From: Nannocystaceae bacterium
GTDB lineage: Bacteria; Myxococcota_A; Polyangia; Nannocystales; Nannocystaceae
Assembly (NCBI GenBank): GCA_019694555.1
Contig: JAIBBS010000005.1
Location: 1-64,000 of the forward strand
DNA: 64,000 nt
Direction: 5' to 3'
The notes beneath the pieces are model-generated. The model had not been told where the DNA came from, did no database searches, and worked only from the letters and a program-made list of their open reading frames with translations. Positions 1 through 64,000 of this stretch are shown in pieces. The translations under genes were made by a program, and so were the position numbers. Each line of letters opens with the position of its first letter. Positions within the stretch are counted from its first letter, which is position 1.

Positions 1-1
1 G

Positions 2-352
2 CCGGCGGTGGTGCCGTCGCCGTCGCCCGTCGCCGCGCCGCACGAGCCCGCGCGCGCGGACTGTCCGCCCGAGCCGGGCCTGCCGCCCGAGCCGCAGGCG
101 CCGCAGATCGAGTGCATCGTCGAGCCGGTCACGCGCTGCGTGCCGCCCTCGCCGGTGCGCAGCGCGTGGCAGCCCGAGCCGTTCACGCAGTGTCCCCGCG
201 AGATCCCGCCGTGGGTCGACGACGCGATGCAGCAACCCGGCCGCTTCAGCGCGGTCGCGACCCGCAGCCGGCGACTGGGCAGCACCTGCGCCGCGACGCC
301 CTCGGAGGGCGAGTGCTGCTACGTGCAGTTCACCGGGCATGTGTGTCGCTGA
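2..352 (+). CDS. Hypothetical Cys/Pro-rich protein, C-terminal part
   Basis: The frame is open at the left edge, so only about the last 116 residues are visible. The N-terminal half is Pro-rich; the C-terminal half holds regularly spaced cysteines and ends in a CCYVQFTGHVC-like tail, which suggests an exported disulphide-stabilised protein. GTG codons at 8 and 11 could be starts, but the frame stays open to the first base. I do not recognise a family. The next gene begins 29 bp downstream on the same strand. Confidence 0.55.
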   Translation, partial: PAVVPSPSPVAAPHEPARADCPPEPGLPPEPQAPQIECIVEPVTRCVPPSPVRSAWQPEPFTQCPREIPPWVDDAMQQPGRFSAVATRSRRLGSTCAATPSEGECCYVQFTGHVCR

Positions 353-362
353 TCGACGCCGG

Positions 363-371
363 TGCTACGCT
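363..371 (+). promoter_or_regulatory. Extended -10 box TGC-TACGCT
   Basis: A TGn-TAnnnT element lies 9 nt before the GTG at 381, with no recognisable Shine-Dalgarno sequence between. The same arrangement recurs at many starts in this window. It supports 381 as the start and implies a very short or absent leader. Confidence 0.4.
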
Positions 372-380
372 CGGCCGCAC

Positions 381-1436
381 GTGGCGACGAGGCGACAGCG
401 CGTGTGGGCTCCGCTGCGTCGCATCGCGATCGCGGCGCTCGCGGTGACGCCGGCCTGCGGCTTCTCGCTGCCCGAACCATTCGAGACCGACCGTGGTGCG
501 TACGCGGAGTTCGTCGAGTTCGACGCGCTCGAGCTCGAGCTGCCGACGCTGGTCGACACCCAGACCGCGCTGGTGCTCGGCATCCGCCCCGACGACGTCG
601 GCACCGGCGCGCTCGAGAGCCTGCTGCTCGCCGCGCGGCGTCACGGCGTGCCGGTGCGCGCGTGGCTGTTGCTCGACGACGACGACGGCTACTGGCCCGG
701 CGAGGGCAACCTCGAGGCCTACGATCGCCACGTGCAGGCGTTCTGGCGCTGGAATCGCGGCGGCGAGCTCGGCGTGCAGTGGCTGCAGGTCGACATCGAG
801 CCGCCGCTGCCGGTCAGCACCGAGCTCGCGGCCGCGGTCGAGGCCGGCAACCTCGCCGACGCGCTGCCGGTGCTGCTGGCCAACCGCGACGCCGAGGCCT
901 TCGCACGCTCGCAGCGCGCGTGGGCCGACGCGGTCGCGGGCTGGCAACACCAGGGCATGAAGGTCGCCGTGGTCGCGCTGCCGTACGTGCTCGACGATCT
1001 CGGCGACGGTGACACCGAGCTGCAGGACCTGTTCGACAGCCCCGTCAGCGACATCGCGTGGGACGAGGTCGGCTTCATGGTCTACCAGAACCTCTTCGGC
1101 ACGCCTGCGGCGCGGCTCGGCCCCGCGCTGGTGGCCTCGTACGCCGCGAGCGCAGTCGAGCACTTCGACGACCGCGCCGCGATCGCGCTGGGCACCATCG
1201 GCACCATCGGCAAGAACACCAGCAGCGCCGGCTACGACGATCGCGACGCGCTGCAGGCCGACGTCGACGCAGCCGCCGGCGTGGGGGTGCAGCGCGTGCA
1301 GCTGCTGGGCATCGACGGCATGCGCACGCGCGGCGGCGTCTCGAGCTGGCTCGACGGTCTGACCGCGACGGCGCGCATGGTCGAGCCCTCGGCCGAGGTC
1401 GACGACGCGCGCGCGCTGATCGGGCTGCTCGACTGA
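381..1436 (+). CDS. Putative lipoprotein of unknown function
   Basis: About 351 residues. The first 25 form an Arg-rich n-region, a hydrophobic stretch and a lipobox-like VTPAC, so it is probably an exported lipoprotein. The mature part alternates hydrophobic strands with helices (VRAWLLLDDDDGYW, LQVDIEPPLP, VAVVALPYVL, VGFMVYQNL, IALGTIGTIG). That pattern, with acidic residues at strand ends, looks like a TIM-barrel glycoside-hydrolase-like fold, but this is inference. I chose GTG 381 because it gives a complete signal peptide and follows a -10 box. GTG 402 is an alternative, and an ATG at 339 would overlap the upstream gene and precede the signal peptide. Confidence 0.6.
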   Translation: MATRRQRVWAPLRRIAIAALAVTPACGFSLPEPFETDRGAYAEFVEFDALELELPTLVDTQTALVLGIRPDDVGTGALESLLLAARRHGVPVRAWLLLDDDDGYWPGEGNLEAYDRHVQAFWRWNRGGELGVQWLQVDIEPPLPVSTELAAAVEAGNLADALPVLLANRDAEAFARSQRAWADAVAGWQHQGMKVAVVALPYVLDDLGDGDTELQDLFDSPVSDIAWDEVGFMVYQNLFGTPAARLGPALVASYAASAVEHFDDRAAIALGTIGTIGKNTSSAGYDDRDALQADVDAAAGVGVQRVQLLGIDGMRTRGGVSSWLDGLTATARMVEPSAEVDDARALIGLLD

Positions 1437-1517
1437 TTCCCGGGGGAGGCGTCGCTTCGCCTCCGGTCGCACGAATTCGTGGTGCCGGGTGTCACGGCGC
1501 GCAAGCCCGACGCTGGC

Positions 1518-1523
1518 TATGGT
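1518..1523 (+). promoter_or_regulatory. -10 box TATGGT
   Basis: TATGGT lies 6 nt upstream of the ATG at 1530, so transcription would begin close to or at the start codon. No -35 hexamer is visible at 16-18 bp. Confidence 0.4.
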
Positions 1524-1529
1524 GCGGGC

Positions 1530-2246
1530 ATGGTTTCGTGGCTTCGAGTACTTCCGTTCGCGGTGGTCTTGCTGGGTGGTTGCGCCTCGATCGCGATCGA
1601 GCGACTGGGCGATCCCGGGGTCTTGCCGGTCGCGTCGCGGGCTTCGCCGTGGTCGGGCCGCATCGAGGTGCGCCCCTTCGCCGAGGGGCGCGGCACCGTG
1701 TTCGCGCGGCCGCTGCGCGTGAACGCGGTGCCGGTGGTGAACCTGTTCTATGACGGTCGGGTCTACGCGTTCCCCGACGCGACCGGCGGCTACAGTCGGC
1801 CGCCGCACCGCCGCACGCGGGTGCGCGCGGTCGGAGAGCTGCCGCTCGAGCTGCCGCACGTGCTCGCGCGCGCGCTGGGTCCCGCGGCCCGGGTCGCGGA
1901 CGCCGACGCACCGGCCGCGCGTGACTACGTCGTCAGCGGCACCGTGCTCCGCACCGAGGCGCTGACCCGCGGCAGCACCGTGCTGGCGTTCGTGGCCTTC
2001 CTGGGCGTGCCGTACCTGTTCGCGCGCAACGACACGGTGGTGCGCGTGACGGTGCACCGCCGCGACGATCCGCTGCACGCGCTGATGGCCCGCGACTACC
2101 GCTCCAGCGGTCGCAAGACCATCGGCGCGTACTACAACACCCGCGCCGAGTCGGAGCTCGCCCGCGCGACGCTGGTGGACGTCGTCGACGAGGCCAGCGG
2201 CGACATCGCGCGCGTGGTCGCCGACGACATCGCGCGGCGGCGGTGA
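1530..2246 (+). CDS. Putative lipoprotein of unknown function
   Basis: About 238 residues. The signal peptide MVSWLRVLPFAVVLLGGC has a clear lipobox (LGGC). The mature protein contains IEVRPFAEGRG, a strand-rich middle and a hydrophobic LAFVAFLGVPYLFARN segment near residue 165. The overall shape (extended N-terminal arm, 'VSGTV' strand, C-terminal helix) is reminiscent of auxiliary outer-membrane lipoproteins of transport systems, but I cannot assign a family. The in-frame upstream GTG at 1479 is rejected because the signal peptide starts at 1530. The gene ends 7 bp from a convergent radical SAM gene. Confidence 0.65.
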   Translation: MVSWLRVLPFAVVLLGGCASIAIERLGDPGVLPVASRASPWSGRIEVRPFAEGRGTVFARPLRVNAVPVVNLFYDGRVYAFPDATGGYSRPPHRRTRVRAVGELPLELPHVLARALGPAARVADADAPAARDYVVSGTVLRTEALTRGSTVLAFVAFLGVPYLFARNDTVVRVTVHRRDDPLHALMARDYRSSGRKTIGAYYNTRAESELARATLVDVVDEASGDIARVVADDIARRR

Positions 2247-2253
2247 TCGCCGA

Positions 2254-3603
2254 TCAACGTCGCGGCCGCACGTACTCGGCGGGGTCGACCTCGGTGCCCG
2301 GGCCCATGCGCTCGACCAGCCGCGACACCCGCGGGCGCTCGATCGCGACCGGACCGGTGCGCGCGCGCTCGGCCTCGTCGATGGGCTCGCGCACGACCTG
2401 CCACAGCCCGTTGGCGAAGGGGATGTCGGGCGCGACCGAGACCAGCTCGATGCGCTCGCGCACGCCCATGCGCTCCATCTCGAGCGCGCGGTGGTGACAA
2501 AAGGGGTTGTTGCCCGGGCGCCCGAGCAGCGGCTCGGCGGTGGCGGTGCAGCCGGCGCGGCACTCGTCGGCGTAGTAGCAGTCGCGGCAGAAGCCCCACA
2601 GATCGTCGAGCGTGCGCTCGCGGATGTACGTGATCTCGGGCGCGTCGGCCCACAGCGCCGCGAGCCCGTGCTCGCGCCACGAACCGGCGATGTTGGTCGG
2701 GCCGCCCACGCTGGGGCAGCTCTTGATCATGCCGTTGCTCTCGATGCCGAGCGTCACGACACCGGCGGTGCAGCCACCGAAGTGGCCGCCACGACGCTGC
2801 ACGTAGCGCAGCTTCTGTTCGTTGGGACCGAAGTAGCCGAGGTTGTTGCCCGGCAGCAGTCGGATGCCGCGCTCGCGGCAGCGATCGGCGATCACGTCGA
2901 GCTGCTCGAACAGCTCGGGGATCATGTACGGCTGCAGGATCAGCTCGGGGTGATCGGCACCGTTGCCGTGCACCATCGTGAGCTGCAGCTGCCAGCCGAC
3001 GACACCGGCCTCGGTGATGCGGTCGAGCAGCGGCAGCAGATCCGGCACCGTGAGCGCGTTGATCTGCGTGTTGACGCCGACCTTCATGCCCGCGGCGCGC
3101 GCGTTCGCCAGCGCGGTGAAGGCCCGACGCCAGCTGCCGGGCTTGTTGCGCACGCGATCGTGGTTGGCCTCGAGCCCGTCGATCGAGACCGACGCCAGCA
3201 GCAGCCCGGCCTCGGCCGCAGCCGCGCAGCGCTCGGGCGTGAGGCCCCAGCCGCCGGTGACGATGCTCGAGCCCATGCCGTGCTCGCGGATCGCACGGAC
3301 CACGAGGATGAAGTCGTCGCGCAGGTAGGCCTCGCCGCCGATCAGCGCGACCTCGCCGACGCCCAGTGCCGCGAGGTCGGCGACCAGGCGCAGCGCTTCG
3401 TCGGTGGTGAGTTCGTCGTCGCGCGCGTAGCCAGCCCGGGGCCCGCAGTGCAGGCACCGGTGATCGCACATCAACGTGAACTCCCACACCGCGAGCGTCG
3501 GCTTGGGTGCCGGCCCGAGGTTCTTGTCGGTGAAGCTCCGGTCCTTCGCCCGCGGCAGCGAGGCCACGACCGGGAGTCGACGGCGGACGTCCTGCAGCGC
3601 CAA
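2254..3603 (-). CDS. Radical SAM/SPASM protein-modifying enzyme
   Basis: About 449 residues. The radical SAM motif CxxxCxxC is at C46, C50, C53, which bind the 4Fe-4S cluster that cleaves S-adenosylmethionine. A complete SPASM domain follows: C278, C296, then C339-x2-C342-x5-C348-x3-C352 and C369, enough for two auxiliary clusters. Known enzymes with this layout (PqqE, anaerobic sulfatase maturases, ranthipeptide and cyclophane maturases) modify peptides or proteins. It is the last gene of a three-gene minus-strand operon with an HTTM protein and a small lipoprotein carrying two LYGPxTG motifs, its likeliest substrate by context. The start is uncertain: TTG 3603 lies 8 bp after the preceding stop, and GTG 3567 is an alternative. 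Longer versions would overlap the lipoprotein gene. Confidence 0.9.
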   Translation of the reverse strand: MALQDVRRRLPVVASLPRAKDRSFTDKNLGPAPKPTLAVWEFTLMCDHRCLHCGPRAGYARDDELTTDEALRLVADLAALGVGEVALIGGEAYLRDDFILVVRAIREHGMGSSIVTGGWGLTPERCAAAAEAGLLLASVSIDGLEANHDRVRNKPGSWRRAFTALANARAAGMKVGVNTQINALTVPDLLPLLDRITEAGVVGWQLQLTMVHGNGADHPELILQPYMIPELFEQLDVIADRCRERGIRLLPGNNLGYFGPNEQKLRYVQRRGGHFGGCTAGVVTLGIESNGMIKSCPSVGGPTNIAGSWREHGLAALWADAPEITYIRERTLDDLWGFCRDCYYADECRAGCTATAEPLLGRPGNNPFCHHRALEMERMGVRERIELVSVAPDIPFANGLWQVVREPIDEAERARTGPVAIERPRVSRLVERMGPGTEVDPAEYVRPRR

Positions 3604-3610
3604 GGTCGTG

Positions 3611-4120
3611 TCAGCCGGTCGGGGGGCCGTACAGCGGGCCCACGGAGTCGCTCGCGCCCGACGTGCTCGCGCCGGTGCCACCGCCGGAGGTCGAGCCGCT
3701 GTCGGAGCCACTGTCGGCGCCGCTGGTGCCCGAGGTGCCGGAGGGATCGGTGTCGCCGGTGACCGGACCGTACAGCGCACCGGTCATGACGCCGCTGCTC
3801 TCGGTCACCGTATCCGAGGTGCCCGTCGTACTCCCGCTCATCGAACCGCCGGTCGTGCCGCTCGACGACGTGGTGCCGTCGGTCGCGGTCGCCGTGGCCG
3901 ACGCGGTCTGACTCTCGCTGCCGCCGTTGCTGGCGGTGCCGCTGCCGTCGTCACCACCGCAGCCGGCGAGAGTGACACCGAGCAACACGCCCAGGAAACC
4001 ACCCAGCGGGGCACGGGCATCGACGAGACCCTGTCCGCAGAACGGGCAGCGCGACGACTGTTCCTTCACGAATCGACGACAACCAGGACAAGCAAGCATC
4101 GCGTCGATCTTGCGCCTCAT
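3611..4120 (-). CDS. Small zinc-ribbon lipoprotein with two LYGPxTG motifs, candidate modification substrate
   Basis: 169 residues. C11, C14, C25 and C28 (CPGC...CPFC) form a zinc-ribbon-like knuckle. A hydrophobic segment (about 39-53) ends in LAGC (C54), a plausible lipobox preceded by an unusually long n-region. The rest is Ser/Thr/Gly-rich linker except for LYGPVTG at 116-122 and LYGPPTG at the extreme C-terminus (163-169); these are the only two tyrosines. Conserved motifs in a low-complexity tail beside a radical SAM/SPASM gene suggest the tyrosine region is modified; this is inference. It lies 24 bp after the HTTM gene and 8 bp before the radical SAM gene. An internal ATG at 4102 is possible. 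Confidence 0.8.
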   Translation of the reverse strand: MRRKIDAMLACPGCRRFVKEQSSRCPFCGQGLVDARAPLGGFLGVLLGVTLAGCGGDDGSGTASNGGSESQTASATATATDGTTSSSGTTGGSMSGSTTGTSDTVTESSGVMTGALYGPVTGDTDPSGTSGTSGADSGSDSGSTSGGGTGASTSGASDSVGPLYGPPTG

Positions 4121-4144
4121 TGCAGGCGTCGCGCAAGTGCGACG

Positions 4145-6682
4145 TCAATCGACCGGCTCTGCTGCCACTGCGGCGTGGGCCTGCGTCGGTTCGGCATCGG
4201 GGTCGGTCGGGGTCGGGGGTGTCGCGGGCGTGGGCCGTGTGGTCGGGCGCTGGGGCCGCCGCGGATGCTTGCGGATGATGGTGCGCTCGTCGACCTCGGG
4301 GAAGCCGTGGCGCGCACGGATCTCGTTGGTCAGCTGACCGTCTTCTTCCTTCGCGCAGTCGACCTCGATGAGCGAGCTGCGATGGCCCTGGCGCTCGAGC
4401 AGCTCGGCCGCGCGGTACCAGCCGCGCTTGGCCACGACGTCGGGCGCAGGGATCTCGTACCAGTGCCGCACCAGCTCGACCTTGCGCGGCACCTCGCCGC
4501 CGTGCTCGAGCGCCCATGCGCGACAGTGGTAGCGCGCGACCCACACGCGGTACCACTTGCCTTCACCGATGACGCGGCGCGTGATCTTGCCCGCGCGATC
4601 GTAGGCCAGCCACGGTACCGGCTTGTTGCGCGGCGAGTTGGCGTCGGTCCGCAGATCCCAGACCTCGCCCGCGGCGTCGGTGACGTAGACCTCGAGGAAG
4701 TCGTTGGTCCGCATCGGGTTGGGCGCGAACATGTCCCAGCTCTGCGAGGTCTGGGTGAGGTTGAGCCACAGCGCCAGCGGTGCGTTGGCGCGGCCGCGCC
4801 ACGCGGAGCAGGTGTCCTTGTCGGGGATGCAGTGCATCGCGACCGCGGTGATGTACGTCGCGACCACCGTGGTCGCGAGCGCGCGACCCAGCGGCCCGTA
4901 GGACCACGCCGGCGTGTCGACGGCATCGGCACCGCGGCGACGCCAGCCCACCAGCGTGCCGCCCAGCAGCGCGGCGGTTGCGAGCGCGACGCTGCCCCAG
5001 CGCACGCCCGCGCCGCCGCCGTGGACCTCGCCGAGCACGAACGCCGCGACCGCGCCGAGCACGGTCAGCATCGCCGCGGTCGGCATGCGCGCGGTGTCGT
5101 GGTGCAGCGTGGGCAGCCGCGGATCCTCCGGCGGCACCGGCGGCTCGCCGTTGCGCACGCCCGCGGGCATCGGCACGTGCAGCCGCGACAACGCGCGGCC
5201 CAGCGCCCGCAGGATCGAGGCCGTCTCGGTGCCGTTGAGGCAGCACAGATAGACCATGATCATGATCGGCGCGAACATGCCGATGTTCATCAGCATGAAG
5301 ATCTGCACGTGGAAGAACATGCCGATCGTCAGCCACACGCGGCGACCGAGCACCCACGTGCAGAAGCCGTTCAGATCGATGCGCAGCCGGTGACGCCGCA
5401 GCCGCAGCTCGAACGGACGATCTCGCAGCCGCCGCCAGCCCCAGGCGATGCCGGCCATCAGCGCGAGCCAGCCGCCCGCGACCAGCCACTGCACCGTGAG
5501 CAGCGAGGGGTCGCCGGCGCGCGGGGCGTAGTGCACCGGCAGCGCGACGATCGTGACCGCGAGCGAGCACAGCCCGATCACGGTCCACAGCCCGCGGGTC
5601 AGCCACGCGCGCACGCCGGTCGGCCGCGCGAAGCCCTCGCGCAGCTGGAACCGCGCGACCAGGCCCACCAGCATGAGCGGGAAGCCGATCTGCCAGAAGT
5701 GCACCGTCCAGGTCATGAGCCGGAACACGTTGGTGCCGAACATCCACGACATCAGCTGCGGCGGCACGCGATAGAAGTGGTCGAGGTTCAGCGCGTAGTA
5801 CAGCGAGTCGCCCGAGGCCCAGATCGATCCGGTCTTGGCCGAGCCGGTGTAGAGGTAGATCGTCGCCAGCTGCAGCATCATCAGCATCCGCGGCCACGCC
5901 GGCACGCCGCGGTAGATCGCCGCCAGGCCGTGGGGATGCTCGGCGCTCGGTGCTGCGCCGGCGCCATCGCCGGGGCCGCCACGCTCGCTCAGCCGACCCG
6001 CGCGACGCAGCCGTCGACACCGCAGCCAGTTGTCGAGGCTGTAGGCGTGACCGCTGCGCGAGAGCATCAGCAGGAAGAAGAAGACCTTGTAGACCACGTC
6101 CGCGCCGGTCCAGTAGACCGGGTTGCGCGAGGTCAGGCTGGTCATGAGCAGCCAGCCCAGCACCGCCATCGTGCGGGTCTGCCAGCCGACCAGCAGCAGC
6201 GCGCACACGATCACGTAGGCCCACAGGTGCAGCCAGAAGAACCACGGATCACTGCGCAGCAGCAGCAACGAGTAGCGCGGCCCGCGAAGCAGCTCGAACA
6301 CCGCGGCGGTGTCCTGGAAGCCACCGGGGTCGCCGCCGGTGGGCTCGACGTAGCCGGCGAATTGCTTGCCCGCGAGCAGCTTGCGCGCGCTGTCGGTGTA
6401 GAACAGCCCCTCGTCGGTGAAGAGGAACTCGAGCTGCTCCCACATGCCCACGAGGTTGAGCAGCAGCAGCGTCGAGAACAGGATGCGGAACAGCCCCAGC
6501 GTGCGCGGGTCCTCGGTGCGCAGCCACAGTCGGCGCCAGCGATCGGCGTGCACGATGCACAGCGCGAGGAAGGCGAACACGGCCGTGAGCACCAGCCAGC
6601 CCACCGTCGGCGACAGCGCCTTCGCCTCGAGGTTCGGGATCCGATCCGCGATCGCCAGCAACGACCACTGCGCCACGTCCAT
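4145..6682 (-). CDS. HTTM-domain integral membrane protein (VKGC-like)
   Basis: About 845 residues with many transmembrane helices. The N-terminal half carries the HTTM signature region: LGLFRILFS, a helix with NPVYWTGADVVYKVFFFLL, then LATIYLYTGSAKTG and a YALNLDHF segment. HTTM proteins include vitamin K-dependent gamma-glutamyl carboxylase and SdpB, which matures the SdpC toxin. The C-terminal half adds TM helices, SQSWDMFAPNP (typical of the family) and a soluble tail rich in Pro/Thr. I chose ATG 6682 because the N-terminus is compact there; an in-frame extension to 6766 has no family character. It heads an operon with the LYGP lipoprotein and the radical SAM enzyme. Its reaction is unknown. 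Confidence 0.85.
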   Translation of the reverse strand: MDVAQWSLLAIADRIPNLEAKALSPTVGWLVLTAVFAFLALCIVHADRWRRLWLRTEDPRTLGLFRILFSTLLLLNLVGMWEQLEFLFTDEGLFYTDSARKLLAGKQFAGYVEPTGGDPGGFQDTAAVFELLRGPRYSLLLLRSDPWFFWLHLWAYVIVCALLLVGWQTRTMAVLGWLLMTSLTSRNPVYWTGADVVYKVFFFLLMLSRSGHAYSLDNWLRCRRLRRAGRLSERGGPGDGAGAAPSAEHPHGLAAIYRGVPAWPRMLMMLQLATIYLYTGSAKTGSIWASGDSLYYALNLDHFYRVPPQLMSWMFGTNVFRLMTWTVHFWQIGFPLMLVGLVARFQLREGFARPTGVRAWLTRGLWTVIGLCSLAVTIVALPVHYAPRAGDPSLLTVQWLVAGGWLALMAGIAWGWRRLRDRPFELRLRRHRLRIDLNGFCTWVLGRRVWLTIGMFFHVQIFMLMNIGMFAPIMIMVYLCCLNGTETASILRALGRALSRLHVPMPAGVRNGEPPVPPEDPRLPTLHHDTARMPTAAMLTVLGAVAAFVLGEVHGGGAGVRWGSVALATAALLGGTLVGWRRRGADAVDTPAWSYGPLGRALATTVVATYITAVAMHCIPDKDTCSAWRGRANAPLALWLNLTQTSQSWDMFAPNPMRTNDFLEVYVTDAAGEVWDLRTDANSPRNKPVPWLAYDRAGKITRRVIGEGKWYRVWVARYHCRAWALEHGGEVPRKVELVRHWYEIPAPDVVAKRGWYRAAELLERQGHRSSLIEVDCAKEEDGQLTNEIRARHGFPEVDERTIIRKHPRRPQRPTTRPTPATPPTPTDPDAEPTQAHAAVAAEPVD

Positions 6683-6862
6683 CGCTCCGAGCGTGGCCGG
6701 AGCCGCGAGCGTTGGTGCGCGCAAAACCGGCGGTGCGCGTCGGTCGTGCGGGTCGTGACCGAGCACGCGCGCGTGGGCTCACACGCGCGCCCGGACGCGG
6801 GCCCCGCCGGGCGGCAAAGCTTTCGCGGGCCAGCGCGGCGCCCAGCTGCTTCGATCGAGACC

Positions 6863-7018
6863 ATGACACTGCTCGCGGTCGAAGCGGTCGACCTCCTCGC
6901 GTTCGTGGGTCTGGGTCTTTCGATGCTCGTCGGCGGTTCGGTCGTGCTGGGCCTGGGCCTGTGGCTGCGCGAGCGTGCCCGCCGGCCCCCGCAGGGCGGC
7001 TACTACGCCGGGCTCTGA
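6863..7018 (+). CDS. Small single-pass membrane protein
   Basis: 51 residues: a short acidic start, one long hydrophobic helix (about 10-34, Gly/Leu/Val-rich), then basic RERARR and a PPQGGYYAGL tail. The basic side follows the helix, so the C-terminus is probably cytoplasmic. It is divergent from the HTTM gene and 35 bp upstream of the PLP enzyme gene. The unbroken TM helix and the clean stop support a real gene. Function unknown. Confidence 0.55.
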   Translation: MTLLAVEAVDLLAFVGLGLSMLVGGSVVLGLGLWLRERARRPPQGGYYAGL

Positions 7019-7034
7019 TCGCGCGCGACGCGGT

Positions 7035-7043
7035 TGCTACGAT
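7035..7043 (+). promoter_or_regulatory. Extended -10 box TGC-TACGAT
   Basis: The element ends 10 nt before the ATG at 7054 and overlaps the alternative ATG at 7042. This favours 7054 as the start of the PLP enzyme. Confidence 0.4.
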
Positions 7044-7053
7044 GGCAGCCGCG

Positions 7054-8040
7054 ATGCTGGTCAGCCGCACGGTCTACAGCCTCTATCTGCCCGAGACCCG
7101 CGCGGTGCTCGACACGCTGTGGAGCTCGCACCCGCACGCGATGTACGAGCGCAACTACGAGCGCAGCCAGGACGCGATGCATGCGTCCTTCCTCGCGCGG
7201 TGGCGGGCGTGGGCCCGCGAGGGTGGCGTGGAGCTGGGCGCCGGCTTCGCGCACGAGTACCCCACCGGCGGCGCGAGCGAGGGCATCACCGCGACGCTGG
7301 CGCGCGTGGCGACGCGGCCCGGCAGTGTGCGCCCGCGACTGCACGTGCTGGAGGGCGAGTACGAGGGCTACGGCCACATCGCCGCGGCGCTGGGGCTCGA
7401 GGTGCTCCGGCACCCGCGCGCGCACGCGCACGACCGCATCGCCGCGGCGGCGCGCGACGGCGACGTGCTGATGATCTCGCAGCCCTCCGCCATCGACGGC
7501 ATGCGCTGGCCCGGCTTCGCGTCGCTGGTCGAGCACCTCGAGCGCGCGTGCCCCGGGCTCGAGCTCGTGGTCGATCTGACCTACGTCGGTTGTCTGAGCG
7601 AACCCGTGGCGCTCGCGCTCGATCGGCCCAACGTCGGCGTCGTGCTCGCGAGCCTGTCCAAGCCCTTCGGCGTCTACTACCACCGCATCGGTGCGCTGCT
7701 GTCCCGCGAGCCGCAGCCGCTGCTTCACGGCAACCTGTGGTTCAAGAACCTGTTCTCGCTGCGCCTGGGTGAGGCGCTGATGGACGGCTTCGGTCCCACC
7801 GCGCTGCCGCGGCGCCATCGCCCGCGACAGCAGCAGGCGCTGGCGCAGGCGATCGCGGCGGGCGCGGTGCCGCCGCAGACGCGCGTGGCCGAGGTCGTGC
7901 TGCTCGCGAGTGCGCAGCTGCACGGCGACGGCAACGAGTTCGACGAGTTCGTGCGCGTGCGCGAGCGCGACGGCCGCACGCTGCGCTTCTGCCTCTCGCC
8001 CGCCATGGACGCGCTCATCGCCTCGGGAGATCCGTCATGA
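7054..8040 (+). CDS. PLP-dependent fold-type I enzyme (aminotransferase-like)
   Basis: About 328 residues. PTGGASEGI near residue 70 matches the helix that holds the cofactor phosphate. VDLTYVG supplies the aspartate that pairs with the pyridine nitrogen, and SLSKPFG near residue 200 carries the likely Schiff-base lysine. It is shorter than a typical 400-residue aminotransferase because the small C-terminal domain is reduced, so the reaction could be other than transamination. The stop overlaps the next start (ATGA), so the two products are probably made together. ATG 7042 would add four residues but sits within the -10 box. Confidence 0.75.
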   Translation: MLVSRTVYSLYLPETRAVLDTLWSSHPHAMYERNYERSQDAMHASFLARWRAWAREGGVELGAGFAHEYPTGGASEGITATLARVATRPGSVRPRLHVLEGEYEGYGHIAAALGLEVLRHPRAHAHDRIAAAARDGDVLMISQPSAIDGMRWPGFASLVEHLERACPGLELVVDLTYVGCLSEPVALALDRPNVGVVLASLSKPFGVYYHRIGALLSREPQPLLHGNLWFKNLFSLRLGEALMDGFGPTALPRRHRPRQQQALAQAIAAGAVPPQTRVAEVVLLASAQLHGDGNEFDEFVRVRERDGRTLRFCLSPAMDALIASGDPS

Positions 8041-8825
8041 GAGACCTGGTGCTGCTCGATCGTCCCCAGACCGCGCGCGACTACATCGAGTCGCTGTGGC
8101 GCACCGAGGCCTTCCGCACCAGCGCGTACGTGCGCGACTGGGTCGATCGCTTCGCACAGCACCCGTGCGTGTTCGCGAAGATGAGCGAGCTCGAGCTCGA
8201 GACGCCGCACTTCGGCACCTTCTTCGGCATGACCTACGAGCGGCACTACGACGAGCCCGCGGTCAGCGATCTCTACTACCTGCACGAGATCGTCCACGCC
8301 GCGCTGCTGAGCTTCGATCCCGAGCAGCTGTTCACCGCGTGGTACCGCAAGATGAACGGCATCGAGTTCGCGGCCTCGCTCGAGACCGAGGGCTACGTGT
8401 ACATGCGCATCCCCGGGCTGCGCGAGCAGTCGTTCAAGGACGAGATCTGGGCCGACCGCTACATCGGCGCGCAGCGACGCCTGGGCGAGGGCATCTTCGA
8501 CATCATGCGTCAGGATCGCTACAAGGCCATGCAGCAGCCCGACCCGATGGACTGGTGCGAGCAGCAGATCGCCGGCTACGCGCGACAGAACTTCGAGTGG
8601 GCGGCGATGTGGCGGCTCGACTGCGAGCTCGGTGGCGTGCGCCAGCCGGCCTATCGCCACGTCGAGGCGCACATGGCCGCGCTGCGTCGCGGCGAGCGCA
8701 GCCCCGCCGATCACCTGCGCTGGCTGACCGACCAGGGCGAGGTGCCGTTCGTCGATCAGGCGCGGCTGTTCGCGCCGATGTACTGGAACAACAAGCTGTC
8801 GTATCGGCTGCGCAAGCTCGGCTGA
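8037..8825 (+). CDS. Uncharacterised protein with HExxH motif
   Basis: 262 residues, no signal peptide or TM helix, so cytoplasmic. It contains LYYLHEIVHAAL (HExxH) near residue 85, with a glutamate-rich GIEFAASLETEG about 27 residues later that could give a third metal ligand. In metallopeptidases and some iron oxygenases HExxH binds metal; no larger family is recognisable. Many Tyr, Trp and Arg residues suggest a substrate-binding helical fold. It overlaps the PLP enzyme by 4 nt, so a joint pathway on an amino-acid-like substrate is a reasonable guess. Confidence 0.65.
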   Translation: MRDLVLLDRPQTARDYIESLWRTEAFRTSAYVRDWVDRFAQHPCVFAKMSELELETPHFGTFFGMTYERHYDEPAVSDLYYLHEIVHAALLSFDPEQLFTAWYRKMNGIEFAASLETEGYVYMRIPGLREQSFKDEIWADRYIGAQRRLGEGIFDIMRQDRYKAMQQPDPMDWCEQQIAGYARQNFEWAAMWRLDCELGGVRQPAYRHVEAHMAALRRGERSPADHLRWLTDQGEVPFVDQARLFAPMYWNNKLSYRLRKLG

Positions 8826-8841
8826 GCGTCGCGCCGCGCGA

Positions 8842-9675
8842 TCACAGCATGCCCGCGCGCGCGGACTCGGGCAGATCCCCGAGCGCGTCCGCGAACTGAG
8901 CCTCGAGCATGCCTGCGAGCTTGGCCCGCTCGCCCTCGAGCACCTCGTCGGGCGCGCCGGCCTCGACCATCGTGTCGTACTCCCAGCGGAAGCGCTCGAT
9001 CTTCACGGTCGTCGCGGGCATGTACGACAGCAGCGGCCACACGTAGCGCTCGAGCGCGTGCTCGGGCGTCGGCGACAGCCGCCAGCGGTTGCCGAGGTTG
9101 AAGCGATCGGCGCCCTCGAGCGCCGCGGAAATCCGCAGCCCGACCACGCCGATCACCACCGTGCGGGCCTCGAGCAGACGCGACTGCACGCCGAAGGCGT
9201 CGAGACGCTCGAGTCGATCCTTGGCGGGGTAGCGCTCGTCGGAGCGACGGAACGCGAGCCACGACATGAACTCGTGGCTGTGCCGCCACACCAGGCGCTG
9301 GGCCTCGATCTGCGCGACCATCTTCGCGAGCCGGCTGCCGTGACGCGTGACCAGGCCGGTCGCGGTCTCGCTCATCTGCTCGCGCAGCTCGCGATCGAAC
9401 TGCGACAGCGACGCGCCGCTGTGGTGCTCGTCGAGCACCGACAGCGCCAACGCGACCGCGAGCCCGAGGTGGCCGGCGAGCTGGACCTCCAGCTGCACCA
9501 TCTGCTCGTACAGGCCCGGCATCACCAGCCGCGCCCGTTGCTCGTCGACGGCCTTGGCCTGGGCCAAAGCCTCGCGCTTGAGGTTGGTCAGGTTCTGCCG
9601 CAGCTCGAAGACCTCGGTATCGAGGTCTGGCGTGCGGACCTGGGCGAGGAACGACTCTCGCGGGCTCGACGACAT
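8842..9675 (-). CDS. Hypothetical helical cytoplasmic protein
   Basis: 277 residues, no signal peptide. The first 60 residues are strongly heptad-like (ELRQNLTNLKREALAQAK), and the middle is helical with aromatic patches (WRHSHEFMSWLAFRR). No catalytic motif or known family is visible. It is convergent with the HExxH gene (16 bp between stops) and divergent from the VIT/VWA gene. The ATG at 9675 follows a TACCCT box by 11 nt. Confidence 0.6.
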   Translation of the reverse strand: MSSSPRESFLAQVRTPDLDTEVFELRQNLTNLKREALAQAKAVDEQRARLVMPGLYEQMVQLEVQLAGHLGLAVALALSVLDEHHSGASLSQFDRELREQMSETATGLVTRHGSRLAKMVAQIEAQRLVWRHSHEFMSWLAFRRSDERYPAKDRLERLDAFGVQSRLLEARTVVIGVVGLRISAALEGADRFNLGNRWRLSPTPEHALERYVWPLLSYMPATTVKIERFRWEYDTMVEAGAPDEVLEGERAKLAGMLEAQFADALGDLPESARAGML

Positions 9676-9686
9676 CGAAGGCCGCC

Positions 9687-9692
9687 AGGGTA
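9687..9692 (-). promoter_or_regulatory. -10 box TACCCT
   Basis: Minus-strand TACCCT lies 11 nt before the ATG at 9675, with no Shine-Dalgarno sequence between them. Confidence 0.3.
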
Positions 9693-9854
9693 GCGCCTTT
9701 GGGGGCTGGCCCGGCGCGAAATCAGCCCCGGGCAGCAGATCCTAGGCCACACTCGCGCGTTGGGTCGCCGACGCGAACCCGCACCCTGGTGCGCCGCGGT
9801 CCAGACCCGCGGCCGCGGCCCGTGCGTTGTCGTCTCGTCGCCGCATCCGTTGCC

Positions 9855-9858
9855 GAGG
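9855..9858 (+). promoter_or_regulatory. Ribosome binding site GAGG
   Basis: GAGG ends 6 nt before the ATG at 9865. It fixes the start at 9865 rather than at 9760, the in-frame upstream alternative. Confidence 0.5.
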
Positions 9859-9864
9859 TCCGTC

Positions 9865-12800
9865 ATGCCCGTCGCCCGCCCCGCCGCCGCCTTTGGCCTC
9901 ACGCGCCGCCCTCGCGCCCGCACCCGCTTGGTGCGGCTCGCACTGCCGCTTCTGCTCGGTGGCTCGTCCTGCAACGAGGTCCCGACCGAGACCATCGCGC
10001 AGCAGGCCGGCGCGGCCGCGCCGGTGGCCGAGGCGGCCAAGCCCAACCGCGGTGCCGAGGTCACGGCGATCAGCGGACCGGGCGGGCTGCGATCGAGCGC
10101 GCTGGCGGAGGGCACGTTCTTGGGCAAGGGCGCCAAGCTCGACGCGGGCCAACGCACGTGGACGCCCAAGGGCACGCTCGCGGAGCTGCAGCTGCCGGGC
10201 GGCACGCGGCTGCGACTCAACGAGGACACCGAGGTCACCGTGCCTGCGCCGGGCGCGGAGCTCGTGCTCGGTCGCGGTGAGCTGGTCGCGCTGGTCGAGG
10301 GCCGCGCGAGCGAGCCGCTGGTGGTGCGCGCGGCCGACGACACCATCCGCGTCGAGGGCGGCGAGGTCCAGATCGTCCACGGCGGCGGCAAGCGTCAGAT
10401 CGCGGTGGTCCACGGCCGCGCGATCGTGGAGTCCAACGGCCAGCGCGTGGAGCTCGGCGCGGGCGAGCGCGTCAGCGCGCCGCTGGCCGAGCCCGAGCGC
10501 CGCGAGAAGCCCGAGCTGAGCCTGCGCCCGCTGACGGAGACCAGCTGGTCGCGCGCGTTCGAGCAGGCCGCCGATGCGATCGACGACGTGCCGCGTGGCG
10601 TCGGCAGCCTCACCGCGCGCGTGCCCGGCTCGCAGGCCGAGCAGGGGCAGAAGATCCGCCTCACCGAGCAGCGGGTCACGGTCAACATCACCGGCCGCCT
10701 GGCCCACACCGAGATCGAGCAGGCCTTCTTCAACGACCGCGCGGCGGTGCTCGAGGGCATCTATCGCTTCCCGCTGCCGGGCGACGCCTCGATCGCGGGC
10801 CTGCAGCTGTTGGTCGGCAATCGCTGGATGGAGGGCGAGATCGTCGAGAAGCAGCGCGCGCGGCAGATCTTCCAGCAGATCGTCGACGCGACCGTGCCGC
10901 GCGATCCGGCGCTGCTCGAGTGGGAGCGCGGCAACGTCTTCAAGCTGCGGCTGTTCCCGATCCCGGGCCGCGGCGAGCGGCGGGTCAAGCTCTCGTACAC
11001 ACAGGTGCTGCCGGTGGTGGGCGACAACGTCCGCTACCGCTTCCCGCTCGGGGGCACCGGCGCGACCGCGACCGCGATCGACGACTTCTCCTTCACCATC
11101 AACGTCGACAAGAGCGAGATCGACACCGCGCAGCTCGACCAGATCGACACGCCGATGCTCGCGCTCGATCGGCGCGACGACGGCACGCGCCTGCAGCTGT
11201 CGACCGAGCAGAAGAACTTCCAGCCGACCTACGACCTCGGCGTCGACCTGCCGGTGGCCGAGTCCGAGCGCACGGTCGCTGCGAGCACGCACCTCGACCG
11301 CGACGGTCAGGCCTACTTCATGCTGGCGCTCGATCCCCACATCGAGTTCGCGCGCGACGAGCGACCGGTGCACTTCGCGTTCGTGGTCGATCGCAGCCAC
11401 AGCACCACGCCCGAGCTGTGGACGGTCGCGCGCGGCATGGTCGAGGCCATGGCCGGCGGCATGGAGACCGACGACCGCTTCACCGTGTTGGCGTGCGACA
11501 CCGCGTGCGACGAGCTGCCCAGCGGCCTGCAGGCGCCGTCGGCCGCCGCCATCGACGCGACGCGGCGCTTCCTCGACGAGCAGGACATGGCCGGCGCGAG
11601 CGACGTCGGCGGCATGCTGATCGAGGCCGGTGACGCGCTCGCGCGCAGCGGTGGCGCCGACGCGCGCCGCGTCGTGGTCTACCTCGGCGACGGCGCGCCG
11701 AGCTCGGGCGAGCTCGCGCCGGACAAGCTCGCGACGCTGGTGCGCGACGCGATGCCGGACGTGCGCGTCGAGGCGCTGGCCCTGGGCGCGCGTTCGGATC
11801 TGGTGGCGATGGGTGCGGTGGTGCAGGCCACCGGCGGTGACGTGGTCCAGGTCGACGCGCGCGACGATCTGCGCGAGCTGGTCCGCGAGCTGCGGCTGCG
11901 CGCGCAGGTTCCGGTCGCGCGCAACGTCCGGCTGCAGACGCCCTCGGGCATGGTCGACGTGCGCCATTCCGAGGGCGCGGGCCTGCGGCCGGGCGACGAG
12001 GTCATCGTCACCGGCAAGCTCGCGCATCCCGTCAAGGGCGAGCTCACGCTCGTGGCCGACGGTCCCAACGGTCCGGTCGAGGCCCGCTTCCCGGTCGATC
12101 TCAACGTCAGCAAGACCGGTGCGCCGGCGCAGAACCAGCACCTGCCGCGGACGTGGGCGGCGATGGAGATCGCGCATCTGACCCGCACGCAGGGCTTCGA
12201 CGCCCACGATCGCATCGTCGCGCTGTCGAAGGACTACACCGTGCTGTCGCGCTTCACCGCGCTGCTGGTGCTCGAGAACGACGCGATGTACCGCGAGTTC
12301 AACGTCGTGCGCACCGCCAGCACCACCGACGCGTGGCGCGGCAAGATCGACGACAACAAGGAAGCCCGTCCGCCGCTGCCCGATGGCGCGGCGACCGAGG
12401 TCCCGGCGACGGCCCAGACGGCGCCCGGACTCGCAGCGCCGAGCCCCGAACCCGCGCCGCAGGAGGAGACCAGGATCACGGGTTCGCTCGCGACCAAGGG
12501 CGACGCGGACAAGGCCGGCGGCAAGGCCTTCGGACCCGCGCCGACCCTGGCCGAGAAGGACGTCGAGGCCGAGTTCGAGGCCAAGCTCGAGGAGCGCGAG
12601 CAGGGTGAGCTGCGCGCGCGCGGGTCCGACGACGACGGCGACGGCCTCGATCGCAGCGAGGACGCCCTCGCGGACGACGAAGGCGGTGGCGTCGCCGGCG
12701 GCGGTGGCGGTGCCAGCCCCTCGGCCGATCCCAAGCCCGCGGACGCACCCAAGACCAAGAAGGCGCCGGCGCCGGCCAAGCCCATGTCGACCCCGTCGAG

Positions 12801-13761
12801 CGGTGTCGGCGGCTGGGGTGGCGGCGAGGACGTGTGGGGCAACCGCGGTGGCATGTGGCGTCGCCCGCCGCCGCCGCGGCTCAAGATCGCGGCCGCGAGC
12901 GGTCCCTCGGGCAAGAACCTCGCGACCATCGCGTCGCTGCAGCGCGCGCTGTCGTTCGACGGCACCCGTCGCTCGGCCCACGGTGCGCTCGTGCGTGCGG
13001 CCATCCGCGTGGGGCACCCCGAGATGCTGAGCTTCGCGCGGGCGTGGGCCGACGTGGATCCCGATCACGCGCCGGCGCTGCTGTCGTTGGCCGACGCGCT
13101 CGCGGCCAGCGGTGATCCGTTGGCGTCGCGTGCCTACGCCAGCGCGCTCGAGGTCACGCCGTTCTCGCGCAGCCAGCACGACGCGATGGCGCGGGCCTTC
13201 GCGAGCAAGGGCGACCTGCGCCGCGCGTGCTCGCACCGCCGCGCGCTGGTCAGCATCGATCCTGCCGACGGCGATCTGCACGCCGCGCTGGTGGGCTGCC
13301 TGCAGCGTGCCGGTCGCACGCACGAGGCCACCGCCGCGCTGCACGACGGCCGCGTGCGGGCGAAGCTGCACCACGGCGCGCTCGCGCGCACCGAGGCGGA
13401 GCTGGGCCTCGCCGCCGCCGGCACCGGCGTCGCGCTGCGCGGGCAACTCAAGGCGACGTTGACCTGGGCCGGCGAGGACGATCTCGACATCGCGATCGTC
13501 GATGCCGGCGGCCACCGCCTGGCCGCGACGCACCCGTCCAAGCTGACCGTGCGCGAGGCCGGCGGTCTCGAGCAGCTCGCGATGGCGAAGGTGAAGAAGT
13601 CGGTGTTCGTCGAGGTCACGCGCACCGGCGTGGCCGCCGACGAGCGGCGGGGACCGGTGCGGGCCACGCTCGAGCTGCGCACGCCCAGCGGCAACAAGAC
13701 CTTCCCGGTCGTGATCGACCGCGGCAGCGTCCGCGTGGCGCGGGTGTTCTGGTCGACCTGA
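9865..13761 (+). CDS. FecR-VIT-VWA repeat-containing surface protein
   Basis: About 1298 residues. The N-terminus has an Arg-rich region, a hydrophobic run and GGSSC, a likely lipobox. Residues about 58-205 resemble FecR (beta-rich, ending VVHGRAIVESNGQRVELGAGERV-like). A VIT domain covers about 262-385 and a VWA domain about 499-645, with the metal site DRSHS near 508 in place of the usual DxSGS. Then come a Pro/Ala/Gly-rich disordered region (830-1000), a TPR-like stretch (about 1065-1180) and a C-terminal beta domain. VIT-VWA proteins are related to inter-alpha-trypsin inhibitor heavy chains and usually bind proteins at the cell surface. It is divergent from the 8842-9675 gene. Confidence 0.85.
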   Translation: MPVARPAAAFGLTRRPRARTRLVRLALPLLLGGSSCNEVPTETIAQQAGAAAPVAEAAKPNRGAEVTAISGPGGLRSSALAEGTFLGKGAKLDAGQRTWTPKGTLAELQLPGGTRLRLNEDTEVTVPAPGAELVLGRGELVALVEGRASEPLVVRAADDTIRVEGGEVQIVHGGGKRQIAVVHGRAIVESNGQRVELGAGERVSAPLAEPERREKPELSLRPLTETSWSRAFEQAADAIDDVPRGVGSLTARVPGSQAEQGQKIRLTEQRVTVNITGRLAHTEIEQAFFNDRAAVLEGIYRFPLPGDASIAGLQLLVGNRWMEGEIVEKQRARQIFQQIVDATVPRDPALLEWERGNVFKLRLFPIPGRGERRVKLSYTQVLPVVGDNVRYRFPLGGTGATATAIDDFSFTINVDKSEIDTAQLDQIDTPMLALDRRDDGTRLQLSTEQKNFQPTYDLGVDLPVAESERTVAASTHLDRDGQAYFMLALDPHIEFARDERPVHFAFVVDRSHSTTPELWTVARGMVEAMAGGMETDDRFTVLACDTACDELPSGLQAPSAAAIDATRRFLDEQDMAGASDVGGMLIEAGDALARSGGADARRVVVYLGDGAPSSGELAPDKLATLVRDAMPDVRVEALALGARSDLVAMGAVVQATGGDVVQVDARDDLRELVRELRLRAQVPVARNVRLQTPSGMVDVRHSEGAGLRPGDEVIVTGKLAHPVKGELTLVADGPNGPVEARFPVDLNVSKTGAPAQNQHLPRTWAAMEIAHLTRTQGFDAHDRIVALSKDYTVLSRFTALLVLENDAMYREFNVVRTASTTDAWRGKIDDNKEARPPLPDGAATEVPATAQTAPGLAAPSPEPAPQEETRITGSLATKGDADKAGGKAFGPAPTLAEKDVEAEFEAKLEEREQGELRARGSDDDGDGLDRSEDALADDEGGGVAGGGGGASPSADPKPADAPKTKKAPAPAKPMSTPSSGVGGWGGGEDVWGNRGGMWRRPPPPRLKIAAASGPSGKNLATIASLQRALSFDGTRRSAHGALVRAAIRVGHPEMLSFARAWADVDPDHAPALLSLADALAASGDPLASRAYASALEVTPFSRSQHDAMARAFASKGDLRRACSHRRALVSIDPADGDLHAALVGCLQRAGRTHEATAALHDGRVRAKLHHGALARTEAELGLAAAGTGVALRGQLKATLTWAGEDDLDIAIVDAGGHRLAATHPSKLTVREAGGLEQLAMAKVKKSVFVEVTRTGVAADERRGPVRATLELRTPSGNKTFPVVIDRGSVRVARVFWST

Positions 13762-13767
13762 TCAGGG

Positions 13768-14850
13768 TCACTCGCGCACGGCCATGAAGATGTCCTGGCC
13801 CATGCCCGCACGCGTGCTCGAGAAGTAGATCACGTCGCCCTGCGGCGACAGCCAGGGGTCCTCGTCGCGCGAGTCGTCGTTGATCGCGGCGATGGCCTCG
13901 GGCTCGCCCGAGGGCGCGCCGTCGACCAGGTCGACGCGGTAGATGTCCTCGAGGCCCTCGCCGCCGGCGCGGGTGCTGGCCCACCACAGCTCGCTGCCGC
14001 TGGCGTCGACCCACGGCGTGCAGTCGCGGCCGTCGGCCTGCAGCCCCGCGACCACCGCGGGTTCGGCCCACAGGTCGAAGTTCGCAGCGCGCGTGGAGAT
14101 GAGGATCTGATCCTCCTCCGGCGGCAGGAAGTAGCGGCACAGGTACACCGTGAGAGCGTCGGCGGTCATGACCGCGCTGCCCTCGGCGTCGATCGAGCTC
14201 AGCTCGAGCACGGACATCGGCGTCGACCATGCGCTCTGCCGGTCTGTGCGCGTGCTGACCCACACGTCGAGGCCGCCTTCGCCGAAGGGACGATCGCTGG
14301 CGAAGCTGATGAACAGGCCGTCGGCGGAAAGTTCCGGCGTCGAGTCGATCGAGAGGTCCGACAGCTCGAGCACGACCGTCGGCGTGTCGAAGGGCTCGTC
14401 GACGGCGCTGCGGCGCGCGACGAAGATGTCCTCGATGCCATCGCGCGTCGACGCGAAGTAGATCTCGAGCTGGTCGGCGGACAGCGAGGGGTCGTCGTCG
14501 TCCCAGAACGAGTTGAGCTCGGCGACGGCGACGGGCTCGCCGAAGTCACCGAGCGGTCCGCCGCTGCTGCTCTCGCCGGCGCTGCCGCTGTCGCTGCTGC
14601 TGCCGTGGGTGCCGGCGCTCGAGGAGCCGCCGCCGCCGGAGCTGCTGTCCGCGGTGCCGGTTGCGGTGCCGGTGGCGGTGGTGTCCGTCGCCGTCGCGGT
14701 GGTCGCGGTGGTCGCGGATGCGCCGGTCGCGGTCGAGTCGGCCGTGCCCCCGGTGCTGCTGGCCTCGCCGCCTTGACCGGCGGAGTCGAGCGAGCACGCG
14801 AGCGCGACGGTGAGGCCGCCACAGAGCCGACTGCAACGCAACCATCCCAC
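13768..14850 (-). CDS. PD40 (TolB-like) beta-propeller lipoprotein
   Basis: 360 residues from a GTG start. The signal peptide ends in LTVALAC. A Ser/Thr/Gly/Ala linker of about 80 residues follows, then at least four PD40 blades with the recurring pattern DxxPxLSADGxxIYFxSxR (for example [28 protein letters not shown]). PD40 propellers bind proteins or glycans in the envelope. A TACCTT box lies 6 nt before the GTG. It is convergent with the VIT/VWA gene, with 6 bp between stops. Confidence 0.85.
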
Positions 14851-14856
14851 GTTGGC

Positions 14857-14865
14857 AAGGTATCA
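14857..14865 (-). promoter_or_regulatory. Extended -10 box TGA-TACCTT
   Basis: The element ends 6 nt before the GTG at 14850, which would place the transcription start almost on the start codon. Confidence 0.45.
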
Positions 14866-14916
14866 CAGCTGCGGGCGGCTTGAACCGCGGGCGGTTTTGG
14901 TCTTCTCTTGGCCCCC

Positions 14917-14956
14917 GGAGATCGGGCCCCCGCGATCGGGCCCGGAGATCGGGTCC
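14917..14956 (+). repeat. Three imperfect 13-14 bp tandem repeats before prfC
   Basis: The core GATCGGG occurs at 14920, 14934 and 14947, each within a GGAGATCGGGCCC-like unit. The array ends 7 bp before the prfC start codon. GGGCCC is self-complementary, so the leader could fold. Confidence 0.6.
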
Positions 14957-14963
14957 GCGAGCG

Positions 14964-16718
<1,755 letters not shown>

Positions 16719-16724
16719 TCGCGC

Positions 16725-19700
16725 TCAGGTGTCCGACGCGTTGGCGTCGCGCAGCAGATCCTCGAGGTCGGCCAGGTCGATGCGCCGCAGCTCGCCCAGC
16801 TGTGCGAGTGCGTCGAGGTCCATGCGGTCGGCGTTGCCGATGATCGACAGCACCAGCGGTGCTTCGCCCAGCGCGCTCTCGTAGCGCTCGAGGTCGGCGT
16901 AGGACAGCCCCGGCAGCGCGAGCCACTGCGCGAGCCGGGGGTCGGTGCCCGGCTCGGGCCAGAAACGCACCGCCTCCGGCACCGCGCGCGTGGGCGTGCG
17001 CCAGGCACGGAACGAGACCTCGAGCCGGCGCCGCGCCGCATCGAACTCGGCCGCAGGCACGCGCATGCGCACCAGCGCGATCGCGGCCTCGGCCGCGGAC
17101 AGCACGTCCTGCTCGCGCGCGGCGTAGGTCGCCTGCGTCGCGAGCGGGTGCCGTGCGGCCCACCACGGCGTCGTCGCCCAGCGCGGTTCGAGGTGCGGCG
17201 GTCCGTTCTGCAAGCCGTCGATGACCTGATCGACGTGCAGCTGCGCCGCGAGCTGTAGGCGCGGCTCGAGCTCGGGCCACGGGACCGCCGCGCGCACCTC
17301 GACGCCGTCGCGCGCGGGGTCGTGCAGCACGAACACCAGGTCGCGTCGCAACGCTCGCGTGCGCGGCACCGGGATGCTCGTCGACGCGGTGCCCGAGCTC
17401 GGAGGCACCAGCTCGCGCACGCGCGCGGCATCCGGGCCGATATATAGTAGATCGGCCGCGTGCCGCCCCAGCCGTCGCAGCGAGGCGGGCAGGGCCGTGG
17501 CACCGCGCTCGCGCAGCGTCGCGTCGTCGGGCATGTGCGCGTCGATGCCGGCGTCGCCGCGCAGTGCCCACGCGTGGAACGACGGCTCGCGCCACGCATC
17601 GCTGAGACGGCGTGCCGCCCGGGTCTGCAGCGCGCGCGCGAGGTACTCCTCGAGGTCCTGTTCGCTGGGCATGCCGCGCTCGAGCCAGTCGAACACCAGC
17701 GGTGCGTCGCGGACGAAGCGATCGGCAGGGGCCACCACGTCGATCCACACGAAGTCGTTCGCGCAGTAGGTGCCGAAATCGATGCCGGGAATCGCGACCG
17801 CGCGCATGCGGGCGCGGACCGCATCGCAGACGAACGGATCCTGGTCGACGCCCACGGGATAGACCCACGACGCCATCGCGAGCGGACCGGGCGCGTCGGT
17901 CGTGATCACGCGGCGGTTGCCGCGTTGCGACTCCTGGTAGTGGCTGCCGGCGAGCAGGAAGCGCGGCTCGGGCGGAGTCACCGGTGCGTCGACGATGGCG
18001 CGCGCGAACGCGGAGCGCCGGCCGTAGCGCGTCGGCAAGCGCGTGCCGGGCAGGTTCGGCATCGGCACGTGCCAGGTCTCGCCGGGGTGCTTGTAGACCA
18101 CCGCGCGCGAGCGATCGACCAGACGCCGCGCGGTCGCGACCATCGCGGCGCGGCTGGGCTTGACCGTCAGTGCGTTCGCGACGACCTGCCACGAGCGCCG
18201 GTCGATGAAGGAGCCCGCGATGGTGCTCGCCAGTGCACCCGACGAGCGCGCCCAGCCCAGCTGCTCGAGCTCCGCGCGCGCGAGCGCGGGCGCCCAGGCC
18301 TCGTCGGGCAGAGCGTCGCCGGCGATCGATTCCAGCGCGGCCATGGTCGCGGCCTCGGTGTCGGCGAGCGAGCGCTCGCCCAACGCGGTCGCGCGCACGT
18401 CGAGCGTGCGGTAGGGCGTGACGCTCCACGAGACCTCGGCGGTGTCGCGGCGCAGGCCCGAGGCGAGGCCGTCGTGATCGCCCAGCGCCGACGCCAGCGT
18501 CACGAAGTCGCCGTACTCGGGTGACTGCGTCGGCGGCAGGGGCCACGACATGAACACCGCCGGCGCACCGCCGTCCTCGATCTCGCGCCGGACCACGCCC
18601 TCGGGCAGCGGCGCGTCGACCGGCGGCTGCGCCGGGATCGGCGCGGGCGCCCAGTCGCCGAAGTGCTTCTCGCACAGCGGCAGCGCCTGCTCGGGCGTGA
18701 GGTCGCCGACCAGCACGATCGCGAGGTTGTTGGGGCGATAAAACGAGTCGTGGAACCGCATCGCGTCGTCGAGCGGGAAGCCCAGCAGGTACTGCGTCGC
18801 GGTCTCGTAGTCCTCGCGCAGGCCGGTCGCGGCCGCGAGCTCGCGCTGCAGCAGCTGCCACGCGCGATCGTTCGACGTGGTCGACGCGTACAGGTCCAGC
18901 TGCGACTGCACCACCGCGAAGGTGTCGCGGAACGCCGGGTGCCGCACGGTCTCGGCCAATATCGCCAGCCACGCGTCGAGACGGTGCGGCGGCAGCTCGA
19001 GCGTGAAGGTGGTGCCGCTGCCCGAGCGCGAGCTCGACAAGCCTTCGCCCGCGATCGCGGTCGCGGCGTCGTCGAGATCGGTGGGTGCGAGAAATGGCGC
19101 CGCGGCGTGTTCGGTCGCGCTCGCGGCCGCGATCATCGCGTCGCGGGCGGCATCGTCGGGTGCCTGCGGCAGCGCGCGCAACAACGCGTGCTCGAGGGCC
19201 AACGACGGCCGCGCCATCGCGGGGTCGACTGCACCGAGCCGCTCGCCGCCGCGGTACAGCGACATCATCACGAGGTAGCCCAGGCCCGGACCGTAGCCGC
19301 GCTCCTGATCGCTGCCGGCACGGACCGCGAGCGTGACGGCGACCTCGGGTTCGAGCGGACGGTGTGCGACGTAGACGGTCAAACCGTTGCGCAGGCGGTG
19401 CACCGTCACGCCGGTGGGATCGCCCGGCAGCGGCGACGCCAGCGGCGGCGGCAGGTCGGCGGTGTGCGCGACGATCTCGCGCCAGGGATCGATCGGCGTC
19501 GGCTCCGGCAGCGGTGCGCTCGGGGCCTCGGGCACGACCGGCGTCGGTGCGGGTGGCCGCGCGAGCTGTACGATCGCCGCAGCCGCGGCCGCGCCGAGCC
19601 CGGCGTAGACCAGGCCGCGACGCGAGCCGGGGGCCCGCGCGCGACGCAGCGCCGCGAGCAGCTCGTCCATCGACGCGTAGCGATCCTCGGGTGCACGCGA

Positions 19701-20669
19701 CAGCCCGCGCAGCAGGATCCGTCGCACCGAGCGCGGCACGCCCAGCGGGCCCGCGTCGGCCTCGACGCGCAGGCCGGTGACGATCGCTCGCACCAGCTCG
19801 GTGTAGGTCGAGCCGGCGAAGGGCCGGCGATCGTAGAGCATCTCGAACAACGTCACGCAGTACGCGAACTGATCCGTGCGCGTGTCGGGCTCGGACTTCG
19901 CGAGCTGCTCCGGTGCCATGTACGCCGGCGTGCCGAGCACGGTGCCGGCACCGGTGAGATCGAGCAGCCGCGCTCGACCGCCGCTGGGCGGTGTCGCGAG
20001 CAGCGGGTCGGGCCGGTCGCCCGAGAGCGCCTCGCCGCCGCCGCTGGTGCCCGGTGCGCGCGCGAGACCGAAGTCGACCACGCGCGCGCGGCCCTGCTCG
20101 TCGATGAGCACGTTGTCGGGTTTGAAGTCGCGGTGGACCACGCCGTGCGCGTGCGCGGCCGCGAGGCCCTCGCCCGCGCCGATGCACGCGTCGACGATCT
20201 CGCGCCAGCCCTTGCCCTTGCAGTAGCGCCGCAGGGTCTCGCCGCGGATCAGCTCCATCGCCATGAACACGTGGCGGCCGCTGTGGCCCACCTCGTACAC
20301 GTGCACGATGTTGGGATGCGACAGGCGGGCGATGGCCTGGGCCTCGCGCAGCAGTCGCTCGCGGCGCGACAGATCCGGCGCGAGATCGGCACGCAGCAGC
20401 TTGATCGCGACGTCGCGGTCCAGCTCGTCGTCGTGCGCGAGGTAGACCACGCCCATGCCGCCGCGGCCGATGCGTTCGACGATGCGGAAGCGACCCAGGG
20501 TCTCGGGCGCCGTGTCGCCGCCCGACTCCTGCGCGCGCGCGAGGGCGTCGCGTGCCTCGGTCGCGAGCGCCGCGCCCTCGAGCTGCGCGGTGTCGGCCGC
20601 GTCGTCGCCCTCGAGCGCGACGGTGTCGGCCAGGACCACGGTGGGCTCGGGTCGCGACTCGTCGCTCAT
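16725..20669 (-). CDS. Ser/Thr kinase fused to a zinc-site-less M16 peptidase-like region
   Basis: 1314 residues. The kinase domain (about 61-345) is intact: GRGGMG loop 68-73, K90, HRD 179-181, DFG 199-201, GTPAYMAPEQ. A TM helix (352-370) and a Pro-rich linker follow. From about 421 the protein resembles an M16 (pitrilysin/insulinase) peptidase: VHRLRNGLTVYV, later FYRPNNLAIVLVGD, then a second half of similar kind. The zinc motif HxxEH aligns to Y465-LV-M468-M469, so all three residues are changed and proteolysis is not expected. The external M16-like part may bind peptides and signal inward through the kinase; this is inference. The start overlaps the stop of the upstream VWA lipoprotein gene (ATGA), so the two are co-translated. 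Confidence 0.9.
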   Translation of the reverse strand: MSDESRPEPTVVLADTVALEGDDAADTAQLEGAALATEARDALARAQESGGDTAPETLGRFRIVERIGRGGMGVVYLAHDDELDRDVAIKLLRADLAPDLSRRERLLREAQAIARLSHPNIVHVYEVGHSGRHVFMAMELIRGETLRRYCKGKGWREIVDACIGAGEGLAAAHAHGVVHRDFKPDNVLIDEQGRARVVDFGLARAPGTSGGGEALSGDRPDPLLATPPSGGRARLLDLTGAGTVLGTPAYMAPEQLAKSEPDTRTDQFAYCVTLFEMLYDRRPFAGSTYTELVRAIVTGLRVEADAGPLGVPRSVRRILLRGLSRAPEDRYASMDELLAALRRARAPGSRRGLVYAGLGAAAAAAIVQLARPPAPTPVVPEAPSAPLPEPTPIDPWREIVAHTADLPPPLASPLPGDPTGVTVHRLRNGLTVYVAHRPLEPEVAVTLAVRAGSDQERGYGPGLGYLVMMSLYRGGERLGAVDPAMARPSLALEHALLRALPQAPDDAARDAMIAAASATEHAAAPFLAPTDLDDAATAIAGEGLSSSRSGSGTTFTLELPPHRLDAWLAILAETVRHPAFRDTFAVVQSQLDLYASTTSNDRAWQLLQRELAAATGLREDYETATQYLLGFPLDDAMRFHDSFYRPNNLAIVLVGDLTPEQALPLCEKHFGDWAPAPIPAQPPVDAPLPEGVVRREIEDGGAPAVFMSWPLPPTQSPEYGDFVTLASALGDHDGLASGLRRDTAEVSWSVTPYRTLDVRATALGERSLADTEAATMAALESIAGDALPDEAWAPALARAELEQLGWARSSGALASTIAGSFIDRRSWQVVANALTVKPSRAAMVATARRLVDRSRAVVYKHPGETWHVPMPNLPGTRLPTRYGRRSAFARAIVDAPVTPPEPRFLLAGSHYQESQRGNRRVITTDAPGPLAMASWVYPVGVDQDPFVCDAVRARMRAVAIPGIDFGTYCANDFVWIDVVAPADRFVRDAPLVFDWLERGMPSEQDLEEYLARALQTRAARRLSDAWREPSFHAWALRGDAGIDAHMPDDATLRERGATALPASLRRLGRHAADLLYIGPDAARVRELVPPSSGTASTSIPVPRTRALRRDLVFVLHDPARDGVEVRAAVPWPELEPRLQLAAQLHVDQVIDGLQNGPPHLEPRWATTPWWAARHPLATQATYAAREQDVLSAAEAAIALVRMRVPAAEFDAARRRLEVSFRAWRTPTRAVPEAVRFWPEPGTDPRLAQWLALPGLSYADLERYESALGEAPLVLSIIGNADRMDLDALAQLGELRRIDLADLEDLLRDANASDT

Positions 20670-22339
20670 CCGCTGGCTCCCATGTCGCCGCCGGGCGGAT
20701 CATCGCAGGTCTCGCCGACCGGGCGCGTCAGCTCGCACTGCACCTCGACCGTGGTGCCGGCGGGTTCGAGCGCGCCCTCGGGGCGCTCGACCACGAGCTC
20801 GAGGTTGGCGCCCCGCGTGACGCACTGCCGTGACATGTCGTCGCCGGCGTTGCTGGTGCTGCCGTCGACGTCGAGCAGCGCGCGGTGACACAGCTCGAGG
20901 CTGGTGCCGGGGAAGCTCCAGCCGTCGGCGGTGAGCTCGCAGCGCGGCACGATGCGCTCGTCGCCGTCGGCGCTGCGCTCGATCAGCCGGCAGTCGGGCT
21001 GCAGCCCGGGTTCGTCGGCGTCGTGGTCGGCGACGCAGCCGGGCACGCACGTGCGCGCGCTCAGCCGCGCGAGGCCGTCGACGATCTGCTGCAACGCGAT
21101 GGTGTAGTCGGGCGAGCAGATCGACGACAGGTTGGGCGCGTCGGTCGCGAACTCGGCCGCGAACTCCGCCAGCCGCACCGGCGGGATCCCGGGCGGGCTG
21201 GTGGGGGTCTCGGTGCCCACGCCGCAGCCGGGACCGATGCCGTACTCGAGGTTGAAGTCGGGCAACGCCGAGTCGGCGAACAGCATCTGCTGGGTCTGGG
21301 GATAGTCGAGCGGCACGCCACCGATCACGCCGACGAGCACCTGCGAGGCGCCGCCGCGCTCGGCCTTGGCCTGGGCCACGTCGCGCACCGCGTCGACGTA
21401 GCGCGACACCGGGTACAGCACCGCCTCGCTGGGATCGGCGACCGGCATGCCGTCCCAGCCCATGTCCTGCGCGTGGCACTCGTCGTAGACGCCGGGCCCG
21501 CCGGTGCACACGGTGCCCGCGCGCCAACACGCACCCGAGCTGGGCGAGTCTGCGGACGGATCGGTCCACAGCGCGCGGCCGCGGTCGTTCATCAGGCCGT
21601 CGATGTTGTCGAACGGCGCCGAGCAATCGGTCTCGTCGGTGACGAAGACGATCGCCAGCAACGCCTCGTCGCGCAGGAAGCCGGCCGAGTTGCCCTCCTG
21701 CTCGAGCACCGCGCGCATCGATTCCAGCGGCGCCTCGAAGCCGGCGCCGTTGATGCCCTGGGGCCCGGCACAGCGCATCGCGTCCGCGATCGAGATCCCG
21801 TCGGCGAGGTTGCTGCCGCCGGCGGTCTTCTCGATCCACGGCCGACCCGAGAGCTCGGCGCCGTCGGCCACGGTCGCGACGGTGTCGAAGCCGCACGAGG
21901 CCAGGCAGCCGGCCTGGGTCTCGTCGATGACGAGGCCGTCGAAGTCGTTGAACACGAACTCCTCGAGCCGCTCGCGACAGCTGCTCACGCGCAGGGTCCC
22001 GTACGCGTCCGTCGTGGTCAGGCCGATGCGGTAGCTGGCACCGAAGCGCTGCTGCTCGAGCACGTCGACGAACGCGGGGAAGTTGGACGCCAGCGTGCCC
22101 TGCTCCACGCCCATCGAGCCGGAGTTGTCGATGACGAACAGGATGTCGACCGCGCGCTGCAGCTTCGCGACCGAGGTGCAGGCATTGTCGGCGCAGGGGT
22201 CGGGCACGATCTCCCAGAACGGCCCGCGGCCGCAGCCGACCACGAGCAGCGCCGATGCGACCGCAGCGCGCCGGGCCACGGCGGGCAGCGGCGCACGGCT
22301 GCACCGCTGCCATCGCGCGCGTCGCCCGGATCTGCGCAC
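20666..22339 (-). CDS. VWA-domain lipoprotein
   Basis: About 557 residues. The signal peptide is Arg-rich with a hydrophobic core ending ALLVVGC. A VWA domain starts near residue 60 with VDILFVIDNSGSMG, an intact DxSGS metal site, and continues through VFVTDETDCS. Many cysteines (CxxxCGFD, CxPGC) suggest disulphides. The protein ends GGDMGASG, and its stop overlaps the start of the kinase-M16 gene, which suggests the two act together, for example as surface receptor and transducer. I chose GTG 22339 because a TGC-TACCGT box lies 7 nt upstream and the signal peptide is complete; longer in-frame versions lack support. Confidence 0.8.
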   Translation of the reverse strand: MRRSGRRARWQRCSRAPLPAVARRAAVASALLVVGCGRGPFWEIVPDPCADNACTSVAKLQRAVDILFVIDNSGSMGVEQGTLASNFPAFVDVLEQQRFGASYRIGLTTTDAYGTLRVSSCRERLEEFVFNDFDGLVIDETQAGCLASCGFDTVATVADGAELSGRPWIEKTAGGSNLADGISIADAMRCAGPQGINGAGFEAPLESMRAVLEQEGNSAGFLRDEALLAIVFVTDETDCSAPFDNIDGLMNDRGRALWTDPSADSPSSGACWRAGTVCTGGPGVYDECHAQDMGWDGMPVADPSEAVLYPVSRYVDAVRDVAQAKAERGGASQVLVGVIGGVPLDYPQTQQMLFADSALPDFNLEYGIGPGCGVGTETPTSPPGIPPVRLAEFAAEFATDAPNLSSICSPDYTIALQQIVDGLARLSARTCVPGCVADHDADEPGLQPDCRLIERSADGDERIVPRCELTADGWSFPGTSLELCHRALLDVDGSTSNAGDDMSRQCVTRGANLELVVERPEGALEPAGTTVEVQCELTRPVGETCDDPPGGDMGASG

Positions 22340-22346
22340 TGTGACC

Positions 22347-22355
22347 ACGGTAGCA
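22347..22355 (-). promoter_or_regulatory. Extended -10 box TGC-TACCGT
   Basis: The element ends 7 nt before the GTG at 22339. It is the probable promoter of the VWA lipoprotein / kinase-M16 operon. Confidence 0.45.
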
Positions 22356-22527
22356 CGGCTGGTGCGGCCACCGCTGTCGACGCGCGGGGCTGGATCGAGG
22401 TCGGCGGGCCCTCGGGGTTTGCCGAACTTTCGCGCCGGCAGCCGAGCCTGGGGTAGAACACGCAGACGTTCGGTGTCTCGCGCGTCCCCGCCGGCGGGAT
22501 CGGCGGTACGCCACGGCGTGCGTGCCC

Positions 22528-23946
22528 ATGTTCGCGCCATTCGTCGCGCTGCTGCTGTTCGCGCCGGCCGGGTCATCGCCGGCGAGGGATCCGGTGCACC
22601 CGGCGACGCGCGCGTACGTGGGTCCGCGCGAGGTCGCGCTGCCGCCCGGTGCGGACCCCGGCGTGGCGGTGGATCCGACGCCGAGCTCGGCGCCGGACCC
22701 GGGTGCGAGCACGACGCCGTCGACCCCGCCGACCGCCGACGCGCATCACGAGGGCGAGCGGCCCAGCGCACCGGCGATGACACGCAGCGCCGACGAGACC
22801 CTGGTCCGTCGCGTCACGCGTCCGGGTGACAGCGACGTGCGACGCACGTGGGTGGTCGGTGGCTTCGTCGACGCCAGCTACGTCATCAACTCCAACTCGC
22901 CCGACAATCACATCAACCGCGGCATGGGCACTGCGCCGCGCAGCGGCGAATTCGGCGTACCGCTGGCGGTCGCGTACATCCGCCACGACGCCGATCGCCG
23001 CGAGCCGTGGTTCCTCGAGCTCGCGCTGCAGGTCGGCCCCGCTGCGACCTCGCTGCTCGCCGCCGACCCGCAGCCGGGCGGCGACGCCAGTCGCCTCGCC
23101 GGCGTGAACGTGTGGCAGCACCTCGGTCGTGCCAACGCGGGCATCCGCATCCCGCGGGCGCGCACCGAGATCGGCGGCGGCGTGTTCGGCACGCCGATCA
23201 GCTACTGGAGCTTCTGGGCCAAGGACAACTGGACCTACTCCACGCCGTGGCACCTCAACGCAGTGCCGTACGTGCTCATGGGCCTGCGCGTGCTGCAGCC
23301 GATCGGACGCAAGTGGTTGTTGCAGGCGTGGGTGCACAACGGCTGGGCGACCTACGCGGACATCAACAAGGCGCCGAGCTACCTCGGCGGCGCCATCGTC
23401 GAGCCGGTCGCGGGGCTGCACCTGGGCCAGTTCTTCCACTTCGGTCCCGAGGACACCGACATCCGCGCGCGCGCGTGGCGAATGCTCAGCGACACCTGGA
23501 TGGCATTCGAGCGCGGGCGCTTCGGTCTGGTCGCGATCGCCGACGTGATGCGCGAGCGCGTCACCGCGCAGCCTGGTGAGCCGGTGGCGATGTACCTCGC
23601 CGGCGCGATCTCGCCGCGCGTGCGCGTGCTCGAGCGTCGCGGTGGTCGCATCGCCTGGTGGCTGGCCGCACGCGGCGAGGCGTTCTGGGATCGCCACGGC
23701 CGCATCTACGGCGTCGATCAGCTGATGGGCTCCGCGGTCGCCAGCAGCGACCTGCGCCTGTTCGAGTTCGTGCAGCTGCGCGTGGAGTATCGCTTCGACG
23801 CCTCGACCGCGCCGCAGGGCTTCTTCTATCGCGGCGCCGCGGTCCACGACAGCGACGGTGGGCTGGCGCAGCAGCAACACGCGGTCTACATCGCGCTCAT
23901 CGGCACCTTCGAGCACTGGTTCGGTCGCCGCGCGCGATCGAAGTGA
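22528..23946 (+). CDS. Outer-membrane beta-barrel porin (Bbp2/OmpL-like)
   Basis: About 472 residues. After a signal peptide (MFAPFVALLLFAPAGSS) and a Pro-rich linker of about 80 residues comes a barrel with alternating amphipathic strands: GGFVDASYVINSNSPDNH near 112, then LAVAYIRHD, PWFLELALQVGP, SYWSFWAKDNWTYSTPWHLN, and a last strand ending in IALIGTFEHWFG. The early 'GFVDASY..NSN.PDN' pattern and repeated Trp/Tyr girdles fit the beta-barrel porin 2 group. The substrate is unknown. GTG 22522 would add two residues. Confidence 0.75.
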   Translation: MFAPFVALLLFAPAGSSPARDPVHPATRAYVGPREVALPPGADPGVAVDPTPSSAPDPGASTTPSTPPTADAHHEGERPSAPAMTRSADETLVRRVTRPGDSDVRRTWVVGGFVDASYVINSNSPDNHINRGMGTAPRSGEFGVPLAVAYIRHDADRREPWFLELALQVGPAATSLLAADPQPGGDASRLAGVNVWQHLGRANAGIRIPRARTEIGGGVFGTPISYWSFWAKDNWTYSTPWHLNAVPYVLMGLRVLQPIGRKWLLQAWVHNGWATYADINKAPSYLGGAIVEPVAGLHLGQFFHFGPEDTDIRARAWRMLSDTWMAFERGRFGLVAIADVMRERVTAQPGEPVAMYLAGAISPRVRVLERRGGRIAWWLAARGEAFWDRHGRIYGVDQLMGSAVASSDLRLFEFVQLRVEYRFDASTAPQGFFYRGAAVHDSDGGLAQQQHAVYIALIGTFEHWFGRRARSK

Positions 23947-23956
23947 TCGGACGGGC

Positions 23957-24829
23957 TCACGCCGTCGGCGTGGCGATCGCGGCCGCGACCCCGTCGAAGC
24001 GCCAGCGCCAGCCCAGCTGTTGCAGCTTGGTCGCGACGCCGTCGCGACCGGTGCTGCGCAGCAGGTGTTCGAAGCGCGCGCGCCAGCCCGAGTCGGGCTG
24101 CAGGCCGGTGGGCCCGTCGGGATCGAAGTCGCCCAGCTGCAGCATGACCTGCGGCACGAAGCCCGAGCCCTCGGCGAGCTCGAACACCAGGCGCAGCGTC
24201 GGCAGCGGCAGCACGCGGAACATCGCGCTGCCCAAGAACATGATGCGCTGGCCCGCGACCGGCACGCGCGCCGGCACCATCGGCATGGGCAGCGTGACCA
24301 CGGCGCCGTCGCTGCCGGGCAGCGCGAAGCAACCGCCGACGGTGCCCTCGGGCAGCTGCTGCAGGCGCAGCGACGCATCGCGGCGGTAGCCGGCCTCGCG
24401 CAGGCCGGCACCGAACCATGGCTCGCAGTCGTCGGCGGAGAAGTCCGGCGCACGGAAGCACACCACCTCGACGCCGGCGACGTCGGCGAGCGCCTCGCGG
24501 CCGCGTCGCGCATCTTCGGCGAAGCGCTCGGGCCCCAGCCGCGCGACCGAGGTGCGCGCGAGTCCCTGACACCCGAGCTCGTGGCGCGCGACCAGCGGTG
24601 CCCACACCTCGCGGCGCAGCTCGGCCGCGAGCCGCCCCTCGGCGAAGAACGTCGCGCCCACGCCGAGGCCGTCGAGGGCCTCGAGCGCGCGCTCGAGTCG
24701 ACGCTCGACCAGCGCCGGCGAGGCCGGCGAGACCACGCCCGCACGCTCCTGCTCGACCCGCGGTTCGTCCTCGAGCTGGATCGTGAGCACGGCCGGACGG
24801 CGCTGCGCCTCGCGTTCGTCGTGGCTCAT
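23957..24829 (-). CDS. Degenerate polysaccharide deacetylase (NodB fold)
   Basis: 290 residues. The order of motifs follows NodB-type deacetylases, especially those in exopolysaccharide loci: VLTIQLED in place of TFDD, GVGATFFAEGRLA, then VVCFRAPDFSADD (motif RxPxFS) and a C-terminal FDGVA region. The usual metal motif HGYxH is replaced by CQGLARTS, so both histidines are missing and deacetylation is doubtful. It overlaps the upstream glycosyltransferase by 4 nt, so it probably serves the same surface-polysaccharide pathway, perhaps as a binding or regulatory subunit. Confidence 0.75.
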   Translation of the reverse strand: MSHDEREAQRRPAVLTIQLEDEPRVEQERAGVVSPASPALVERRLERALEALDGLGVGATFFAEGRLAAELRREVWAPLVARHELGCQGLARTSVARLGPERFAEDARRGREALADVAGVEVVCFRAPDFSADDCEPWFGAGLREAGYRRDASLRLQQLPEGTVGGCFALPGSDGAVVTLPMPMVPARVPVAGQRIMFLGSAMFRVLPLPTLRLVFELAEGSGFVPQVMLQLGDFDPDGPTGLQPDSGWRARFEHLLRSTGRDGVATKLQQLGWRWRFDGVAAAIATPTA

Positions 24830-26082
24830 CGCCGCGCCTCCGCGCGTCGCTGCACCAACGCTTGCAGCTCGTCGGCGTAGCCGTCGGCGAGCGCGTCGCG
24901 ATCGAAGTGTTGCTCGACGAAGCGACGGCCCGCGAGCCCGCGCGCGCGGGCGAGCTCGGGGTCGCGGCGGGCGTCCAGGATTGCGTCGGCCATCGCGGCG
25001 GCGTCCTCGGGCTTGGCAATGTAGCCGCAGCCGGCCTGCAGCGCCAAGCGGCGCGCCTCGCCCGCGACCGCCAGCAGCAGCGGCCGCGCGCAGCCCATGA
25101 TCTCGAACATCTTCGAGGGCAGCACGGTCTCGAACAGCGGCGTGTCCTTGAGCATGACCACCGGCAGGTCGGTGGCCGCGAGCACCGCGGGGATGTCGGC
25201 GCGCGGGCGCTGACCCACGAAGTGGACGCGGTCGAGCCCGCGCTCGCGTGCGGCGCGGCTGAGCGTCTCGCGCTCCGCGCCTTCGCCGACCACGAGCACG
25301 TGGACGTCCTCGTGCGATCGCAGCCGCTGGGCCACGTCGAGCAGCGTGCCGAGCCCGTGGGCCATGCCGATGGTGCCGATGTAGCCGACCACGAACGCGT
25401 GCGGCGGCAGACCCAGGCTCGCACGCATGGCGCTGCCGTCGAGGTCGGGTCGGAACAGCCGCAGATCGACGCCGTTCTTGACCACGCGGATCTTCGCCGG
25501 ATCGACGCCGGCCTCGCGCCAGATCCGTGCGAACGAGTCGGTCACGCCCACGAGCAGATCGGCCTGCGCGTAGACGAAGCGCTCGAGCACGCGCAGGCCC
25601 GTGACGATGGGGTGGTGCTCGGGCAGCGCACCGACCTCGACGATCGACTGCGGCCACAGGTCGCGGATCTCGAGCACGTAGGGCACGCGCCACGCCCGGG
25701 CCAGCGCCAGCCCCGAGAGCGCGCACAGGAACTGCGGCGAGGTCGCGAGCACGAGATCGGCGCGTCGGACCTCGCGTGCGAGCCCGCCCAACACCACCGA
25801 CGAGCCTGCGAACGAGCCGTACGCGAGGCCGCGGCGCAGCACGCCCTTGTTCGGCGCGGCGTAGATCCACGTGCGCAGCACCTCGACGCCACGCCAGCGC
25901 TCGCGCTGCACGATGTGGCCGCGGTACTCCGGCGGGATCACGCCGGTGGGGTGGTTGGGGAAGCCGGTGAGGACCGCGACCTCGTGGCCCCGCTCGACCC
26001 AGCGCGCGGCCAGCTCCGACACGCGCGCGGCGGGTGCACCCATCTCGGGCGGGAAGTACTGCGACAGGTACAGGATGCGCAT
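24826..26082 (-). CDS. Glycosyltransferase family 4 (WbuB-like)
   Basis: 418 residues with the GT-B fold. The N-terminus MRILYLSQYFPPEMGAPAAR is typical of the WbuB-like group. Other motifs are VLTGFPNHPTG, EIRDLWPQSIVEVG and, in the C-terminal domain, VVGYIGTIG, FVGQRPRADIP and PLFETVLPSKMFEIMG, with the ExxxxxxxK/E-type donor-binding glutamates. It transfers a sugar from a nucleotide donor during surface polysaccharide synthesis. The substrate cannot be told from sequence. It is followed in a 4-nt overlap by the deacetylase-like gene. Confidence 0.9.
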   Translation of the reverse strand: MRILYLSQYFPPEMGAPAARVSELAARWVERGHEVAVLTGFPNHPTGVIPPEYRGHIVQRERWRGVEVLRTWIYAAPNKGVLRRGLAYGSFAGSSVVLGGLAREVRRADLVLATSPQFLCALSGLALARAWRVPYVLEIRDLWPQSIVEVGALPEHHPIVTGLRVLERFVYAQADLLVGVTDSFARIWREAGVDPAKIRVVKNGVDLRLFRPDLDGSAMRASLGLPPHAFVVGYIGTIGMAHGLGTLLDVAQRLRSHEDVHVLVVGEGAERETLSRAARERGLDRVHFVGQRPRADIPAVLAATDLPVVMLKDTPLFETVLPSKMFEIMGCARPLLLAVAGEARRLALQAGCGYIAKPEDAAAMADAILDARRDPELARARGLAGRRFVEQHFDRDALADGYADELQALVQRRAEARR

Positions 26083-26100
26083 CCGACTCGCGGCGGCGCG

Positions 26101-26109
26101 AGCCTAACA
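26101..26109 (-). promoter_or_regulatory. Extended -10 box TGT-TAGGCT
   Basis: The element lies 18 nt before the ATG at 26082 of the glycosyltransferase. It starts 7 bp from the stop of the sigma factor gene. Confidence 0.35.
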
Positions 26110-26115
26110 CGCCGA

Positions 26116-26466
26116 TCAGAGATCGCGGCCGACCTGGATCAGCTCCGGCAGGAAGTGACCGCGGAGCGTGAGCAGGCTGGGGAACTTGATGTGGCGGCGC
26201 GCGTCGATGTTGGCGCCGGTCGGCGCGATGACCTCGCCGGTGAGGCGATCGCCTTCGACGAAGTCGTACACCGCGGTGATGTTGCCGCTGCCGTCCTTGC
26301 GTGCGGCCTCGTCGGCGTCGCCGTCGTCGGTGGTGGTGCGGGCCGCGGTGGCGCGCTTGGCCTTCGCTGGCGCGGCGGCGGCGGTGGTGGCGACGCTCAG
26401 CGGTGCGGCCGCGAGCGCGAGGGCGATCGTGGCGTGCGCGGCGGGGTTGGTGCGGCGGGACTTCAT
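26116..26466 (-). CDS. Nested small exported protein (possible internal start)
   Basis: From the internal ATG 26466 the same frame encodes 116 residues. The N-terminus MKSRRTNPAAHATIALALAA, followed by an Ala-rich run ending AAAAPAKA, is a textbook signal peptide. The mature part ends in NITAVYDFVEGDRLTGEV, IDARRHIKFPSLLTLRGHF and LPELIQVGRDL. I have a loose, unverified memory of similar 'ARR...SLL..R..F.PE' endings in myxobacterial proteins. AAGGA lies 7 nt upstream of the ATG. This may be made separately from the sigma factor, or a real stop may have been lost. Confidence 0.45.
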   Translation of the reverse strand: MKSRRTNPAAHATIALALAAAPLSVATTAAAAPAKAKRATAARTTTDDGDADEAARKDGSGNITAVYDFVEGDRLTGEVIAPTGANIDARRHIKFPSLLTLRGHFLPELIQVGRDL

Positions 26467-27174
26467 GCCCGCATCCTTGGCCGGCTCGCCGAGATCCTGT
26501 GCCGTCGCGATCGCGATCGTCGGCAACGCGATCGTCGGTGCGGCATCGATCGCGGCGTGGGGCACGACCGCGACCATCGCGACCATGGACGCGGTCGCCG
26601 ACATCGTCGCGAGCTTGCCCGGCACGGCGGTGAACCACGGTGCGAACGCCCGCAGCACGCGCTGCGACAGCGACTCGGGCTCACGCGACAGCAGCTCGCG
26701 CTCGAAGCGAGCCCGCACCGCGCGGATGCGGGCGTAGGTGGTGTTGAGGTTGAGGCCGAGCTCGGCCGCGATCTCCGGGCCGGCGCGGCCCTGCAGCTCC
26801 GCGCGCACGAACACGTCGCGGTGGATCGCCGGCAGGTTGCACACGAAGTCGGCGATGCGGCCGGCGGCCTGCGCATGCGCGAGCGCGTCGTCGGGCGCCG
26901 GGGCTTGTGGCGCCGGCTCGCCCGCCAGCGCGTGGACCAGCGCCGCGCGTCGCCGCCGAGCGCGACGATGCGTCGAGGCGACGCCGCGCGCGATGCCCCA
27001 GATCCAGTTGACCAGCGAACGCCCGCGATCGAAGTCCGCCGCGCGGCGGACGATCACGGTGAAGACGTCCTGCATCGCGTCGTCGAGCGCCTCGGGTTCG
27101 ACCCCGAGGCTCCGCAGCGCGCGGCGCACCAGCGGCGTATGTGCGGTTGGGTCCAAGTCCAGCGCCTCTGCCAT
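26116..27174 (-). CDS. ECF sigma factor with in-frame secreted-protein extension
   Basis: 352 residues if read through. Region 2 covers about 10-70 (ALDDAMQDVFTVIVRR, VNWIWGIARGVAS) and region 4 about 100-160 (LPAIHRDVFVRAELQGR, EIAAELGLNLNTTYARIRAVR), the DNA-binding helix-turn-helix. A hydrophobic stretch follows (about 190-227). From M237 the frame continues into what looks like a separate exported protein. I chose ATG 27174 because AAGGA lies 9 nt upstream; ATG 27228 is an alternative. It is divergent from the aidB-like gene. Either the sigma factor is membrane-tethered with a periplasmic tail, or two genes share one frame without a stop. Confidence 0.8.
   Translation of the reverse strand: MAEALDLDPTAHTPLVRRALRSLGVEPEALDDAMQDVFTVIVRRAADFDRGRSLVNWIWGIARGVASTHRRARRRRAALVHALAGEPAPQAPAPDDALAHAQAAGRIADFVCNLPAIHRDVFVRAELQGRAGPEIAAELGLNLNTTYARIRAVRARFERELLSREPESLSQRVLRAFAPWFTAVPGKLATMSATASMVAMVAVVPHAAIDAAPTIALPTIAIATAQDLGEPAKDAGMKSRRTNPAAHATIALALAAAPLSVATTAAAAPAKAKRATAARTTTDDGDADEAARKDGSGNITAVYDFVEGDRLTGEVIAPTGANIDARRHIKFPSLLTLRGHFLPELIQVGRDL
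26474..26478 (-). promoter_or_regulatory. Internal ribosome binding site AAGGA
   Basis: Minus-strand AAGGA, 7 nt before ATG 26466, inside the sigma factor frame. It is identical in sequence to the site that serves the sigma factor start. Confidence 0.45.
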
Positions 27175-27183
27175 GCCGGTGGG

Positions 27184-27188
27184 TCCTT
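27184..27188 (-). promoter_or_regulatory. Ribosome binding site AAGGA
   Basis: Minus-strand AAGGA, 9 nt before ATG 27174. It decides between 27174 and the upstream ATG 27228 as the sigma factor start. Confidence 0.5.
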
Positions 27189-27297
27189 GGCCGGCGGCGG
27201 TGGGTTCTGTGATCGCGTGCACGTGCATGCCCGGGCCTCGGACGTGGCACGTGCGGGAGCCGTGCCGGGTTCCGGCCGTCGCGGTCGGCGCTGGGCG

Positions 27298-27303
27298 TAC
27301 AAT
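27298..27303 (+). promoter_or_regulatory. -10 box TACAAT
   Basis: TACAAT lies 7 nt before the ATG at 27311, so the mRNA would be leaderless or nearly so. No clear -35 is visible at 16-18 bp. Confidence 0.4.
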
Positions 27304-27310
27304 CCCGCCG

Positions 27311-28975
27311 ATGCCCGAGTCCGGTCCCATCGCCGCGCTGCCGACCCACGACGTCCTCAACGTGCCGGGTCCGATGCCCGACTACGACCTGTTCGCCCAC
27401 GATCCGGCCCTGCGCGAGGGGGTCGAGCGCGAGGGCGGGGCGTGGGCGCTGGCGCCGTGCGCCGCACTGGGGCGCGACATCGGCCGCGCCGAGGTCTTCG
27501 CGCTGGGCGCGGCCGCGAACCGCGTGACGCCGTTGCTCCACAACTTCGATCGCTTCGGCCGGCGCATCGACGAGGTCGAGTTCCACCCCGCGTACCACGA
27601 GCTGATGTCGATCGCGGTGCGGCACCGGGTGCAGTCGATCGCGTGGCACGAGCCGCGAGCGGGCGCGCACGTGGCCCACGCGGCGCTGGTCTACCTGATG
27701 ACGCAGGTCGAGGCCGGCGTGCTGTGCCCGATGGCGATGAGCTATGCCGCGGTGCCGACGCTGCGCGTGCAGCCCGAGCTCGCGGCGTTCTGGGTGCCCA
27801 AGCTGGTCTCCGATCGCTACGACGGCCGCTGCATCCCCGCGCGCGACAAGGCCGGTGCGACCTTCGGCATGGCCATGACCGAGAAGCAGGGCGGCTCCGA
27901 CGTGCGCGCCAACACCACGCGCGCGCGCCCGGTGGGCACCGCCGGACCCGGCGAGGCCTACCTGCTCACCGGCCACAAGTGGTTCTGCTCGGCGCCGATG
28001 TCCGACGGCTTCCTGACGCTGGCCAACACCGAGCGCGGCTTGACCTGCTTCTTGGTGCCGCGCTTCCGCGACGATGGCAGCCGCAACAACTTCTTCATCC
28101 AGCGGCTCAAGGACAAGCTCGGCAACCGCAGCAACGCCTCGAGCGAGATCGAGTACCACGACACCTGGGCGCGCATGGTCGGCGAGGAGGGCCGCGGCGT
28201 GGCCACCATCATCGAGATGGTGCACCACACCCGCATCGACGCCGCGATCGCGCCGGTCGGCATCATGCGGCAGGCACTCACGCAGGCGGTGCACCACTGC
28301 CGCCAGCGCCGCGCGTTCGGCAAGCTGCTGGTCGACCAACCGCTGATGCGCAACGTGCTCGCGGATCTGCAGGTCGAGATCGAGGCCGCGACGATGCTGG
28401 GGCTGCGGGTCGCGCGTGCGTTCGACGAGGGCGCCTCGGATCCGTCGGCGCGCGCGTTCGCCCGGCTCGCGACCGCGATCGCGAAGTATTGGATCAACAA
28501 GCGCGCACCCGGTGCCGTGGTCGAGGCGCTCGAGTGCCTCGGCGGCACCGGCTACATCGAAGACTCGATGATGCCGCGGCTGTACCGCGAGGCGCCGCTG
28601 TCGTCGATCTGGGAGGGCTCGGGCAACGTCATCTGCCTCGACGTGCTGCGCACGCTGCAGCGCGAGCCCGCCGCGCTGCAACAGCTCATGGACGAGCTGC
28701 GGCCCGCCGCGGCGGCGCGGCGCGAGCTCGCCGATCACCTGCGCAACATCGAGTCGCTGCTGCGCGAGGGCGAGCTCGAGGCCCGCGCGCGCACGTTGGT
28801 GCAGATGCTCGCGGTCGCGCTCGAGGGCGCGTTGCTGGTGCAGCACGGCCACGCCGGCGTCGCCGATGCGTTCTGCCGCACGCGACTGCAGCGGGAGCCG
28901 CCGGCGGTCTACGGCACGCTCCCCGGGGACGTCGACACCGCGGCGCTGCTGGCCCGCGCCATGGTCGCTGCGTGA
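27311..28975 (+). CDS. aidB: AidB-like acyl-CoA dehydrogenase
   Basis: 554 residues, close to the 541 of E. coli AidB. It has the acyl-CoA dehydrogenase fold that binds FAD. MTEKQGGSDVRANTT near residue 195 and TGHKWFCSAPMSD near 220 are characteristic of the AidB branch, as are EYHDTWARMVGEEGRGV, ECLGGTGYIEDS and LYREAPLSSIWEGSGN. AidB belongs to the alkylation-damage response and binds DNA; some members have weak isovaleryl-CoA dehydrogenase activity. The start is supported by a TACAAT box 7 nt upstream. Its stop overlaps the start of the next gene (GTGA). Confidence 0.9.
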   Translation: MPESGPIAALPTHDVLNVPGPMPDYDLFAHDPALREGVEREGGAWALAPCAALGRDIGRAEVFALGAAANRVTPLLHNFDRFGRRIDEVEFHPAYHELMSIAVRHRVQSIAWHEPRAGAHVAHAALVYLMTQVEAGVLCPMAMSYAAVPTLRVQPELAAFWVPKLVSDRYDGRCIPARDKAGATFGMAMTEKQGGSDVRANTTRARPVGTAGPGEAYLLTGHKWFCSAPMSDGFLTLANTERGLTCFLVPRFRDDGSRNNFFIQRLKDKLGNRSNASSEIEYHDTWARMVGEEGRGVATIIEMVHHTRIDAAIAPVGIMRQALTQAVHHCRQRRAFGKLLVDQPLMRNVLADLQVEIEAATMLGLRVARAFDEGASDPSARAFARLATAIAKYWINKRAPGAVVEALECLGGTGYIEDSMMPRLYREAPLSSIWEGSGNVICLDVLRTLQREPAALQQLMDELRPAAAARRELADHLRNIESLLREGELEARARTLVQMLAVALEGALLVQHGHAGVADAFCRTRLQREPPAVYGTLPGDVDTAALLARAMVAA

Positions 28976-30123
28976 TCGCACTGGGGATCGTGTGCGCGCT
29001 CGGCCTGCACGGCGCTGCGCCCGATCCGGGACCGCCGCCGCCGGACGCCGACGTCGCCGCGACGACGACCGCCGCGACGACGTCCCCCGACGCGGGCGCG
29101 GCCCCCGAGGCCGCAGCCGACGAGCCGACCGTGCCGCTCGATGAAGCGCTGTCGGTGCACGCGGGCGCGACCTGTCTCGAGCGCGAGCGACTGGTCACGC
29201 AGATCCGCGCGTGGCTCGACGTCGAGCGCATCGATGCGCGCCTGGTGGTCGAGGTCGTCGGCGATCTGCACGAGCCACGCAAGCTCGCGTTCACGCTGCG
29301 CCGCGGCGAGACCGTCATCGCGGTGCGCCGCTTCGATCCCGCACCCAAGCGCTGCGACGACGTGCACGCGGTGGTCGGCCTCGCGATCGCGCTGGCGATC
29401 GACGCGACGTTGCTCGAGTCGGTCAGCGGCGATCCGACCACCAAGCCCAAGCCCGATCCGGTGCCGGTCGAGCCCGCGACCGACGACGAGACCCCGCTGC
29501 CGCGCAAGCCCGACCCACCGCCGGCGCGGCCGCGCCCGCCGTGGCAGCTGCGCTCGGCGATCATCGGCGTGTTCTCGCTGGGCGCCCCGCCGGGCGTGGG
29601 CGGTGGCGCTCGCTTCGCGCTGGTGGGCCGCTACCGCAAGGCGCTCGATCTCTCGCTGGGCGTGCTCGCGACCTCTTCGGGTCGACAGCGCATCGGCGAC
29701 GCGAGCGCCCTGCAGTCGGCGGCCGCGGCCCGCTTCGATCTCTGCGGTGGCTGGGCGTTCGGCCGCGTGCGACCGCGGGGGTGCGCAGGCGTGATCGCAG
29801 GGGCGGCGCTCGCGGCGGGGCAGGGCTTCGAACGCGATCGGGCGATCCGCCTGCCGTGGGTGGCGGTCCCGCTGGGCGCCCACCTGGAGATCCGCCTGGT
29901 CGACCGCATCGCGCTCGAGTTCGGGGTCGAAGGCGTGCCCACGGTGGTGCGGCCGCGCTTCGACGCGGTCACCGACGCGGAGCAGCCGGTCGCGCGCCGC
30001 TACTCGAGATTCGCCTTCATGGCAGGCGCAGGACTGACGTTCCTGCTGTGGGAGCCGCGCCGGCCCCCGGCCGCGGTCGGAACCGCCCGACGTCGCTCGG
30101 CTCGCAGTCCTTCGGGAATGTGA
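28972..30123 (+). CDS. Exported protein of unknown function
   Basis: 383 residues from a GTG that overlaps the aidB stop by 4 nt. A short hydrophobic N-terminus (IALGIVCALGLHGA) looks like a signal peptide. Ala/Thr/Pro-rich linker follows, then a small alpha/beta domain with ERLVTQIRAWLDVERIDARL and CDDVHAVVGLAIALAID. A second Pro-rich linker leads to a C-terminal half with Gly/Ala-rich strands (IIGVFSLGAPPGVGGGARFALVG type), like an outer-membrane barrel. I have seen this layout among myxobacterial hypotheticals, but the family is unnamed to me. A role linked to aidB is not evident. Confidence 0.65.
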   Translation: MIALGIVCALGLHGAAPDPGPPPPDADVAATTTAATTSPDAGAAPEAAADEPTVPLDEALSVHAGATCLERERLVTQIRAWLDVERIDARLVVEVVGDLHEPRKLAFTLRRGETVIAVRRFDPAPKRCDDVHAVVGLAIALAIDATLLESVSGDPTTKPKPDPVPVEPATDDETPLPRKPDPPPARPRPPWQLRSAIIGVFSLGAPPGVGGGARFALVGRYRKALDLSLGVLATSSGRQRIGDASALQSAAAARFDLCGGWAFGRVRPRGCAGVIAGAALAAGQGFERDRAIRLPWVAVPLGAHLEIRLVDRIALEFGVEGVPTVVRPRFDAVTDAEQPVARRYSRFAFMAGAGLTFLLWEPRRPPAAVGTARRRSARSPSGM

Positions 30124-30183
30124 GCGATGCAGCAACTTGGGTGTGTTGGCTGACAACCGCGAAGGGAAAGGCCTGGAACCGCC

Positions 30184-30780
30184 ATGGAGTCCGTGGGACC
30201 CTACCACCCGGTCGTGACCGGCGAACACCTGGACGCGGAGGCGCTGTACCGCGCCCACGCCGATTTCGTCGCCCGCTTCCTTCTGCGGTTGGGGGTGCAG
30301 GGTCAAGACGTGGCCGATCACCTCCAAGAAGTCTTCCTCGTTGCCCACCGCCGTGGTGGGTTCATCGTCGGCCCCGCCAAGCCGACCACTTGGCTCGCCG
30401 AGATCGCGTTCCGCGTCGCCTCCGATCGCCGCAAGAAGACCAAGCGAAAGCTCGAAGATGCCGACACCGAATCCATCGCACTCGCAGCTGCCGCCGGGGC
30501 CACCCCGGGCGACACTGCCGAGGCGCGACAAGCTCTCGACCGCGTGCAGCGTGCCCTCGACGCGCTCACGGTCGACAAGCGCGCGGTGTTCGTGCTCTTC
30601 GAGCTCGAAGGTGAGTCCTGTGATGCGATCGCACGCGTGCTCGGCATCCCCGTCGGCACCGTCTACTCGCGACTTCACGCCGCGCGCCGAGAGTTCGCGC
30701 GCGTGCACCAGACGCTCACGTCCGAAGCGGCGCTCCCCACGAGCCGCCCGGGCAAGGCGATGGCCGGAGCAGGCGCATGA
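30184..30780 (+). CDS. ECF sigma factor
   Basis: 198 residues. Region 2 covers about 18-75 (ALYRAHADFVARFLLRLG, DHLQEVFLVAHRR, TTWLAEIAFRVASDRRKK) and region 4 about 120-170 (LDALTVDKRAVFVLFELEG, IARVLGIPVGTVYSRLHAARREF), the canonical ECF helix-turn-helix. It directs RNA polymerase to a small regulon. The stop overlaps the next gene (ATGA), whose product has a TM helix, so that protein may be the regulatory partner. A purine-rich GAAGGGAAAGG lies 13-23 nt before the ATG. Confidence 0.92.
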   Translation: MESVGPYHPVVTGEHLDAEALYRAHADFVARFLLRLGVQGQDVADHLQEVFLVAHRRGGFIVGPAKPTTWLAEIAFRVASDRRKKTKRKLEDADTESIALAAAAGATPGDTAEARQALDRVQRALDALTVDKRAVFVLFELEGESCDAIARVLGIPVGTVYSRLHAARREFARVHQTLTSEAALPTSRPGKAMAGAGA

Positions 30781-31601
30781 CTGAGTCCCCCCACACCGAG
30801 GTCGAACCCACGCGTTGGCTCGACGAGCCCTCCGGCGCCGCCGATTTCGGTGGTCCGGCGATGCTGCGCGATCTGGCGCAGTTCGGCGCCGCGAAGGCGT
30901 CGGGGCTGGATCACGCCGCGGGCCTGGTCGCGCTCCGCGGTGCGATCGCATCGCAGACCGCCGCGGTGCCTGCCGCCGCCGCGGCGACGAAGGCCATCGG
31001 CATCAAGACCGTCGTCGGCGGACTCGCACTCGGTGCTCTCGTCGGTTGGTGGGCGCTGCAGCGGCCCAGCCCGTCCACGCCAGCGAAGCCCGAGGTCGTC
31101 GCGGTCGCGCCGGCGACCGCCGAACATGCGGCGTCGGGCAGCGACGCGACTGCGCCTGCGGCCACGCCGGCCGTCGGCCCGCGCGCGCCCGCGGTCGTGC
31201 CACCGCCCGCGGAGCCCGAAGCGATCGGCGACGATCCGGTGATCGTCGACGACGACGAGGCCGACACCCCGCGTCCGCGCACGGCCGTGCGCAAGCCCAA
31301 GCCCGACGTGCGCGAGGGCGAGGACGCGAGCGCAGACCGCTACCTCGAGGAAGCGCAGCTGGTCGCGCGCGCGCGCAAGGCACTCTCGGGTGACCCCGCG
31401 ACCGCGCTGCAGCTCACCAAGCAGCATGCCAAGGAATTCCCCAAGGGCGCGCTGGTGGAAGAGCGTCGCGCGCTGTCGATCCGCGCACTCGCGGCCCTGG
31501 GTCGCATGGACGAGGCGCAGCGCGACGCGGAGTCGTTCCTCGCGAGCTTCGGGGACGGCCCCCACGCGGCAGCGGTCCGCCGCGCCGTCTCGACGCCCTG
31601 A
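30777..31601 (+). CDS. Membrane partner of ECF sigma factor (putative anti-sigma)
   Basis: 274 residues. An N-terminal cytoplasmic part of about 75 residues is followed by one TM helix (TVVGGLALGALVGWWALQ, about 78-96), a long Pro/Ala-rich periplasmic linker and a C-terminal helical segment of about 95 residues (EDASADRYLEEAQLVARARK ... LTKQHAKEFPKG) resembling TPR or tol-pal-type repeats. It has no zinc-binding HxxxCxxC motif, so it is not a ZAS-type anti-sigma. The 4-nt overlap with the sigma gene and the topology suggest it controls that factor. Confidence 0.7.
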   Translation: MTESPHTEVEPTRWLDEPSGAADFGGPAMLRDLAQFGAAKASGLDHAAGLVALRGAIASQTAAVPAAAAATKAIGIKTVVGGLALGALVGWWALQRPSPSTPAKPEVVAVAPATAEHAASGSDATAPAATPAVGPRAPAVVPPPAEPEAIGDDPVIVDDDEADTPRPRTAVRKPKPDVREGEDASADRYLEEAQLVARARKALSGDPATALQLTKQHAKEFPKGALVEERRALSIRALAALGRMDEAQRDAESFLASFGDGPHAAAVRRAVSTP

Positions 31602-31688
31602 CCCGCGAGACTCGCGGTCGCGTGCGTGACGTCGCTCCGGACGCCCTGGGATCGCGATTCCTGGTGGCGCCGGGGGCACACCGTGCGC

Positions 31689-31694
31689 TATGGT
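31689..31694 (+). promoter_or_regulatory. -10 box TATGGT
   Basis: TATGGT lies 8 nt before the ATG at 31703. It is the same hexamer as before the gene at 1530. Confidence 0.4.
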
Positions 31695-31702
31695 AGTCGA
31701 GG

Positions 31703-32863
31703 ATGGGGTTGCGATTCGGTCTCGGTGCGCTGGCCGTCGCATGCGCGTGCTCGATGCTCGCGTGCGAGGTCGGTGGACTCGTGGGCTCGAACGCCAGCGG
31801 TGACGGCACCGGCGGAAGCGGTGGCAGCGACGACGGCACGCCGACCAGCGGCGGTTCCACCGGCGCCACCAGCCTCGAGACCGGTGTCGAAGGCAGCGGC
31901 AGTGACACCACCGGCTTTCGCTTCGACGTCGCATTGCCCGACGCACCCGCGTCGTGCATGCCGCCGATGTACGACGCCTGCGACGGCGCGGACGAGGATC
32001 CATTCCACGCACTGGGACTCGGTTGTCCCGGTGATCCCGGCGTGCAGGGCAGCTTCCGCGGGCATCCCTCCGCGCTGATGGTGCAGCACGGACAGCTCGG
32101 CACCTCGGGTGAGTACGCACCGCGCGAGGGCGAACGCTTCGTGGTGCTCTCGACCGGCATCGCGGCCCAGCTGCCGCGCACGCCCGAGGAGCTCAAGCTC
32201 GAGGATCCCGATTGCAACCCGCGATCGTGCCCGAGCACCCAACACAGCGACGAGGTGCTCGGCGTGCTGCCCGAGCCCATCGACGTGCGCCGCGTGTCCG
32301 ACTCGGGCGTCGACTGCAAGGACGACCCCGGTCTCATCGGCACCGGTGACTGCTCCAACTCGCTCGAGGACGAGTTCCTGCGCGGCGGCGGGGCCTACGA
32401 CTACGCCGAGCTGCGCTTCTCGACCGCGGTGCCGATCGGCGTCGATGGGCTCAGCTACGAGTTCGCGTTCTTCACGGTCGAGTATCCCGACTACGTGAAC
32501 CACGCCGCGCCGTACTCGGACATGTACCTCGCGTGGCTCGAGTCCGAGGCCTGGACCGGCAACATCTCGTTCGACGCGCTCGGTCACGCGATCACGGTCA
32601 ACGGCGTGTTGTTGGACTACAAGGACGCGCCGACCTCGGCGTGCCCCGATTGCAACGCGCCCGAGCTCGCGGGCTTCGCGATGCAGGGGCACGGCGCGAC
32701 CCGCTGGCTCAACACCACCGCGCCGCTGCAGGCCGGTGAGCTCGTCACGCTGGTGTTCGCGATCTTCGACATGAACAACGGCGTCTACGACAGCTTGGTC
32801 GCGCTCGACCACTTCGAATGGACCTGCTCCGGTGCGCCGCCGTTCACGACTCCGGTCGGCTGA
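31703..32863 (+). CDS. Choice-of-anchor-like lipoprotein
   Basis: 386 residues. The signal peptide ends in SMLAC. A Gly/Ser/Thr linker to about residue 70 precedes a beta-sandwich domain. Typical strings are YDYAELRFSTAVP, LSYEFAFFTVEYPDYVN, YLAWLESEAWTGNISFDALG, DYKDAPTSACPDC, ATRWLNTTAPLQAGE and LVFAIFDMNNGVYDSLVALD. This is the layout of choice-of-anchor L-like domains in myxobacterial surface proteins. Paired cysteines suggest disulphides. The last 32 bp overlap the start of the next lipoprotein gene. Confidence 0.75.
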   Translation: MGLRFGLGALAVACACSMLACEVGGLVGSNASGDGTGGSGGSDDGTPTSGGSTGATSLETGVEGSGSDTTGFRFDVALPDAPASCMPPMYDACDGADEDPFHALGLGCPGDPGVQGSFRGHPSALMVQHGQLGTSGEYAPREGERFVVLSTGIAAQLPRTPEELKLEDPDCNPRSCPSTQHSDEVLGVLPEPIDVRRVSDSGVDCKDDPGLIGTGDCSNSLEDEFLRGGGAYDYAELRFSTAVPIGVDGLSYEFAFFTVEYPDYVNHAAPYSDMYLAWLESEAWTGNISFDALGHAITVNGVLLDYKDAPTSACPDCNAPELAGFAMQGHGATRWLNTTAPLQAGELVTLVFAIFDMNNGVYDSLVALDHFEWTCSGAPPFTTPVG

Positions 32864-33683
32864 GCGGGGTCTCGCCGTCGTCGTCGCGCTCGCGTGCGGC
32901 TGCATCGTCGTCGACGACGGTGAGCTCGGCGCGGCCGGCTCCACCGACCGCGGCACCGACACCGGCGCCGCGGCGGTCGGCGTGAGCGGCCCCGCGGGCG
33001 AAGCCGACGGCGGTGGCGACGAGCTGCCACCGCTCGCGCTCGACATCGGAGCGGAGACCGGCGGTGCGAGCCCGCCACCGCCACCGCACAACCGCGGAGA
33101 CTGCTGCACCGTCGCCGCGGCGCTCGGTTGCGTCGACGCGGACATCGAGGCGTGCGTGTGCGCGGCGGATCCGTACTGCTGCACCGACGGCTGGGACGAG
33201 CTGTGCGTCGATCACGTCGCCACGCTGTCGTGCGGCAGCTGTGCCGGCGCCAGCGCCGATGCGCGCACCATCGAGGGCTGTTGCGCCGCCCACGACACGC
33301 CCGCGTGCGCCGACGACGTCGTGGCCCAGTGCGTGTGTGCGAGCGAGCCGTTCTGCTGCGCGGTCGCGTGGGACGAGCTGTGTGTCGACGCGATCGCGAC
33401 GCTCGGCTGTGGCGAGTGCAACCCGCGACCGGTCGCGGATCCCACCTGCTGTACGCCTGCGAACGAGCCGGGCTGCATCGATCCCGACATCGCCGCGTGC
33501 GTGTGCGCGATCGATGCCTACTGCTGCGACACGCAGTGGGACGAGCTGTGCGTCGACGAGCTCGCCAGCTATGGCTGCGGCAGCTGCGGCGACGTCGGCG
33601 GCAGCAGCGACGGTGGCGGAAGCAGCAGCAGCAGCGGCGGAAGCAGCAGCGGCGGCAGCGGCTACGGCAGCACCGGGATCTGA
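32832..33683 (+). CDS. Cys-rich triple-repeat lipoprotein
   Basis: 283 residues from a GTG inside the end of the preceding gene. The signal peptide is Arg-rich and ends VVALACGC. After an acidic linker come three repeats of 56-59 residues, each with CC near the start, C-x-CAxxxxCC-xxx-WDELCVD in the middle and CGxC near the end. Eight to nine cysteines per unit suggest a disulphide-knotted module. The tail is pure Gly/Ser. WDELCVD is identical in all three copies. The function is unknown; secreted adhesive or protective roles are possible. Confidence 0.75.
   Translation: MRRRSRLRSAERGLAVVVALACGCIVVDDGELGAAGSTDRGTDTGAAAVGVSGPAGEADGGGDELPPLALDIGAETGGASPPPPPHNRGDCCTVAAALGCVDADIEACVCAADPYCCTDGWDELCVDHVATLSCGSCAGASADARTIEGCCAAHDTPACADDVVAQCVCASEPFCCAVAWDELCVDAIATLGCGECNPRPVADPTCCTPANEPGCIDPDIAACVCAIDAYCCDTQWDELCVDELASYGCGSCGDVGGSSDGGGSSSSSGGSSSGGSGYGSTGI
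33102..33587 (+). repeat. Three protein-coding Cys-rich repeat units
   Basis: Units begin at 33102, 33279 and 33447 (spacing 177 and 168 bp). Each encodes the pattern CC...C-V-C-A....CC...WDELCVD....CGxC. DNA identity is lower than protein identity, so the duplication is old. Confidence 0.8.
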
Positions 33684-33710
33684 GTCTGGATGAGACGTCT
33701 GGGCCGCGCG

Positions 33711-34256
33711 CTACGGCAGCGGCACCGAGTGCACGAGGTCGTTGTCGGCGGCGCCGAGGTGGCAGCTGTTGCAGTCGGCCATCTCGAGCTCGGTCGCGGG
33801 ATCGACCCCGGGCGGGCACCCGTAGCACTCGCCCTCGGGCGGCGCCTCGCCGCGCCAGATGATGACGGGGCGGTCGCTGTCGTCGAGCGCGAGCTCGAAC
33901 CACTCCCAGCCGTGACCCTCGGGGTTGAAGTCGCCGCCGCGCTTGGCCATCGCGTGGATCAGCAGGCCGCTGTCGACGTCGCTGGACTCCATCGTCTTGA
34001 CGATGATGGTGCCGCGCGCGAACGCCTCGCCGGCGGCGGGCGGCTCCTTCATGTACACGGTGCGCATGCCCGCGGGGTGGGCCTTGAGCGCCTCGCCGGC
34101 GCCCGACCACATGATCATCCACTGCGCGAGGCCGTCGAAGTCGTGCTGCAGCGCGATGAACTCGCCGCTGGCGTCGTTGCCGTCGTCGCCGTCGTCGCAG
34201 GCCGCGGCGCCGCTCGCCAGCAGCGCGCCGAGCACGAGCCGCCGTGCGCGCGTCAT
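33711..34256 (-). CDS. Cytochrome P460-like haem lipoprotein
   Basis: 181 residues. The signal peptide MTRARRLVLGALLASGAAAC ends in a lipobox. The P460-type domain follows, with AHPAGMRTVYMKEPP, GTIIVKTMES, GHGWEWFELALDD, and the haem motif CNSCH near the C-terminus. P460 family proteins oxidise hydroxylamine or bind NO; here the substrate is unknown. It is the last gene of a three-gene operon, overlapping the imelysin gene by 4 nt. The upstream in-frame extension to 34409 is rejected as it precedes the signal peptide. Confidence 0.85.
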   Translation of the reverse strand: MTRARRLVLGALLASGAAACDDGDDGNDASGEFIALQHDFDGLAQWMIMWSGAGEALKAHPAGMRTVYMKEPPAAGEAFARGTIIVKTMESSDVDSGLLIHAMAKRGGDFNPEGHGWEWFELALDDSDRPVIIWRGEAPPEGECYGCPPGVDPATELEMADCNSCHLGAADNDLVHSVPLP

Positions 34257-35275
34257 GGCAGCACCGGGATGTCGAGCAGATCGGCGCCCGCGGACATGCG
34301 CGAGACCACGCCGCTGTCCTTCGCCGGATCGGTCTGGTCCTGCAACAGCTGCCACAGCGTGCCGTAGGGCGTCGCGAGGTCCTCGGCCGAGGGCGCGGTG
34401 GGGTCCCACGTCGCGGGCACTTGCGGCAGCGCGTCGCCGTCGATCGCGTCGTACGCCGCGGCGATGGTGTCGAACTGCGCGGCGGTGTCGTCGGCGATGT
34501 CGTCACCGCCCATCTCGCGCAGCCACGGCTCGAACGCCTCGAAGACCTCGCGACCGCCAGCGAGGTTGGCCCGCATGTCGGCGAGGGTGTACTGGGCGTA
34601 GCGCGACTCGTCCTCGCCGGTCGCGGCCAGCGAGACCTTCTCGGCCTGCTCGGCCATCGAGCCGAGCACGCCGCCGTAGGCCGCGGCGGAGTCGAGCGCG
34701 AGTGGCTCGAAGTCGTCGCGCATGGTCTGCACGTCGCGCACCAGCCGTGCCGTCAGCGCGTCGCGGAACGCGGTCGCCTGTGCTGCGTTCGCGGGATAGG
34801 CCGCGGCCTGGTAGCCCGGCAGCGCCGACTCGAACTCCACCACCCATGCCGGATGCGCGTCGGCCCACAGGATGCGCTCGACCGCGTGCACGCCGATGAC
34901 CCCTTCGTCGTCGAACAGGTCGTCGTCGGGGCCCTCGCCGAGGAAACCGTCGTAGCGCTCGTCGGTCGCGGCGTCGAGATCGGGGAACAGCACCGCGATC
35001 GCGCCCTCGATGCTCTCGTAGGCGTCGCGGGCGTCGGCCCAGTGGCCGCGCATCGCCAGCACCGCGTCGGCGTCGGCGGTCGCGTTCCAGCCGTCGGCGT
35101 CGGGCGCCGGCGCGGCGTCGTGCAGCGCCTGGGTCGCATCGGCGAGGTCTTGCAGCCGCGCGGTGACGGTCTGCTTCACGCGCGCGATGGCCTCGCGCTC
35201 GGGATCGGGGGCTTCGCTGCTGGCGCAGGCGGTGGCGAGCAACAACAGGGCGCAGGTGCGCGTGGGCGTGGACAT
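34253..35275 (-). CDS. Imelysin / EfeO-like periplasmic lipoprotein
   Basis: 340 residues. The signal peptide ends in LLLATAC. The mature protein is helical and carries GVIGVHAVERILW, the GxHxxE metal-binding motif of the imelysin-peptidase / iron-regulated IrpA family, which is linked to iron uptake. A second helical bundle with GGREVFEAFEPWLREMGGDD follows. It lies between a di-haem oxidoreductase gene (22 bp upstream) and a P460 gene (4-nt overlap); this grouping is commonly seen in iron-regulated loci. Confidence 0.88.
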   Translation of the reverse strand: MSTPTRTCALLLLATACASSEAPDPEREAIARVKQTVTARLQDLADATQALHDAAPAPDADGWNATADADAVLAMRGHWADARDAYESIEGAIAVLFPDLDAATDERYDGFLGEGPDDDLFDDEGVIGVHAVERILWADAHPAWVVEFESALPGYQAAAYPANAAQATAFRDALTARLVRDVQTMRDDFEPLALDSAAAYGGVLGSMAEQAEKVSLAATGEDESRYAQYTLADMRANLAGGREVFEAFEPWLREMGGDDIADDTAAQFDTIAAAYDAIDGDALPQVPATWDPTAPSAEDLATPYGTLWQLLQDQTDPAKDSGVVSRMSAGADLLDIPVLP

Positions 35276-35297
35276 GGTCGACGTGGTTCCTCGTGGT

Positions 35298-36497
35298 TCA
35301 GAGCGAGCCGACGAACGCGAGCAGATCCTCGCGCTCGTCGTCGGAGAGCGCCTCGTAGGCGGCGGTGACCTCGCGGGCTTCGGATTGCGGGTCGCCGTGG
35401 GCGCGCACGGCCTCGTCGAGCGAGGCGGCGCGTCCGTCGTGCAGGTACGAACGCAGGTGACGCAGCCCGATGAGCGGCGCGGTCCGCCAGTCGCGCGGGC
35501 CGGCGTCGCCGTCCTGCAGCCCGTCGGCGAGCGCATCGCCCATGTCGTGCAGCAGCAGGTCGGTGTAGATCGGCGCGTCGATGTCCGCGACCGCGGCGAT
35601 CGGCCAGTCCGGGCGCGTGTGCAACGTGGGCACGTGGCAGTCGCCGCAGCCGACCTCGTCGAACAGCGCCTGGCCGTGGGCGAGGCCCTCGTCGCTGTCC
35701 GGATCGATGCGTGCGGGCAGGCCCAGCAGCCGCACGTAGTCGGCGGCGAGGTTGACGACATCGAGCTCGACGTCGACGCCCGCACGCATGTCGTCGGTGA
35801 TGCCGTCGGGGTTGGGCAGCTCGTCGGGTCGCAGCGGCGAGGTGATCGACATGTCGCCCAGCAACGCCGCGGCGCTGAACTCGTCGAGCGTGGGGATGCT
35901 GGCCTTGAGTCCGAAGCGACCGATCAGGCCCTCGTCGCCGGGGCCGTAGCCGTGGAAGCGCGCGTCGGGGTTGGCCTGCGAGCGCCAGGCCACGCGGTGG
36001 ATGTGGCCGCGGATGATCCCGCCGGCGGCGGCCTGCTCGGCGGCGACGCGTTCGATCTCCGCGTCCTGCACCGCCTCGAGGTAGCCGCGCGCGAACACGG
36101 CCGGTCCCACGCGGGTCGACACCACCGCGCCTTGCTCGGGCTCGATCGGCGTGGACGCGCCTGCAGCCGTGTAGGGCCGCACCGTGTCACCCCAGGGCAG
36201 CATCGCGTCGGGCTGCGCCGGCGCCATCTTGTTCACGAAGCCGGGACCCTTCGCGTCGTCTTTGTGGCACGACGCGCACGAGGTGCGGATGTAGACCGGG
36301 CCCAGGCCCTGCGCGACGCGATAGTTGGCCTCGAACGCCGCATCGCCGGCGGTGAAGCGCTCGCGCCACGCGTCGTCGAGATCCGCGATCGGTGCGTCGC
36401 TGGGATCGGGGCCGACGAGCATCGGCCCGGGCGCGGCGGTCGGGTCGCACGCGAGCGCCATCAGGCACGCGCCCAGCCAGGGTCGAGAGCGAGTCAC
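35298..36497 (-). CDS. Di-haem thiol-oxidoreductase-like lipoprotein (cytochrome)
   Basis: 399 residues from GTG 36497. The lipobox is LMALAC. Two haem motifs are visible, CASCH in the first third and CGDCH in the last third. GYGPGDEGLIGRFGLKASIPTLDEF and PIYTDLLLHDMGD are typical of the large 'predicted thiol oxidoreductase' (DHOR) family, and the C-terminus holds SYLHDGRAASLDEAV, as in CcpA-type di-haem proteins. GTG 36497 was chosen because a TTGAAA-17-TATCGT promoter ends 7 nt upstream; ATG 36527 would lie inside that promoter. It heads the operon with imelysin and P460. Confidence 0.9.
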   Translation of the reverse strand: MTRSRPWLGACLMALACDPTAAPGPMLVGPDPSDAPIADLDDAWRERFTAGDAAFEANYRVAQGLGPVYIRTSCASCHKDDAKGPGFVNKMAPAQPDAMLPWGDTVRPYTAAGASTPIEPEQGAVVSTRVGPAVFARGYLEAVQDAEIERVAAEQAAAGGIIRGHIHRVAWRSQANPDARFHGYGPGDEGLIGRFGLKASIPTLDEFSAAALLGDMSITSPLRPDELPNPDGITDDMRAGVDVELDVVNLAADYVRLLGLPARIDPDSDEGLAHGQALFDEVGCGDCHVPTLHTRPDWPIAAVADIDAPIYTDLLLHDMGDALADGLQDGDAGPRDWRTAPLIGLRHLRSYLHDGRAASLDEAVRAHGDPQSEAREVTAAYEALSDDEREDLLAFVGSL

Positions 36498-36504
36498 GGG
36501 ATGG

Positions 36505-36533
36505 ACGATATTGAATGTTGTTTTCATTTTCAA
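36505..36533 (-). promoter_or_regulatory. Sigma70-type promoter TTGAAA-17-TATCGT
   Basis: The -35 TTGAAA (36533-36528) matches 5 of 6 consensus bases and the -10 TATCGT (36510-36505) 4 of 6, with a 17-bp spacer. Transcription would start at about 36498, adjacent to the GTG at 36497, so the mRNA is probably leaderless. The stretch is strikingly AT-rich for this genome. Confidence 0.6.
36513..36531 (-). promoter_or_regulatory. Fur-box-like operator
   Basis: The minus-strand 19-mer from 36531 to 36513, GAAAATGAAAACAACATTC, matches 12 of 19 positions of the classical Fur box. It sits between the -35 and -10 of the DHOR-imelysin-P460 operon, where iron-loaded Fur would block polymerase. The match is partial and weak on one side. 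Confidence 0.45.
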
Positions 36534-36613
36534 CCCAAATGCATCGGGAAACCCCGAAAAAAGTGCGTTCTCGCGGCCACCCGGCGTGCGGCAGCTCCGG
36601 TTCGCCGGGCCGG

Positions 36614-37825
36614 TCAGTCGCCCGCGGCCCGATCGAGCACCGCGATGGCCTCGACGTGGACCGTGTGCGGGAACATGTCGAGCGGCTGCACCCACGACAG
36701 CGCGTAGCCGCGGTCGACCATCGCCCGCAGGTCCCGCGCCAAGCTGCCGGGATCGCACGAGACGTACACGACCCTGCGCGGACGCAGCGCGACGATCGCA
36801 TCGAGCGCGTCGGGCAAGCAGCCGGCACGCGGGGGATCGACCAGCGCGACGTCGATCGCGGTGCCCTCGTCGACCATCGCGCGCAACACCTGCTCGGCCT
36901 TGCCCAGCCGCAGCGCCACGTTGCTCAGGCCACCGAAGTTGTACGACGCGTCGCGCACGGCCGGACCGGATTCCTCGACCGCGATCACGTGCTCGACGTG
37001 CGCGGCCAGCAGCGCCGCGAAGGTGCCGACGCCGGCGAACGCGTCGAGCACCACGGTCGCGCCGACCTCGAGCACCGCGGCGCGCACGAGCTCGACCATG
37101 CGCTCGGCCTGCGCGCGGTGGACCTGGAAGAACGCCGGCGTCGACACGCGGAAGCTGCGTCCGCCCAGCACCTCGATCACGAAGGGTTGCCCGCTGGCGG
37201 GCTCGTCGAGCGACAGCCGCGGCTGGATCGAGATCGCATCGTCGGGGGCGCCGACGCGGATGTTGCACTGCGTGGTCTCGTGCAGCCGGCCCTGCAGCGT
37301 CGCGAGCAAGGCGTTGATGCGCGGCTCCATCAACAGGCACTGCGGCACCTCGAAGAAGGCGTGGCGATGGCGGCGTACGAAGCCCAGCCGACCGCGCTTG
37401 ACGGTGAAGCGCGCGTGGTTGCGGTAGTGCCACGGCGACGGGGCCGCCAGCGGCGCACGCACGCACGCGGGCTCGAGCCCGACCGCGCCGAGCTGGTCGG
37501 CGACCATCGCGTGCTTGATCGCGAGCTGGCGCTCGATCGCGACATGCTGCAGCTGGCAACCATTGCAGTGGCCGAACAGCGGGCACGGCGCCTCGACGCG
37601 GTGCGGTGACGGTCGCAGCAGCGCGATCATCTCTGCGCTGGTGCTGATGCGGCCGCGCTTGTAGACGCGCGCACGCACGCGCTCGCCGGGGATGCCGCCC
37701 GCGACGTAGATCGGCTTGCCGTCGTCGTCGCGGCCGCAGGCATCGCCGCGCGGGCCCAGGCCGTCGAGCTCGACCTCGATGATGTCGTCGCCCGCGTGCG
37801 CCGCGGGGCTGCCCGGTTCCGCCAT
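36614..37825 (-). CDS. 23S rRNA / tRNA uracil-5-methyltransferase (RumA/TrmA family)
   Basis: 403 residues. An N-terminal TRAM-like OB domain (DIIEVELDGLGPRGDAC) is followed by the cluster-binding CPLFGHCNGCQLQH (C-x5-C-x2-C). The methyltransferase core has VLDAFAGVGTFAALLA (SAM site), VDPPRAGC and the catalytic cysteine in YVSCDPGSLARD; it ends HTVHVEAIAVL with the general-base glutamate. It makes 5-methyluridine in structured RNA; the cluster motif favours RlmD/RumA over TrmA. It lies 7 bp after the DUF1266-like gene. Confidence 0.93.
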   Translation of the reverse strand: MAEPGSPAAHAGDDIIEVELDGLGPRGDACGRDDDGKPIYVAGGIPGERVRARVYKRGRISTSAEMIALLRPSPHRVEAPCPLFGHCNGCQLQHVAIERQLAIKHAMVADQLGAVGLEPACVRAPLAAPSPWHYRNHARFTVKRGRLGFVRRHRHAFFEVPQCLLMEPRINALLATLQGRLHETTQCNIRVGAPDDAISIQPRLSLDEPASGQPFVIEVLGGRSFRVSTPAFFQVHRAQAERMVELVRAAVLEVGATVVLDAFAGVGTFAALLAAHVEHVIAVEESGPAVRDASYNFGGLSNVALRLGKAEQVLRAMVDEGTAIDVALVDPPRAGCLPDALDAIVALRPRRVVYVSCDPGSLARDLRAMVDRGYALSWVQPLDMFPHTVHVEAIAVLDRAAGD

Positions 37826-37832
37826 CGTCGAC

Positions 37833-38477
37833 TCAACCGTCGCCCAGCGGCGTCGACCACGGCAGCTGCGCCCAGCGCCCGCCGTGCAGGTGCGCGATGT
37901 TGTCGCGGATCGCCTGCGTCGACGCGTCGTCCTCGGTGCCGTCGGCGGCGAGGCCACGCGCCTGGCGGCGCGCGAGCAGGTACGCGTGCGCCATCGCCGG
38001 CCAGTCGCCGTAGGCCGCCTGCAGTCGCCGCGCGATGGGACGGATGCCGGCCCACGCACCGGCGTCGTCGACATAGCCCGCGGCCACGCCCAGGCGCATC
38101 AGCAGCACGAAGCGCAGCAGGTCCCACGCGTTGTCGGGGCGGCCCGATTCCGCGAGCTCCGCGAGCATGCGGCGGTGCTCGTTGGGTCCGTGCACGTCCC
38201 ACCAGCTCGACAACATGCGCACGGCTTCACCGCGCGGCAGATGGCCGTAGTCGCAGTTGCCGGTGACGACCAGGAACGCGTTCTGCACCCAACCGCGATA
38301 GGGATCGCCGGCGTCGTGCTCGAGTCGCTGCGCGAGGAAGCGCAGCGGATCCTCGCGACGGATCCGTCGCCACAACCACCACGACAGCGCGAGCGCCCCC
38401 GCGAGCAGGGCCATGCCTCGGAACGACCACAGCGACAGCGCGATCATCGCAAGCGCGCGCGAGACTATCACCGTCAC
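37833..38477 (-). CDS. DUF1266-like membrane-anchored protein
   Basis: 214 residues. Two hydrophobic N-terminal stretches (ALAMIALSLW and GMALLAGALALSWWLW) anchor the protein; the soluble rest resembles DUF1266: NAWDLLRFVLLMRLGVAAGY, AWAGIRPIARRLQAAYGDW and MAHAYLLARR. GTG 38477 overlaps the stop of the LD-carboxypeptidase gene (GTGA), which supports the start; an ATG at residue 11 is an alternative. The function is unknown. Confidence 0.7.
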   Translation of the reverse strand: MTVIVSRALAMIALSLWSFRGMALLAGALALSWWLWRRIRREDPLRFLAQRLEHDAGDPYRGWVQNAFLVVTGNCDYGHLPRGEAVRMLSSWWDVHGPNEHRRMLAELAESGRPDNAWDLLRFVLLMRLGVAAGYVDDAGAWAGIRPIARRLQAAYGDWPAMAHAYLLARRQARGLAADGTEDDASTQAIRDNIAHLHGGRWAQLPWSTPLGDG

Positions 38478-39397
38478 ACCGTCACGGGTTCGAGAAACTC
38501 GAGCGTGCACTGATCGGCGGACAGGCGTACCTGCGCGCCGAAGGGCAGGGCGGCGTTGCGGTGGGCGTCGTGGCCGAACGGGAAGCCGGTGACGACCGGC
38601 ACGCCGAGCGTGGCCAGGCGCTCGTGCACCACCTGGATCGCGGACGGGCCGAAGTTGCCGTCGGGCGGCTCCTCGCAGCCGATGAGCTGGCCGACGACCA
38701 CGCCGCGCACGCCGCGGAGCGCACCGCTGGAGAACAGGTGTGTCAGCGATCGGTCGATGCGATACGGCCGCTCACCGATCTCCTCGAGCGCGACGATCGT
38801 GCCGGCGAGCTTCGGCATCGCGCGCGTGCCCACCAGCGCGCGCAGCACCTCGATGTTGCCGGCGACCAGCGGGCCCTCGACCGTGCCGCCGTGCAGCACC
38901 GAGCCCTCCTCGGCGACCAGCGGCGCGGGCACCTCGCCGCGCAGCAGATCGACCAGCCGCGTGACGTCCTCGGGCACCAGCGTCGACAGCTGCGTGATCA
39001 CCGGGCCGTGGATGCCGACCACGCCGCAGCGCGCCCACGCCCAGCACAGCAGCGCGGTGATGTCGGAGAAGCCGACGATCGGCTTGGGGTGCGCGCGCAG
39101 GCGCTCCGGATCCAACGCTGCGAGCAGGCGCGTCGCGCCGTAGCCACCGCGGGCACACAGCACCGCGCGGGCCTCGGGGTCGGCCAGCGCGGCCTGGGTC
39201 GTGCGCAGCCGCAGCGCGTCGCTGCCGGCGAAGTAGCCCTCCTGCTCGAGCAGGTTGTCGGCGTGCAGCAGCTCGAGATCGATCGCGCGACGCAACATTC
39301 GCAGCCCGCGATCGAAGCGCTCCATCGCCACCGGTCCCGACGGCGCGATGATGTGCGCGCGATCGCGGTCCTGCAGGCAGCGCCCGCGCGCGCTCAT
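38474..39397 (-). CDS. ldcA: LD-carboxypeptidase (family S66)
   Basis: 307 residues, no signal peptide, so cytoplasmic. It removes the terminal D-Ala from L,D-tetrapeptide muropeptides in peptidoglycan recycling. Motifs in order are IIAPSGPV, VLCARGGYGATRLL, GFSDITALL (catalytic serine), GGTVEGPLVAGNIEVL, IVALEEIGERPYRIDRSL with the conserved glutamate, and GFPFGHDAHRNAALPFG with the histidine. It overlaps both neighbours by 4 nt, so it belongs to a four-gene operon with a basic-tailed protein upstream and DUF1266 and rumA-like genes downstream. The symbol is by family. Confidence 0.92.
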   Translation of the reverse strand: MSARGRCLQDRDRAHIIAPSGPVAMERFDRGLRMLRRAIDLELLHADNLLEQEGYFAGSDALRLRTTQAALADPEARAVLCARGGYGATRLLAALDPERLRAHPKPIVGFSDITALLCWAWARCGVVGIHGPVITQLSTLVPEDVTRLVDLLRGEVPAPLVAEEGSVLHGGTVEGPLVAGNIEVLRALVGTRAMPKLAGTIVALEEIGERPYRIDRSLTHLFSSGALRGVRGVVVGQLIGCEEPPDGNFGPSAIQVVHERLATLGVPVVTGFPFGHDAHRNAALPFGAQVRLSADQCTLEFLEPVTV

Positions 39398-39933
39398 CGT
39401 CGCTTCCGTCCGCGACGCTTCTTGCCGCGCGCGCCGTTGCCGGCTTCGGATCCGCCGTTGCCGCCCTCGGCGTCGTCCTCGTCACCGCCGGCGACGTCGA
39501 TCGGCTCCGACTCGTCGTCGCCGACGACCGGGGCCGGCACCGCCATCTGGCTGCCGTAGCCGGGCTCCTCGTTCGATGCGCGCGGCTCGGCGCTCGCGTC
39601 GCCCTGGGCCTCGGGCTCGGGCTCGGGCGCGGGCGCGGGCGCCGGTCGCCCAGCCGGGGTCGGCAGCTGCTCGCTTCCGACCTCGCGGGCCGGTTCGCTC
39701 GCCAGCACGCGGACCTCGCAGCCGCGCTCGGCCTCGGCTGCGCTCTCCGACGCGCGCGTCACCTCGACCGCGCGGGAATTGCCGTCCGGCAGCGCGATCG
39801 TCAGTACGGTTCTTACCGGCGGCGGAGCCTCGAGATGAACGAAACCCACGCCCTCGCCGCGATCGACCCACGACGCGGCCGCGGCGAGCTCGACATGGCG
39901 GTACAGCACTCGGACTGTATTCGTTGCGGGCAT
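39394..39933 (-). CDS. Small protein with PilZ-like N-terminus and basic tail
   Basis: 179 residues. The first 75 form a beta-rich domain (VRVLYRHVELAAAASWVDRG, VLTIALPDGNSRAVEV) similar in size and pattern to PilZ, but I cannot find the RxxxR motif, so this is tentative. An acidic/Pro/Ala-rich linker follows, and the C-terminus GKKRRGRKRR is strongly basic, like a nucleic-acid-binding tail. AAAAGG lies 5 nt upstream of the ATG, one of the clearest ribosome binding sites here. It heads the operon with ldcA. Confidence 0.6.
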   Translation of the reverse strand: MPATNTVRVLYRHVELAAAASWVDRGEGVGFVHLEAPPPVRTVLTIALPDGNSRAVEVTRASESAAEAERGCEVRVLASEPAREVGSEQLPTPAGRPAPAPAPEPEPEAQGDASAEPRASNEEPGYGSQMAVPAPVVGDDESEPIDVAGGDEDDAEGGNGGSEAGNGARGKKRRGRKRR

Positions 39934-39953
39934 GGAAACCTTTTGCGCCGTCG

Positions 39954-39982
39954 AGGATACCGGCGCTCGCGGCTACGTACAA
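39954..39982 (-). promoter_or_regulatory. Promoter TTGTAC-17-TATCCT
   Basis: Minus strand: -35 at 39982-39977 and -10 at 39959-39954, 17-bp spacer. It precedes the 39933 start by 20 nt, leaving room for the AAAAGG ribosome binding site at 39944-39939. It would drive the ldcA operon. Confidence 0.5.
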
Positions 39983-40047
39983 CCATCGAGGGCGCTCGCG
40001 CGCGCACGATGCTCGTCGGCGATGCAGCCCCGCGTCCGAGCACGCGC

Positions 40048-40056
40048 TGCTATGCT
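40048..40056 (+). promoter_or_regulatory. Extended -10 box TGC-TATGCT
   Basis: The element ends 6 nt before the ATG at 40063, another likely leaderless start. Confidence 0.45.
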
Positions 40057-40062
40057 GCCAAC

Positions 40063-41385
40063 ATGGTGATGCGCACGAGAACCGTCCTCGGTGTGGCGTT
40101 CGCAGCGATGGGCGCGTGCGGTGACGACCCTGGTCGAACCGGACAGAGCGGCAGCGCGAGCCTGAGCGTCGGCGACGGCATCGGTTCGCTCTCCGCGACC
40201 GACAGCGCCACCGGCAACGGCGACGGTGACGGTGACGGCGACGGCGGCATCAAGCTCGACGCACAGTCGCAGACCGATCTCGGCGTCGAAGGTTGCGCCG
40301 GCGACAGCCAGGGCGGCGGCGGCGGTGGCATGGGCGAGGACGGTGAGCTCGAGTTCTCGTACATCTGGATCGCCGACAGCGGCGAAGGCACGATGTCGAA
40401 GATCAACACGCGCACGCTGGTCGAGGAAGGCCGCTACGTCGTGCGCCCCGATCAGGCCGGCAACCCCTCGCGCACCTCGGTCAATCTCTCGGGCGACGTG
40501 GCGATCGCCAACCGTGCCGGCGGCCTGACCAAGGTCGCGGCCACCAAGGAGCGCTGCGTCGACGCCGACGGCGACGGCATGATCACGACCTCCAGCAGTG
40601 CCGCGTACCTGCCGTGGGGCCAAGACGAGTGCGTGCTGTGGCACTACGCCTACCAGACCGAGTCGCAGCGACCGGTCGCGTGGGCGCCGGGCACGTGGAA
40701 CCAGCAGACCTGCGCCTACGACAACGAGGACGTGTGGACCGCGACCGGATCCACGGCCATGGGCATCGACGTGTGGCTGCACGACGGTGACACCGGCATG
40801 CAGATCGGCACGGCGCACATCGGCGAGATGACCTTCGACGGCTACGGCATCTACGGCGGCGCCGTCGACGGCGAGGGCAACTTCTGGGGCACGATGCTCG
40901 GCGGCATCCTGCTCACGCGTGTCGACAAGGAGACCTTCGAACACCAGGTGTGGCCGGTGCCGATCAGCAGCTACGGCATGACCGTGGACTCCGACGGCTA
41001 CGTCTGGGCCTGCTCCTTCGACGTCGCCCGCTTCGATCCCGAGACCGAGACGTGGCAGACCGCGATGGGCGTCGGTGGCAGCGGCGGCTGCATGGGCGAC
41101 GGCAACGGCAAGATCTGGCTGGCCTCGTCGCCGCTGGTGGCGGTCGACACCGCGACGCTCGCGGTCGTCGACACCATCATGATCCCGAGCTACGCCCACG
41201 GCGTGAGCGTCGACTTCGACGGCTACGTGTGGGGCGTGACGCTGCAAGAGCCCTACGCGTACAAGGCCGATCCGACCACGCACACCGTCGAGACCTTCAC
41301 CGGCCTGACGCTGCCGTACACGTACAGCGACATGACCGGCTTCGCGCTCAAGAACGCCGGCACGATTCCGACGCCGGCCGGCTGA
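40063..41385 (+). CDS. Beta-propeller (NHL/streptogramin lyase-like) lipoprotein
   Basis: 440 residues. The signal peptide ends FAAMGAC. A Gly/Asp-rich linker follows, then a propeller of repeated blades: IADSGEGTMSKINTRTL, GAVDGEGNFWGTML, GMTVDSDGYVWACSF, GVSVDFDGYVWGVTLQ. The DGxGxxW blades resemble Vgb/NHL and PhiLOV-type propellers. The cysteines CVDADGDGMI and DECVLWHY suggest one or two disulphides. The start is supported by a -10 box 6 nt upstream. The pseudokinase-TPR gene follows after 13 bp and is probably co-transcribed. Confidence 0.75.
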   Translation: MVMRTRTVLGVAFAAMGACGDDPGRTGQSGSASLSVGDGIGSLSATDSATGNGDGDGDGDGGIKLDAQSQTDLGVEGCAGDSQGGGGGGMGEDGELEFSYIWIADSGEGTMSKINTRTLVEEGRYVVRPDQAGNPSRTSVNLSGDVAIANRAGGLTKVAATKERCVDADGDGMITTSSSAAYLPWGQDECVLWHYAYQTESQRPVAWAPGTWNQQTCAYDNEDVWTATGSTAMGIDVWLHDGDTGMQIGTAHIGEMTFDGYGIYGGAVDGEGNFWGTMLGGILLTRVDKETFEHQVWPVPISSYGMTVDSDGYVWACSFDVARFDPETETWQTAMGVGGSGGCMGDGNGKIWLASSPLVAVDTATLAVVDTIMIPSYAHGVSVDFDGYVWGVTLQEPYAYKADPTTHTVETFTGLTLPYTYSDMTGFALKNAGTIPTPAG

Positions 41386-41398
41386 GCCTGCGCGCGCG

Positions 41399-43966
41399 AT
41401 GGCAGCGCGGCCCGAGCACGACGACGCCGCCGATCCCGGGACGGGTCGCGACGTCGGTCGCTACGTGACCCGCGGCGGGCCCGGGCGCGAGTGGGTCGCC
41501 TTCGACCCCGAGCTCGATCGCGAGGTCGTGCTCGAGCGCGCCGAGGGTGTCGATCCCGATCGGCTCGCAGCGCTGCGGGCGAAGGCGCGGGCGCTGGCGG
41601 TGGTCGTGCACCCGGTGCTCGTGCGCGTGCACGACGTCGTGGTCGAGCGCGGCGTCGCGACCGTGGTCAGCGAGCGCGTGCGCGGCGAACCGTTGCGACA
41701 CTGGCTGTCGTCGTCGCCGTCGTGGTCGCGGCGCATCGCGTCGTTGCGGGTCTTGGCCGACGGCCTGCTCGCGGCGCACGCCGCCGGCGTCGCGCACGGT
41801 GGGCTCGAACCCGCGGTGGTGCAGGTCGACGAGCAGGACTGCCCCCGCGTCTCGGCGTGGCTGCGCGTCATCGCCGGCGCCGACGCGGCCGGCGACACGG
41901 TCGCATTCGCCGAGCTGGCGCTGCTCGTGCTGGGCGGCGCCGGTGCGGGCGGACGGCGGCACCGCGTGATCGCGGCGCTGCAACGCGGCACGCGAGCGGG
42001 CGGCGCGACGCTGCAGCAGCTGCGTGGCGCGCTGACGCAGCGCGAACCCGGGCGCGTGCCGTGGGCCGTGCTCGCGGTCGCGGTCGCGCTCGCGGCGGTG
42101 GCGATCGTCGCCGGCACGCCGATGCCGGCCGCGGATCCGACGTGGTGCACCGTCGCGGCGAGCCAGCTCGACGGCGTGTGGAACGACGACGTCCGTGCGC
42201 GCTTGCGATCGCGGCTCGACGAGGTCGGGGCCGGCTTCGGCCACGGCCTCGGCGATCGCATCGACGGTGCGCTCGATGACTTCGCGCAGACGTGGCGCGC
42301 GGCGCAGCAGCAGCGCTGCGCCGCGCAGGCGCCCGATCCCGCGGCGAGCGTGTGCCTGTACCAGCAGTTCGAGGGCTTCCGTACGCTGGTCGAGGTCCTG
42401 CTCGAAGCCGACGCCGCGGCGGTTGCGGGTGCGGACGGGGCCATCGCGGGCCTCGGTGCGCCGGGATCGTGTCTGCAGCCGGCCGCAGGGCCGTGGCGCG
42501 CGTTCGCGGGTGGCGACGAGGTCCGCGCGAACCTGGTGGCGGCGGAGCTGCTGCGCGAGCTGGGTCGCTACGTGCAATCGCAGGTCGCAGCCGAGCGCGC
42601 GTTGGCCGACGCGGTCGTCGCCCGCGACGACGCGGCCGCATCCGAGGCCCACCTCGCGCTGGCGCTGGCCCTGTTGGCGCAGGAGCGCGAGCCCGAGGGC
42701 GAGCGATCCCTGCACGATGCCTTCACCACCGCGCTCGCGGCCGGCAGCGACACCGTCGTCGCCCGCGCCGCGGCAGAGCTCGCGCATCGTCTGGCCAAGC
42801 GCCGCAAGGTCGATCAGGCGCAGACGTGGATCGAGCACGCCCGCGCGGCGCTCTCCCGCGTCGATGACCCGCGCGTGCGCGCGCGGGTCGCCGCGGTCGA
42901 GGGCCGCGTCGCGATGGAACGCAGCGACTTCGCCGAGGCCGAGGCCGCGTACCGCAACGCGCTGGCACTGGCGGTCGCGCTCGAGCCCCGCGATCTCGCG
43001 ACCGAGCTGCACGCGCGTCAGGGCATCGCCATTGCGCGCGGCCGCCAGGGCGATCGCGACGGCGCGATCGCGCTGCTGCGCACCAACGTCGAACAGACCC
43101 GCGCGCGCTACGGCGACGACCACCCCGATCTCGGGCGGCAGATGAACAGCGTCGCGACGCAACTGGCCGCGCAGGGCCTGATCGACGACGCCATCGCCCA
43201 GCGACGGCGCGCGCGCGACATCCTCATGGCGACGCTGGGCGAGTCGCACGGCGACACGCTCGCGGCCACCGGCGCGCTGGCCACGGATCTCGGGCTCGCG
43301 GGACGCCACACCGAGGCGGTCGCGATCCTCCGCGCGGCGCTGCCGCTGTCGGAGCAACGCTTCGGTCGCGACGACGATCGCACGACCTCGCTGCTGGGCG
43401 AGCTGGGCATGGCCGAGGCGACCGCGGGCGATCTCGACGACGCGATCGTGCACCTGCGCGACGCGGTCACCCGCGTCGAGGCCACCGACCGCCGCGATGG
43501 CATCGCGCTGCTGGCGATGACCACGAACCTCGCGGCGACGCTGATGTTCGCCGAGCGACACGCCGAGGCGCGCGCGCTGTTCGAGGCCCTCGTCACCCGC
43601 ACCGAGCGCACGCTGGGCCGCGATCATCCCCAGCTGGTGCCGGTGCTGCTGGGCGCGGCGCGGTCGGCCCGCGCCCTGGGTGAGTACGATCCCGCGATCG
43701 CGGAGCTGGAGCGCGCGCGGCTGTTGCTGAGCCAGCACGAGGAGCGCATCGATCGCCGCGCGCGCGTCGATGCCGACCTCGCCGAGGTGCTGTGGCGCAG
43801 CGGTCGCGATCGGCCCCGCGCGGTCACGCTGATGCGCGCCGCCCATCAGGGCTTGTTGCAGGCACGCGCCGCCGGGCACGAGGCGCTGTCGGAGGACATC
43901 GCGGAGCTCGAGCAGTGGTTGCAGGACCACGCCGACGCGGTCACGGACGGACGTGCTCGAAGATGA
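41399..43966 (+). CDS. Pseudokinase with TM helix and TPR array
   Basis: 855 residues. Residues 18-165 align with the N-lobe and catalytic loop of the neighbouring kinases but lack every catalytic residue. The Gly loop is GRYVTRGGPGRE, the VAIK lysine is E46 (VVLE, 43-46), HRDxKPxN has become HGGLEPAV (133-140) and DFG has become SAWL (152-155). The C-lobe is missing. A TM helix spans 221-239. The remaining 600 residues are TPR repeats of the 42-residue Kinesin-light-chain type with pairs such as DHPDLGRQM and DHPQLVPVL. It probably acts as a membrane scaffold. The 3' end overlaps the GDPD gene by 26 bp on the opposite strand. Confidence 0.82.
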   Translation: MAARPEHDDAADPGTGRDVGRYVTRGGPGREWVAFDPELDREVVLERAEGVDPDRLAALRAKARALAVVVHPVLVRVHDVVVERGVATVVSERVRGEPLRHWLSSSPSWSRRIASLRVLADGLLAAHAAGVAHGGLEPAVVQVDEQDCPRVSAWLRVIAGADAAGDTVAFAELALLVLGGAGAGGRRHRVIAALQRGTRAGGATLQQLRGALTQREPGRVPWAVLAVAVALAAVAIVAGTPMPAADPTWCTVAASQLDGVWNDDVRARLRSRLDEVGAGFGHGLGDRIDGALDDFAQTWRAAQQQRCAAQAPDPAASVCLYQQFEGFRTLVEVLLEADAAAVAGADGAIAGLGAPGSCLQPAAGPWRAFAGGDEVRANLVAAELLRELGRYVQSQVAAERALADAVVARDDAAASEAHLALALALLAQEREPEGERSLHDAFTTALAAGSDTVVARAAAELAHRLAKRRKVDQAQTWIEHARAALSRVDDPRVRARVAAVEGRVAMERSDFAEAEAAYRNALALAVALEPRDLATELHARQGIAIARGRQGDRDGAIALLRTNVEQTRARYGDDHPDLGRQMNSVATQLAAQGLIDDAIAQRRRARDILMATLGESHGDTLAATGALATDLGLAGRHTEAVAILRAALPLSEQRFGRDDDRTTSLLGELGMAEATAGDLDDAIVHLRDAVTRVEATDRRDGIALLAMTTNLAATLMFAERHAEARALFEALVTRTERTLGRDHPQLVPVLLGAARSARALGEYDPAIAELERARLLLSQHEERIDRRARVDADLAEVLWRSGRDRPRAVTLMRAAHQGLLQARAAGHEALSEDIAELEQWLQDHADAVTDGRARR

Positions 43967-44669
43967 CGTTGTCCGCGAGCGCGCGCGCGCGCTGCAGCGC
44001 CGCGGGTGAGTCCACCGTCCACGCCAGCAGCGGCAGGCCCAGTCGACGTGTCGCGCGCGTCGGCCAGCACGGCAGGCCGCGCAGCGCGTAGCCGATGTAG
44101 TCGGGACGCGACAGCGGCGCCAGCAACAGCCGCCGCAGCACGAAGCGCTCGGAGGCCGGCAGGTCGCTGTCGCGGAAGTCGGACGCGAGCAGGCCCAGCA
44201 GCTGCGCCGGTGCCAGCCGCCGCAGCAGCGACAGCGTGAACGGGTCGAACGATTGCAGCGCGACCGGACCGCCATAGCGCTCGATCGCCGCGAGCACGCC
44301 GCGCTCGAGCGGCCCGCGATCGCGCGAGGACTTGAGCTCGATCACCAGCGGCACGCGCCCGCGCACCAGCGCGAGCACGTCGCGCAACCGCGGCACTGGC
44401 TCGTCGGTGCCCTCGAGTCGCAGCCGTGCCAGGTCTCGCGCACCGATCTCGGTCGTCCGAATGGCCACCGTCGTCGTGCGCGTGGCGGTGTCGTCGTGCA
44501 TCACGACCAGCTCGCCGGTGCGCGTGCGGTGGACGTCGAGCTCGATGCCATAGCCCGCGTCGCACGCCGCCGCGAACGCGGCGAGGGAATTCTCCGGCCG
44601 ACCCGCACCGTGCAGGCCGCGGTGGGCGATGGGACAGCGTCGCAGCCAGTCGGGCGCCCGGCGAGGCAT
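43941..44669 (-). CDS. Glycerophosphodiester phosphodiesterase
   Basis: 242 residues. The GDPD TIM-barrel motif is complete: HRG (16-18), PENS (25-28), ELDV with E43 and D45, and H58 in VVMHDD. It hydrolyses glycerophosphodiesters to glycerol-3-phosphate and an alcohol using divalent metal. It has no signal peptide, so it is cytoplasmic. Later strands carry VPLVIELK, VALQSFDPFTLSLL and LLAWTVDSP, all family-typical. It overlaps the 3' end of the convergent pseudokinase gene by 26 bp. Confidence 0.93.
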   Translation of the reverse strand: MPRRAPDWLRRCPIAHRGLHGAGRPENSLAAFAAACDAGYGIELDVHRTRTGELVVMHDDTATRTTTVAIRTTEIGARDLARLRLEGTDEPVPRLRDVLALVRGRVPLVIELKSSRDRGPLERGVLAAIERYGGPVALQSFDPFTLSLLRRLAPAQLLGLLASDFRDSDLPASERFVLRRLLLAPLSRPDYIGYALRGLPCWPTRATRRLGLPLLAWTVDSPAALQRARALADNVIFEHVRP

Positions 44670-44800
44670 CGGCAGCGAGCGTCGCGCGGCTGCGGCGACG
44701 CTGTCGAGCGCGGGCTCGGATCGCGCCGGCGCGCGGCGCGGTGACGGTTGCTGCGCAGGGGCGCCGCGGTCGCTGCGGCACCGCCCAGCACGCCCGCGCG

Positions 44801-45337
44801 CTAGCGCGAGGACGCGAGCGCGGCGGCGATCGGCTCGATCGCCGCCGCGAGCGCGCGCGCGAGCGCGTCGTCCGCGAGCATCGCGGCGGTGTCGAGGCGG
44901 TTGCGCGGCATCGCCACGATCAATCGCGGGTCGTCGAGCACCTGCGCGGACATGGTCTGCAGCGTCTCGCGCAGCGCCGCGTGCACGAACACCGCGCTGG
45001 GCGAGACCACCAGCAGCGCCACGACCTTGCCGGGAAAGTCGGTGCAGCTCACGAGCCAGTCCAGCGCGTTCTTGAGGCTGCCGGGCACGCCGTGGGCGTA
45101 CTCGGGGCTGCAGATCACCAGCGCATCGGCGGCGGCGACCTCGGCCCGCAGTGCCGCGACTGCGGGCGGTGGCTCGGCAGCTTCGCCGTCGAGGTCGGGG
45201 TTGAAGTGCGGCAGCTCGCCGAGCCCGGGATACCGCGTCACGGTGGTGCCCGCGGGTGCGAGCGCGGCCACGGCGTCGAGCGCCGCGGTGTTGGTCGAGC
45301 GGGCGCGCAGTGAGCCGGAGATCGCGAGCAGGCGCAT
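44801..45337 (-). CDS. NADPH-dependent FMN reductase-like flavoprotein
   Basis: 178 residues, flavodoxin-like fold. MRLLAISGSLRARSTN holds the FMN phosphate loop, and ICSPEYAHGVPGSLKNALDWL is the conserved flavin-contact motif of the SsuE/YhdA/ChrR group. Known relatives reduce FMN, quinones or chromate. It is cytoplasmic. A TAGCGT box lies 8 nt before the ATG. The stretch 44670-44800 between it and the GDPD gene holds no recognisable gene. Confidence 0.9.
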   Translation of the reverse strand: MRLLAISGSLRARSTNTAALDAVAALAPAGTTVTRYPGLGELPHFNPDLDGEAAEPPPAVAALRAEVAAADALVICSPEYAHGVPGSLKNALDWLVSCTDFPGKVVALLVVSPSAVFVHAALRETLQTMSAQVLDDPRLIVAMPRNRLDTAAMLADDALARALAAAIEPIAAALASSR

Positions 45338-45345
45338 CGCGGGCA

Positions 45346-45351
45346 ACGCTA
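45346..45351 (-). promoter_or_regulatory. -10 box TAGCGT
   Basis: Minus strand, 8 nt before the ATG at 45337. No -35 is seen. Confidence 0.3.
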
Positions 45352-45380
45352 CCGGATGGCGATCCGCGCGGGTGTCGTCG

Positions 45381-46322
45381 TCACGGCAGCGAGCACACGC
45401 CGACGTTGCTGCCGATGCAGGGGTTGTCGGGCGGCTGCGCGTACCAGGCCTGGCACTCGGTGCCCGGCAGCATCGCGTCGCAGCCGTCGGGCGCTTCGGT
45501 GTCGCAGACCGGCGCGCAGCATCCGCTGCCGCCTTGGCAGTCGGGCACGAGGTCGGTCTGCAGGCACAGCAATCCGCCGGCGCAGTCGTTGATGTACTCG
45601 CACGGCTCGGCCAGGCCCGCGGGCATGGGCACCTGCGGCGCGCACAGGAACACATCGAACCACGGCGCGCAGGTCTCGTCGGCCTCGCAGGTGTCGTTCA
45701 GCGGATCGCAAGCCGGCAGACACAGGTTGAGCACGCCCGCGTCGGTGAGGGTGCACTCTTCGCACGCGCCCTCGCAGTGCGGGTTGGCCTCGTCGCCGGT
45801 GCACATCGCGACGCAGGTGCCGGCGAGCGTGTCGGGATCGACGTCCCAACACATCGCACCGAGGTCGCAGTCGTCGATGCCGCTGACACCCGAGCCCTCG
45901 ACCAGGCACGGCTCGCCCACGGTGTGGGGATCGGGCGCGATCGGCGTGCAGCGCGTCGCGTTCCAGTTGCTGCCGCCGTCGTTCGCCCATGGCATGCATT
46001 TCTCGCCGCGCGGGCAGTCTTGCAGCCAGACGTCGCAGACGTGGAAGTCCCCGGCGTCGAACTCGTTCACGAACACAAACGTATCGCTACCGTCGTCGCT
46101 GGTGGTGCTGTCGGCGGAGGTGCTCGAGCTACTGCCGACGGAGGTGCCGACCGAGGTCGCGGTCGTGCCTCCGCTCGTGCTCGTGCTGGTGCTCAACGTG
46201 GCTGCCGAGGTCGAGGTGGTGTCGGCAGCGCCGGTCGAGTCCCCGCCGCCATCGCTCGCGACGACCTGCGGGCCACACGCGCACACCCAGGCCACAGCGA
46301 AGACGAGGACCGGTGTTCGCAT
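45381..46322 (-). CDS. Cys-rich lipoprotein, tandem paralogue A
   Basis: 313 residues. The signal peptide ends WVCAC. A Ser/Thr linker of about 55 residues is followed by a domain with more than 20 cysteines: CDVWLQDCPRGEKCMPWAND, RCTPIAPDPH, GIDDCDLGAMCWDVDPDTL, GTCVAMCTG, then CEYINDCAGGLLCL and CCAPVCDT. The spacing is shared with the gene at 46423-47331, and most cysteines are conserved, so the pair arose by tandem duplication. A GGAGG site lies 4 nt before the ATG. The function is unknown; probably an outer-surface structural or receptor protein. Confidence 0.8.
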   Translation of the reverse strand: MRTPVLVFAVAWVCACGPQVVASDGGGDSTGAADTTSTSAATLSTSTSTSGGTTATSVGTSVGSSSSTSADSTTSDDGSDTFVFVNEFDAGDFHVCDVWLQDCPRGEKCMPWANDGGSNWNATRCTPIAPDPHTVGEPCLVEGSGVSGIDDCDLGAMCWDVDPDTLAGTCVAMCTGDEANPHCEGACEECTLTDAGVLNLCLPACDPLNDTCEADETCAPWFDVFLCAPQVPMPAGLAEPCEYINDCAGGLLCLQTDLVPDCQGGSGCCAPVCDTEAPDGCDAMLPGTECQAWYAQPPDNPCIGSNVGVCSLP

Positions 46323-46326
46323 GATG

Positions 46327-46331
46327 CCTCC
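46327..46331 (-). promoter_or_regulatory. Ribosome binding site GGAGG
   Basis: Minus-strand GGAGG, 4 nt before ATG 46322. It rules out the longer in-frame version reaching 46733. Confidence 0.55.
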
Positions 46332-46422
46332 GTGCGTGTTGGACCAGCGACGCGGCCGACCGATCGGGGCCGCGGTGTCAGGATCAGGCAGGCTCGTCGA
46401 TTCCACGGTCGATCGCTCCTTC

Positions 46423-47331
46423 TCAACCCGGCAGCGCGCAGACGCCCAGGGTCGGCGTGACGCAGCCATCCGACGGCGGCTGCGCGTACCACGGCACGCA
46501 CACCGTGCCGGGCAGCACCGCGTCGCAGTCGAATCCCGCGGCGGTGTCGCACACCGGCGAGCAGCAGCTGATCCCGTCGCCGCAGCCGCCGACCACGTCG
46601 GCCGCGATGCACTGCAGCCCCGCGGTGCACTGGTTGGGGAACTCGCACGGCTCGCCCAACCCGGCAGTGAGGTTCGGGATCGGTGCGCACTGGAACCCGT
46701 CGTCGATGGCGACGCAGACCTCGTCGTCGTCACAGCTGGGCGCGAGCGGATCGCACGTCGGCAGGCACACCGTCAGCGAGCCCTCGTCGGAGATGGTGCA
46801 GAACTCGCACGTGCCCGCGCACTGCGGATCGTTGGGGCTGCCGGTGCACAGCGCGACGCAGGTGCCCATCAGCGTGTCGGGGTCGACGTCGAAGCACATC
46901 GCACCGAGGCGGCAGTCGTCGATGCCGCTGACGCCCGAACCCTCGACCGTGCACGGCTCGCCGACGTCGTGGGGATCGGGTGCGATCGGAGTACAGCGCG
47001 TGGAGTTCCAGCTGTTGCCGCCGTCGTTCGCCCACGGCATGCACTTCTGTCCGCGCGGACAGTCCTGCTGCCAGAGGCTGCAATCGACGTCGCCACCCTG
47101 ATCGAACCCGGGCACGAACACACCCGAGTCGCTCGAGGCGGTGCTTTCACCGCTGGTGCTCGAGCTGCTGCCGACCGAGGTGCCGATCGTCGTGCCGTTG
47201 CCGCTGGCGCCGGCGCTGGTGCTCGACGTCGCGTCCGCGGTGGTGCTCGAGCCCGTCTGCTCGGCGACGGGGCCAACCGCCGCCCCGCAGGCACAACAGC
47301 AACCCAAAGCGATGATCCACGTGCAGCGCAT
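46423..47331 (-). CDS. Cys-rich lipoprotein, tandem paralogue B
   Basis: 302 residues. The signal peptide ends GCCCAC. After a Ser/Thr/Gly linker the Cys-rich domain repeats that of its neighbour: CSLWQQDCPRGQKCMPWAND, RCTPIAPDPH, VSGIDDCRLGAMCFDVDPD, GTCVALCTG, CEFPNQCTAGLQC, and a C-terminal VCALPG. Differences are concentrated in the linker and in the last third. It is separated from paralogue A by 100 bp. AGGGG before the ATG may be the ribosome binding site. Confidence 0.8.
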   Translation of the reverse strand: MRCTWIIALGCCCACGAAVGPVAEQTGSSTTADATSSTSAGASGNGTTIGTSVGSSSSTSGESTASSDSGVFVPGFDQGGDVDCSLWQQDCPRGQKCMPWANDGGNSWNSTRCTPIAPDPHDVGEPCTVEGSGVSGIDDCRLGAMCFDVDPDTLMGTCVALCTGSPNDPQCAGTCEFCTISDEGSLTVCLPTCDPLAPSCDDDEVCVAIDDGFQCAPIPNLTAGLGEPCEFPNQCTAGLQCIAADVVGGCGDGISCCSPVCDTAAGFDCDAVLPGTVCVPWYAQPPSDGCVTPTLGVCALPG

Positions 47332-47378
47332 GGCACCCCTGGCGACCAGGCCATCGTCCCGATCGGCAGGAGCAACCT

Positions 47379-47406
47379 AACATAGCTTGCCGGAGCGCGA
47401 AAGGAA
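47379..47406 (-). promoter_or_regulatory. Possible promoter TTCCTT-16-TATGTT
   Basis: Minus strand, in a locally AT-richer stretch 47 nt before the ATG at 47331. The -10 (47384-47379) is better than the -35. It lies between this gene and the enoyl-CoA hydratase gene. Confidence 0.3.
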
Positions 47407-47448
47407 TTCCGACATTGCTGCCGCGATTCGCGCTGGCCGAGCGACGAT

Positions 47449-48246
47449 CTATCGGCCAGTGAACGCGGGCGCGCGCTTGCCCAAGATGGCCTCGACCGCC
47501 TCGCGGTGGTCGGCGGTGTTCTGCACCATCCCCTGATAGCTCGCGGCGAGCTCGAGCGCGGTCTCGAGATCGCAGTCCCAGCTGCGATACGCCGCACGCT
47601 TGGTCAGGCGCACCGCGAGCGGCGCGTTGTGGGCGATCGCGCCGGCGAGCTGACGCGCGGCATCCATCACCGCGCCGGCTTCCACCACGCGGTGCACGAG
47701 CCCGATCGCGAGCGCCTCGTGGGCATCGATCACACGCCCGGTGAGCATGAGCTCGAGCGCGCGCGCGAAGCCGATCGCCCGCGCGAGCACGTACGCGCCA
47801 CCGTCGCCGGGGACCAGGCCCACCTTCACGAAGGTCGAGCCCAGCTGCGCGCCCTCGGCTGCGACTCGCAGGTCGCACATGCAGGCGAGGTCGAGGCCCG
47901 CGCCGATGGCCGCGCCGTTGATCGCCGCGACGATGGGCTTGTCGCACAGCGAGATCCGCCGCGGCACCCGCTGGATGCCTTCGATGTACTGCCGCCGCAG
48001 CGCGACCGGATCGCCGGCGAACATGCCGGTGGCGTCGCGCATCTGCTTGAGGTCGCCGCCGGCGTGGAACGCCTGACCTGCGCCGGTCAGGATGATCGCG
48101 CGCACCTGCTCGTCGCGCTCGGCCGCGTCGAGTGCGGCGACCAGGCTGTCGACCATCGCCGACGAGTAGGCGTTGCGCGCCGCCGGTCGATCGAGCGTGA
48201 TGATCGCGAGCGGACCCTCGGTCTGGTACTGCAGATCGGTGTACAT
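47449..48246 (-). CDS. Enoyl-CoA hydratase/isomerase family protein
   Basis: 265 residues, crotonase fold. AIITLDRPAARNAYSS, AFHAGGDLKQM (oxyanion-hole loop) and AINGAAIGAGLDLACMCDLRVA, followed by FVKVGLVPGDGG, are the standard motifs. The canonical first glutamate is an aspartate (GLD) and the second is the D of PGDGG, so strict hydratase activity is uncertain. It acts on acyl-CoA in the cytoplasm. No neighbouring beta-oxidation gene is present. A TGC-TACTGC box lies 9 nt upstream. Confidence 0.9.
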   Translation of the reverse strand: MYTDLQYQTEGPLAIITLDRPAARNAYSSAMVDSLVAALDAAERDEQVRAIILTGAGQAFHAGGDLKQMRDATGMFAGDPVALRRQYIEGIQRVPRRISLCDKPIVAAINGAAIGAGLDLACMCDLRVAAEGAQLGSTFVKVGLVPGDGGAYVLARAIGFARALELMLTGRVIDAHEALAIGLVHRVVEAGAVMDAARQLAGAIAHNAPLAVRLTKRAAYRSWDCDLETALELAASYQGMVQNTADHREAVEAILGKRAPAFTGR

Positions 48247-48255
48247 GACCGCGCT

Positions 48256-48264
48256 GCAGTAGCA
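48256..48264 (-). promoter_or_regulatory. Weak extended -10 box TGC-TACTGC
   Basis: Minus strand, 9 nt before the ATG at 48246. The last T of TAnnnT is missing, so this is weaker than the other sites. Confidence 0.25.
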
Positions 48265-48300
48265 CGATCGCGCGGCGGTCGGTACCCGCCGCGGCTGCGC

Positions 48301-49695
48301 TCAACCGCCCGAACGCAGCACGAAGACCTCGCCGCCCGAATCGGGGCCGCCGCCGGCCGTGATCGCGGCCAGGTCCGCGATCTGGTCGCCATCGACGTCC
48401 CCCGAGGCGATGTCGTACGGGTAGCCCACCGGCACGATGTTGAAGACGTGCTGGTCGGTGAACGTGAAGTCGTCGCGACCCATGATGGTGCTGACCGAGC
48501 CGGTGTTGTTGAACACCGCGATGTCGCCACAGCCGTCGCCGTCGAAGTCGGGCGTGGTGCCCGCGAGCGTCGAGCCCTGCACGGTCAGCTCCACCGGTGC
48601 TCCGAAGCCGCCGGCGCCATCGCCCTGCAGCACCGCGACGATGGCGTCCCAGGTCGCGGCGATGTCCATGCTGCCGTCGCCGTCGAAGTCCGCGATGAGC
48701 ACGTCGATCGGGTACGAGCCCGGCAGCGCGAAGGTCTCGAGCGCGCCGAAGCCCCCGGCACCGTCGCCGCGCAGTAGCTGCAGCTGGCCGGTCGACGCCG
48801 ACAGGATGTCGCCGTCGCCGTCGCCATCGACGTCGCCGCCGCGGATCGCGTTGACCGTGGCCGCGCCGCCGTAGTCCGTCGTCGCGCCGAAGCTCTCCGC
48901 CGCGGTGGCGATGGCGACCCGCGCGCCCTCGGCATGCGTGCCCAGCAGGTCGCGACGGCCATCGCCGTCGACGTCGAACAGCGAGACGTCCCAGTCGGAC
49001 GCGACCGGGTAGTCGGTCGGCGCGAGGAAGCTGCCGTCGCCGTTTCCACGCCAGCGTCGGACCGCGGGGTCGTACTCGGGCAGGATCGCGACCATCGCGA
49101 CGACGTCGACGGTGTTGTCGGCGATCGGGGCTGCGGCCAGACGCACCGCCGCCGCGTCGCCGCCGGGCAGCTTCACCGGCGCCGCGAAGCCGCCGCTGCC
49201 ATCGCCGGCGAGATAGAACACGCCGGATTGGTTCACGCCGCCGTCGCCGAAATCGCTGACGAGCAGATCGAGGTCACCGTCGTCGTCGACGTCCGCGAAC
49301 TCGACGCCCTGGCTGTTGAACAGCGATGCGACCTGCACCGCATCGCCCAGCGGCGGCGCGTCGTCGACGAAGAGTCCATCGAGGCAACCGGAGACCTCGC
49401 CGGTGGTGCCGCTGCTGCCCGCCGAGGAGTCGCCGGTCGCGTCGGTGTCGCTGCCCGGGCCCGCGCTCGTGCTGGGCTGCTCGGTGGTGACCTCGGTCGC
49501 GGTGGTGTTGGTCGCGGTCGTCGAGGCGGTGGTCGACGCGGTCGTCGAGGCGGTGGTCGTCGCGCTCGTGCCGTCGGACATGCCGGTGCTGGAGCTTCCG
49601 GCGCTGCTGGCCGTGCCGCCGGCATCGGCGGGGTCGTAGCAGGCGGCCGCCGGCGCGAGGATCACGAAGCACATGGCCAACGACGAGCAGCGCAT
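48301..49695 (-). CDS. FG-GAP/VCBS repeat lipoprotein
   Basis: 464 residues. The signal peptide ends LAPAAAC. A Thr/Ser/Ala linker of about 85 residues, partly built from exact DNA repeats, precedes a seven-bladed FG-GAP propeller. Blades carry DxDxDGxxDLL calcium-binding loops: FADVDDDGDLDLLVSD, FDVDGDGRRDLLG, GGDVDGDGDGDILS, FDGDGSMDIA, FDGDGCGDIAVF, GDVDGDQIADLA. Such proteins are surface-exposed and integrin-alpha-like. A TAGACT box lies 6 nt before the ATG. Confidence 0.88.
   Translation of the reverse strand: MRCSSLAMCFVILAPAAACYDPADAGGTASSAGSSSTGMSDGTSATTTASTTASTTASTTATNTTATEVTTEQPSTSAGPGSDTDATGDSSAGSSGTTGEVSGCLDGLFVDDAPPLGDAVQVASLFNSQGVEFADVDDDGDLDLLVSDFGDGGVNQSGVFYLAGDGSGGFAAPVKLPGGDAAAVRLAAAPIADNTVDVVAMVAILPEYDPAVRRWRGNGDGSFLAPTDYPVASDWDVSLFDVDGDGRRDLLGTHAEGARVAIATAAESFGATTDYGGAATVNAIRGGDVDGDGDGDILSASTGQLQLLRGDGAGGFGALETFALPGSYPIDVLIADFDGDGSMDIAATWDAIVAVLQGDGAGGFGAPVELTVQGSTLAGTTPDFDGDGCGDIAVFNNTGSVSTIMGRDDFTFTDQHVFNIVPVGYPYDIASGDVDGDQIADLAAITAGGGPDSGGEVFVLRSGG
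49514..49559 (-). repeat. 24-bp tandem duplication in a lipoprotein linker
   Basis: Two copies (49514-49537 and from 49538) share at least their first 22 bases. Each encodes TTASTTAS on the minus strand. It is in frame, so a change in copy number would alter linker length without breaking the gene. Confidence 0.7.
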
Positions 49696-49701
49696 GGCGG
49701 A

Positions 49702-49707
49702 AGTCTA
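49702..49707 (-). promoter_or_regulatory. -10 box TAGACT
   Basis: Minus strand, 6 nt before the ATG at 49695, another likely leaderless start. The rest of the 250-bp gap to secA shows nothing else I can support. Confidence 0.35.
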
Positions 49708-49948
49708 CCCCCGGTCGCGGCGGGCCTGCGCCGCCGCACGCCGTCCGCGCCGCGGGGCCGGCCGTACCCGGGCACGGGCGTGCCACGCGTCAGATCGAGG
49801 CGGTTGCGGGGTAGGCTCGCCAGCGCCCAGGACCGCGCGCGCGATGCTGCGGGCTCATTGGACACGGGCGCGCCTGCGCCCGTACGCTTGCCCGCCGCCC
49901 CCGCCGTGACCACGGCGTCGGGCGCCGGGCTCCGCATCCGGATCGGCC

Positions 49949-53068
<3,120 letters not shown>

Positions 53069-53147
53069 GCACGGCTCGCCGCCTGCCCACATTGCGGCAC
53101 CAAGGACGCGCACGCAGGTGCGCGGCTCGGTCGCGCGGCGTTGAACC

Positions 53148-55919
53148 GTGTCGCGCGCTGATACGATCGACGTCGCAGTCATCGTGGACGAGTCCGAGGA
53201 CGCCATCGATCTCGACAGCGCGCGGACGCAGACCCTGGGCATCTCGTCCACGGGCGCGGTCGCGCTGTCGATCGCGCTCGAGCCCGGCACCCGCATCGGT
53301 CGCTACCTCGTGCGCATGCGCCTGGGCGCCGGCGGCATGGGCGAGGTCTACGAGGCCTACGACCCCGAGCTCGATCGCGTGCTCGCGATCAAGCTGGTGC
53401 ACCCGCGCGCCGATCGGCACACCGAGGAGCAGCGACTGCTGGTGGCCGAGGCCCAGGCGCTCGCACAGCTGTCGCATCCCAACGTCGTGCAGGTCTACGA
53501 CGCCGGCACCCACGGCGGACGCGTCTTCGTCGCGATGGAGCTGGTCGAGGGGCGCACGCTGCAGACCTGGCTGCGCGCGCACGGGCCGGACGCAGGGCGA
53601 CGCGCGAGCTGGCAGCAGCTGGTCGACCTGTTCCTCGACGCCGGTCGTGGTCTCGCCGCAGCGCACGCGGCGGGGATCGTCCACGGCGACGTCAAGCCCA
53701 GCAACGTCATGGTCGGCAGCGACGGTCGTGCGCGCGTGTTCGACTTCGGCCTCGCGCGCACGAAGGCGCAGACGTCGGGTTCGATCGACGAGGTCCGCGA
53801 TCTGGGCCGCAGCAACTCCGAGGTGCGCGGCACGCCGGGCTTCATGGCGCCCGAGCAGTTCCGTGGCGGCGAGCTGCTGCCGGCGACCGATCAGTTCGCG
53901 TTCTGCGTGTCGCTGTACGTGGCGCTGTTCGGTCAGCCGCCCTTTGCCGGCGAGAGCCTGGCCGAGCTGCGGCGCAACGTCACCGCGGGCGCGGTGCGTG
54001 TGCCGCGGGGGCACGACGTGCCGCCGGCGCTGCGGCGCGCGGTGCTGCGAGGCCTGCGGGTCGATCCGGCGACGCGGCACGAGTCGATGGACGCGTTGCT
54101 CGCGACGCTGGCGCGGCTGCGCCACGGTCGTTGGCGGTGGTTGATCGCGGCCGCGGCCGTCGCCGGCGGCGTCGCGGTCACGGCCGCATCGCTGCGCGGA
54201 ACCGCCGAGGATCGCTGCGGCAACGGTCAGGCGCGCGCGGACGCAGTGTGGAACGACGAACGTCGCGGCGACATCGAGGGCGCGCTGTCGCTGCTGGGCA
54301 AGCGCTACGCCGACGATGGCGCGCGCGCGGTCACGACCGCGTTCGACGCCTGGGTGCCTCGCTGGGTCGGGACCTACCGTGAGGTCTGCGAGGCCGCGCT
54401 GGCCAACCCCGATCCCAAGGTCGATCGCGCGATGGGCTGCCTGACCGACGCGCTGCTGCAGCTCGACGCGACCGCGGCGCTGCTCGCCCGCGCCGATGCA
54501 GCGCTCGCGCGCAAGGCCGCGGTCATGGCCCAGGGCCTGCCCGAGCCCGCGCGCTGCCCCGAGCTCGCGGCCAAGGACGTCGGTCGCGGTGCGCTCGACG
54601 ATCAGGATCCCGAGGTCATGCGCATGCGCGCCGCAATCGCAGCCGGACGCGCGCGGACCCAGGCCGCACGGTTCGACGACGCGATCTCGATGCTGAGCGC
54701 GGTGGTCGAGCAGGCCCAGGCGCAGCAACAGCCGTGGGTCGCGGTCGAGGCCAAGGTGCTGCTGGCCGAGGCCTACGATCTGGGCAGTCGGCGCGACGAC
54801 GCGATGCGGCTGTATCGCGAGACCATCGCCGAGGCCGCCGCCTGTGGCCACGGGCGCGCCGAGGGCCAGGCGTGGACGCAGCTGGTCCGCGTCGCGGCCA
54901 ACGCCTCGGACTTCGAGGAGTCGGATCGTGCGCGCAAGCAGGCCGAGATCTGGCTCGAGCGGCTCGACGATCGCCTCAACATGGGCGTCGATCTGGGGCT
55001 CAACGTCGGCATCGCGCAGATGGGCAAGGGTGACTACGTCGGCGCGTGCGAGACGTTCGAGCGCACGCTCGACGCCTTGGTCGCGGCCGGGCGCGGCGAC
55101 GACTCCCGCGTGGCCGCGCTCAGCAACAATCTCGGTGCGGCCTGGGGGATGCGCGGTGATCACCGGCGCGCGCGCGAGTACTTCGAGCGCTCGGCCGAGC
55201 TCAAGCGCGCGGTGGTCGGACCCGATCACCCCGACGTCGCGACGGCGATGAACAACGTCGGCGTCGCGCTGTCGGCCATCGGTGAGGACGAACAGGCCCG
55301 CGATCGTCTCCGTGAGGTGCTGGCGCTGCGTCGGCGCGCGCTCGATCCCGATCACCCCGAGATCGCAGCGTCGTGCCACAACCTCGGCGCGGCCGAAGCC
55401 GCGCTGGGCAACCACGACGTCGCGGTCGCGCTGTACCTCGAGGGCCTCGCGATCCGCGAGCGTCGGCTCGGCGCCGATCATCCCAGCACCGCGGTCACGC
55501 GCAACAACCTCGCGGATGCGTACGTCGAGATGGGCCGCACCGACGACGCGCTCGCGCAGGCCGAACAGTCGCTCGCGCACCTGCAGCGCCGGCTGGGCGA
55601 GCAGCACCCGCACACCGCGTTCCCGCTGCACACCATGGGCGAGTGCCATCGCTTGCGCGGGGACTACGAATCCGCGATCGGGCTGCTGCGCCGCGCCGAG
55701 ACCGTGCGCACCGGCACCACCGCCGACCCGTTCGAGCTGGGGCGGACGCGCCTGGCGCTGGCGCTCGCGCTGCGCGATGGCGGTCATCTGCGCGACGAGG
55801 TTCGCCGCATGGCCGAGGCCGCGATCGTCGACTTCGGCACCACGCCCCGTGGCCTGCGCGAGGCTGCCAAGGCCCGCGCGTTGCTCGACGGGCTGCCGGC
55901 CGACGACGGCGATCAATGA
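53148..55919 (+). CDS. Ser/Thr protein kinase with TM helix and TPR domain
   Basis: 923 residues. The kinase domain (about 51-325) has GAGGMG, K82, catalytic loop HGDVKPSN (H179, G180, D181), DFG 199-201 and GTPGFMAPEQ. Arg of HRD is Gly, so it may be independent of activation-loop phosphorylation or weakly active. A TM helix is at 331-348. The outer part is TPR repeats with DHPD/DHPEI signatures of the KLC type. GTG 53148 is the first start; a TGA-TACGAT box at 53159 lies inside the coding part and would favour GTG 53184. The stop overlaps that of the convergent kinase gene by 7 nt. Confidence 0.9.
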   Translation: MSRADTIDVAVIVDESEDAIDLDSARTQTLGISSTGAVALSIALEPGTRIGRYLVRMRLGAGGMGEVYEAYDPELDRVLAIKLVHPRADRHTEEQRLLVAEAQALAQLSHPNVVQVYDAGTHGGRVFVAMELVEGRTLQTWLRAHGPDAGRRASWQQLVDLFLDAGRGLAAAHAAGIVHGDVKPSNVMVGSDGRARVFDFGLARTKAQTSGSIDEVRDLGRSNSEVRGTPGFMAPEQFRGGELLPATDQFAFCVSLYVALFGQPPFAGESLAELRRNVTAGAVRVPRGHDVPPALRRAVLRGLRVDPATRHESMDALLATLARLRHGRWRWLIAAAAVAGGVAVTAASLRGTAEDRCGNGQARADAVWNDERRGDIEGALSLLGKRYADDGARAVTTAFDAWVPRWVGTYREVCEAALANPDPKVDRAMGCLTDALLQLDATAALLARADAALARKAAVMAQGLPEPARCPELAAKDVGRGALDDQDPEVMRMRAAIAAGRARTQAARFDDAISMLSAVVEQAQAQQQPWVAVEAKVLLAEAYDLGSRRDDAMRLYRETIAEAAACGHGRAEGQAWTQLVRVAANASDFEESDRARKQAEIWLERLDDRLNMGVDLGLNVGIAQMGKGDYVGACETFERTLDALVAAGRGDDSRVAALSNNLGAAWGMRGDHRRAREYFERSAELKRAVVGPDHPDVATAMNNVGVALSAIGEDEQARDRLREVLALRRRALDPDHPEIAASCHNLGAAEAALGNHDVAVALYLEGLAIRERRLGADHPSTAVTRNNLADAYVEMGRTDDALAQAEQSLAHLQRRLGEQHPHTAFPLHTMGECHRLRGDYESAIGLLRRAETVRTGTTADPFELGRTRLALALALRDGGHLRDEVRRMAEAAIVDFGTTPRGLREAAKARALLDGLPADDGDQ
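53159..53167 (+). promoter_or_regulatory. Extended -10 box TGA-TACGAT
   Basis: The element lies 16 nt before GTG 53184 and inside the 53148 reading frame. TTGAAC at 53141 is 15 bp upstream, slightly short as a -35 partner. If used, translation begins at 53184. Confidence 0.3.
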
Positions 55920-58822
55920 CCGCCGGCGGTGCCCGCGATCGCGTCCGCACGCTGTCGCAAGCCGCGAGCACGGTCGCCGTCGCGCGGCTCCACCAGCTGC
56001 GCGAGTAGGCGCAGCGCGGCGACCGACTCGACCGCATCGCCACCGTCGGGCGTCGCGGTCGCGGCCGCGAGCGCGGCGATGGCTTCGTCGTCCCGCGCCA
56101 GCGCGTGCAGGCTCTCGGCACGCAGGCGGGCGAGCCGCAGGCTCAGATCCGGCGCGGCCGCGGCGATGCCCGCCGCGATGCCGTCGAGCCGCGTCAGCGC
56201 GGCCGCGGCGTCGCCCTCGAGCCGCTCGAGGCGGCCGAGCTCGAGCGCGATGCGAAGGTGCAGCGCGCGGTCGCGGGCCTCGGGCACCGCGGCCAGGGCG
56301 GTGTCGAGCTGCGGGCGCGCGAGCGCGAGTTCGCCGCGGTCGAGCGCGACGCGGGCGAGCGAGTAGCGGGCCTCGATCACGTCGGGGTGGTCGGGCGGAT
56401 GTCGCTCGAGGTCGAGCGCGAGCGCCTCCTGCATGTCGCGCAGGGCTGCCGCGGTGTCGCCCCGCAGCAGGTGGACGTGCGCGCGGTTGGACAGCAGCGC
56501 CGCCAGCTGCGGCAGCGACTGCGCGCGGCACAGCGCCTCCGCGCGCGCGTAGCTCTGCAGCGCACCCTCGTGATCCGAGACCATCTGCAGCGCGTTGCCG
56601 AGGTTGATGAGCGGACCGGCCAGCGTCGGGTGTCGTGGCCCGAGGTCGGCCTCGCGTCGCGCGACGACCTCGCGCAGCCGCGCGATGCCATCGTCGAGCT
56701 CGCCGCGCGCCATCGCGTTGCTCGCGACGTTGCTCAGCAGCGAGACCACGTGCGGGCTCGACTCGCCCAGCTCGCGCCGCGCGTAGTCGAGGCCCAACGC
56801 GAAGTAGGTCCGGGCCTCGAGCAGGCGTCGGTGGCGGGCGGCGACCAGGCCGAGGTTGCGCAGGCGCATCACCTCGAGCCGCGGCGGCGGCGGATCCATG
56901 CGCGACAGCGTCGAGGCCGCCAGCGCGGCCCAGTGCTCGGACTTCGTCGCATCGGCGAGGCCGACGCCCGTGAGCTCGAGCAGCTCGATGGCCGCGCGCG
57001 CGGCGTGCTCGTCGTCGCGCGCGCGCATGGCCAGATGGAACGCCTCGGTGGTGGCCTGCTCGGCGGTGGCCGCGTCCCGCTGCACGCGCAGCACCAACGC
57101 GCGCTGCAGCGCGACCGCGGCCCGCAGCGCGAGGTCCTCGCTGTCGTCGACGCGGGCGTACAGCGCCTCGATCGCGGCCGCGGCGTCGTCGTAGGCGCCG
57201 GCATCGAAGGCGGTCTTGGCCCGGTCGAGCTCGCGCCGCAGCTCGGCCCGTGCCGCGGCGTCGTCACCCTCGAGCAGCGGCGCGACGTGCTGTTCGAGCC
57301 AGCGTGGATCGTCGCACTCGCTCGCGGGCGCCAGCTCGGTGACCAGCTGGGTCGCGCGCGCGAGCAGCTGCGCGTCGGGGCGCTCGAGCCGATCGACCAC
57401 GTGCGCGACGTCGCTGGCGTGGTCGTCGTAGCAGCGCTGCGCGAGCGCGCGTGTCTGCGGCGTCGCGGTGGGCTCGAGCTCGGCGTGCAGGCACGCGGCC
57501 TCGCGCAGCGAGCGGTACTGCTGCGCCCACGCATCCAGGCGCGGGGCGATGCGTTCGAACACGTCGCCGCCGTAGTCGGTCGCCTCGGCCATCGCGGCCG
57601 CGACCGCGTCGCGCCGATCCGGAGACCACGCCGCCAGCACGGCCTCGCGTCCGCACGCCGCGCGTGCGGCCTCGCGTGCCGCATGGCTCGACCACGCCCA
57701 AGCGCCCACGGTGGTGGCGGCGAGCGCCAGGCTCGCGAGCGCCAGCCGCCGCGGTCGGACGTCGCGTTGCAGCGCCACGATCAACGCGTCCATGTCGCGG
57801 TGACGCGCGCGCGGATCGACCGCGAGCGCGCGTTGCAGCGCCCGCAGCAGGTAGCCCGGCGCCGGCCACCGCACGCTGCGGAGGTTGCCCGCCAGGACGT
57901 TGTCGAACAGCGCCGCCACGGTCGCGCCCGCGAACGGTCGCTGCCGCCCGAGGGCCTCGAACAGCGACACCGCGAACGCGAACTGATCCGCGGCCGGGCC
58001 GACCTCGGCGCCCTCGATCTGCTCGGGCGCCATGTACAGCGGCGTGCCGACGCGCGCACCGGTCTGGGTCAGCGTCGCTGCGCCGCCGCTGGGCGTGTCC
58101 ACGTCGAGCGCGCGCGCCTGCTCGAGCTCGCGCGTGCCCGAGGGGACGTCGTCGAGCGCGCGCGCGAGTCCGAAGTCGGTGACCTGCGCGCGACCGTCGT
58201 GGCCGACCAGGACGTTGTCGGGTTTGAAGTCGCGGTGGACCAGGCCCGCGCGATGGGCCGCCGCGAGGCCGCGCCCGGCCTGCACGAACATCGCGACGAC
58301 CTCGCGCCACGGTCGCGGTCGCTCGAGCCACCGGCGCAGCGTGGTGCCGTCGACGTACTCCATCGCGATGAAGATCTGCGGCGCTCGATCGGCGCGCGCG
58401 GCTGGCAGCACGCCGATGTCGTGCACTGCGATGACGTGCGGGTCCCGCAGGCGCGCCAGTGCCCGTGACTCGCGCCGCAGTCGCTCCATCAGCGCGTCGG
58501 CCTCGATCGCGCGCGGCCGCACCAGCTTGAGCGCGAGCTCCCGCTGCAGCTCGGGATCGTGGGCGCGGTAGACCACGCCCATGGCCCCGGCCCCGAGGAC
58601 TGCACGCACGACGTAGCGGCCCACGCGGGCGCCGGGTTCGAGCAGCGTCGGCGGTGCGGCCACCGGCGCGGTGCCGCGGACCAGGTGCGCGACCAACTCG
58701 GTGCACGACTCGCAGTGGTCGAGGTGCGAACGCAGCCGCCGTGCCTCGACCGCCGACGCGCTGCCGTCGACCAACGCGGCCAGCTGCGCGTCCGACGGGC
58801 AGGGCTGCGATGCCGCGACCAC
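55913..58822 (-). CDS. Ser/Thr kinase with N-terminal zinc finger and C-terminal TPRs
   Basis: 969 residues from GTG 58822. An anti-sigma-like zinc finger comes first (H33-x3-C37-x2-C40, HLDHCESC). The kinase domain (about 68-340) is intact: GAGAMG, K99, HRD 196-198, DFG 216-218, GTPLYMAPEQ. A TM helix follows near 355 (LALASLALAATTVGAWAWSS). The remaining 600 residues are TPR. A zf-HC2-type finger before a kinase suggests control of a sigma factor or protein-protein docking. The start is uncertain: the region from the upstream stop to 58822 has no better candidate. It ends in a 7-nt overlap with the convergent kinase. Confidence 0.88.
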   Translation of the reverse strand: MVAASQPCPSDAQLAALVDGSASAVEARRLRSHLDHCESCTELVAHLVRGTAPVAAPPTLLEPGARVGRYVVRAVLGAGAMGVVYRAHDPELQRELALKLVRPRAIEADALMERLRRESRALARLRDPHVIAVHDIGVLPAARADRAPQIFIAMEYVDGTTLRRWLERPRPWREVVAMFVQAGRGLAAAHRAGLVHRDFKPDNVLVGHDGRAQVTDFGLARALDDVPSGTRELEQARALDVDTPSGGAATLTQTGARVGTPLYMAPEQIEGAEVGPAADQFAFAVSLFEALGRQRPFAGATVAALFDNVLAGNLRSVRWPAPGYLLRALQRALAVDPRARHRDMDALIVALQRDVRPRRLALASLALAATTVGAWAWSSHAAREAARAACGREAVLAAWSPDRRDAVAAAMAEATDYGGDVFERIAPRLDAWAQQYRSLREAACLHAELEPTATPQTRALAQRCYDDHASDVAHVVDRLERPDAQLLARATQLVTELAPASECDDPRWLEQHVAPLLEGDDAAARAELRRELDRAKTAFDAGAYDDAAAAIEALYARVDDSEDLALRAAVALQRALVLRVQRDAATAEQATTEAFHLAMRARDDEHAARAAIELLELTGVGLADATKSEHWAALAASTLSRMDPPPPRLEVMRLRNLGLVAARHRRLLEARTYFALGLDYARRELGESSPHVVSLLSNVASNAMARGELDDGIARLREVVARREADLGPRHPTLAGPLINLGNALQMVSDHEGALQSYARAEALCRAQSLPQLAALLSNRAHVHLLRGDTAAALRDMQEALALDLERHPPDHPDVIEARYSLARVALDRGELALARPQLDTALAAVPEARDRALHLRIALELGRLERLEGDAAAALTRLDGIAAGIAAAAPDLSLRLARLRAESLHALARDDEAIAALAAATATPDGGDAVESVAALRLLAQLVEPRDGDRARGLRQRADAIAGTAGGH

Positions 58823-58902
58823 CGGCGCAGCAGCATGCCACAGCGTCGCGCGGGCGAACGCGGCGCCGCTCGGTGACGCCGCACGGCCATCGCGCGCGCG
58901 CG

Positions 58903-60815
58903 TCAGCGCGACAGCGTCGCGAGCGCGAGCGCGACCTGGCGTTCTTGCTCCTGGGCCGGGTCGTGCACGCCCAGGCCCATCCGTGCCGTGCGCTCGAGCA
59001 ACGACTTGGCCTCGAGCAGGCGATGGAACAGCTCGGCGCGGCGATCCTCGAGCGCACGCAGACGGTCGAGGCCCTCGAGGATCGGCGTGCGTGTGGCCGG
59101 CGGCTCTCCACGTGCCTCCGAGGCCGCGAGCGCCCGCACCATCGCGCCCTCGTCGAGCTCGGCGAGCTCGCGGCTGGTGTGGCGCAGCTCGGCGACGTGA
59201 TGCTCGACCGCATCGACGATCGGCACCATCGGCGCGGTCAGCAGCTCGAACTCCTTGCTCTGCGGTCCCAGCAGCGTCGCGCGGTGGTCGACCAGCCGCT
59301 GCACCAACAGCGCGAGCTCGGCGATCACACCGCGGACGTCGCTGGGCGGATCGTCGGCGAGCAGCGCCGCGAGTCGGGCGACCAGCGGGTCCGAGGCGGG
59401 CAGGGCCGCGGCTGCCGGCCGCAGGCGGTAGTTGGGCGCGGTGCGCTGGCTGCCGATCCGTTCGCTCAACCACACCAAGAGGCCCACGAACATCGGGATG
59501 CCGGGGCCGAGGATCCACCACGGCGAGAAGCCGATCGCGCCCACGGCGGTCGCGAGCACCGCGAGGCCGAGCACGAGACCGCCGGTCGCGGCCCAGGCCC
59601 GCCGCGACGCGTCCGGTCGCACGATGCGGGTGTGCACGCCGTGCTCCGCGGCCAGCCGTTGCAGCGCCTGCGCGGTGTCCTCGGTGAGGTTGTCGTACAG
59701 CCGCGCGGGCAGGCGGATGCGCTGGGCCCGTTCCTGCTCCGAGTACATGTGCACCGAGCCGATGAGGAACTCGGGGCGGCGCATCGGCTGCGAGGAGATG
59801 TCGCCGAGCATGCCCTGCAGCCACCGCAGCGGCGCGGCATCTTCGTTGAGCTTGAGCAGGTCGAGCGCGAAGCCGTCGCGGCCCTCGCCGGCGTGCTCGA
59901 AGCGAACGGCCACGCGCCCGCACGAGGTGCACAGGCGCTGACCGATGCGCAGGCGTGTGCCGCAGTGCTGACAGTTGGCGGTCGCGCTGTCGTCCCACGG
60001 ACTCGCGCCGCCGCGCAGCACCCACGCGATCACCGACATGCTGCCGGGCCGCTCGCTGGGATCGACCGCGAGGCAGCGGCGCATCAGCTCGTCGAGCGCG
60101 GCGGGGGCGTCGGCGCGCACCTGCGAGATCGGCGGTAGCCCTCGATGCTCGGCCAGCAGCGCCGGCCCGTCGCCGAAGGGCAACGCGCCGGTCAGCGCCT
60201 GCCACAGCATCATGCCCACGCTCCACACGTCCGAGCGCTGGTCGACCGCGGTGCGCACCAGCTGCTCGGGCGCGGCGTAGGTCGAGCCGCGCAGCAGCAG
60301 GCTCGAGGCGGTGTGGCTCGACAGCACGTCGACGCGCGCCAGCCCGATGTCGACCAACACGATCCCGGTCGCGGTGACCAGCAGCTGCTCGGGTCGGAGG
60401 TCGCGCAGCACCGCGCCCGCGTGGTGGACCTCGTGCACCGCGTCCGCGATCGCGGCGAACAACGCCGCGGCCTCGTCGAGCGGCAGCGGTGCGCGCTGCA
60501 TGATGCTCGCCAGCGACTCGCCCGCGGGATCGAGTCGCACGCGCCACGGCGCCACCGCCGAGGGCTCGCGGGGATCGGGCTCGGGGCCGATCGCCAGCGT
60601 CGGCGCCACGCTGCCCGCGGCCAGGCCGCGGACGCGCTCGATGTCGCGGACGTAGCGGCGGCGGATCGACTCGTCGCGCGCGAGGTCGGGCGCGAGCTGA
60701 CCCACCAGCGCGGCGCGACCATCGGCCAGGCGGACGCGCCACCGCGTCTCCGTGCCGACGTCGATCGCGTCCCCGATCACGGTGTGGGGCAGCGGCAGGA
60801 ACTCGAGCGCACCGC

Positions 60816-60819
<4 letters not shown>
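58903..60819 (-). CDS. Likely pseudokinase with zinc ribbon and membrane segment
   Basis: 638 residues. The kinase-like region (about 25-290) retains D140 in LRDLRPEQ but the HRD histidine is L138; DFG is DIG (157-159), and the VAIK lysine position is in ALVGQL, with Q41. The Gly loop is absent. A C-x2-C...C-x2-C zinc ribbon (CQHCG...CTSCG) lies at about 305-325, and two TM helices at about 440-475. The C-terminal part is coiled-coil-like. GTG 60819 overlaps the stop of the upstream kinase by 4 nt, so the two are translated together, like an active/inactive kinase pair. Confidence 0.82.
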
Positions 60820-62705
<1,886 letters not shown>

Positions 62706-62844
62706 CCTTCTCCCGCGCCCACGGAGGGCGGCGCAACCGCGGGGCTCCGGTGTTCGGCGCCCGAGGGCGCGCACGCGGCCGCGATGACTGTACCTCAGGG
62801 ACGCAGGCCGGGCACGGCGGTTGCTGTCGGTCCGCCGCGCGGCG

Positions 62845-62853
62845 TGCTACAAC
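62845..62853 (+). promoter_or_regulatory. Extended -10 box TGC-TACAAC
   Basis: The element ends 13 nt before the ATG at 62867. It would serve the ruvX-mltG pair, divergent from the kinase operon. Confidence 0.35.
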
Positions 62854-62866
62854 GCGACGTCGAAGC

Positions 62867-63307
62867 ATGCGCACGTTGGCGCTCGATGTCGGCAGCAAGA
62901 CCATCGGCCTCGCGCTCAGCGACGAGGGCGGTGTGATCGCGACCGCGTGCGAGACGCTTGCGCGCAAGGGCCAGGTCGACGACGCCCGCGCGGTGCTGGC
63001 GTGGGTGCGCACGCGCGGGGTCGGTCACGTCGTGGTCGGCCTGCCGCTGGAGCTCGACGGCCGCGAAGGACGAAGGGCGCGCGCGGTGCGGACCTTCGTC
63101 ACCGCGCTCGAGCGCGAGCTCGCGCTGGCCGGGGTCGCGGTCGCGGTCTCGACCTGGGACGAGCGCTTCTCCACCGCCGCGGCCGAGCGAACCCTGCTCG
63201 AGGCCGATCTCTCCCGCGCCCGTCGCAAGCAACACGTCGATGCCGTCGCGGCGCAGTTCATCCTGCAGGGCTGGCTCGACGCGCAGCCGCGGGAGCACGC
63301 GCCATGA
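62867..63307 (+). CDS. ruvX: Putative pre-16S rRNA nuclease / Holliday junction resolvase YqgF
   Basis: 146 residues, typical length. [19 protein letters not shown] holds the first catalytic aspartate (D7), [14 protein letters not shown] the second-site region with the glutamate, [12 protein letters not shown] the third motif, and [11 protein letters not shown] the last aspartate of the RNase H-like site. It processes the 5' end of 16S rRNA in bacteria and was first proposed as a junction resolvase. The stop overlaps mltG (ATGA), an arrangement common in bacteria. Confidence 0.94.
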
Positions 63308-64000
63308 AGCGACCGTGGTGGAAGCTCAAGCGCTCGCGCCTGTGGCAGCGCATCGCGTTCGTCGCGGTGGTCGCGACCGCGGTGTTCGGCGTGTGCACGC
63401 TGCGAACCGCCTATGATGCGCTGATGACCTACCCGGACCGGCCCGGGCTCGGCAGCGACGCCGCGATCGAGGTCGTGATCCCGCCCGGCGCGAGCTTTCC
63501 GCAGGTGCTCGATCTGTTGGTCGGCGCCGGCGTGCTGCCGCAGGACGAGGCGACCAAGTTCCGCCTGTTCGTGCTGCACAAAGGTGCCGCGCGCAAGGTC
63601 ACCGCCGGCAAGCACGTCTTTCGCGGCGACATGACGCCGACCGAGGTGCTCGACGAGCTGCAGCGCAAGCAGAAGCGCAAGAGCCTGTCGGTCACCATCG
63701 CCGAGGGCAAGAACATGCTCGAGGTGGTGCAGATCCTCGCGAACGCCGGGCTGTCGAGCCCGGCCGAGCTCGAGGCGGCCATGCGCGACACCACGCTGCT
63801 GGGTGAGCTGGGCATCTCGGGCGAGACCGCCGAGGGCTACATGTTCCCGGATACCTACCAGTTCAACGTCGACGATCCCGCGGACGTGATCCTGCGCAAG
63901 CTGGTCGCGCGCCACCGCGAGGTCTACGCGGAGCTGCGTCGGCGCTACCGCAACGAGGCCCAGGACCTCGCGGACGATCTGCAGTTCGACGACAACGACA
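63304..64000 (+). CDS. mltG: Endolytic murein transglycosylase MltG, N-terminal part
   Basis: The first 232 residues are present and the gene runs off the right edge. A basic N-terminus ([16 protein letters not shown]) leads into one TM helix (about 17-33), placing the rest in the periplasm. The YceG-type domain begins with the LysM-like part [16 protein letters not shown], then [16 protein letters not shown] and the signature EGYMFPDTY. MltG cleaves nascent glycan strands and ends their elongation. The catalytic glutamate of that domain is downstream of the visible part. It overlaps ruvX by 4 nt. Confidence 0.92.

Follow-up and report, generated by a model that had tools for sequence, protein, structure and literature searches.

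Organization of the locus

The window analysed here is a stretch of 64,000 nucleotides from the forward strand of contig JAIBBS010000005.1 of a Nannocystaceae bacterium. A preliminary description of this DNA had recognized three adjacent genes, encoding an HTTM-like membrane protein, a lipoprotein and a radical SAM/SPASM enzyme, all on the minus strand, and all three are present. The HTTM-like gene and the lipoprotein gene are separated by 24 bp, as described, and the gap between the lipoprotein and enzyme genes measures 7 bp instead of 8 bp. The locus contains the following features.

2254..3603, minus strand: PlpX-like radical SAM/SPASM enzyme, predicted splicease (449 aa, TTG start; matches to TIGR03913 and TIGR04103)
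3611..4120, minus strand: predicted substrate, a lipoprotein with a Zn ribbon and two LYG sites (homologue beside 101 of 113 related enzymes)
4037..4090, minus strand: N-terminal Zn ribbon CPGCRRFVKEQSSRCPFC, proposed leader or docking element (conserved in 18 diverse relatives)
3959..4006, minus strand: hydrophobic segment and lipobox LAGC with the lipidated Cys54 (A/G/S at position -1 in 140 of 140 relatives)
3755..3775, minus strand: LYGPVTG, the first of two predicted splice sites (xYG is what the tails conserve)
3614..3634, minus strand: second predicted splice site, LYGPPTG, C-terminal (PLYGPATG at the C-terminus in the orthologous loci L001–L004)
4145..6682, minus strand: HTTM-like membrane protein, a neighbour and probably no component (845 aa; beside only two other enzyme loci)

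The enzyme most likely starts at TTG 3603, with the stop side at 2254; relatives conserve the sequence RRRLPVVASLP just downstream of this start. For the lipoprotein a start at ATG 4099 is more likely than one at 4120, because in its relatives a Met shortly precedes the first ribbon cysteine.

Translation of the small protein confirms the 169 residues and the restriction of its tyrosines to LYGPVTG and LYGPPTG; the lipobox is Leu-Ala-Gly-Cys54. A four-cysteine Zn ribbon at the N-terminus (residues 11–28), in front of the hydrophobic segment and the lipobox, had been overlooked. Its four cysteines, the CPFC motif and one Arg are invariant in 18 diverse relatives. The n-region of this lipoprotein is unusually long, because it includes the ribbon.

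The enzyme belongs to the PlpX clade

All of 18 relatives retain the radical SAM cysteines of the CxxxCxxC motif (C46, C50, C53) and seven SPASM cysteines (C278, C296, C339, C342, C348, C352, C369), which bears out the earlier assignment as a complete radical SAM enzyme with a seven-cysteine SPASM domain. Among the NCBIfam models the window enzyme matches TIGR03913 (GDL motif maturase) with 1e-121 and TIGR04103 (nif11-class peptide rSAM maturase 3), presumably the counterpart of IPR026482, with 8e-118; the next family follows at only 7e-33. The 18 relatives display the same pattern (1e-118 to 1e-158 for both models, window enzyme included, and 1e-33 to 1e-47 for the next families). Both matches stay below the model cut-offs. 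For TIGR04103 the window enzyme scores 393.6 bits and a paralogue 409.7 bits (cut-off 725), and for TIGR03913 the window enzyme scores 406.6 bits (cut-off 591.75, exceeded in none of 59 genomes of the class).

A TIGR04103 enzyme encoded on a Nostoc plasmid shares 42% identity with the window enzyme over 379 residues, and the radical SAM and SPASM cysteines and a GNNxGYxxPxE motif are conserved in the alignment. Both fall into one clade (SH-aLRT 95), apart from further radical SAM enzymes that the host encodes, in a tree with few, long-branched outgroups. By these sequence comparisons the window enzyme belongs to the PlpX clade, in a family relationship at clade level. We know of no assayed member of this particular branch. 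An AlphaFold model of the enzyme (pTM 0.84) finds PqqE, SkfB and SuiB as best PDB matches in Foldseek. The model confirms the fold of a peptide-modifying SPASM enzyme and does not discriminate between chemistries; a sequence search of the PDB returned distant SPASM and MoaA relatives only.

PlpX, which is placed in IPR026482, is a splicease that excises tyramine from Xaa-Tyr-Gly (PMC11002830). The lipoprotein encoded next to the window enzyme contains such a tripeptide twice, in both cases as LYG.

A ribbon lipoprotein accompanies the enzyme throughout Myxococcota

A PlpX-like enzyme was detected in 150 of 379 Myxococcota genomes (E <= 1e-40). The surroundings of 80 matches and 24 loci from named genomes were searched for partners within 3 kb of the enzyme gene, using a model of the region from ribbon to lipobox. 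A ribbon lipoprotein lies within this distance of 101 of 113 enzyme genes, at 84 of them on the same strand, and three more partners were found by eye. No partner with YG was found at four loci (L005/L070, which is one locus sampled twice, L018, L022 and L124), and some other loci end at contig ends. Nannocystis loci had at first appeared to lack a partner; the ribbon model located it downstream on the opposite strand. These counts support the view that SPASM enzyme and lipoprotein form one system. Of the 88 genomes with a strict ribbon match (E <= 1e-6), 87 also encode the enzyme, as genome counts that are not corrected for phylogeny. Some genomes encode up to 17 ribbon proteins, and many of these precursors are encoded away from the enzyme.

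The partners share one plan: an N-terminal Zn ribbon (CPxCxRHV..CPFC), a hydrophobic segment, a lipobox cysteine and a disordered tail with xYG sites. Position -1 of the lipobox cysteine is A, G or S in all 140 distinct partners and a hydrophobic segment is found in 135, as expected of signal peptidase II substrates. None of the Pfam and NCBIfam models scores above its cut-off with these substrates. Besides these lipoproteins, no conserved small partner stood out in the enzyme loci.

Judged from gene neighbourhoods, the pair of enzyme and lipoprotein is a conserved system, and the trio with the HTTM-like protein is not. The pair is undescribed in the openly readable literature; Scott et al. 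2022, whose title refers to peptides and proteins, may list such precursors.

Tyrosines of the tails are followed by glycine

G, A, D, P, T and S abound in the tails of the partners, where Tyr makes up 2.4% of the residues. In 140 partners 275 of 327 tail tyrosines are followed by Gly, compared with 54 expected from composition, and 138 partners have at least one YG after the lipobox cysteine. As a control, 47 lipoproteins without a ribbon were taken from these loci; only 24 of their 290 tyrosines are part of YG. Ribbon proteins that are encoded far from the enzyme and were found by their ribbon alone show the same preference: 38 of 40 contain YG, which accounts for 89 of the 100 tail tyrosines in this set. 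In a few ribbon proteins (L090, L076, L180, L204) YS is found instead, or YG is absent. The two YG sites in the window are therefore beyond chance and part of a phylum-wide pattern. Hence the test on which the preliminary description had staked its proposal, namely whether relatives of the SPASM gene are accompanied by such proteins and whether the tyrosines are conserved, came out in favor of the pairing.

The tail consensus reads [P/A]-[L/A/M]-Y-G-[A/G]-P-P, with a conserved core of xYG followed by Ala or Gly and Pro. Ala, Pro, Asp and Arg are frequent in the position before YG, a wider choice than the natural MYG and LYG. The tyrosine region proposed earlier is thus conserved as regards the tyrosine itself, while the literal sequence LYGPxTG is local to the closest relatives; it is too narrow as a motif, since most relatives have xYG[AG]PP.

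The same element occurs beyond the phylum. The Nif11 precursor of a PlpX-type operon from Nostoc ends in IALYGLPPELF, with a core almost identical to that of the myxobacterial tails, and partner peptides of GDL maturases can carry PYG (RPYGPAMV, QPYGAGIR), so YG tracks the whole enzyme clade.

Comparison with related systems

PlpX acts together with PlpY. The PlpXY spliceotide system of Pleurocapsa (TIGR04103, IPR026482), whose enzyme belongs to the same SPASM clade, resembles the myxobacterial pair in XYG followed by Pro-rich residues, in several sites per precursor and in their position near the C-terminus. In contrast to PlpXY, where the leader peptide is either Nif11 or nitrile hydratase-like, the precursor here is a Zn-ribbon lipoprotein with a lipobox. 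Furthermore, many precursors are not encoded next to the enzyme, no homologue of the RRE partner PlpY was found near the loci with one 71-residue Nostoc query, and neither a maturation protease nor a peptidase-transporter was noticed there.

GDL maturases with DUF1843 peptides (TIGR03913, PF08898) give the best NCBIfam match of the window enzyme, and their partners sometimes contain PYG. These DUF1843 peptides are small and have no lipobox, in contrast to the ribbon lipoprotein, and the Zn ribbon is present in these systems on the enzyme rather than on the substrate. The Tropicibacter enzyme carries a ribbon of the same kind as an N-terminal fusion, and the enzymes of Azospirillum and Aureibacter, which have DUF1843 partner peptides, carry it as a C-terminal one; within Myxococcota no enzyme-fused Zn ribbon was seen. 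Its occurrence now on the enzyme and now on the substrate suggests that the ribbon is a docking element. TIGR04133 (rSAM_w_lipo) also describes radical SAM/SPASM enzymes, and the name of the model points to a lipoprotein neighbor; the window enzyme matches it far more weakly (1e-32) than the PlpX-type and GDL models.

Proposed modification of the lipoprotein

Considering the clade-level relationship of the enzyme, the gene pairing, the conserved motif and the lipobox, we regard it as likely that the pair consists of a PlpX-type splicease homologue and its substrate, the small protein, that tyramine is excised at LYG or AYG in the cytoplasm, and that the ribbon leader is lost on export. The enzyme would dock on the lipoprotein precursor in the cytoplasm, probably via the N-terminal Zn ribbon. 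At each Leu-Tyr-Gly a tyramine equivalent (C8H9NO, -135.08 Da) would be removed and the backbone rejoined, leaving a leucine-derived alpha-keto-beta-amino residue. The spliced precursor would then be exported as a lipoprotein, and signal peptidase II would cleave before Cys54 and thereby remove the ribbon leader; the tail, now spliced and electrophilic, would be anchored at the cell envelope. Because the ribbon precedes the lipobox in the myxobacterial substrates, it may serve as leader and signal peptide in one; the lipobox is our reason for proposing leader removal by the lipoprotein signal peptidase. The tails could plausibly trap proteases or amine nucleophiles covalently. Protease inhibition is a guess by analogy, since spliced peptides have been reported as protease inhibitors (PMC10373908).

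The preliminary description had supposed that the tyrosine region is modified on a membrane-anchored substrate. Such a modification is predicted here as well, with support from the enzyme clade and the conserved YG. The specific chemistry that the clade points to, tyramine excision of the PlpX type at Xaa-Tyr-Gly, had not been foreseen.

For tyramine excision as such we argue by analogy and consider it quite probable. Counting against it are the scores below both model cut-offs, the negative PlpY search with one short query, the wide choice of residues before YG, and the few ribbon proteins without YG and enzyme loci without a YG partner. A different radical reaction of the enzyme at the YG sites, such as a tyrosine crosslink, C-alpha epimerization, oxidative decarboxylation or beta-carbon chemistry, is unlikely, yet it is the most serious competitor. 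The link to the assayed splicease type is homology at clade level, with about 42% identity, the enzyme also matches the GDL maturases, for which no report on the chemistry was found, and PlpY was not seen with the one short query. Moreover, SPASM enzymes with Tyr-directed chemistry exist, as in mycofactocin (PMC8326336). Against such a reaction stands the xLYGxPP core that is shared with the cyanobacterial PlpX-type precursor, and GDL partners, too, can carry PYG.

The HTTM-like neighbor

The third gene had been proposed to encode an HTTM protein that acts on the modified lipoprotein or exports it. Its product weakly matches the models of HTTM, the family of VKGC and SdpB, and of SdpB itself, below the cut-offs (22.1 bits against PF05090 HTTM, gathering cut-off 27.7; 21.5 bits against TIGR04033 SdpB, cut-off 178.4). 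The shared strand and the short gaps between the genes agree with a functional trio, and an HTTM paralogue also adjoins the enzyme loci L071 and L072, making three loci in all. This small excess of adjacency in the family lies above a rough chance estimate. However, the orthologous pairs at L001–L004 have other genes upstream, HTTM is missing from about 97% of the loci, and the closest HTTM orthologues (68–70%; L156, L157) are not located beside an enzyme/lipoprotein pair. HTTM paralogues are unlinked to the pair in relatives and form a multi-copy family, with 7–14 copies in most genomes of the bacterial family and lower numbers in some that are small or incomplete; two genomes without the enzyme (G095, G126) carry several copies. 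On this synteny the HTTM-like protein was rejected as a component of the system. It is probably just a neighbor, and a trio is highly improbable.

Still less credible is that the YG sites stay unmodified, for instance as Tyr-Gly repeats for envelope binding, with the enzyme acting on something else nearby: YG motifs do occur in many unmodified proteins and the ribbon proteins far outnumber the enzymes in some genomes, but the tight pairing, the near-exclusive co-occurrence, the lack of any other conserved small partner noticed in the loci and the modification of XYG by the clade-mate PlpX argue against it.

Implications

The splicing reading is directly testable, as it predicts a single mass shift at named residues. 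The recurring pair of enzyme and lipoprotein suggests chemically reactive, spliced surface proteins in these bacteria. There is about an even chance that in much of Myxococcota up to ~17 envelope lipoproteins per genome have backbones spliced by dedicated radical SAM enzymes, with the ribbon as a RiPP-like leader and n-region that is cut off on export and with reactive alpha-keto-beta-amino residues on the surface. If so, backbone splicing would be a routine modification of surface proteins and not limited to secreted peptide products, and tyramine excision would extend beyond RiPP peptides to widespread lipoproteins of the myxobacterial surface. The combination of a Zn-ribbon leader with leader removal by the lipoprotein signal peptidase would be a route absent from the openly readable literature. 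Protease inhibition has been reported for spliced peptides, and use as bioorthogonal handles for ketoamides. Every such genome would accordingly be a source of splice tags ready for use, and these predatory bacteria might also possess an inhibitor or crosslinking system bound to their surface.

The tail sites of the predicted substrate lipoproteins vary among the related loci of other genomes (designated by L-numbers). In the partner at L007:1612-2142 the tail contains ESWGPVTG, where Trp replaces the Tyr of the window's lipoprotein, together with one DYG. YS is found instead of YG in the partners L090:5202-5660 and L076:5396-6052 (IPIYSAAFPP, PTPYSCPP). In a further subgroup (L096, L101, L105, L123, L140 and L142) YG follows the lipid cysteine immediately or nearly immediately (ACYGAP), a site geometry unlike that of the long-tailed partners.

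A Zn ribbon is fused to the enzyme itself at L153:3683-5305, L150:3893-5443 and L152:3938-5362. It is located N-terminally in Tropicibacter and C-terminally in Azospirillum and Aureibacter, and its style agrees with the ribbon of the predicted substrate lipoproteins. The enzyme L130:4002-5330 carries EKYGAPPMRK at its own C-terminal end, which matches the predicted-substrate motif; inspection of the L130 contig revealed no partner encoded apart from the enzyme.

The HTTM-like neighbour (window 4145-6682, minus strand) belongs to a protein family that numbers 7-14 paralogues per genome in most members of the taxonomic family from which the window comes.

Two enzymes from separate clades of the enzyme tree are present at each of L017, L085, L087, L104, L107 and L126, usually flanking an array of predicted substrate lipoproteins (1-5 per locus). 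Perhaps these paired enzymes form a heterodimer or divide the labour between sites.

What the first reader, a model, noticed from the sequence alone, without database searches (positions are those of the whole stretch)
16725..20669. Ser/Thr kinase fused to a complete M16 peptidase-like region with all three zinc ligands replaced
Seen: intact HRD and DFG kinase, one TM helix, then about 890 residues of M16 type. The HxxEH motif aligns to Y465-LV-M468-M469 with flanking GL and G positions kept. Known: M16 enzymes use this motif for zinc and catalysis, and inactive subunits exist in M16B pairs. Inferred: the peptidase-like part binds peptides outside the cell and signals through the kinase. A VWA lipoprotein co-translated upstream may be its partner.
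Basis: partly seen in the sequence, partly recalled or inferred. Interest (0 to 1): 0.78.

Follow-up and report, generated by a model that had tools for sequence, protein, structure and literature searches.

The report
Receptor-like kinases with a dead protease
A small group of environmental bacteria carries a family of membrane kinases whose outer part is a whole protein-cutting enzyme of the insulin-degrading-enzyme type that has lost every residue it needs to cut, so it most likely senses something instead of cutting it.

Summary
ORF 16725-20669 (-) encodes an intact Ser/Thr kinase, one TM helix and a 920-residue M16 region. The predicted structure of that region (pLDDT 93, pTM 0.93) matches PqqL and insulin-degrading enzyme along its whole length. 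HxxEH aligns to Y465-L-V-M468-M469; the distal zinc-ligand Glu (here L593) and the R/Y substrate pair of the second half are also lost.

I found 13 such fusions in six species of three genera of one family. None keeps HxxEH; two keep only its first His. All 55 unfused relatives with the region readable keep HxxEH, the distal Glu and R/Y, including three in this genome. Most unfused relatives have an export or lipoprotein leader. The fusions form one branch (support 100). The dead part is under purifying selection.

The VWA-partner idea fails: congeners keep VWA near prfC without this kinase, and the kinase elsewhere without VWA.

Best reading: receptor-type kinases with a periplasmic pseudo-M16 sensor. 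The ligand is unknown; peptide binding is possible, but loss of the R/Y pair argues against the canonical mode. I found no published description.

The parts
16725..20669 (-). kinase-TM-pseudoM16 fusion gene, 1314 aa
   Evidence: orthologues and paralogues
19680..20486 (-). Hanks-type Ser/Thr kinase domain, residues 62-330, catalytic motifs intact
   Evidence: Pkinase 5.9e-41; VAIK 87-90, HRD 179, DFG 199, APE
19560..19616 (-). single TM helix, residues 352-370
   Evidence: hydropathy peak 1.72 preceded by Arg-rich stretch; same place in the other fusions
16728..19487 (-). M16 two-half (four-domain) region, residues 395-1314
   Evidence: Pfam M16_C, profile search, AlphaFold2 pLDDT 93.2 and pTM 0.93, Foldseek
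19260..19286 (-). former HxxEH motif, GLGYLVMMS (residues 462-470)
   Evidence: alignment to GLAHYLEHM of unfused relatives
18882..18920 (-). former distal zinc-ligand helix, FAVVQSQLDLYAS (residues 584-596; ligand column is L593)
   Evidence: alignment to ELEAVYEEK of unfused relatives
17157..17198 (-). segment in place of the R...GLAY (R/Y pair) motif, residues 1158-1171
   Evidence: alignment
20666..22783 (-). VWA lipoprotein ORF upstream (true start probably near 22237); 4-base overlap with the kinase gene; not a conserved neighbour, so not counted as part of the system

Best explanation
It is a transmembrane Hanks-type Ser/Thr kinase whose periplasmic sensor is a complete M16 clamshell that has stopped being a peptidase. 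Shown by computation: an intact kinase, one TM helix, the whole M16 fold, loss of both His ligands, the catalytic Glu, the distal Glu and the R/Y pair; the same architecture with the same losses in paralogues and orthologues of three genera; one common branch; purifying selection. Inferred: an exported, membrane-anchored M16 protease was joined to a kinase, the kinase's TM helix taking the place of the export leader, and catalysis was lost while the chamber was kept. A ligand (a peptide, a misprocessed periplasmic protein or another partner) would be held by the clamshell, and its closure or pairing would switch the cytoplasmic kinase. The fusion has multiplied (four copies in this genome), as expected of sensors for different ligands.
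For: Intact kinase motifs and TM in the fusions, with the HRD Arg changed to Gly only in genus g4. M16 fold over the full length. 13 of 13 fusions lack HxxEH, 55 of 55 unfused relatives keep it. Fusions are one side of a branch with SH-aLRT 100. dN/dS 0.24 in the M16 part of the closest orthologue pair, against 0.11 in the kinase and 0.14 in the prfC control. Unfused relatives mostly have a lipobox (28 of 54) or another hydrophobic leader (19 of 54).
Against: No ligand, no expression and no activity data. The R/Y pair is lost, so binding in the classical substrate mode is doubtful. The residues in the former active site vary between paralogues (GLGYLVMMS, GLAALTLAA, GVPGLLIAA), so no new conserved binding motif is visible there. 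One paralogue pair has dN/dS of 0.78-0.86 in the M16 part, so some copies evolve fast.
Confidence: 0.6

Rival explanations
1. The dead M16 part is not a free-standing ligand receptor but a partner or regulator of an active M16 lipoprotein encoded elsewhere in the genome, as inactive M16B subunits or alpha-MPP are; the kinase reports the state of that protease.
For: The same genome encodes several exported M16 proteins with intact motifs, and dead M16 chains that complete an active partner are well known (PMC12731061, PMC11266112).
Against: The fusion already holds both halves of the clamshell in one chain, so it does not need a second half. No active M16 gene is a conserved neighbour of the fusions. 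Genera without fusions keep the active relatives.
Confidence: 0.2
2. The M16 part is a passive or decaying remnant and the kinase is regulated by other means.
For: It evolves faster than the kinase, and the former active-site residues differ among paralogues. One copy, G001:C234, changes frame inside the M16 part.
Against: Full-length open frames of 900 or more residues persist in several paralogues and three genera; dN/dS is 0.24-0.58 in orthologue pairs; the model is confident over the whole length.
Confidence: 0.12
3. The M16 part is still an enzyme that uses a different metal site or chemistry.
For: Migrated active sites exist among supposed pseudoenzymes in general (general knowledge; PMC10211241 abstract).
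Against: No new conserved set of ligand-type residues replaces the motif across the fusions; the changed positions are mostly hydrophobic or small.
Confidence: 0.04
4. The fusion is an assembly or annotation artefact.
For: These are draft, fragmented genomes.
Against: The same architecture occurs on separate contigs of six genomes in three genera.
Confidence: 0.01

Closest known systems
Long single-chain M16 peptidases: E. coli PqqL (6ofs), Porphyromonas gingivalis zinc protease (9ldy), insulin-degrading enzyme
   Same: Same four-domain two-half fold over about 1000 alignment columns
   Different: They keep HxxEH, the distal Glu and R/Y and have no kinase; this protein has lost all of these and carries a kinase and a TM helix
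Unfused exported M16 lipoproteins of the same family of bacteria (for example G000:C293, C35 and C210)
   Same: 19-26% identity over the whole M16 part, including the insert between HxxEH and NAFTS
   Different: Intact catalytic residues, export leader instead of kinase plus TM
Inactive M16 chains: alpha-MPP, core proteins of complex III, M16B inactive subunits
   Same: M16 fold without HxxEH
   Different: Single half (about 450-500 residues) that completes a separate partner; no membrane kinase
Transmembrane receptor Ser/Thr kinases of bacteria (PASTA kinases PrkC/PknB, Xanthomonas PknS)
   Same: Cytoplasmic Hanks kinase, one TM helix, extracytoplasmic C-terminal part
   Different: No PASTA repeats; the sensor is a 920-residue pseudopeptidase. 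NCBIfam's PASTA-kinase model matches only at the kinase, 248.5 bits against a cut-off of 450
Catalytically dead metalloprotease receptors in animals (ADAM11/22/23)
   Same: A dead metalloprotease-family protein used as a membrane receptor (PMC11266112)
   Different: Unrelated protease family, no kinase in the chain

Membership tests
M16 peptidase (active enzyme) | M16 four-domain clamshell fold | tested here: met
   AlphaFold2 and Foldseek, profile search
M16 peptidase (active enzyme) | HxxEH motif (two zinc ligands and the catalytic Glu) | tested here: not met
   Y465, M468, M469
M16 peptidase (active enzyme) | distal Glu, third zinc ligand | tested here: not met
   column residue L593; kept in all unfused relatives
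M16 peptidase (active enzyme) | R/Y pair in the second half | tested here: not met
   segment 1158-1171 lacks R...GLAY
M16 peptidase (active enzyme) | zinc-dependent proteolysis | not testable with these tools
   needs protein
Transmembrane Hanks-type Ser/Thr kinase | kinase domain with catalytic Lys, HRD, DFG, APE | tested here: met
Transmembrane Hanks-type Ser/Thr kinase | single TM helix between kinase and extracytoplasmic part | tested here: met
   hydropathy only; topology itself is inferred
Transmembrane Hanks-type Ser/Thr kinase | ligand-regulated kinase activity | not testable with these tools
   needs protein
PASTA-type receptor kinase | PASTA repeats; score above the NCBIfam cut-off | tested here: not met
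   248.5 against 450 bits; no PASTA in Pfam
Inactive subunit of an M16B pair | about 450-500 residue single half with an adjacent active partner gene | tested here: not met
   both halves in one chain; no M16 neighbour

The most novel reading that the evidence does not exclude
A complete, catalytically dead M16 clamshell has become the ligand-sensing ectodomain of a multiplying receptor-kinase family: peptides or proteins trapped in the former digestion chamber change its closure and so switch the kinase, that is, a digestive enzyme has become a peptide receptor.
Probability: 0.35. Interest if true: 0.75.

Novelty: new variant of a known kind. Interest (0 to 1): 0.58.

Why it matters
What most bacterial receptor Ser/Thr kinases sense is unknown. 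A sensor made from a peptide-trapping chamber gives a concrete first guess, and active relatives in the same cell give a ready comparison. It would show a whole M16 protease turned into a receptor rather than into half of an enzyme, with partly degraded relatives still visible (the genus-g4 proteins keep the first His; the genus-g2 protein keeps the Arg of the R/Y pair).

Tried and rejected
VWA partner: rejected, the adjacency is not conserved. Conserved operon around the fusions: none found. Fusions outside the family: none among 318 genomes of the class, but only the two best candidates per genome were scored there; the 379-genome phylum sample at E<=1e-80 would miss divergent fusions, and other phyla were touched only by a two-pattern scan of genome contigs, so absence elsewhere is not shown. 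Kinase-side tree: consistent with one origin, but support is only 46 and one TPR-type kinase (L027/L163) falls near the fusions. The phmmer search was run on a wrong reading frame and is void; replace it. Model coordinates could not be read, so chamber conservation and the possible C948-C969 disulphide were not tested. Paper searches found no kinase-M16 fusion; the library lacks most subscription journals.

Full report
OBSERVATION. The ORF at 16725-20669 (-) is real: 1314 codons with a coding-type codon-position GC profile and an ATGA overlap with the upstream VWA ORF. Pfam finds Pkinase at 62-330 (5.9e-41) and Peptidase_M16_C at 633-790 (7.9e-19); PF00675 is just below its cut-off and matches only profile positions 61-131, that is, without the zinc motif. 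The kinase carries GRGGMGVVY, VAIK, HRDFKPDN, DFG and APE, followed by one hydrophobic helix at 352-370 with Arg residues just before it.

M16 IDENTITY. A profile from eight kinase-fused M16 parts hits the solved Sphingomonas M16 subunit 3amj_C at 5.3e-22; with unfused relatives added it also hits PqqL, MPP and IDE. AlphaFold2 models of residues 395-1314 reach pLDDT 86 (8 sequences) and 93.2 with pTM 0.93 (60 sequences). Foldseek aligns them over about 1000 columns with PqqL (5.7e-33), the Porphyromonas zinc protease 9ldy and IDE (about 1e-30). TM-scores of about 0.6 with large rmsd would fit a clamshell whose halves stand at another angle (inference).

LOSS OF CATALYSIS. Against unfused relatives in the same genome (GLAHYLEHM), the window has GLGYLVMMS: Y465, M468 and M469 for H, E and H. 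In M16 the two His and a distal Glu bind zinc, the motif Glu is the base, and the R/Y pair of the second half helps bind substrate (PMC12731061). The distal-Glu column (ELEAVYEEK in relatives) is L593, and the R...GLAY segment is gone.

THE FAMILY. Thirteen kinase-M16 fusions were found: G000 at C217 (the window), C317, C92 and C156; G001 at C155, C387, C310 and C234; G003 at C665 and C479 (C13 is probably the other part of the latter); G005 C67; G008 C259; G007 C109. They lie in three genera (codes g1, g2, g4) of one family; congener G002 showed none. A search of 318 genomes of the class found none outside that family, within its limits. Of the 13, none keeps HxxEH; the two of genus g4 keep the first His (GLAHLALVA). 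All 55 unfused relatives with the region readable keep HxxEH, the distal Glu and R/Y. These counts are not independent: on the tree the fusions are one side of a single branch (SH-aLRT 100, length 1.3), so one fusion followed by loss would explain most of it. The kinase tree agrees, but weakly.

LOCATION AND ORIGIN. Of 54 unfused relatives checked, 28 have a lipobox and 19 more a hydrophobic leader (simple pattern tests on stop-to-stop frames). Homology between the fusions and the nearest unfused clade begins just after that leader. The simplest reading is that the kinase's TM helix took the place of the export anchor, leaving the M16 part in the periplasm (inference).

SELECTION. Nei-Gojobori dN/dS for L039 against L011 is 0.11 in the kinase and 0.24 in the M16 part; other orthologue-type pairs give 0.31-0.58 in the M16 part; one paralogue pair gives 0.78-0.86; the prfC control gives 0.14. 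The method is crude at this GC content. The M16 part is constrained, but less than the kinase.

NEIGHBOURS. In G003:C110 the orthologue of the VWA gene ends about 15 bases from prfC (RF3) with no kinase between. In G001:C150 the VWA orthologue and prfC lie on one contig with other genes, again without this kinase. The kinase orthologues are on other contigs with other neighbours. The genome holds about 15 VWA relatives. The adjacency in the window is therefore local and is no evidence of partnership.

INTERPRETATION. The best-supported reading is a receptor-type kinase with a pseudo-M16 sensor. Shown: anatomy, fold, loss of catalytic residues, a family, constraint. Inferred: topology, ligand sensing, control of the kinase. 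Peptide binding is a fair guess from the chamber, but loss of the R/Y pair argues against the classical mode. The main rival is a role as partner of an active M16 lipoprotein.

LITERATURE AND ORGANISM. Paper searches found dead M16 chains (alpha-MPP, core proteins, M16B) and dead metalloprotease receptors in animals, but no kinase-M16 fusion. A myxobacterial, Nannocystaceae-like placement is my own inference and was not tested.

Noticed in passing
window 53148-55919 (+), 55913-60742 (-), 60816-62774 (-): Three further Ser/Thr kinase genes lie in the same window, downstream of a secA-like gene (49949-53068). More than 150 kinase matches were scored in this genome.
   Followed up: partly
L153:1386-1964 (+), beside the genus-g4 fusion at L153:1985-6013 (-): An ECF-type sigma factor gene lies convergent to the fusion gene; a possible kinase target, not seen beside the other fusions.
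   Followed up: partly
L153 and L158 kinase domains: The two genus-g4 fusions have HGDFKPEN in place of HRDFKPDN, so their kinases lack the Arg of HRD while keeping the catalytic Asp.
   Followed up: no
L045:6727-10837 (G001:C234): One fusion gene changes reading frame inside the M16 part (about residue 1138 of the open frame); sequencing error or a broken copy.
   Followed up: no
G000:C293 (L049) and G001:C340 (L114, L033): An unfused M16 lipoprotein with intact motifs lies a few kilobases from an orthologous Ser/Thr kinase gene in two species.
   Followed up: partly
L055:7567-9213 and 9191-10807 (G000:C26): A typical M16B-type pair: one chain with HxxEH, the next without.
   Followed up: no
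window 9760-13761 (+): A 1333-aa ORF that reads like a FecR/VIT/VWA-type protein; not run through the family libraries.
   Followed up: no
window 48053-48142 (+): ARAGORN reports a tRNA with an undefined four-base anticodon; probably a false positive.
   Followed up: no
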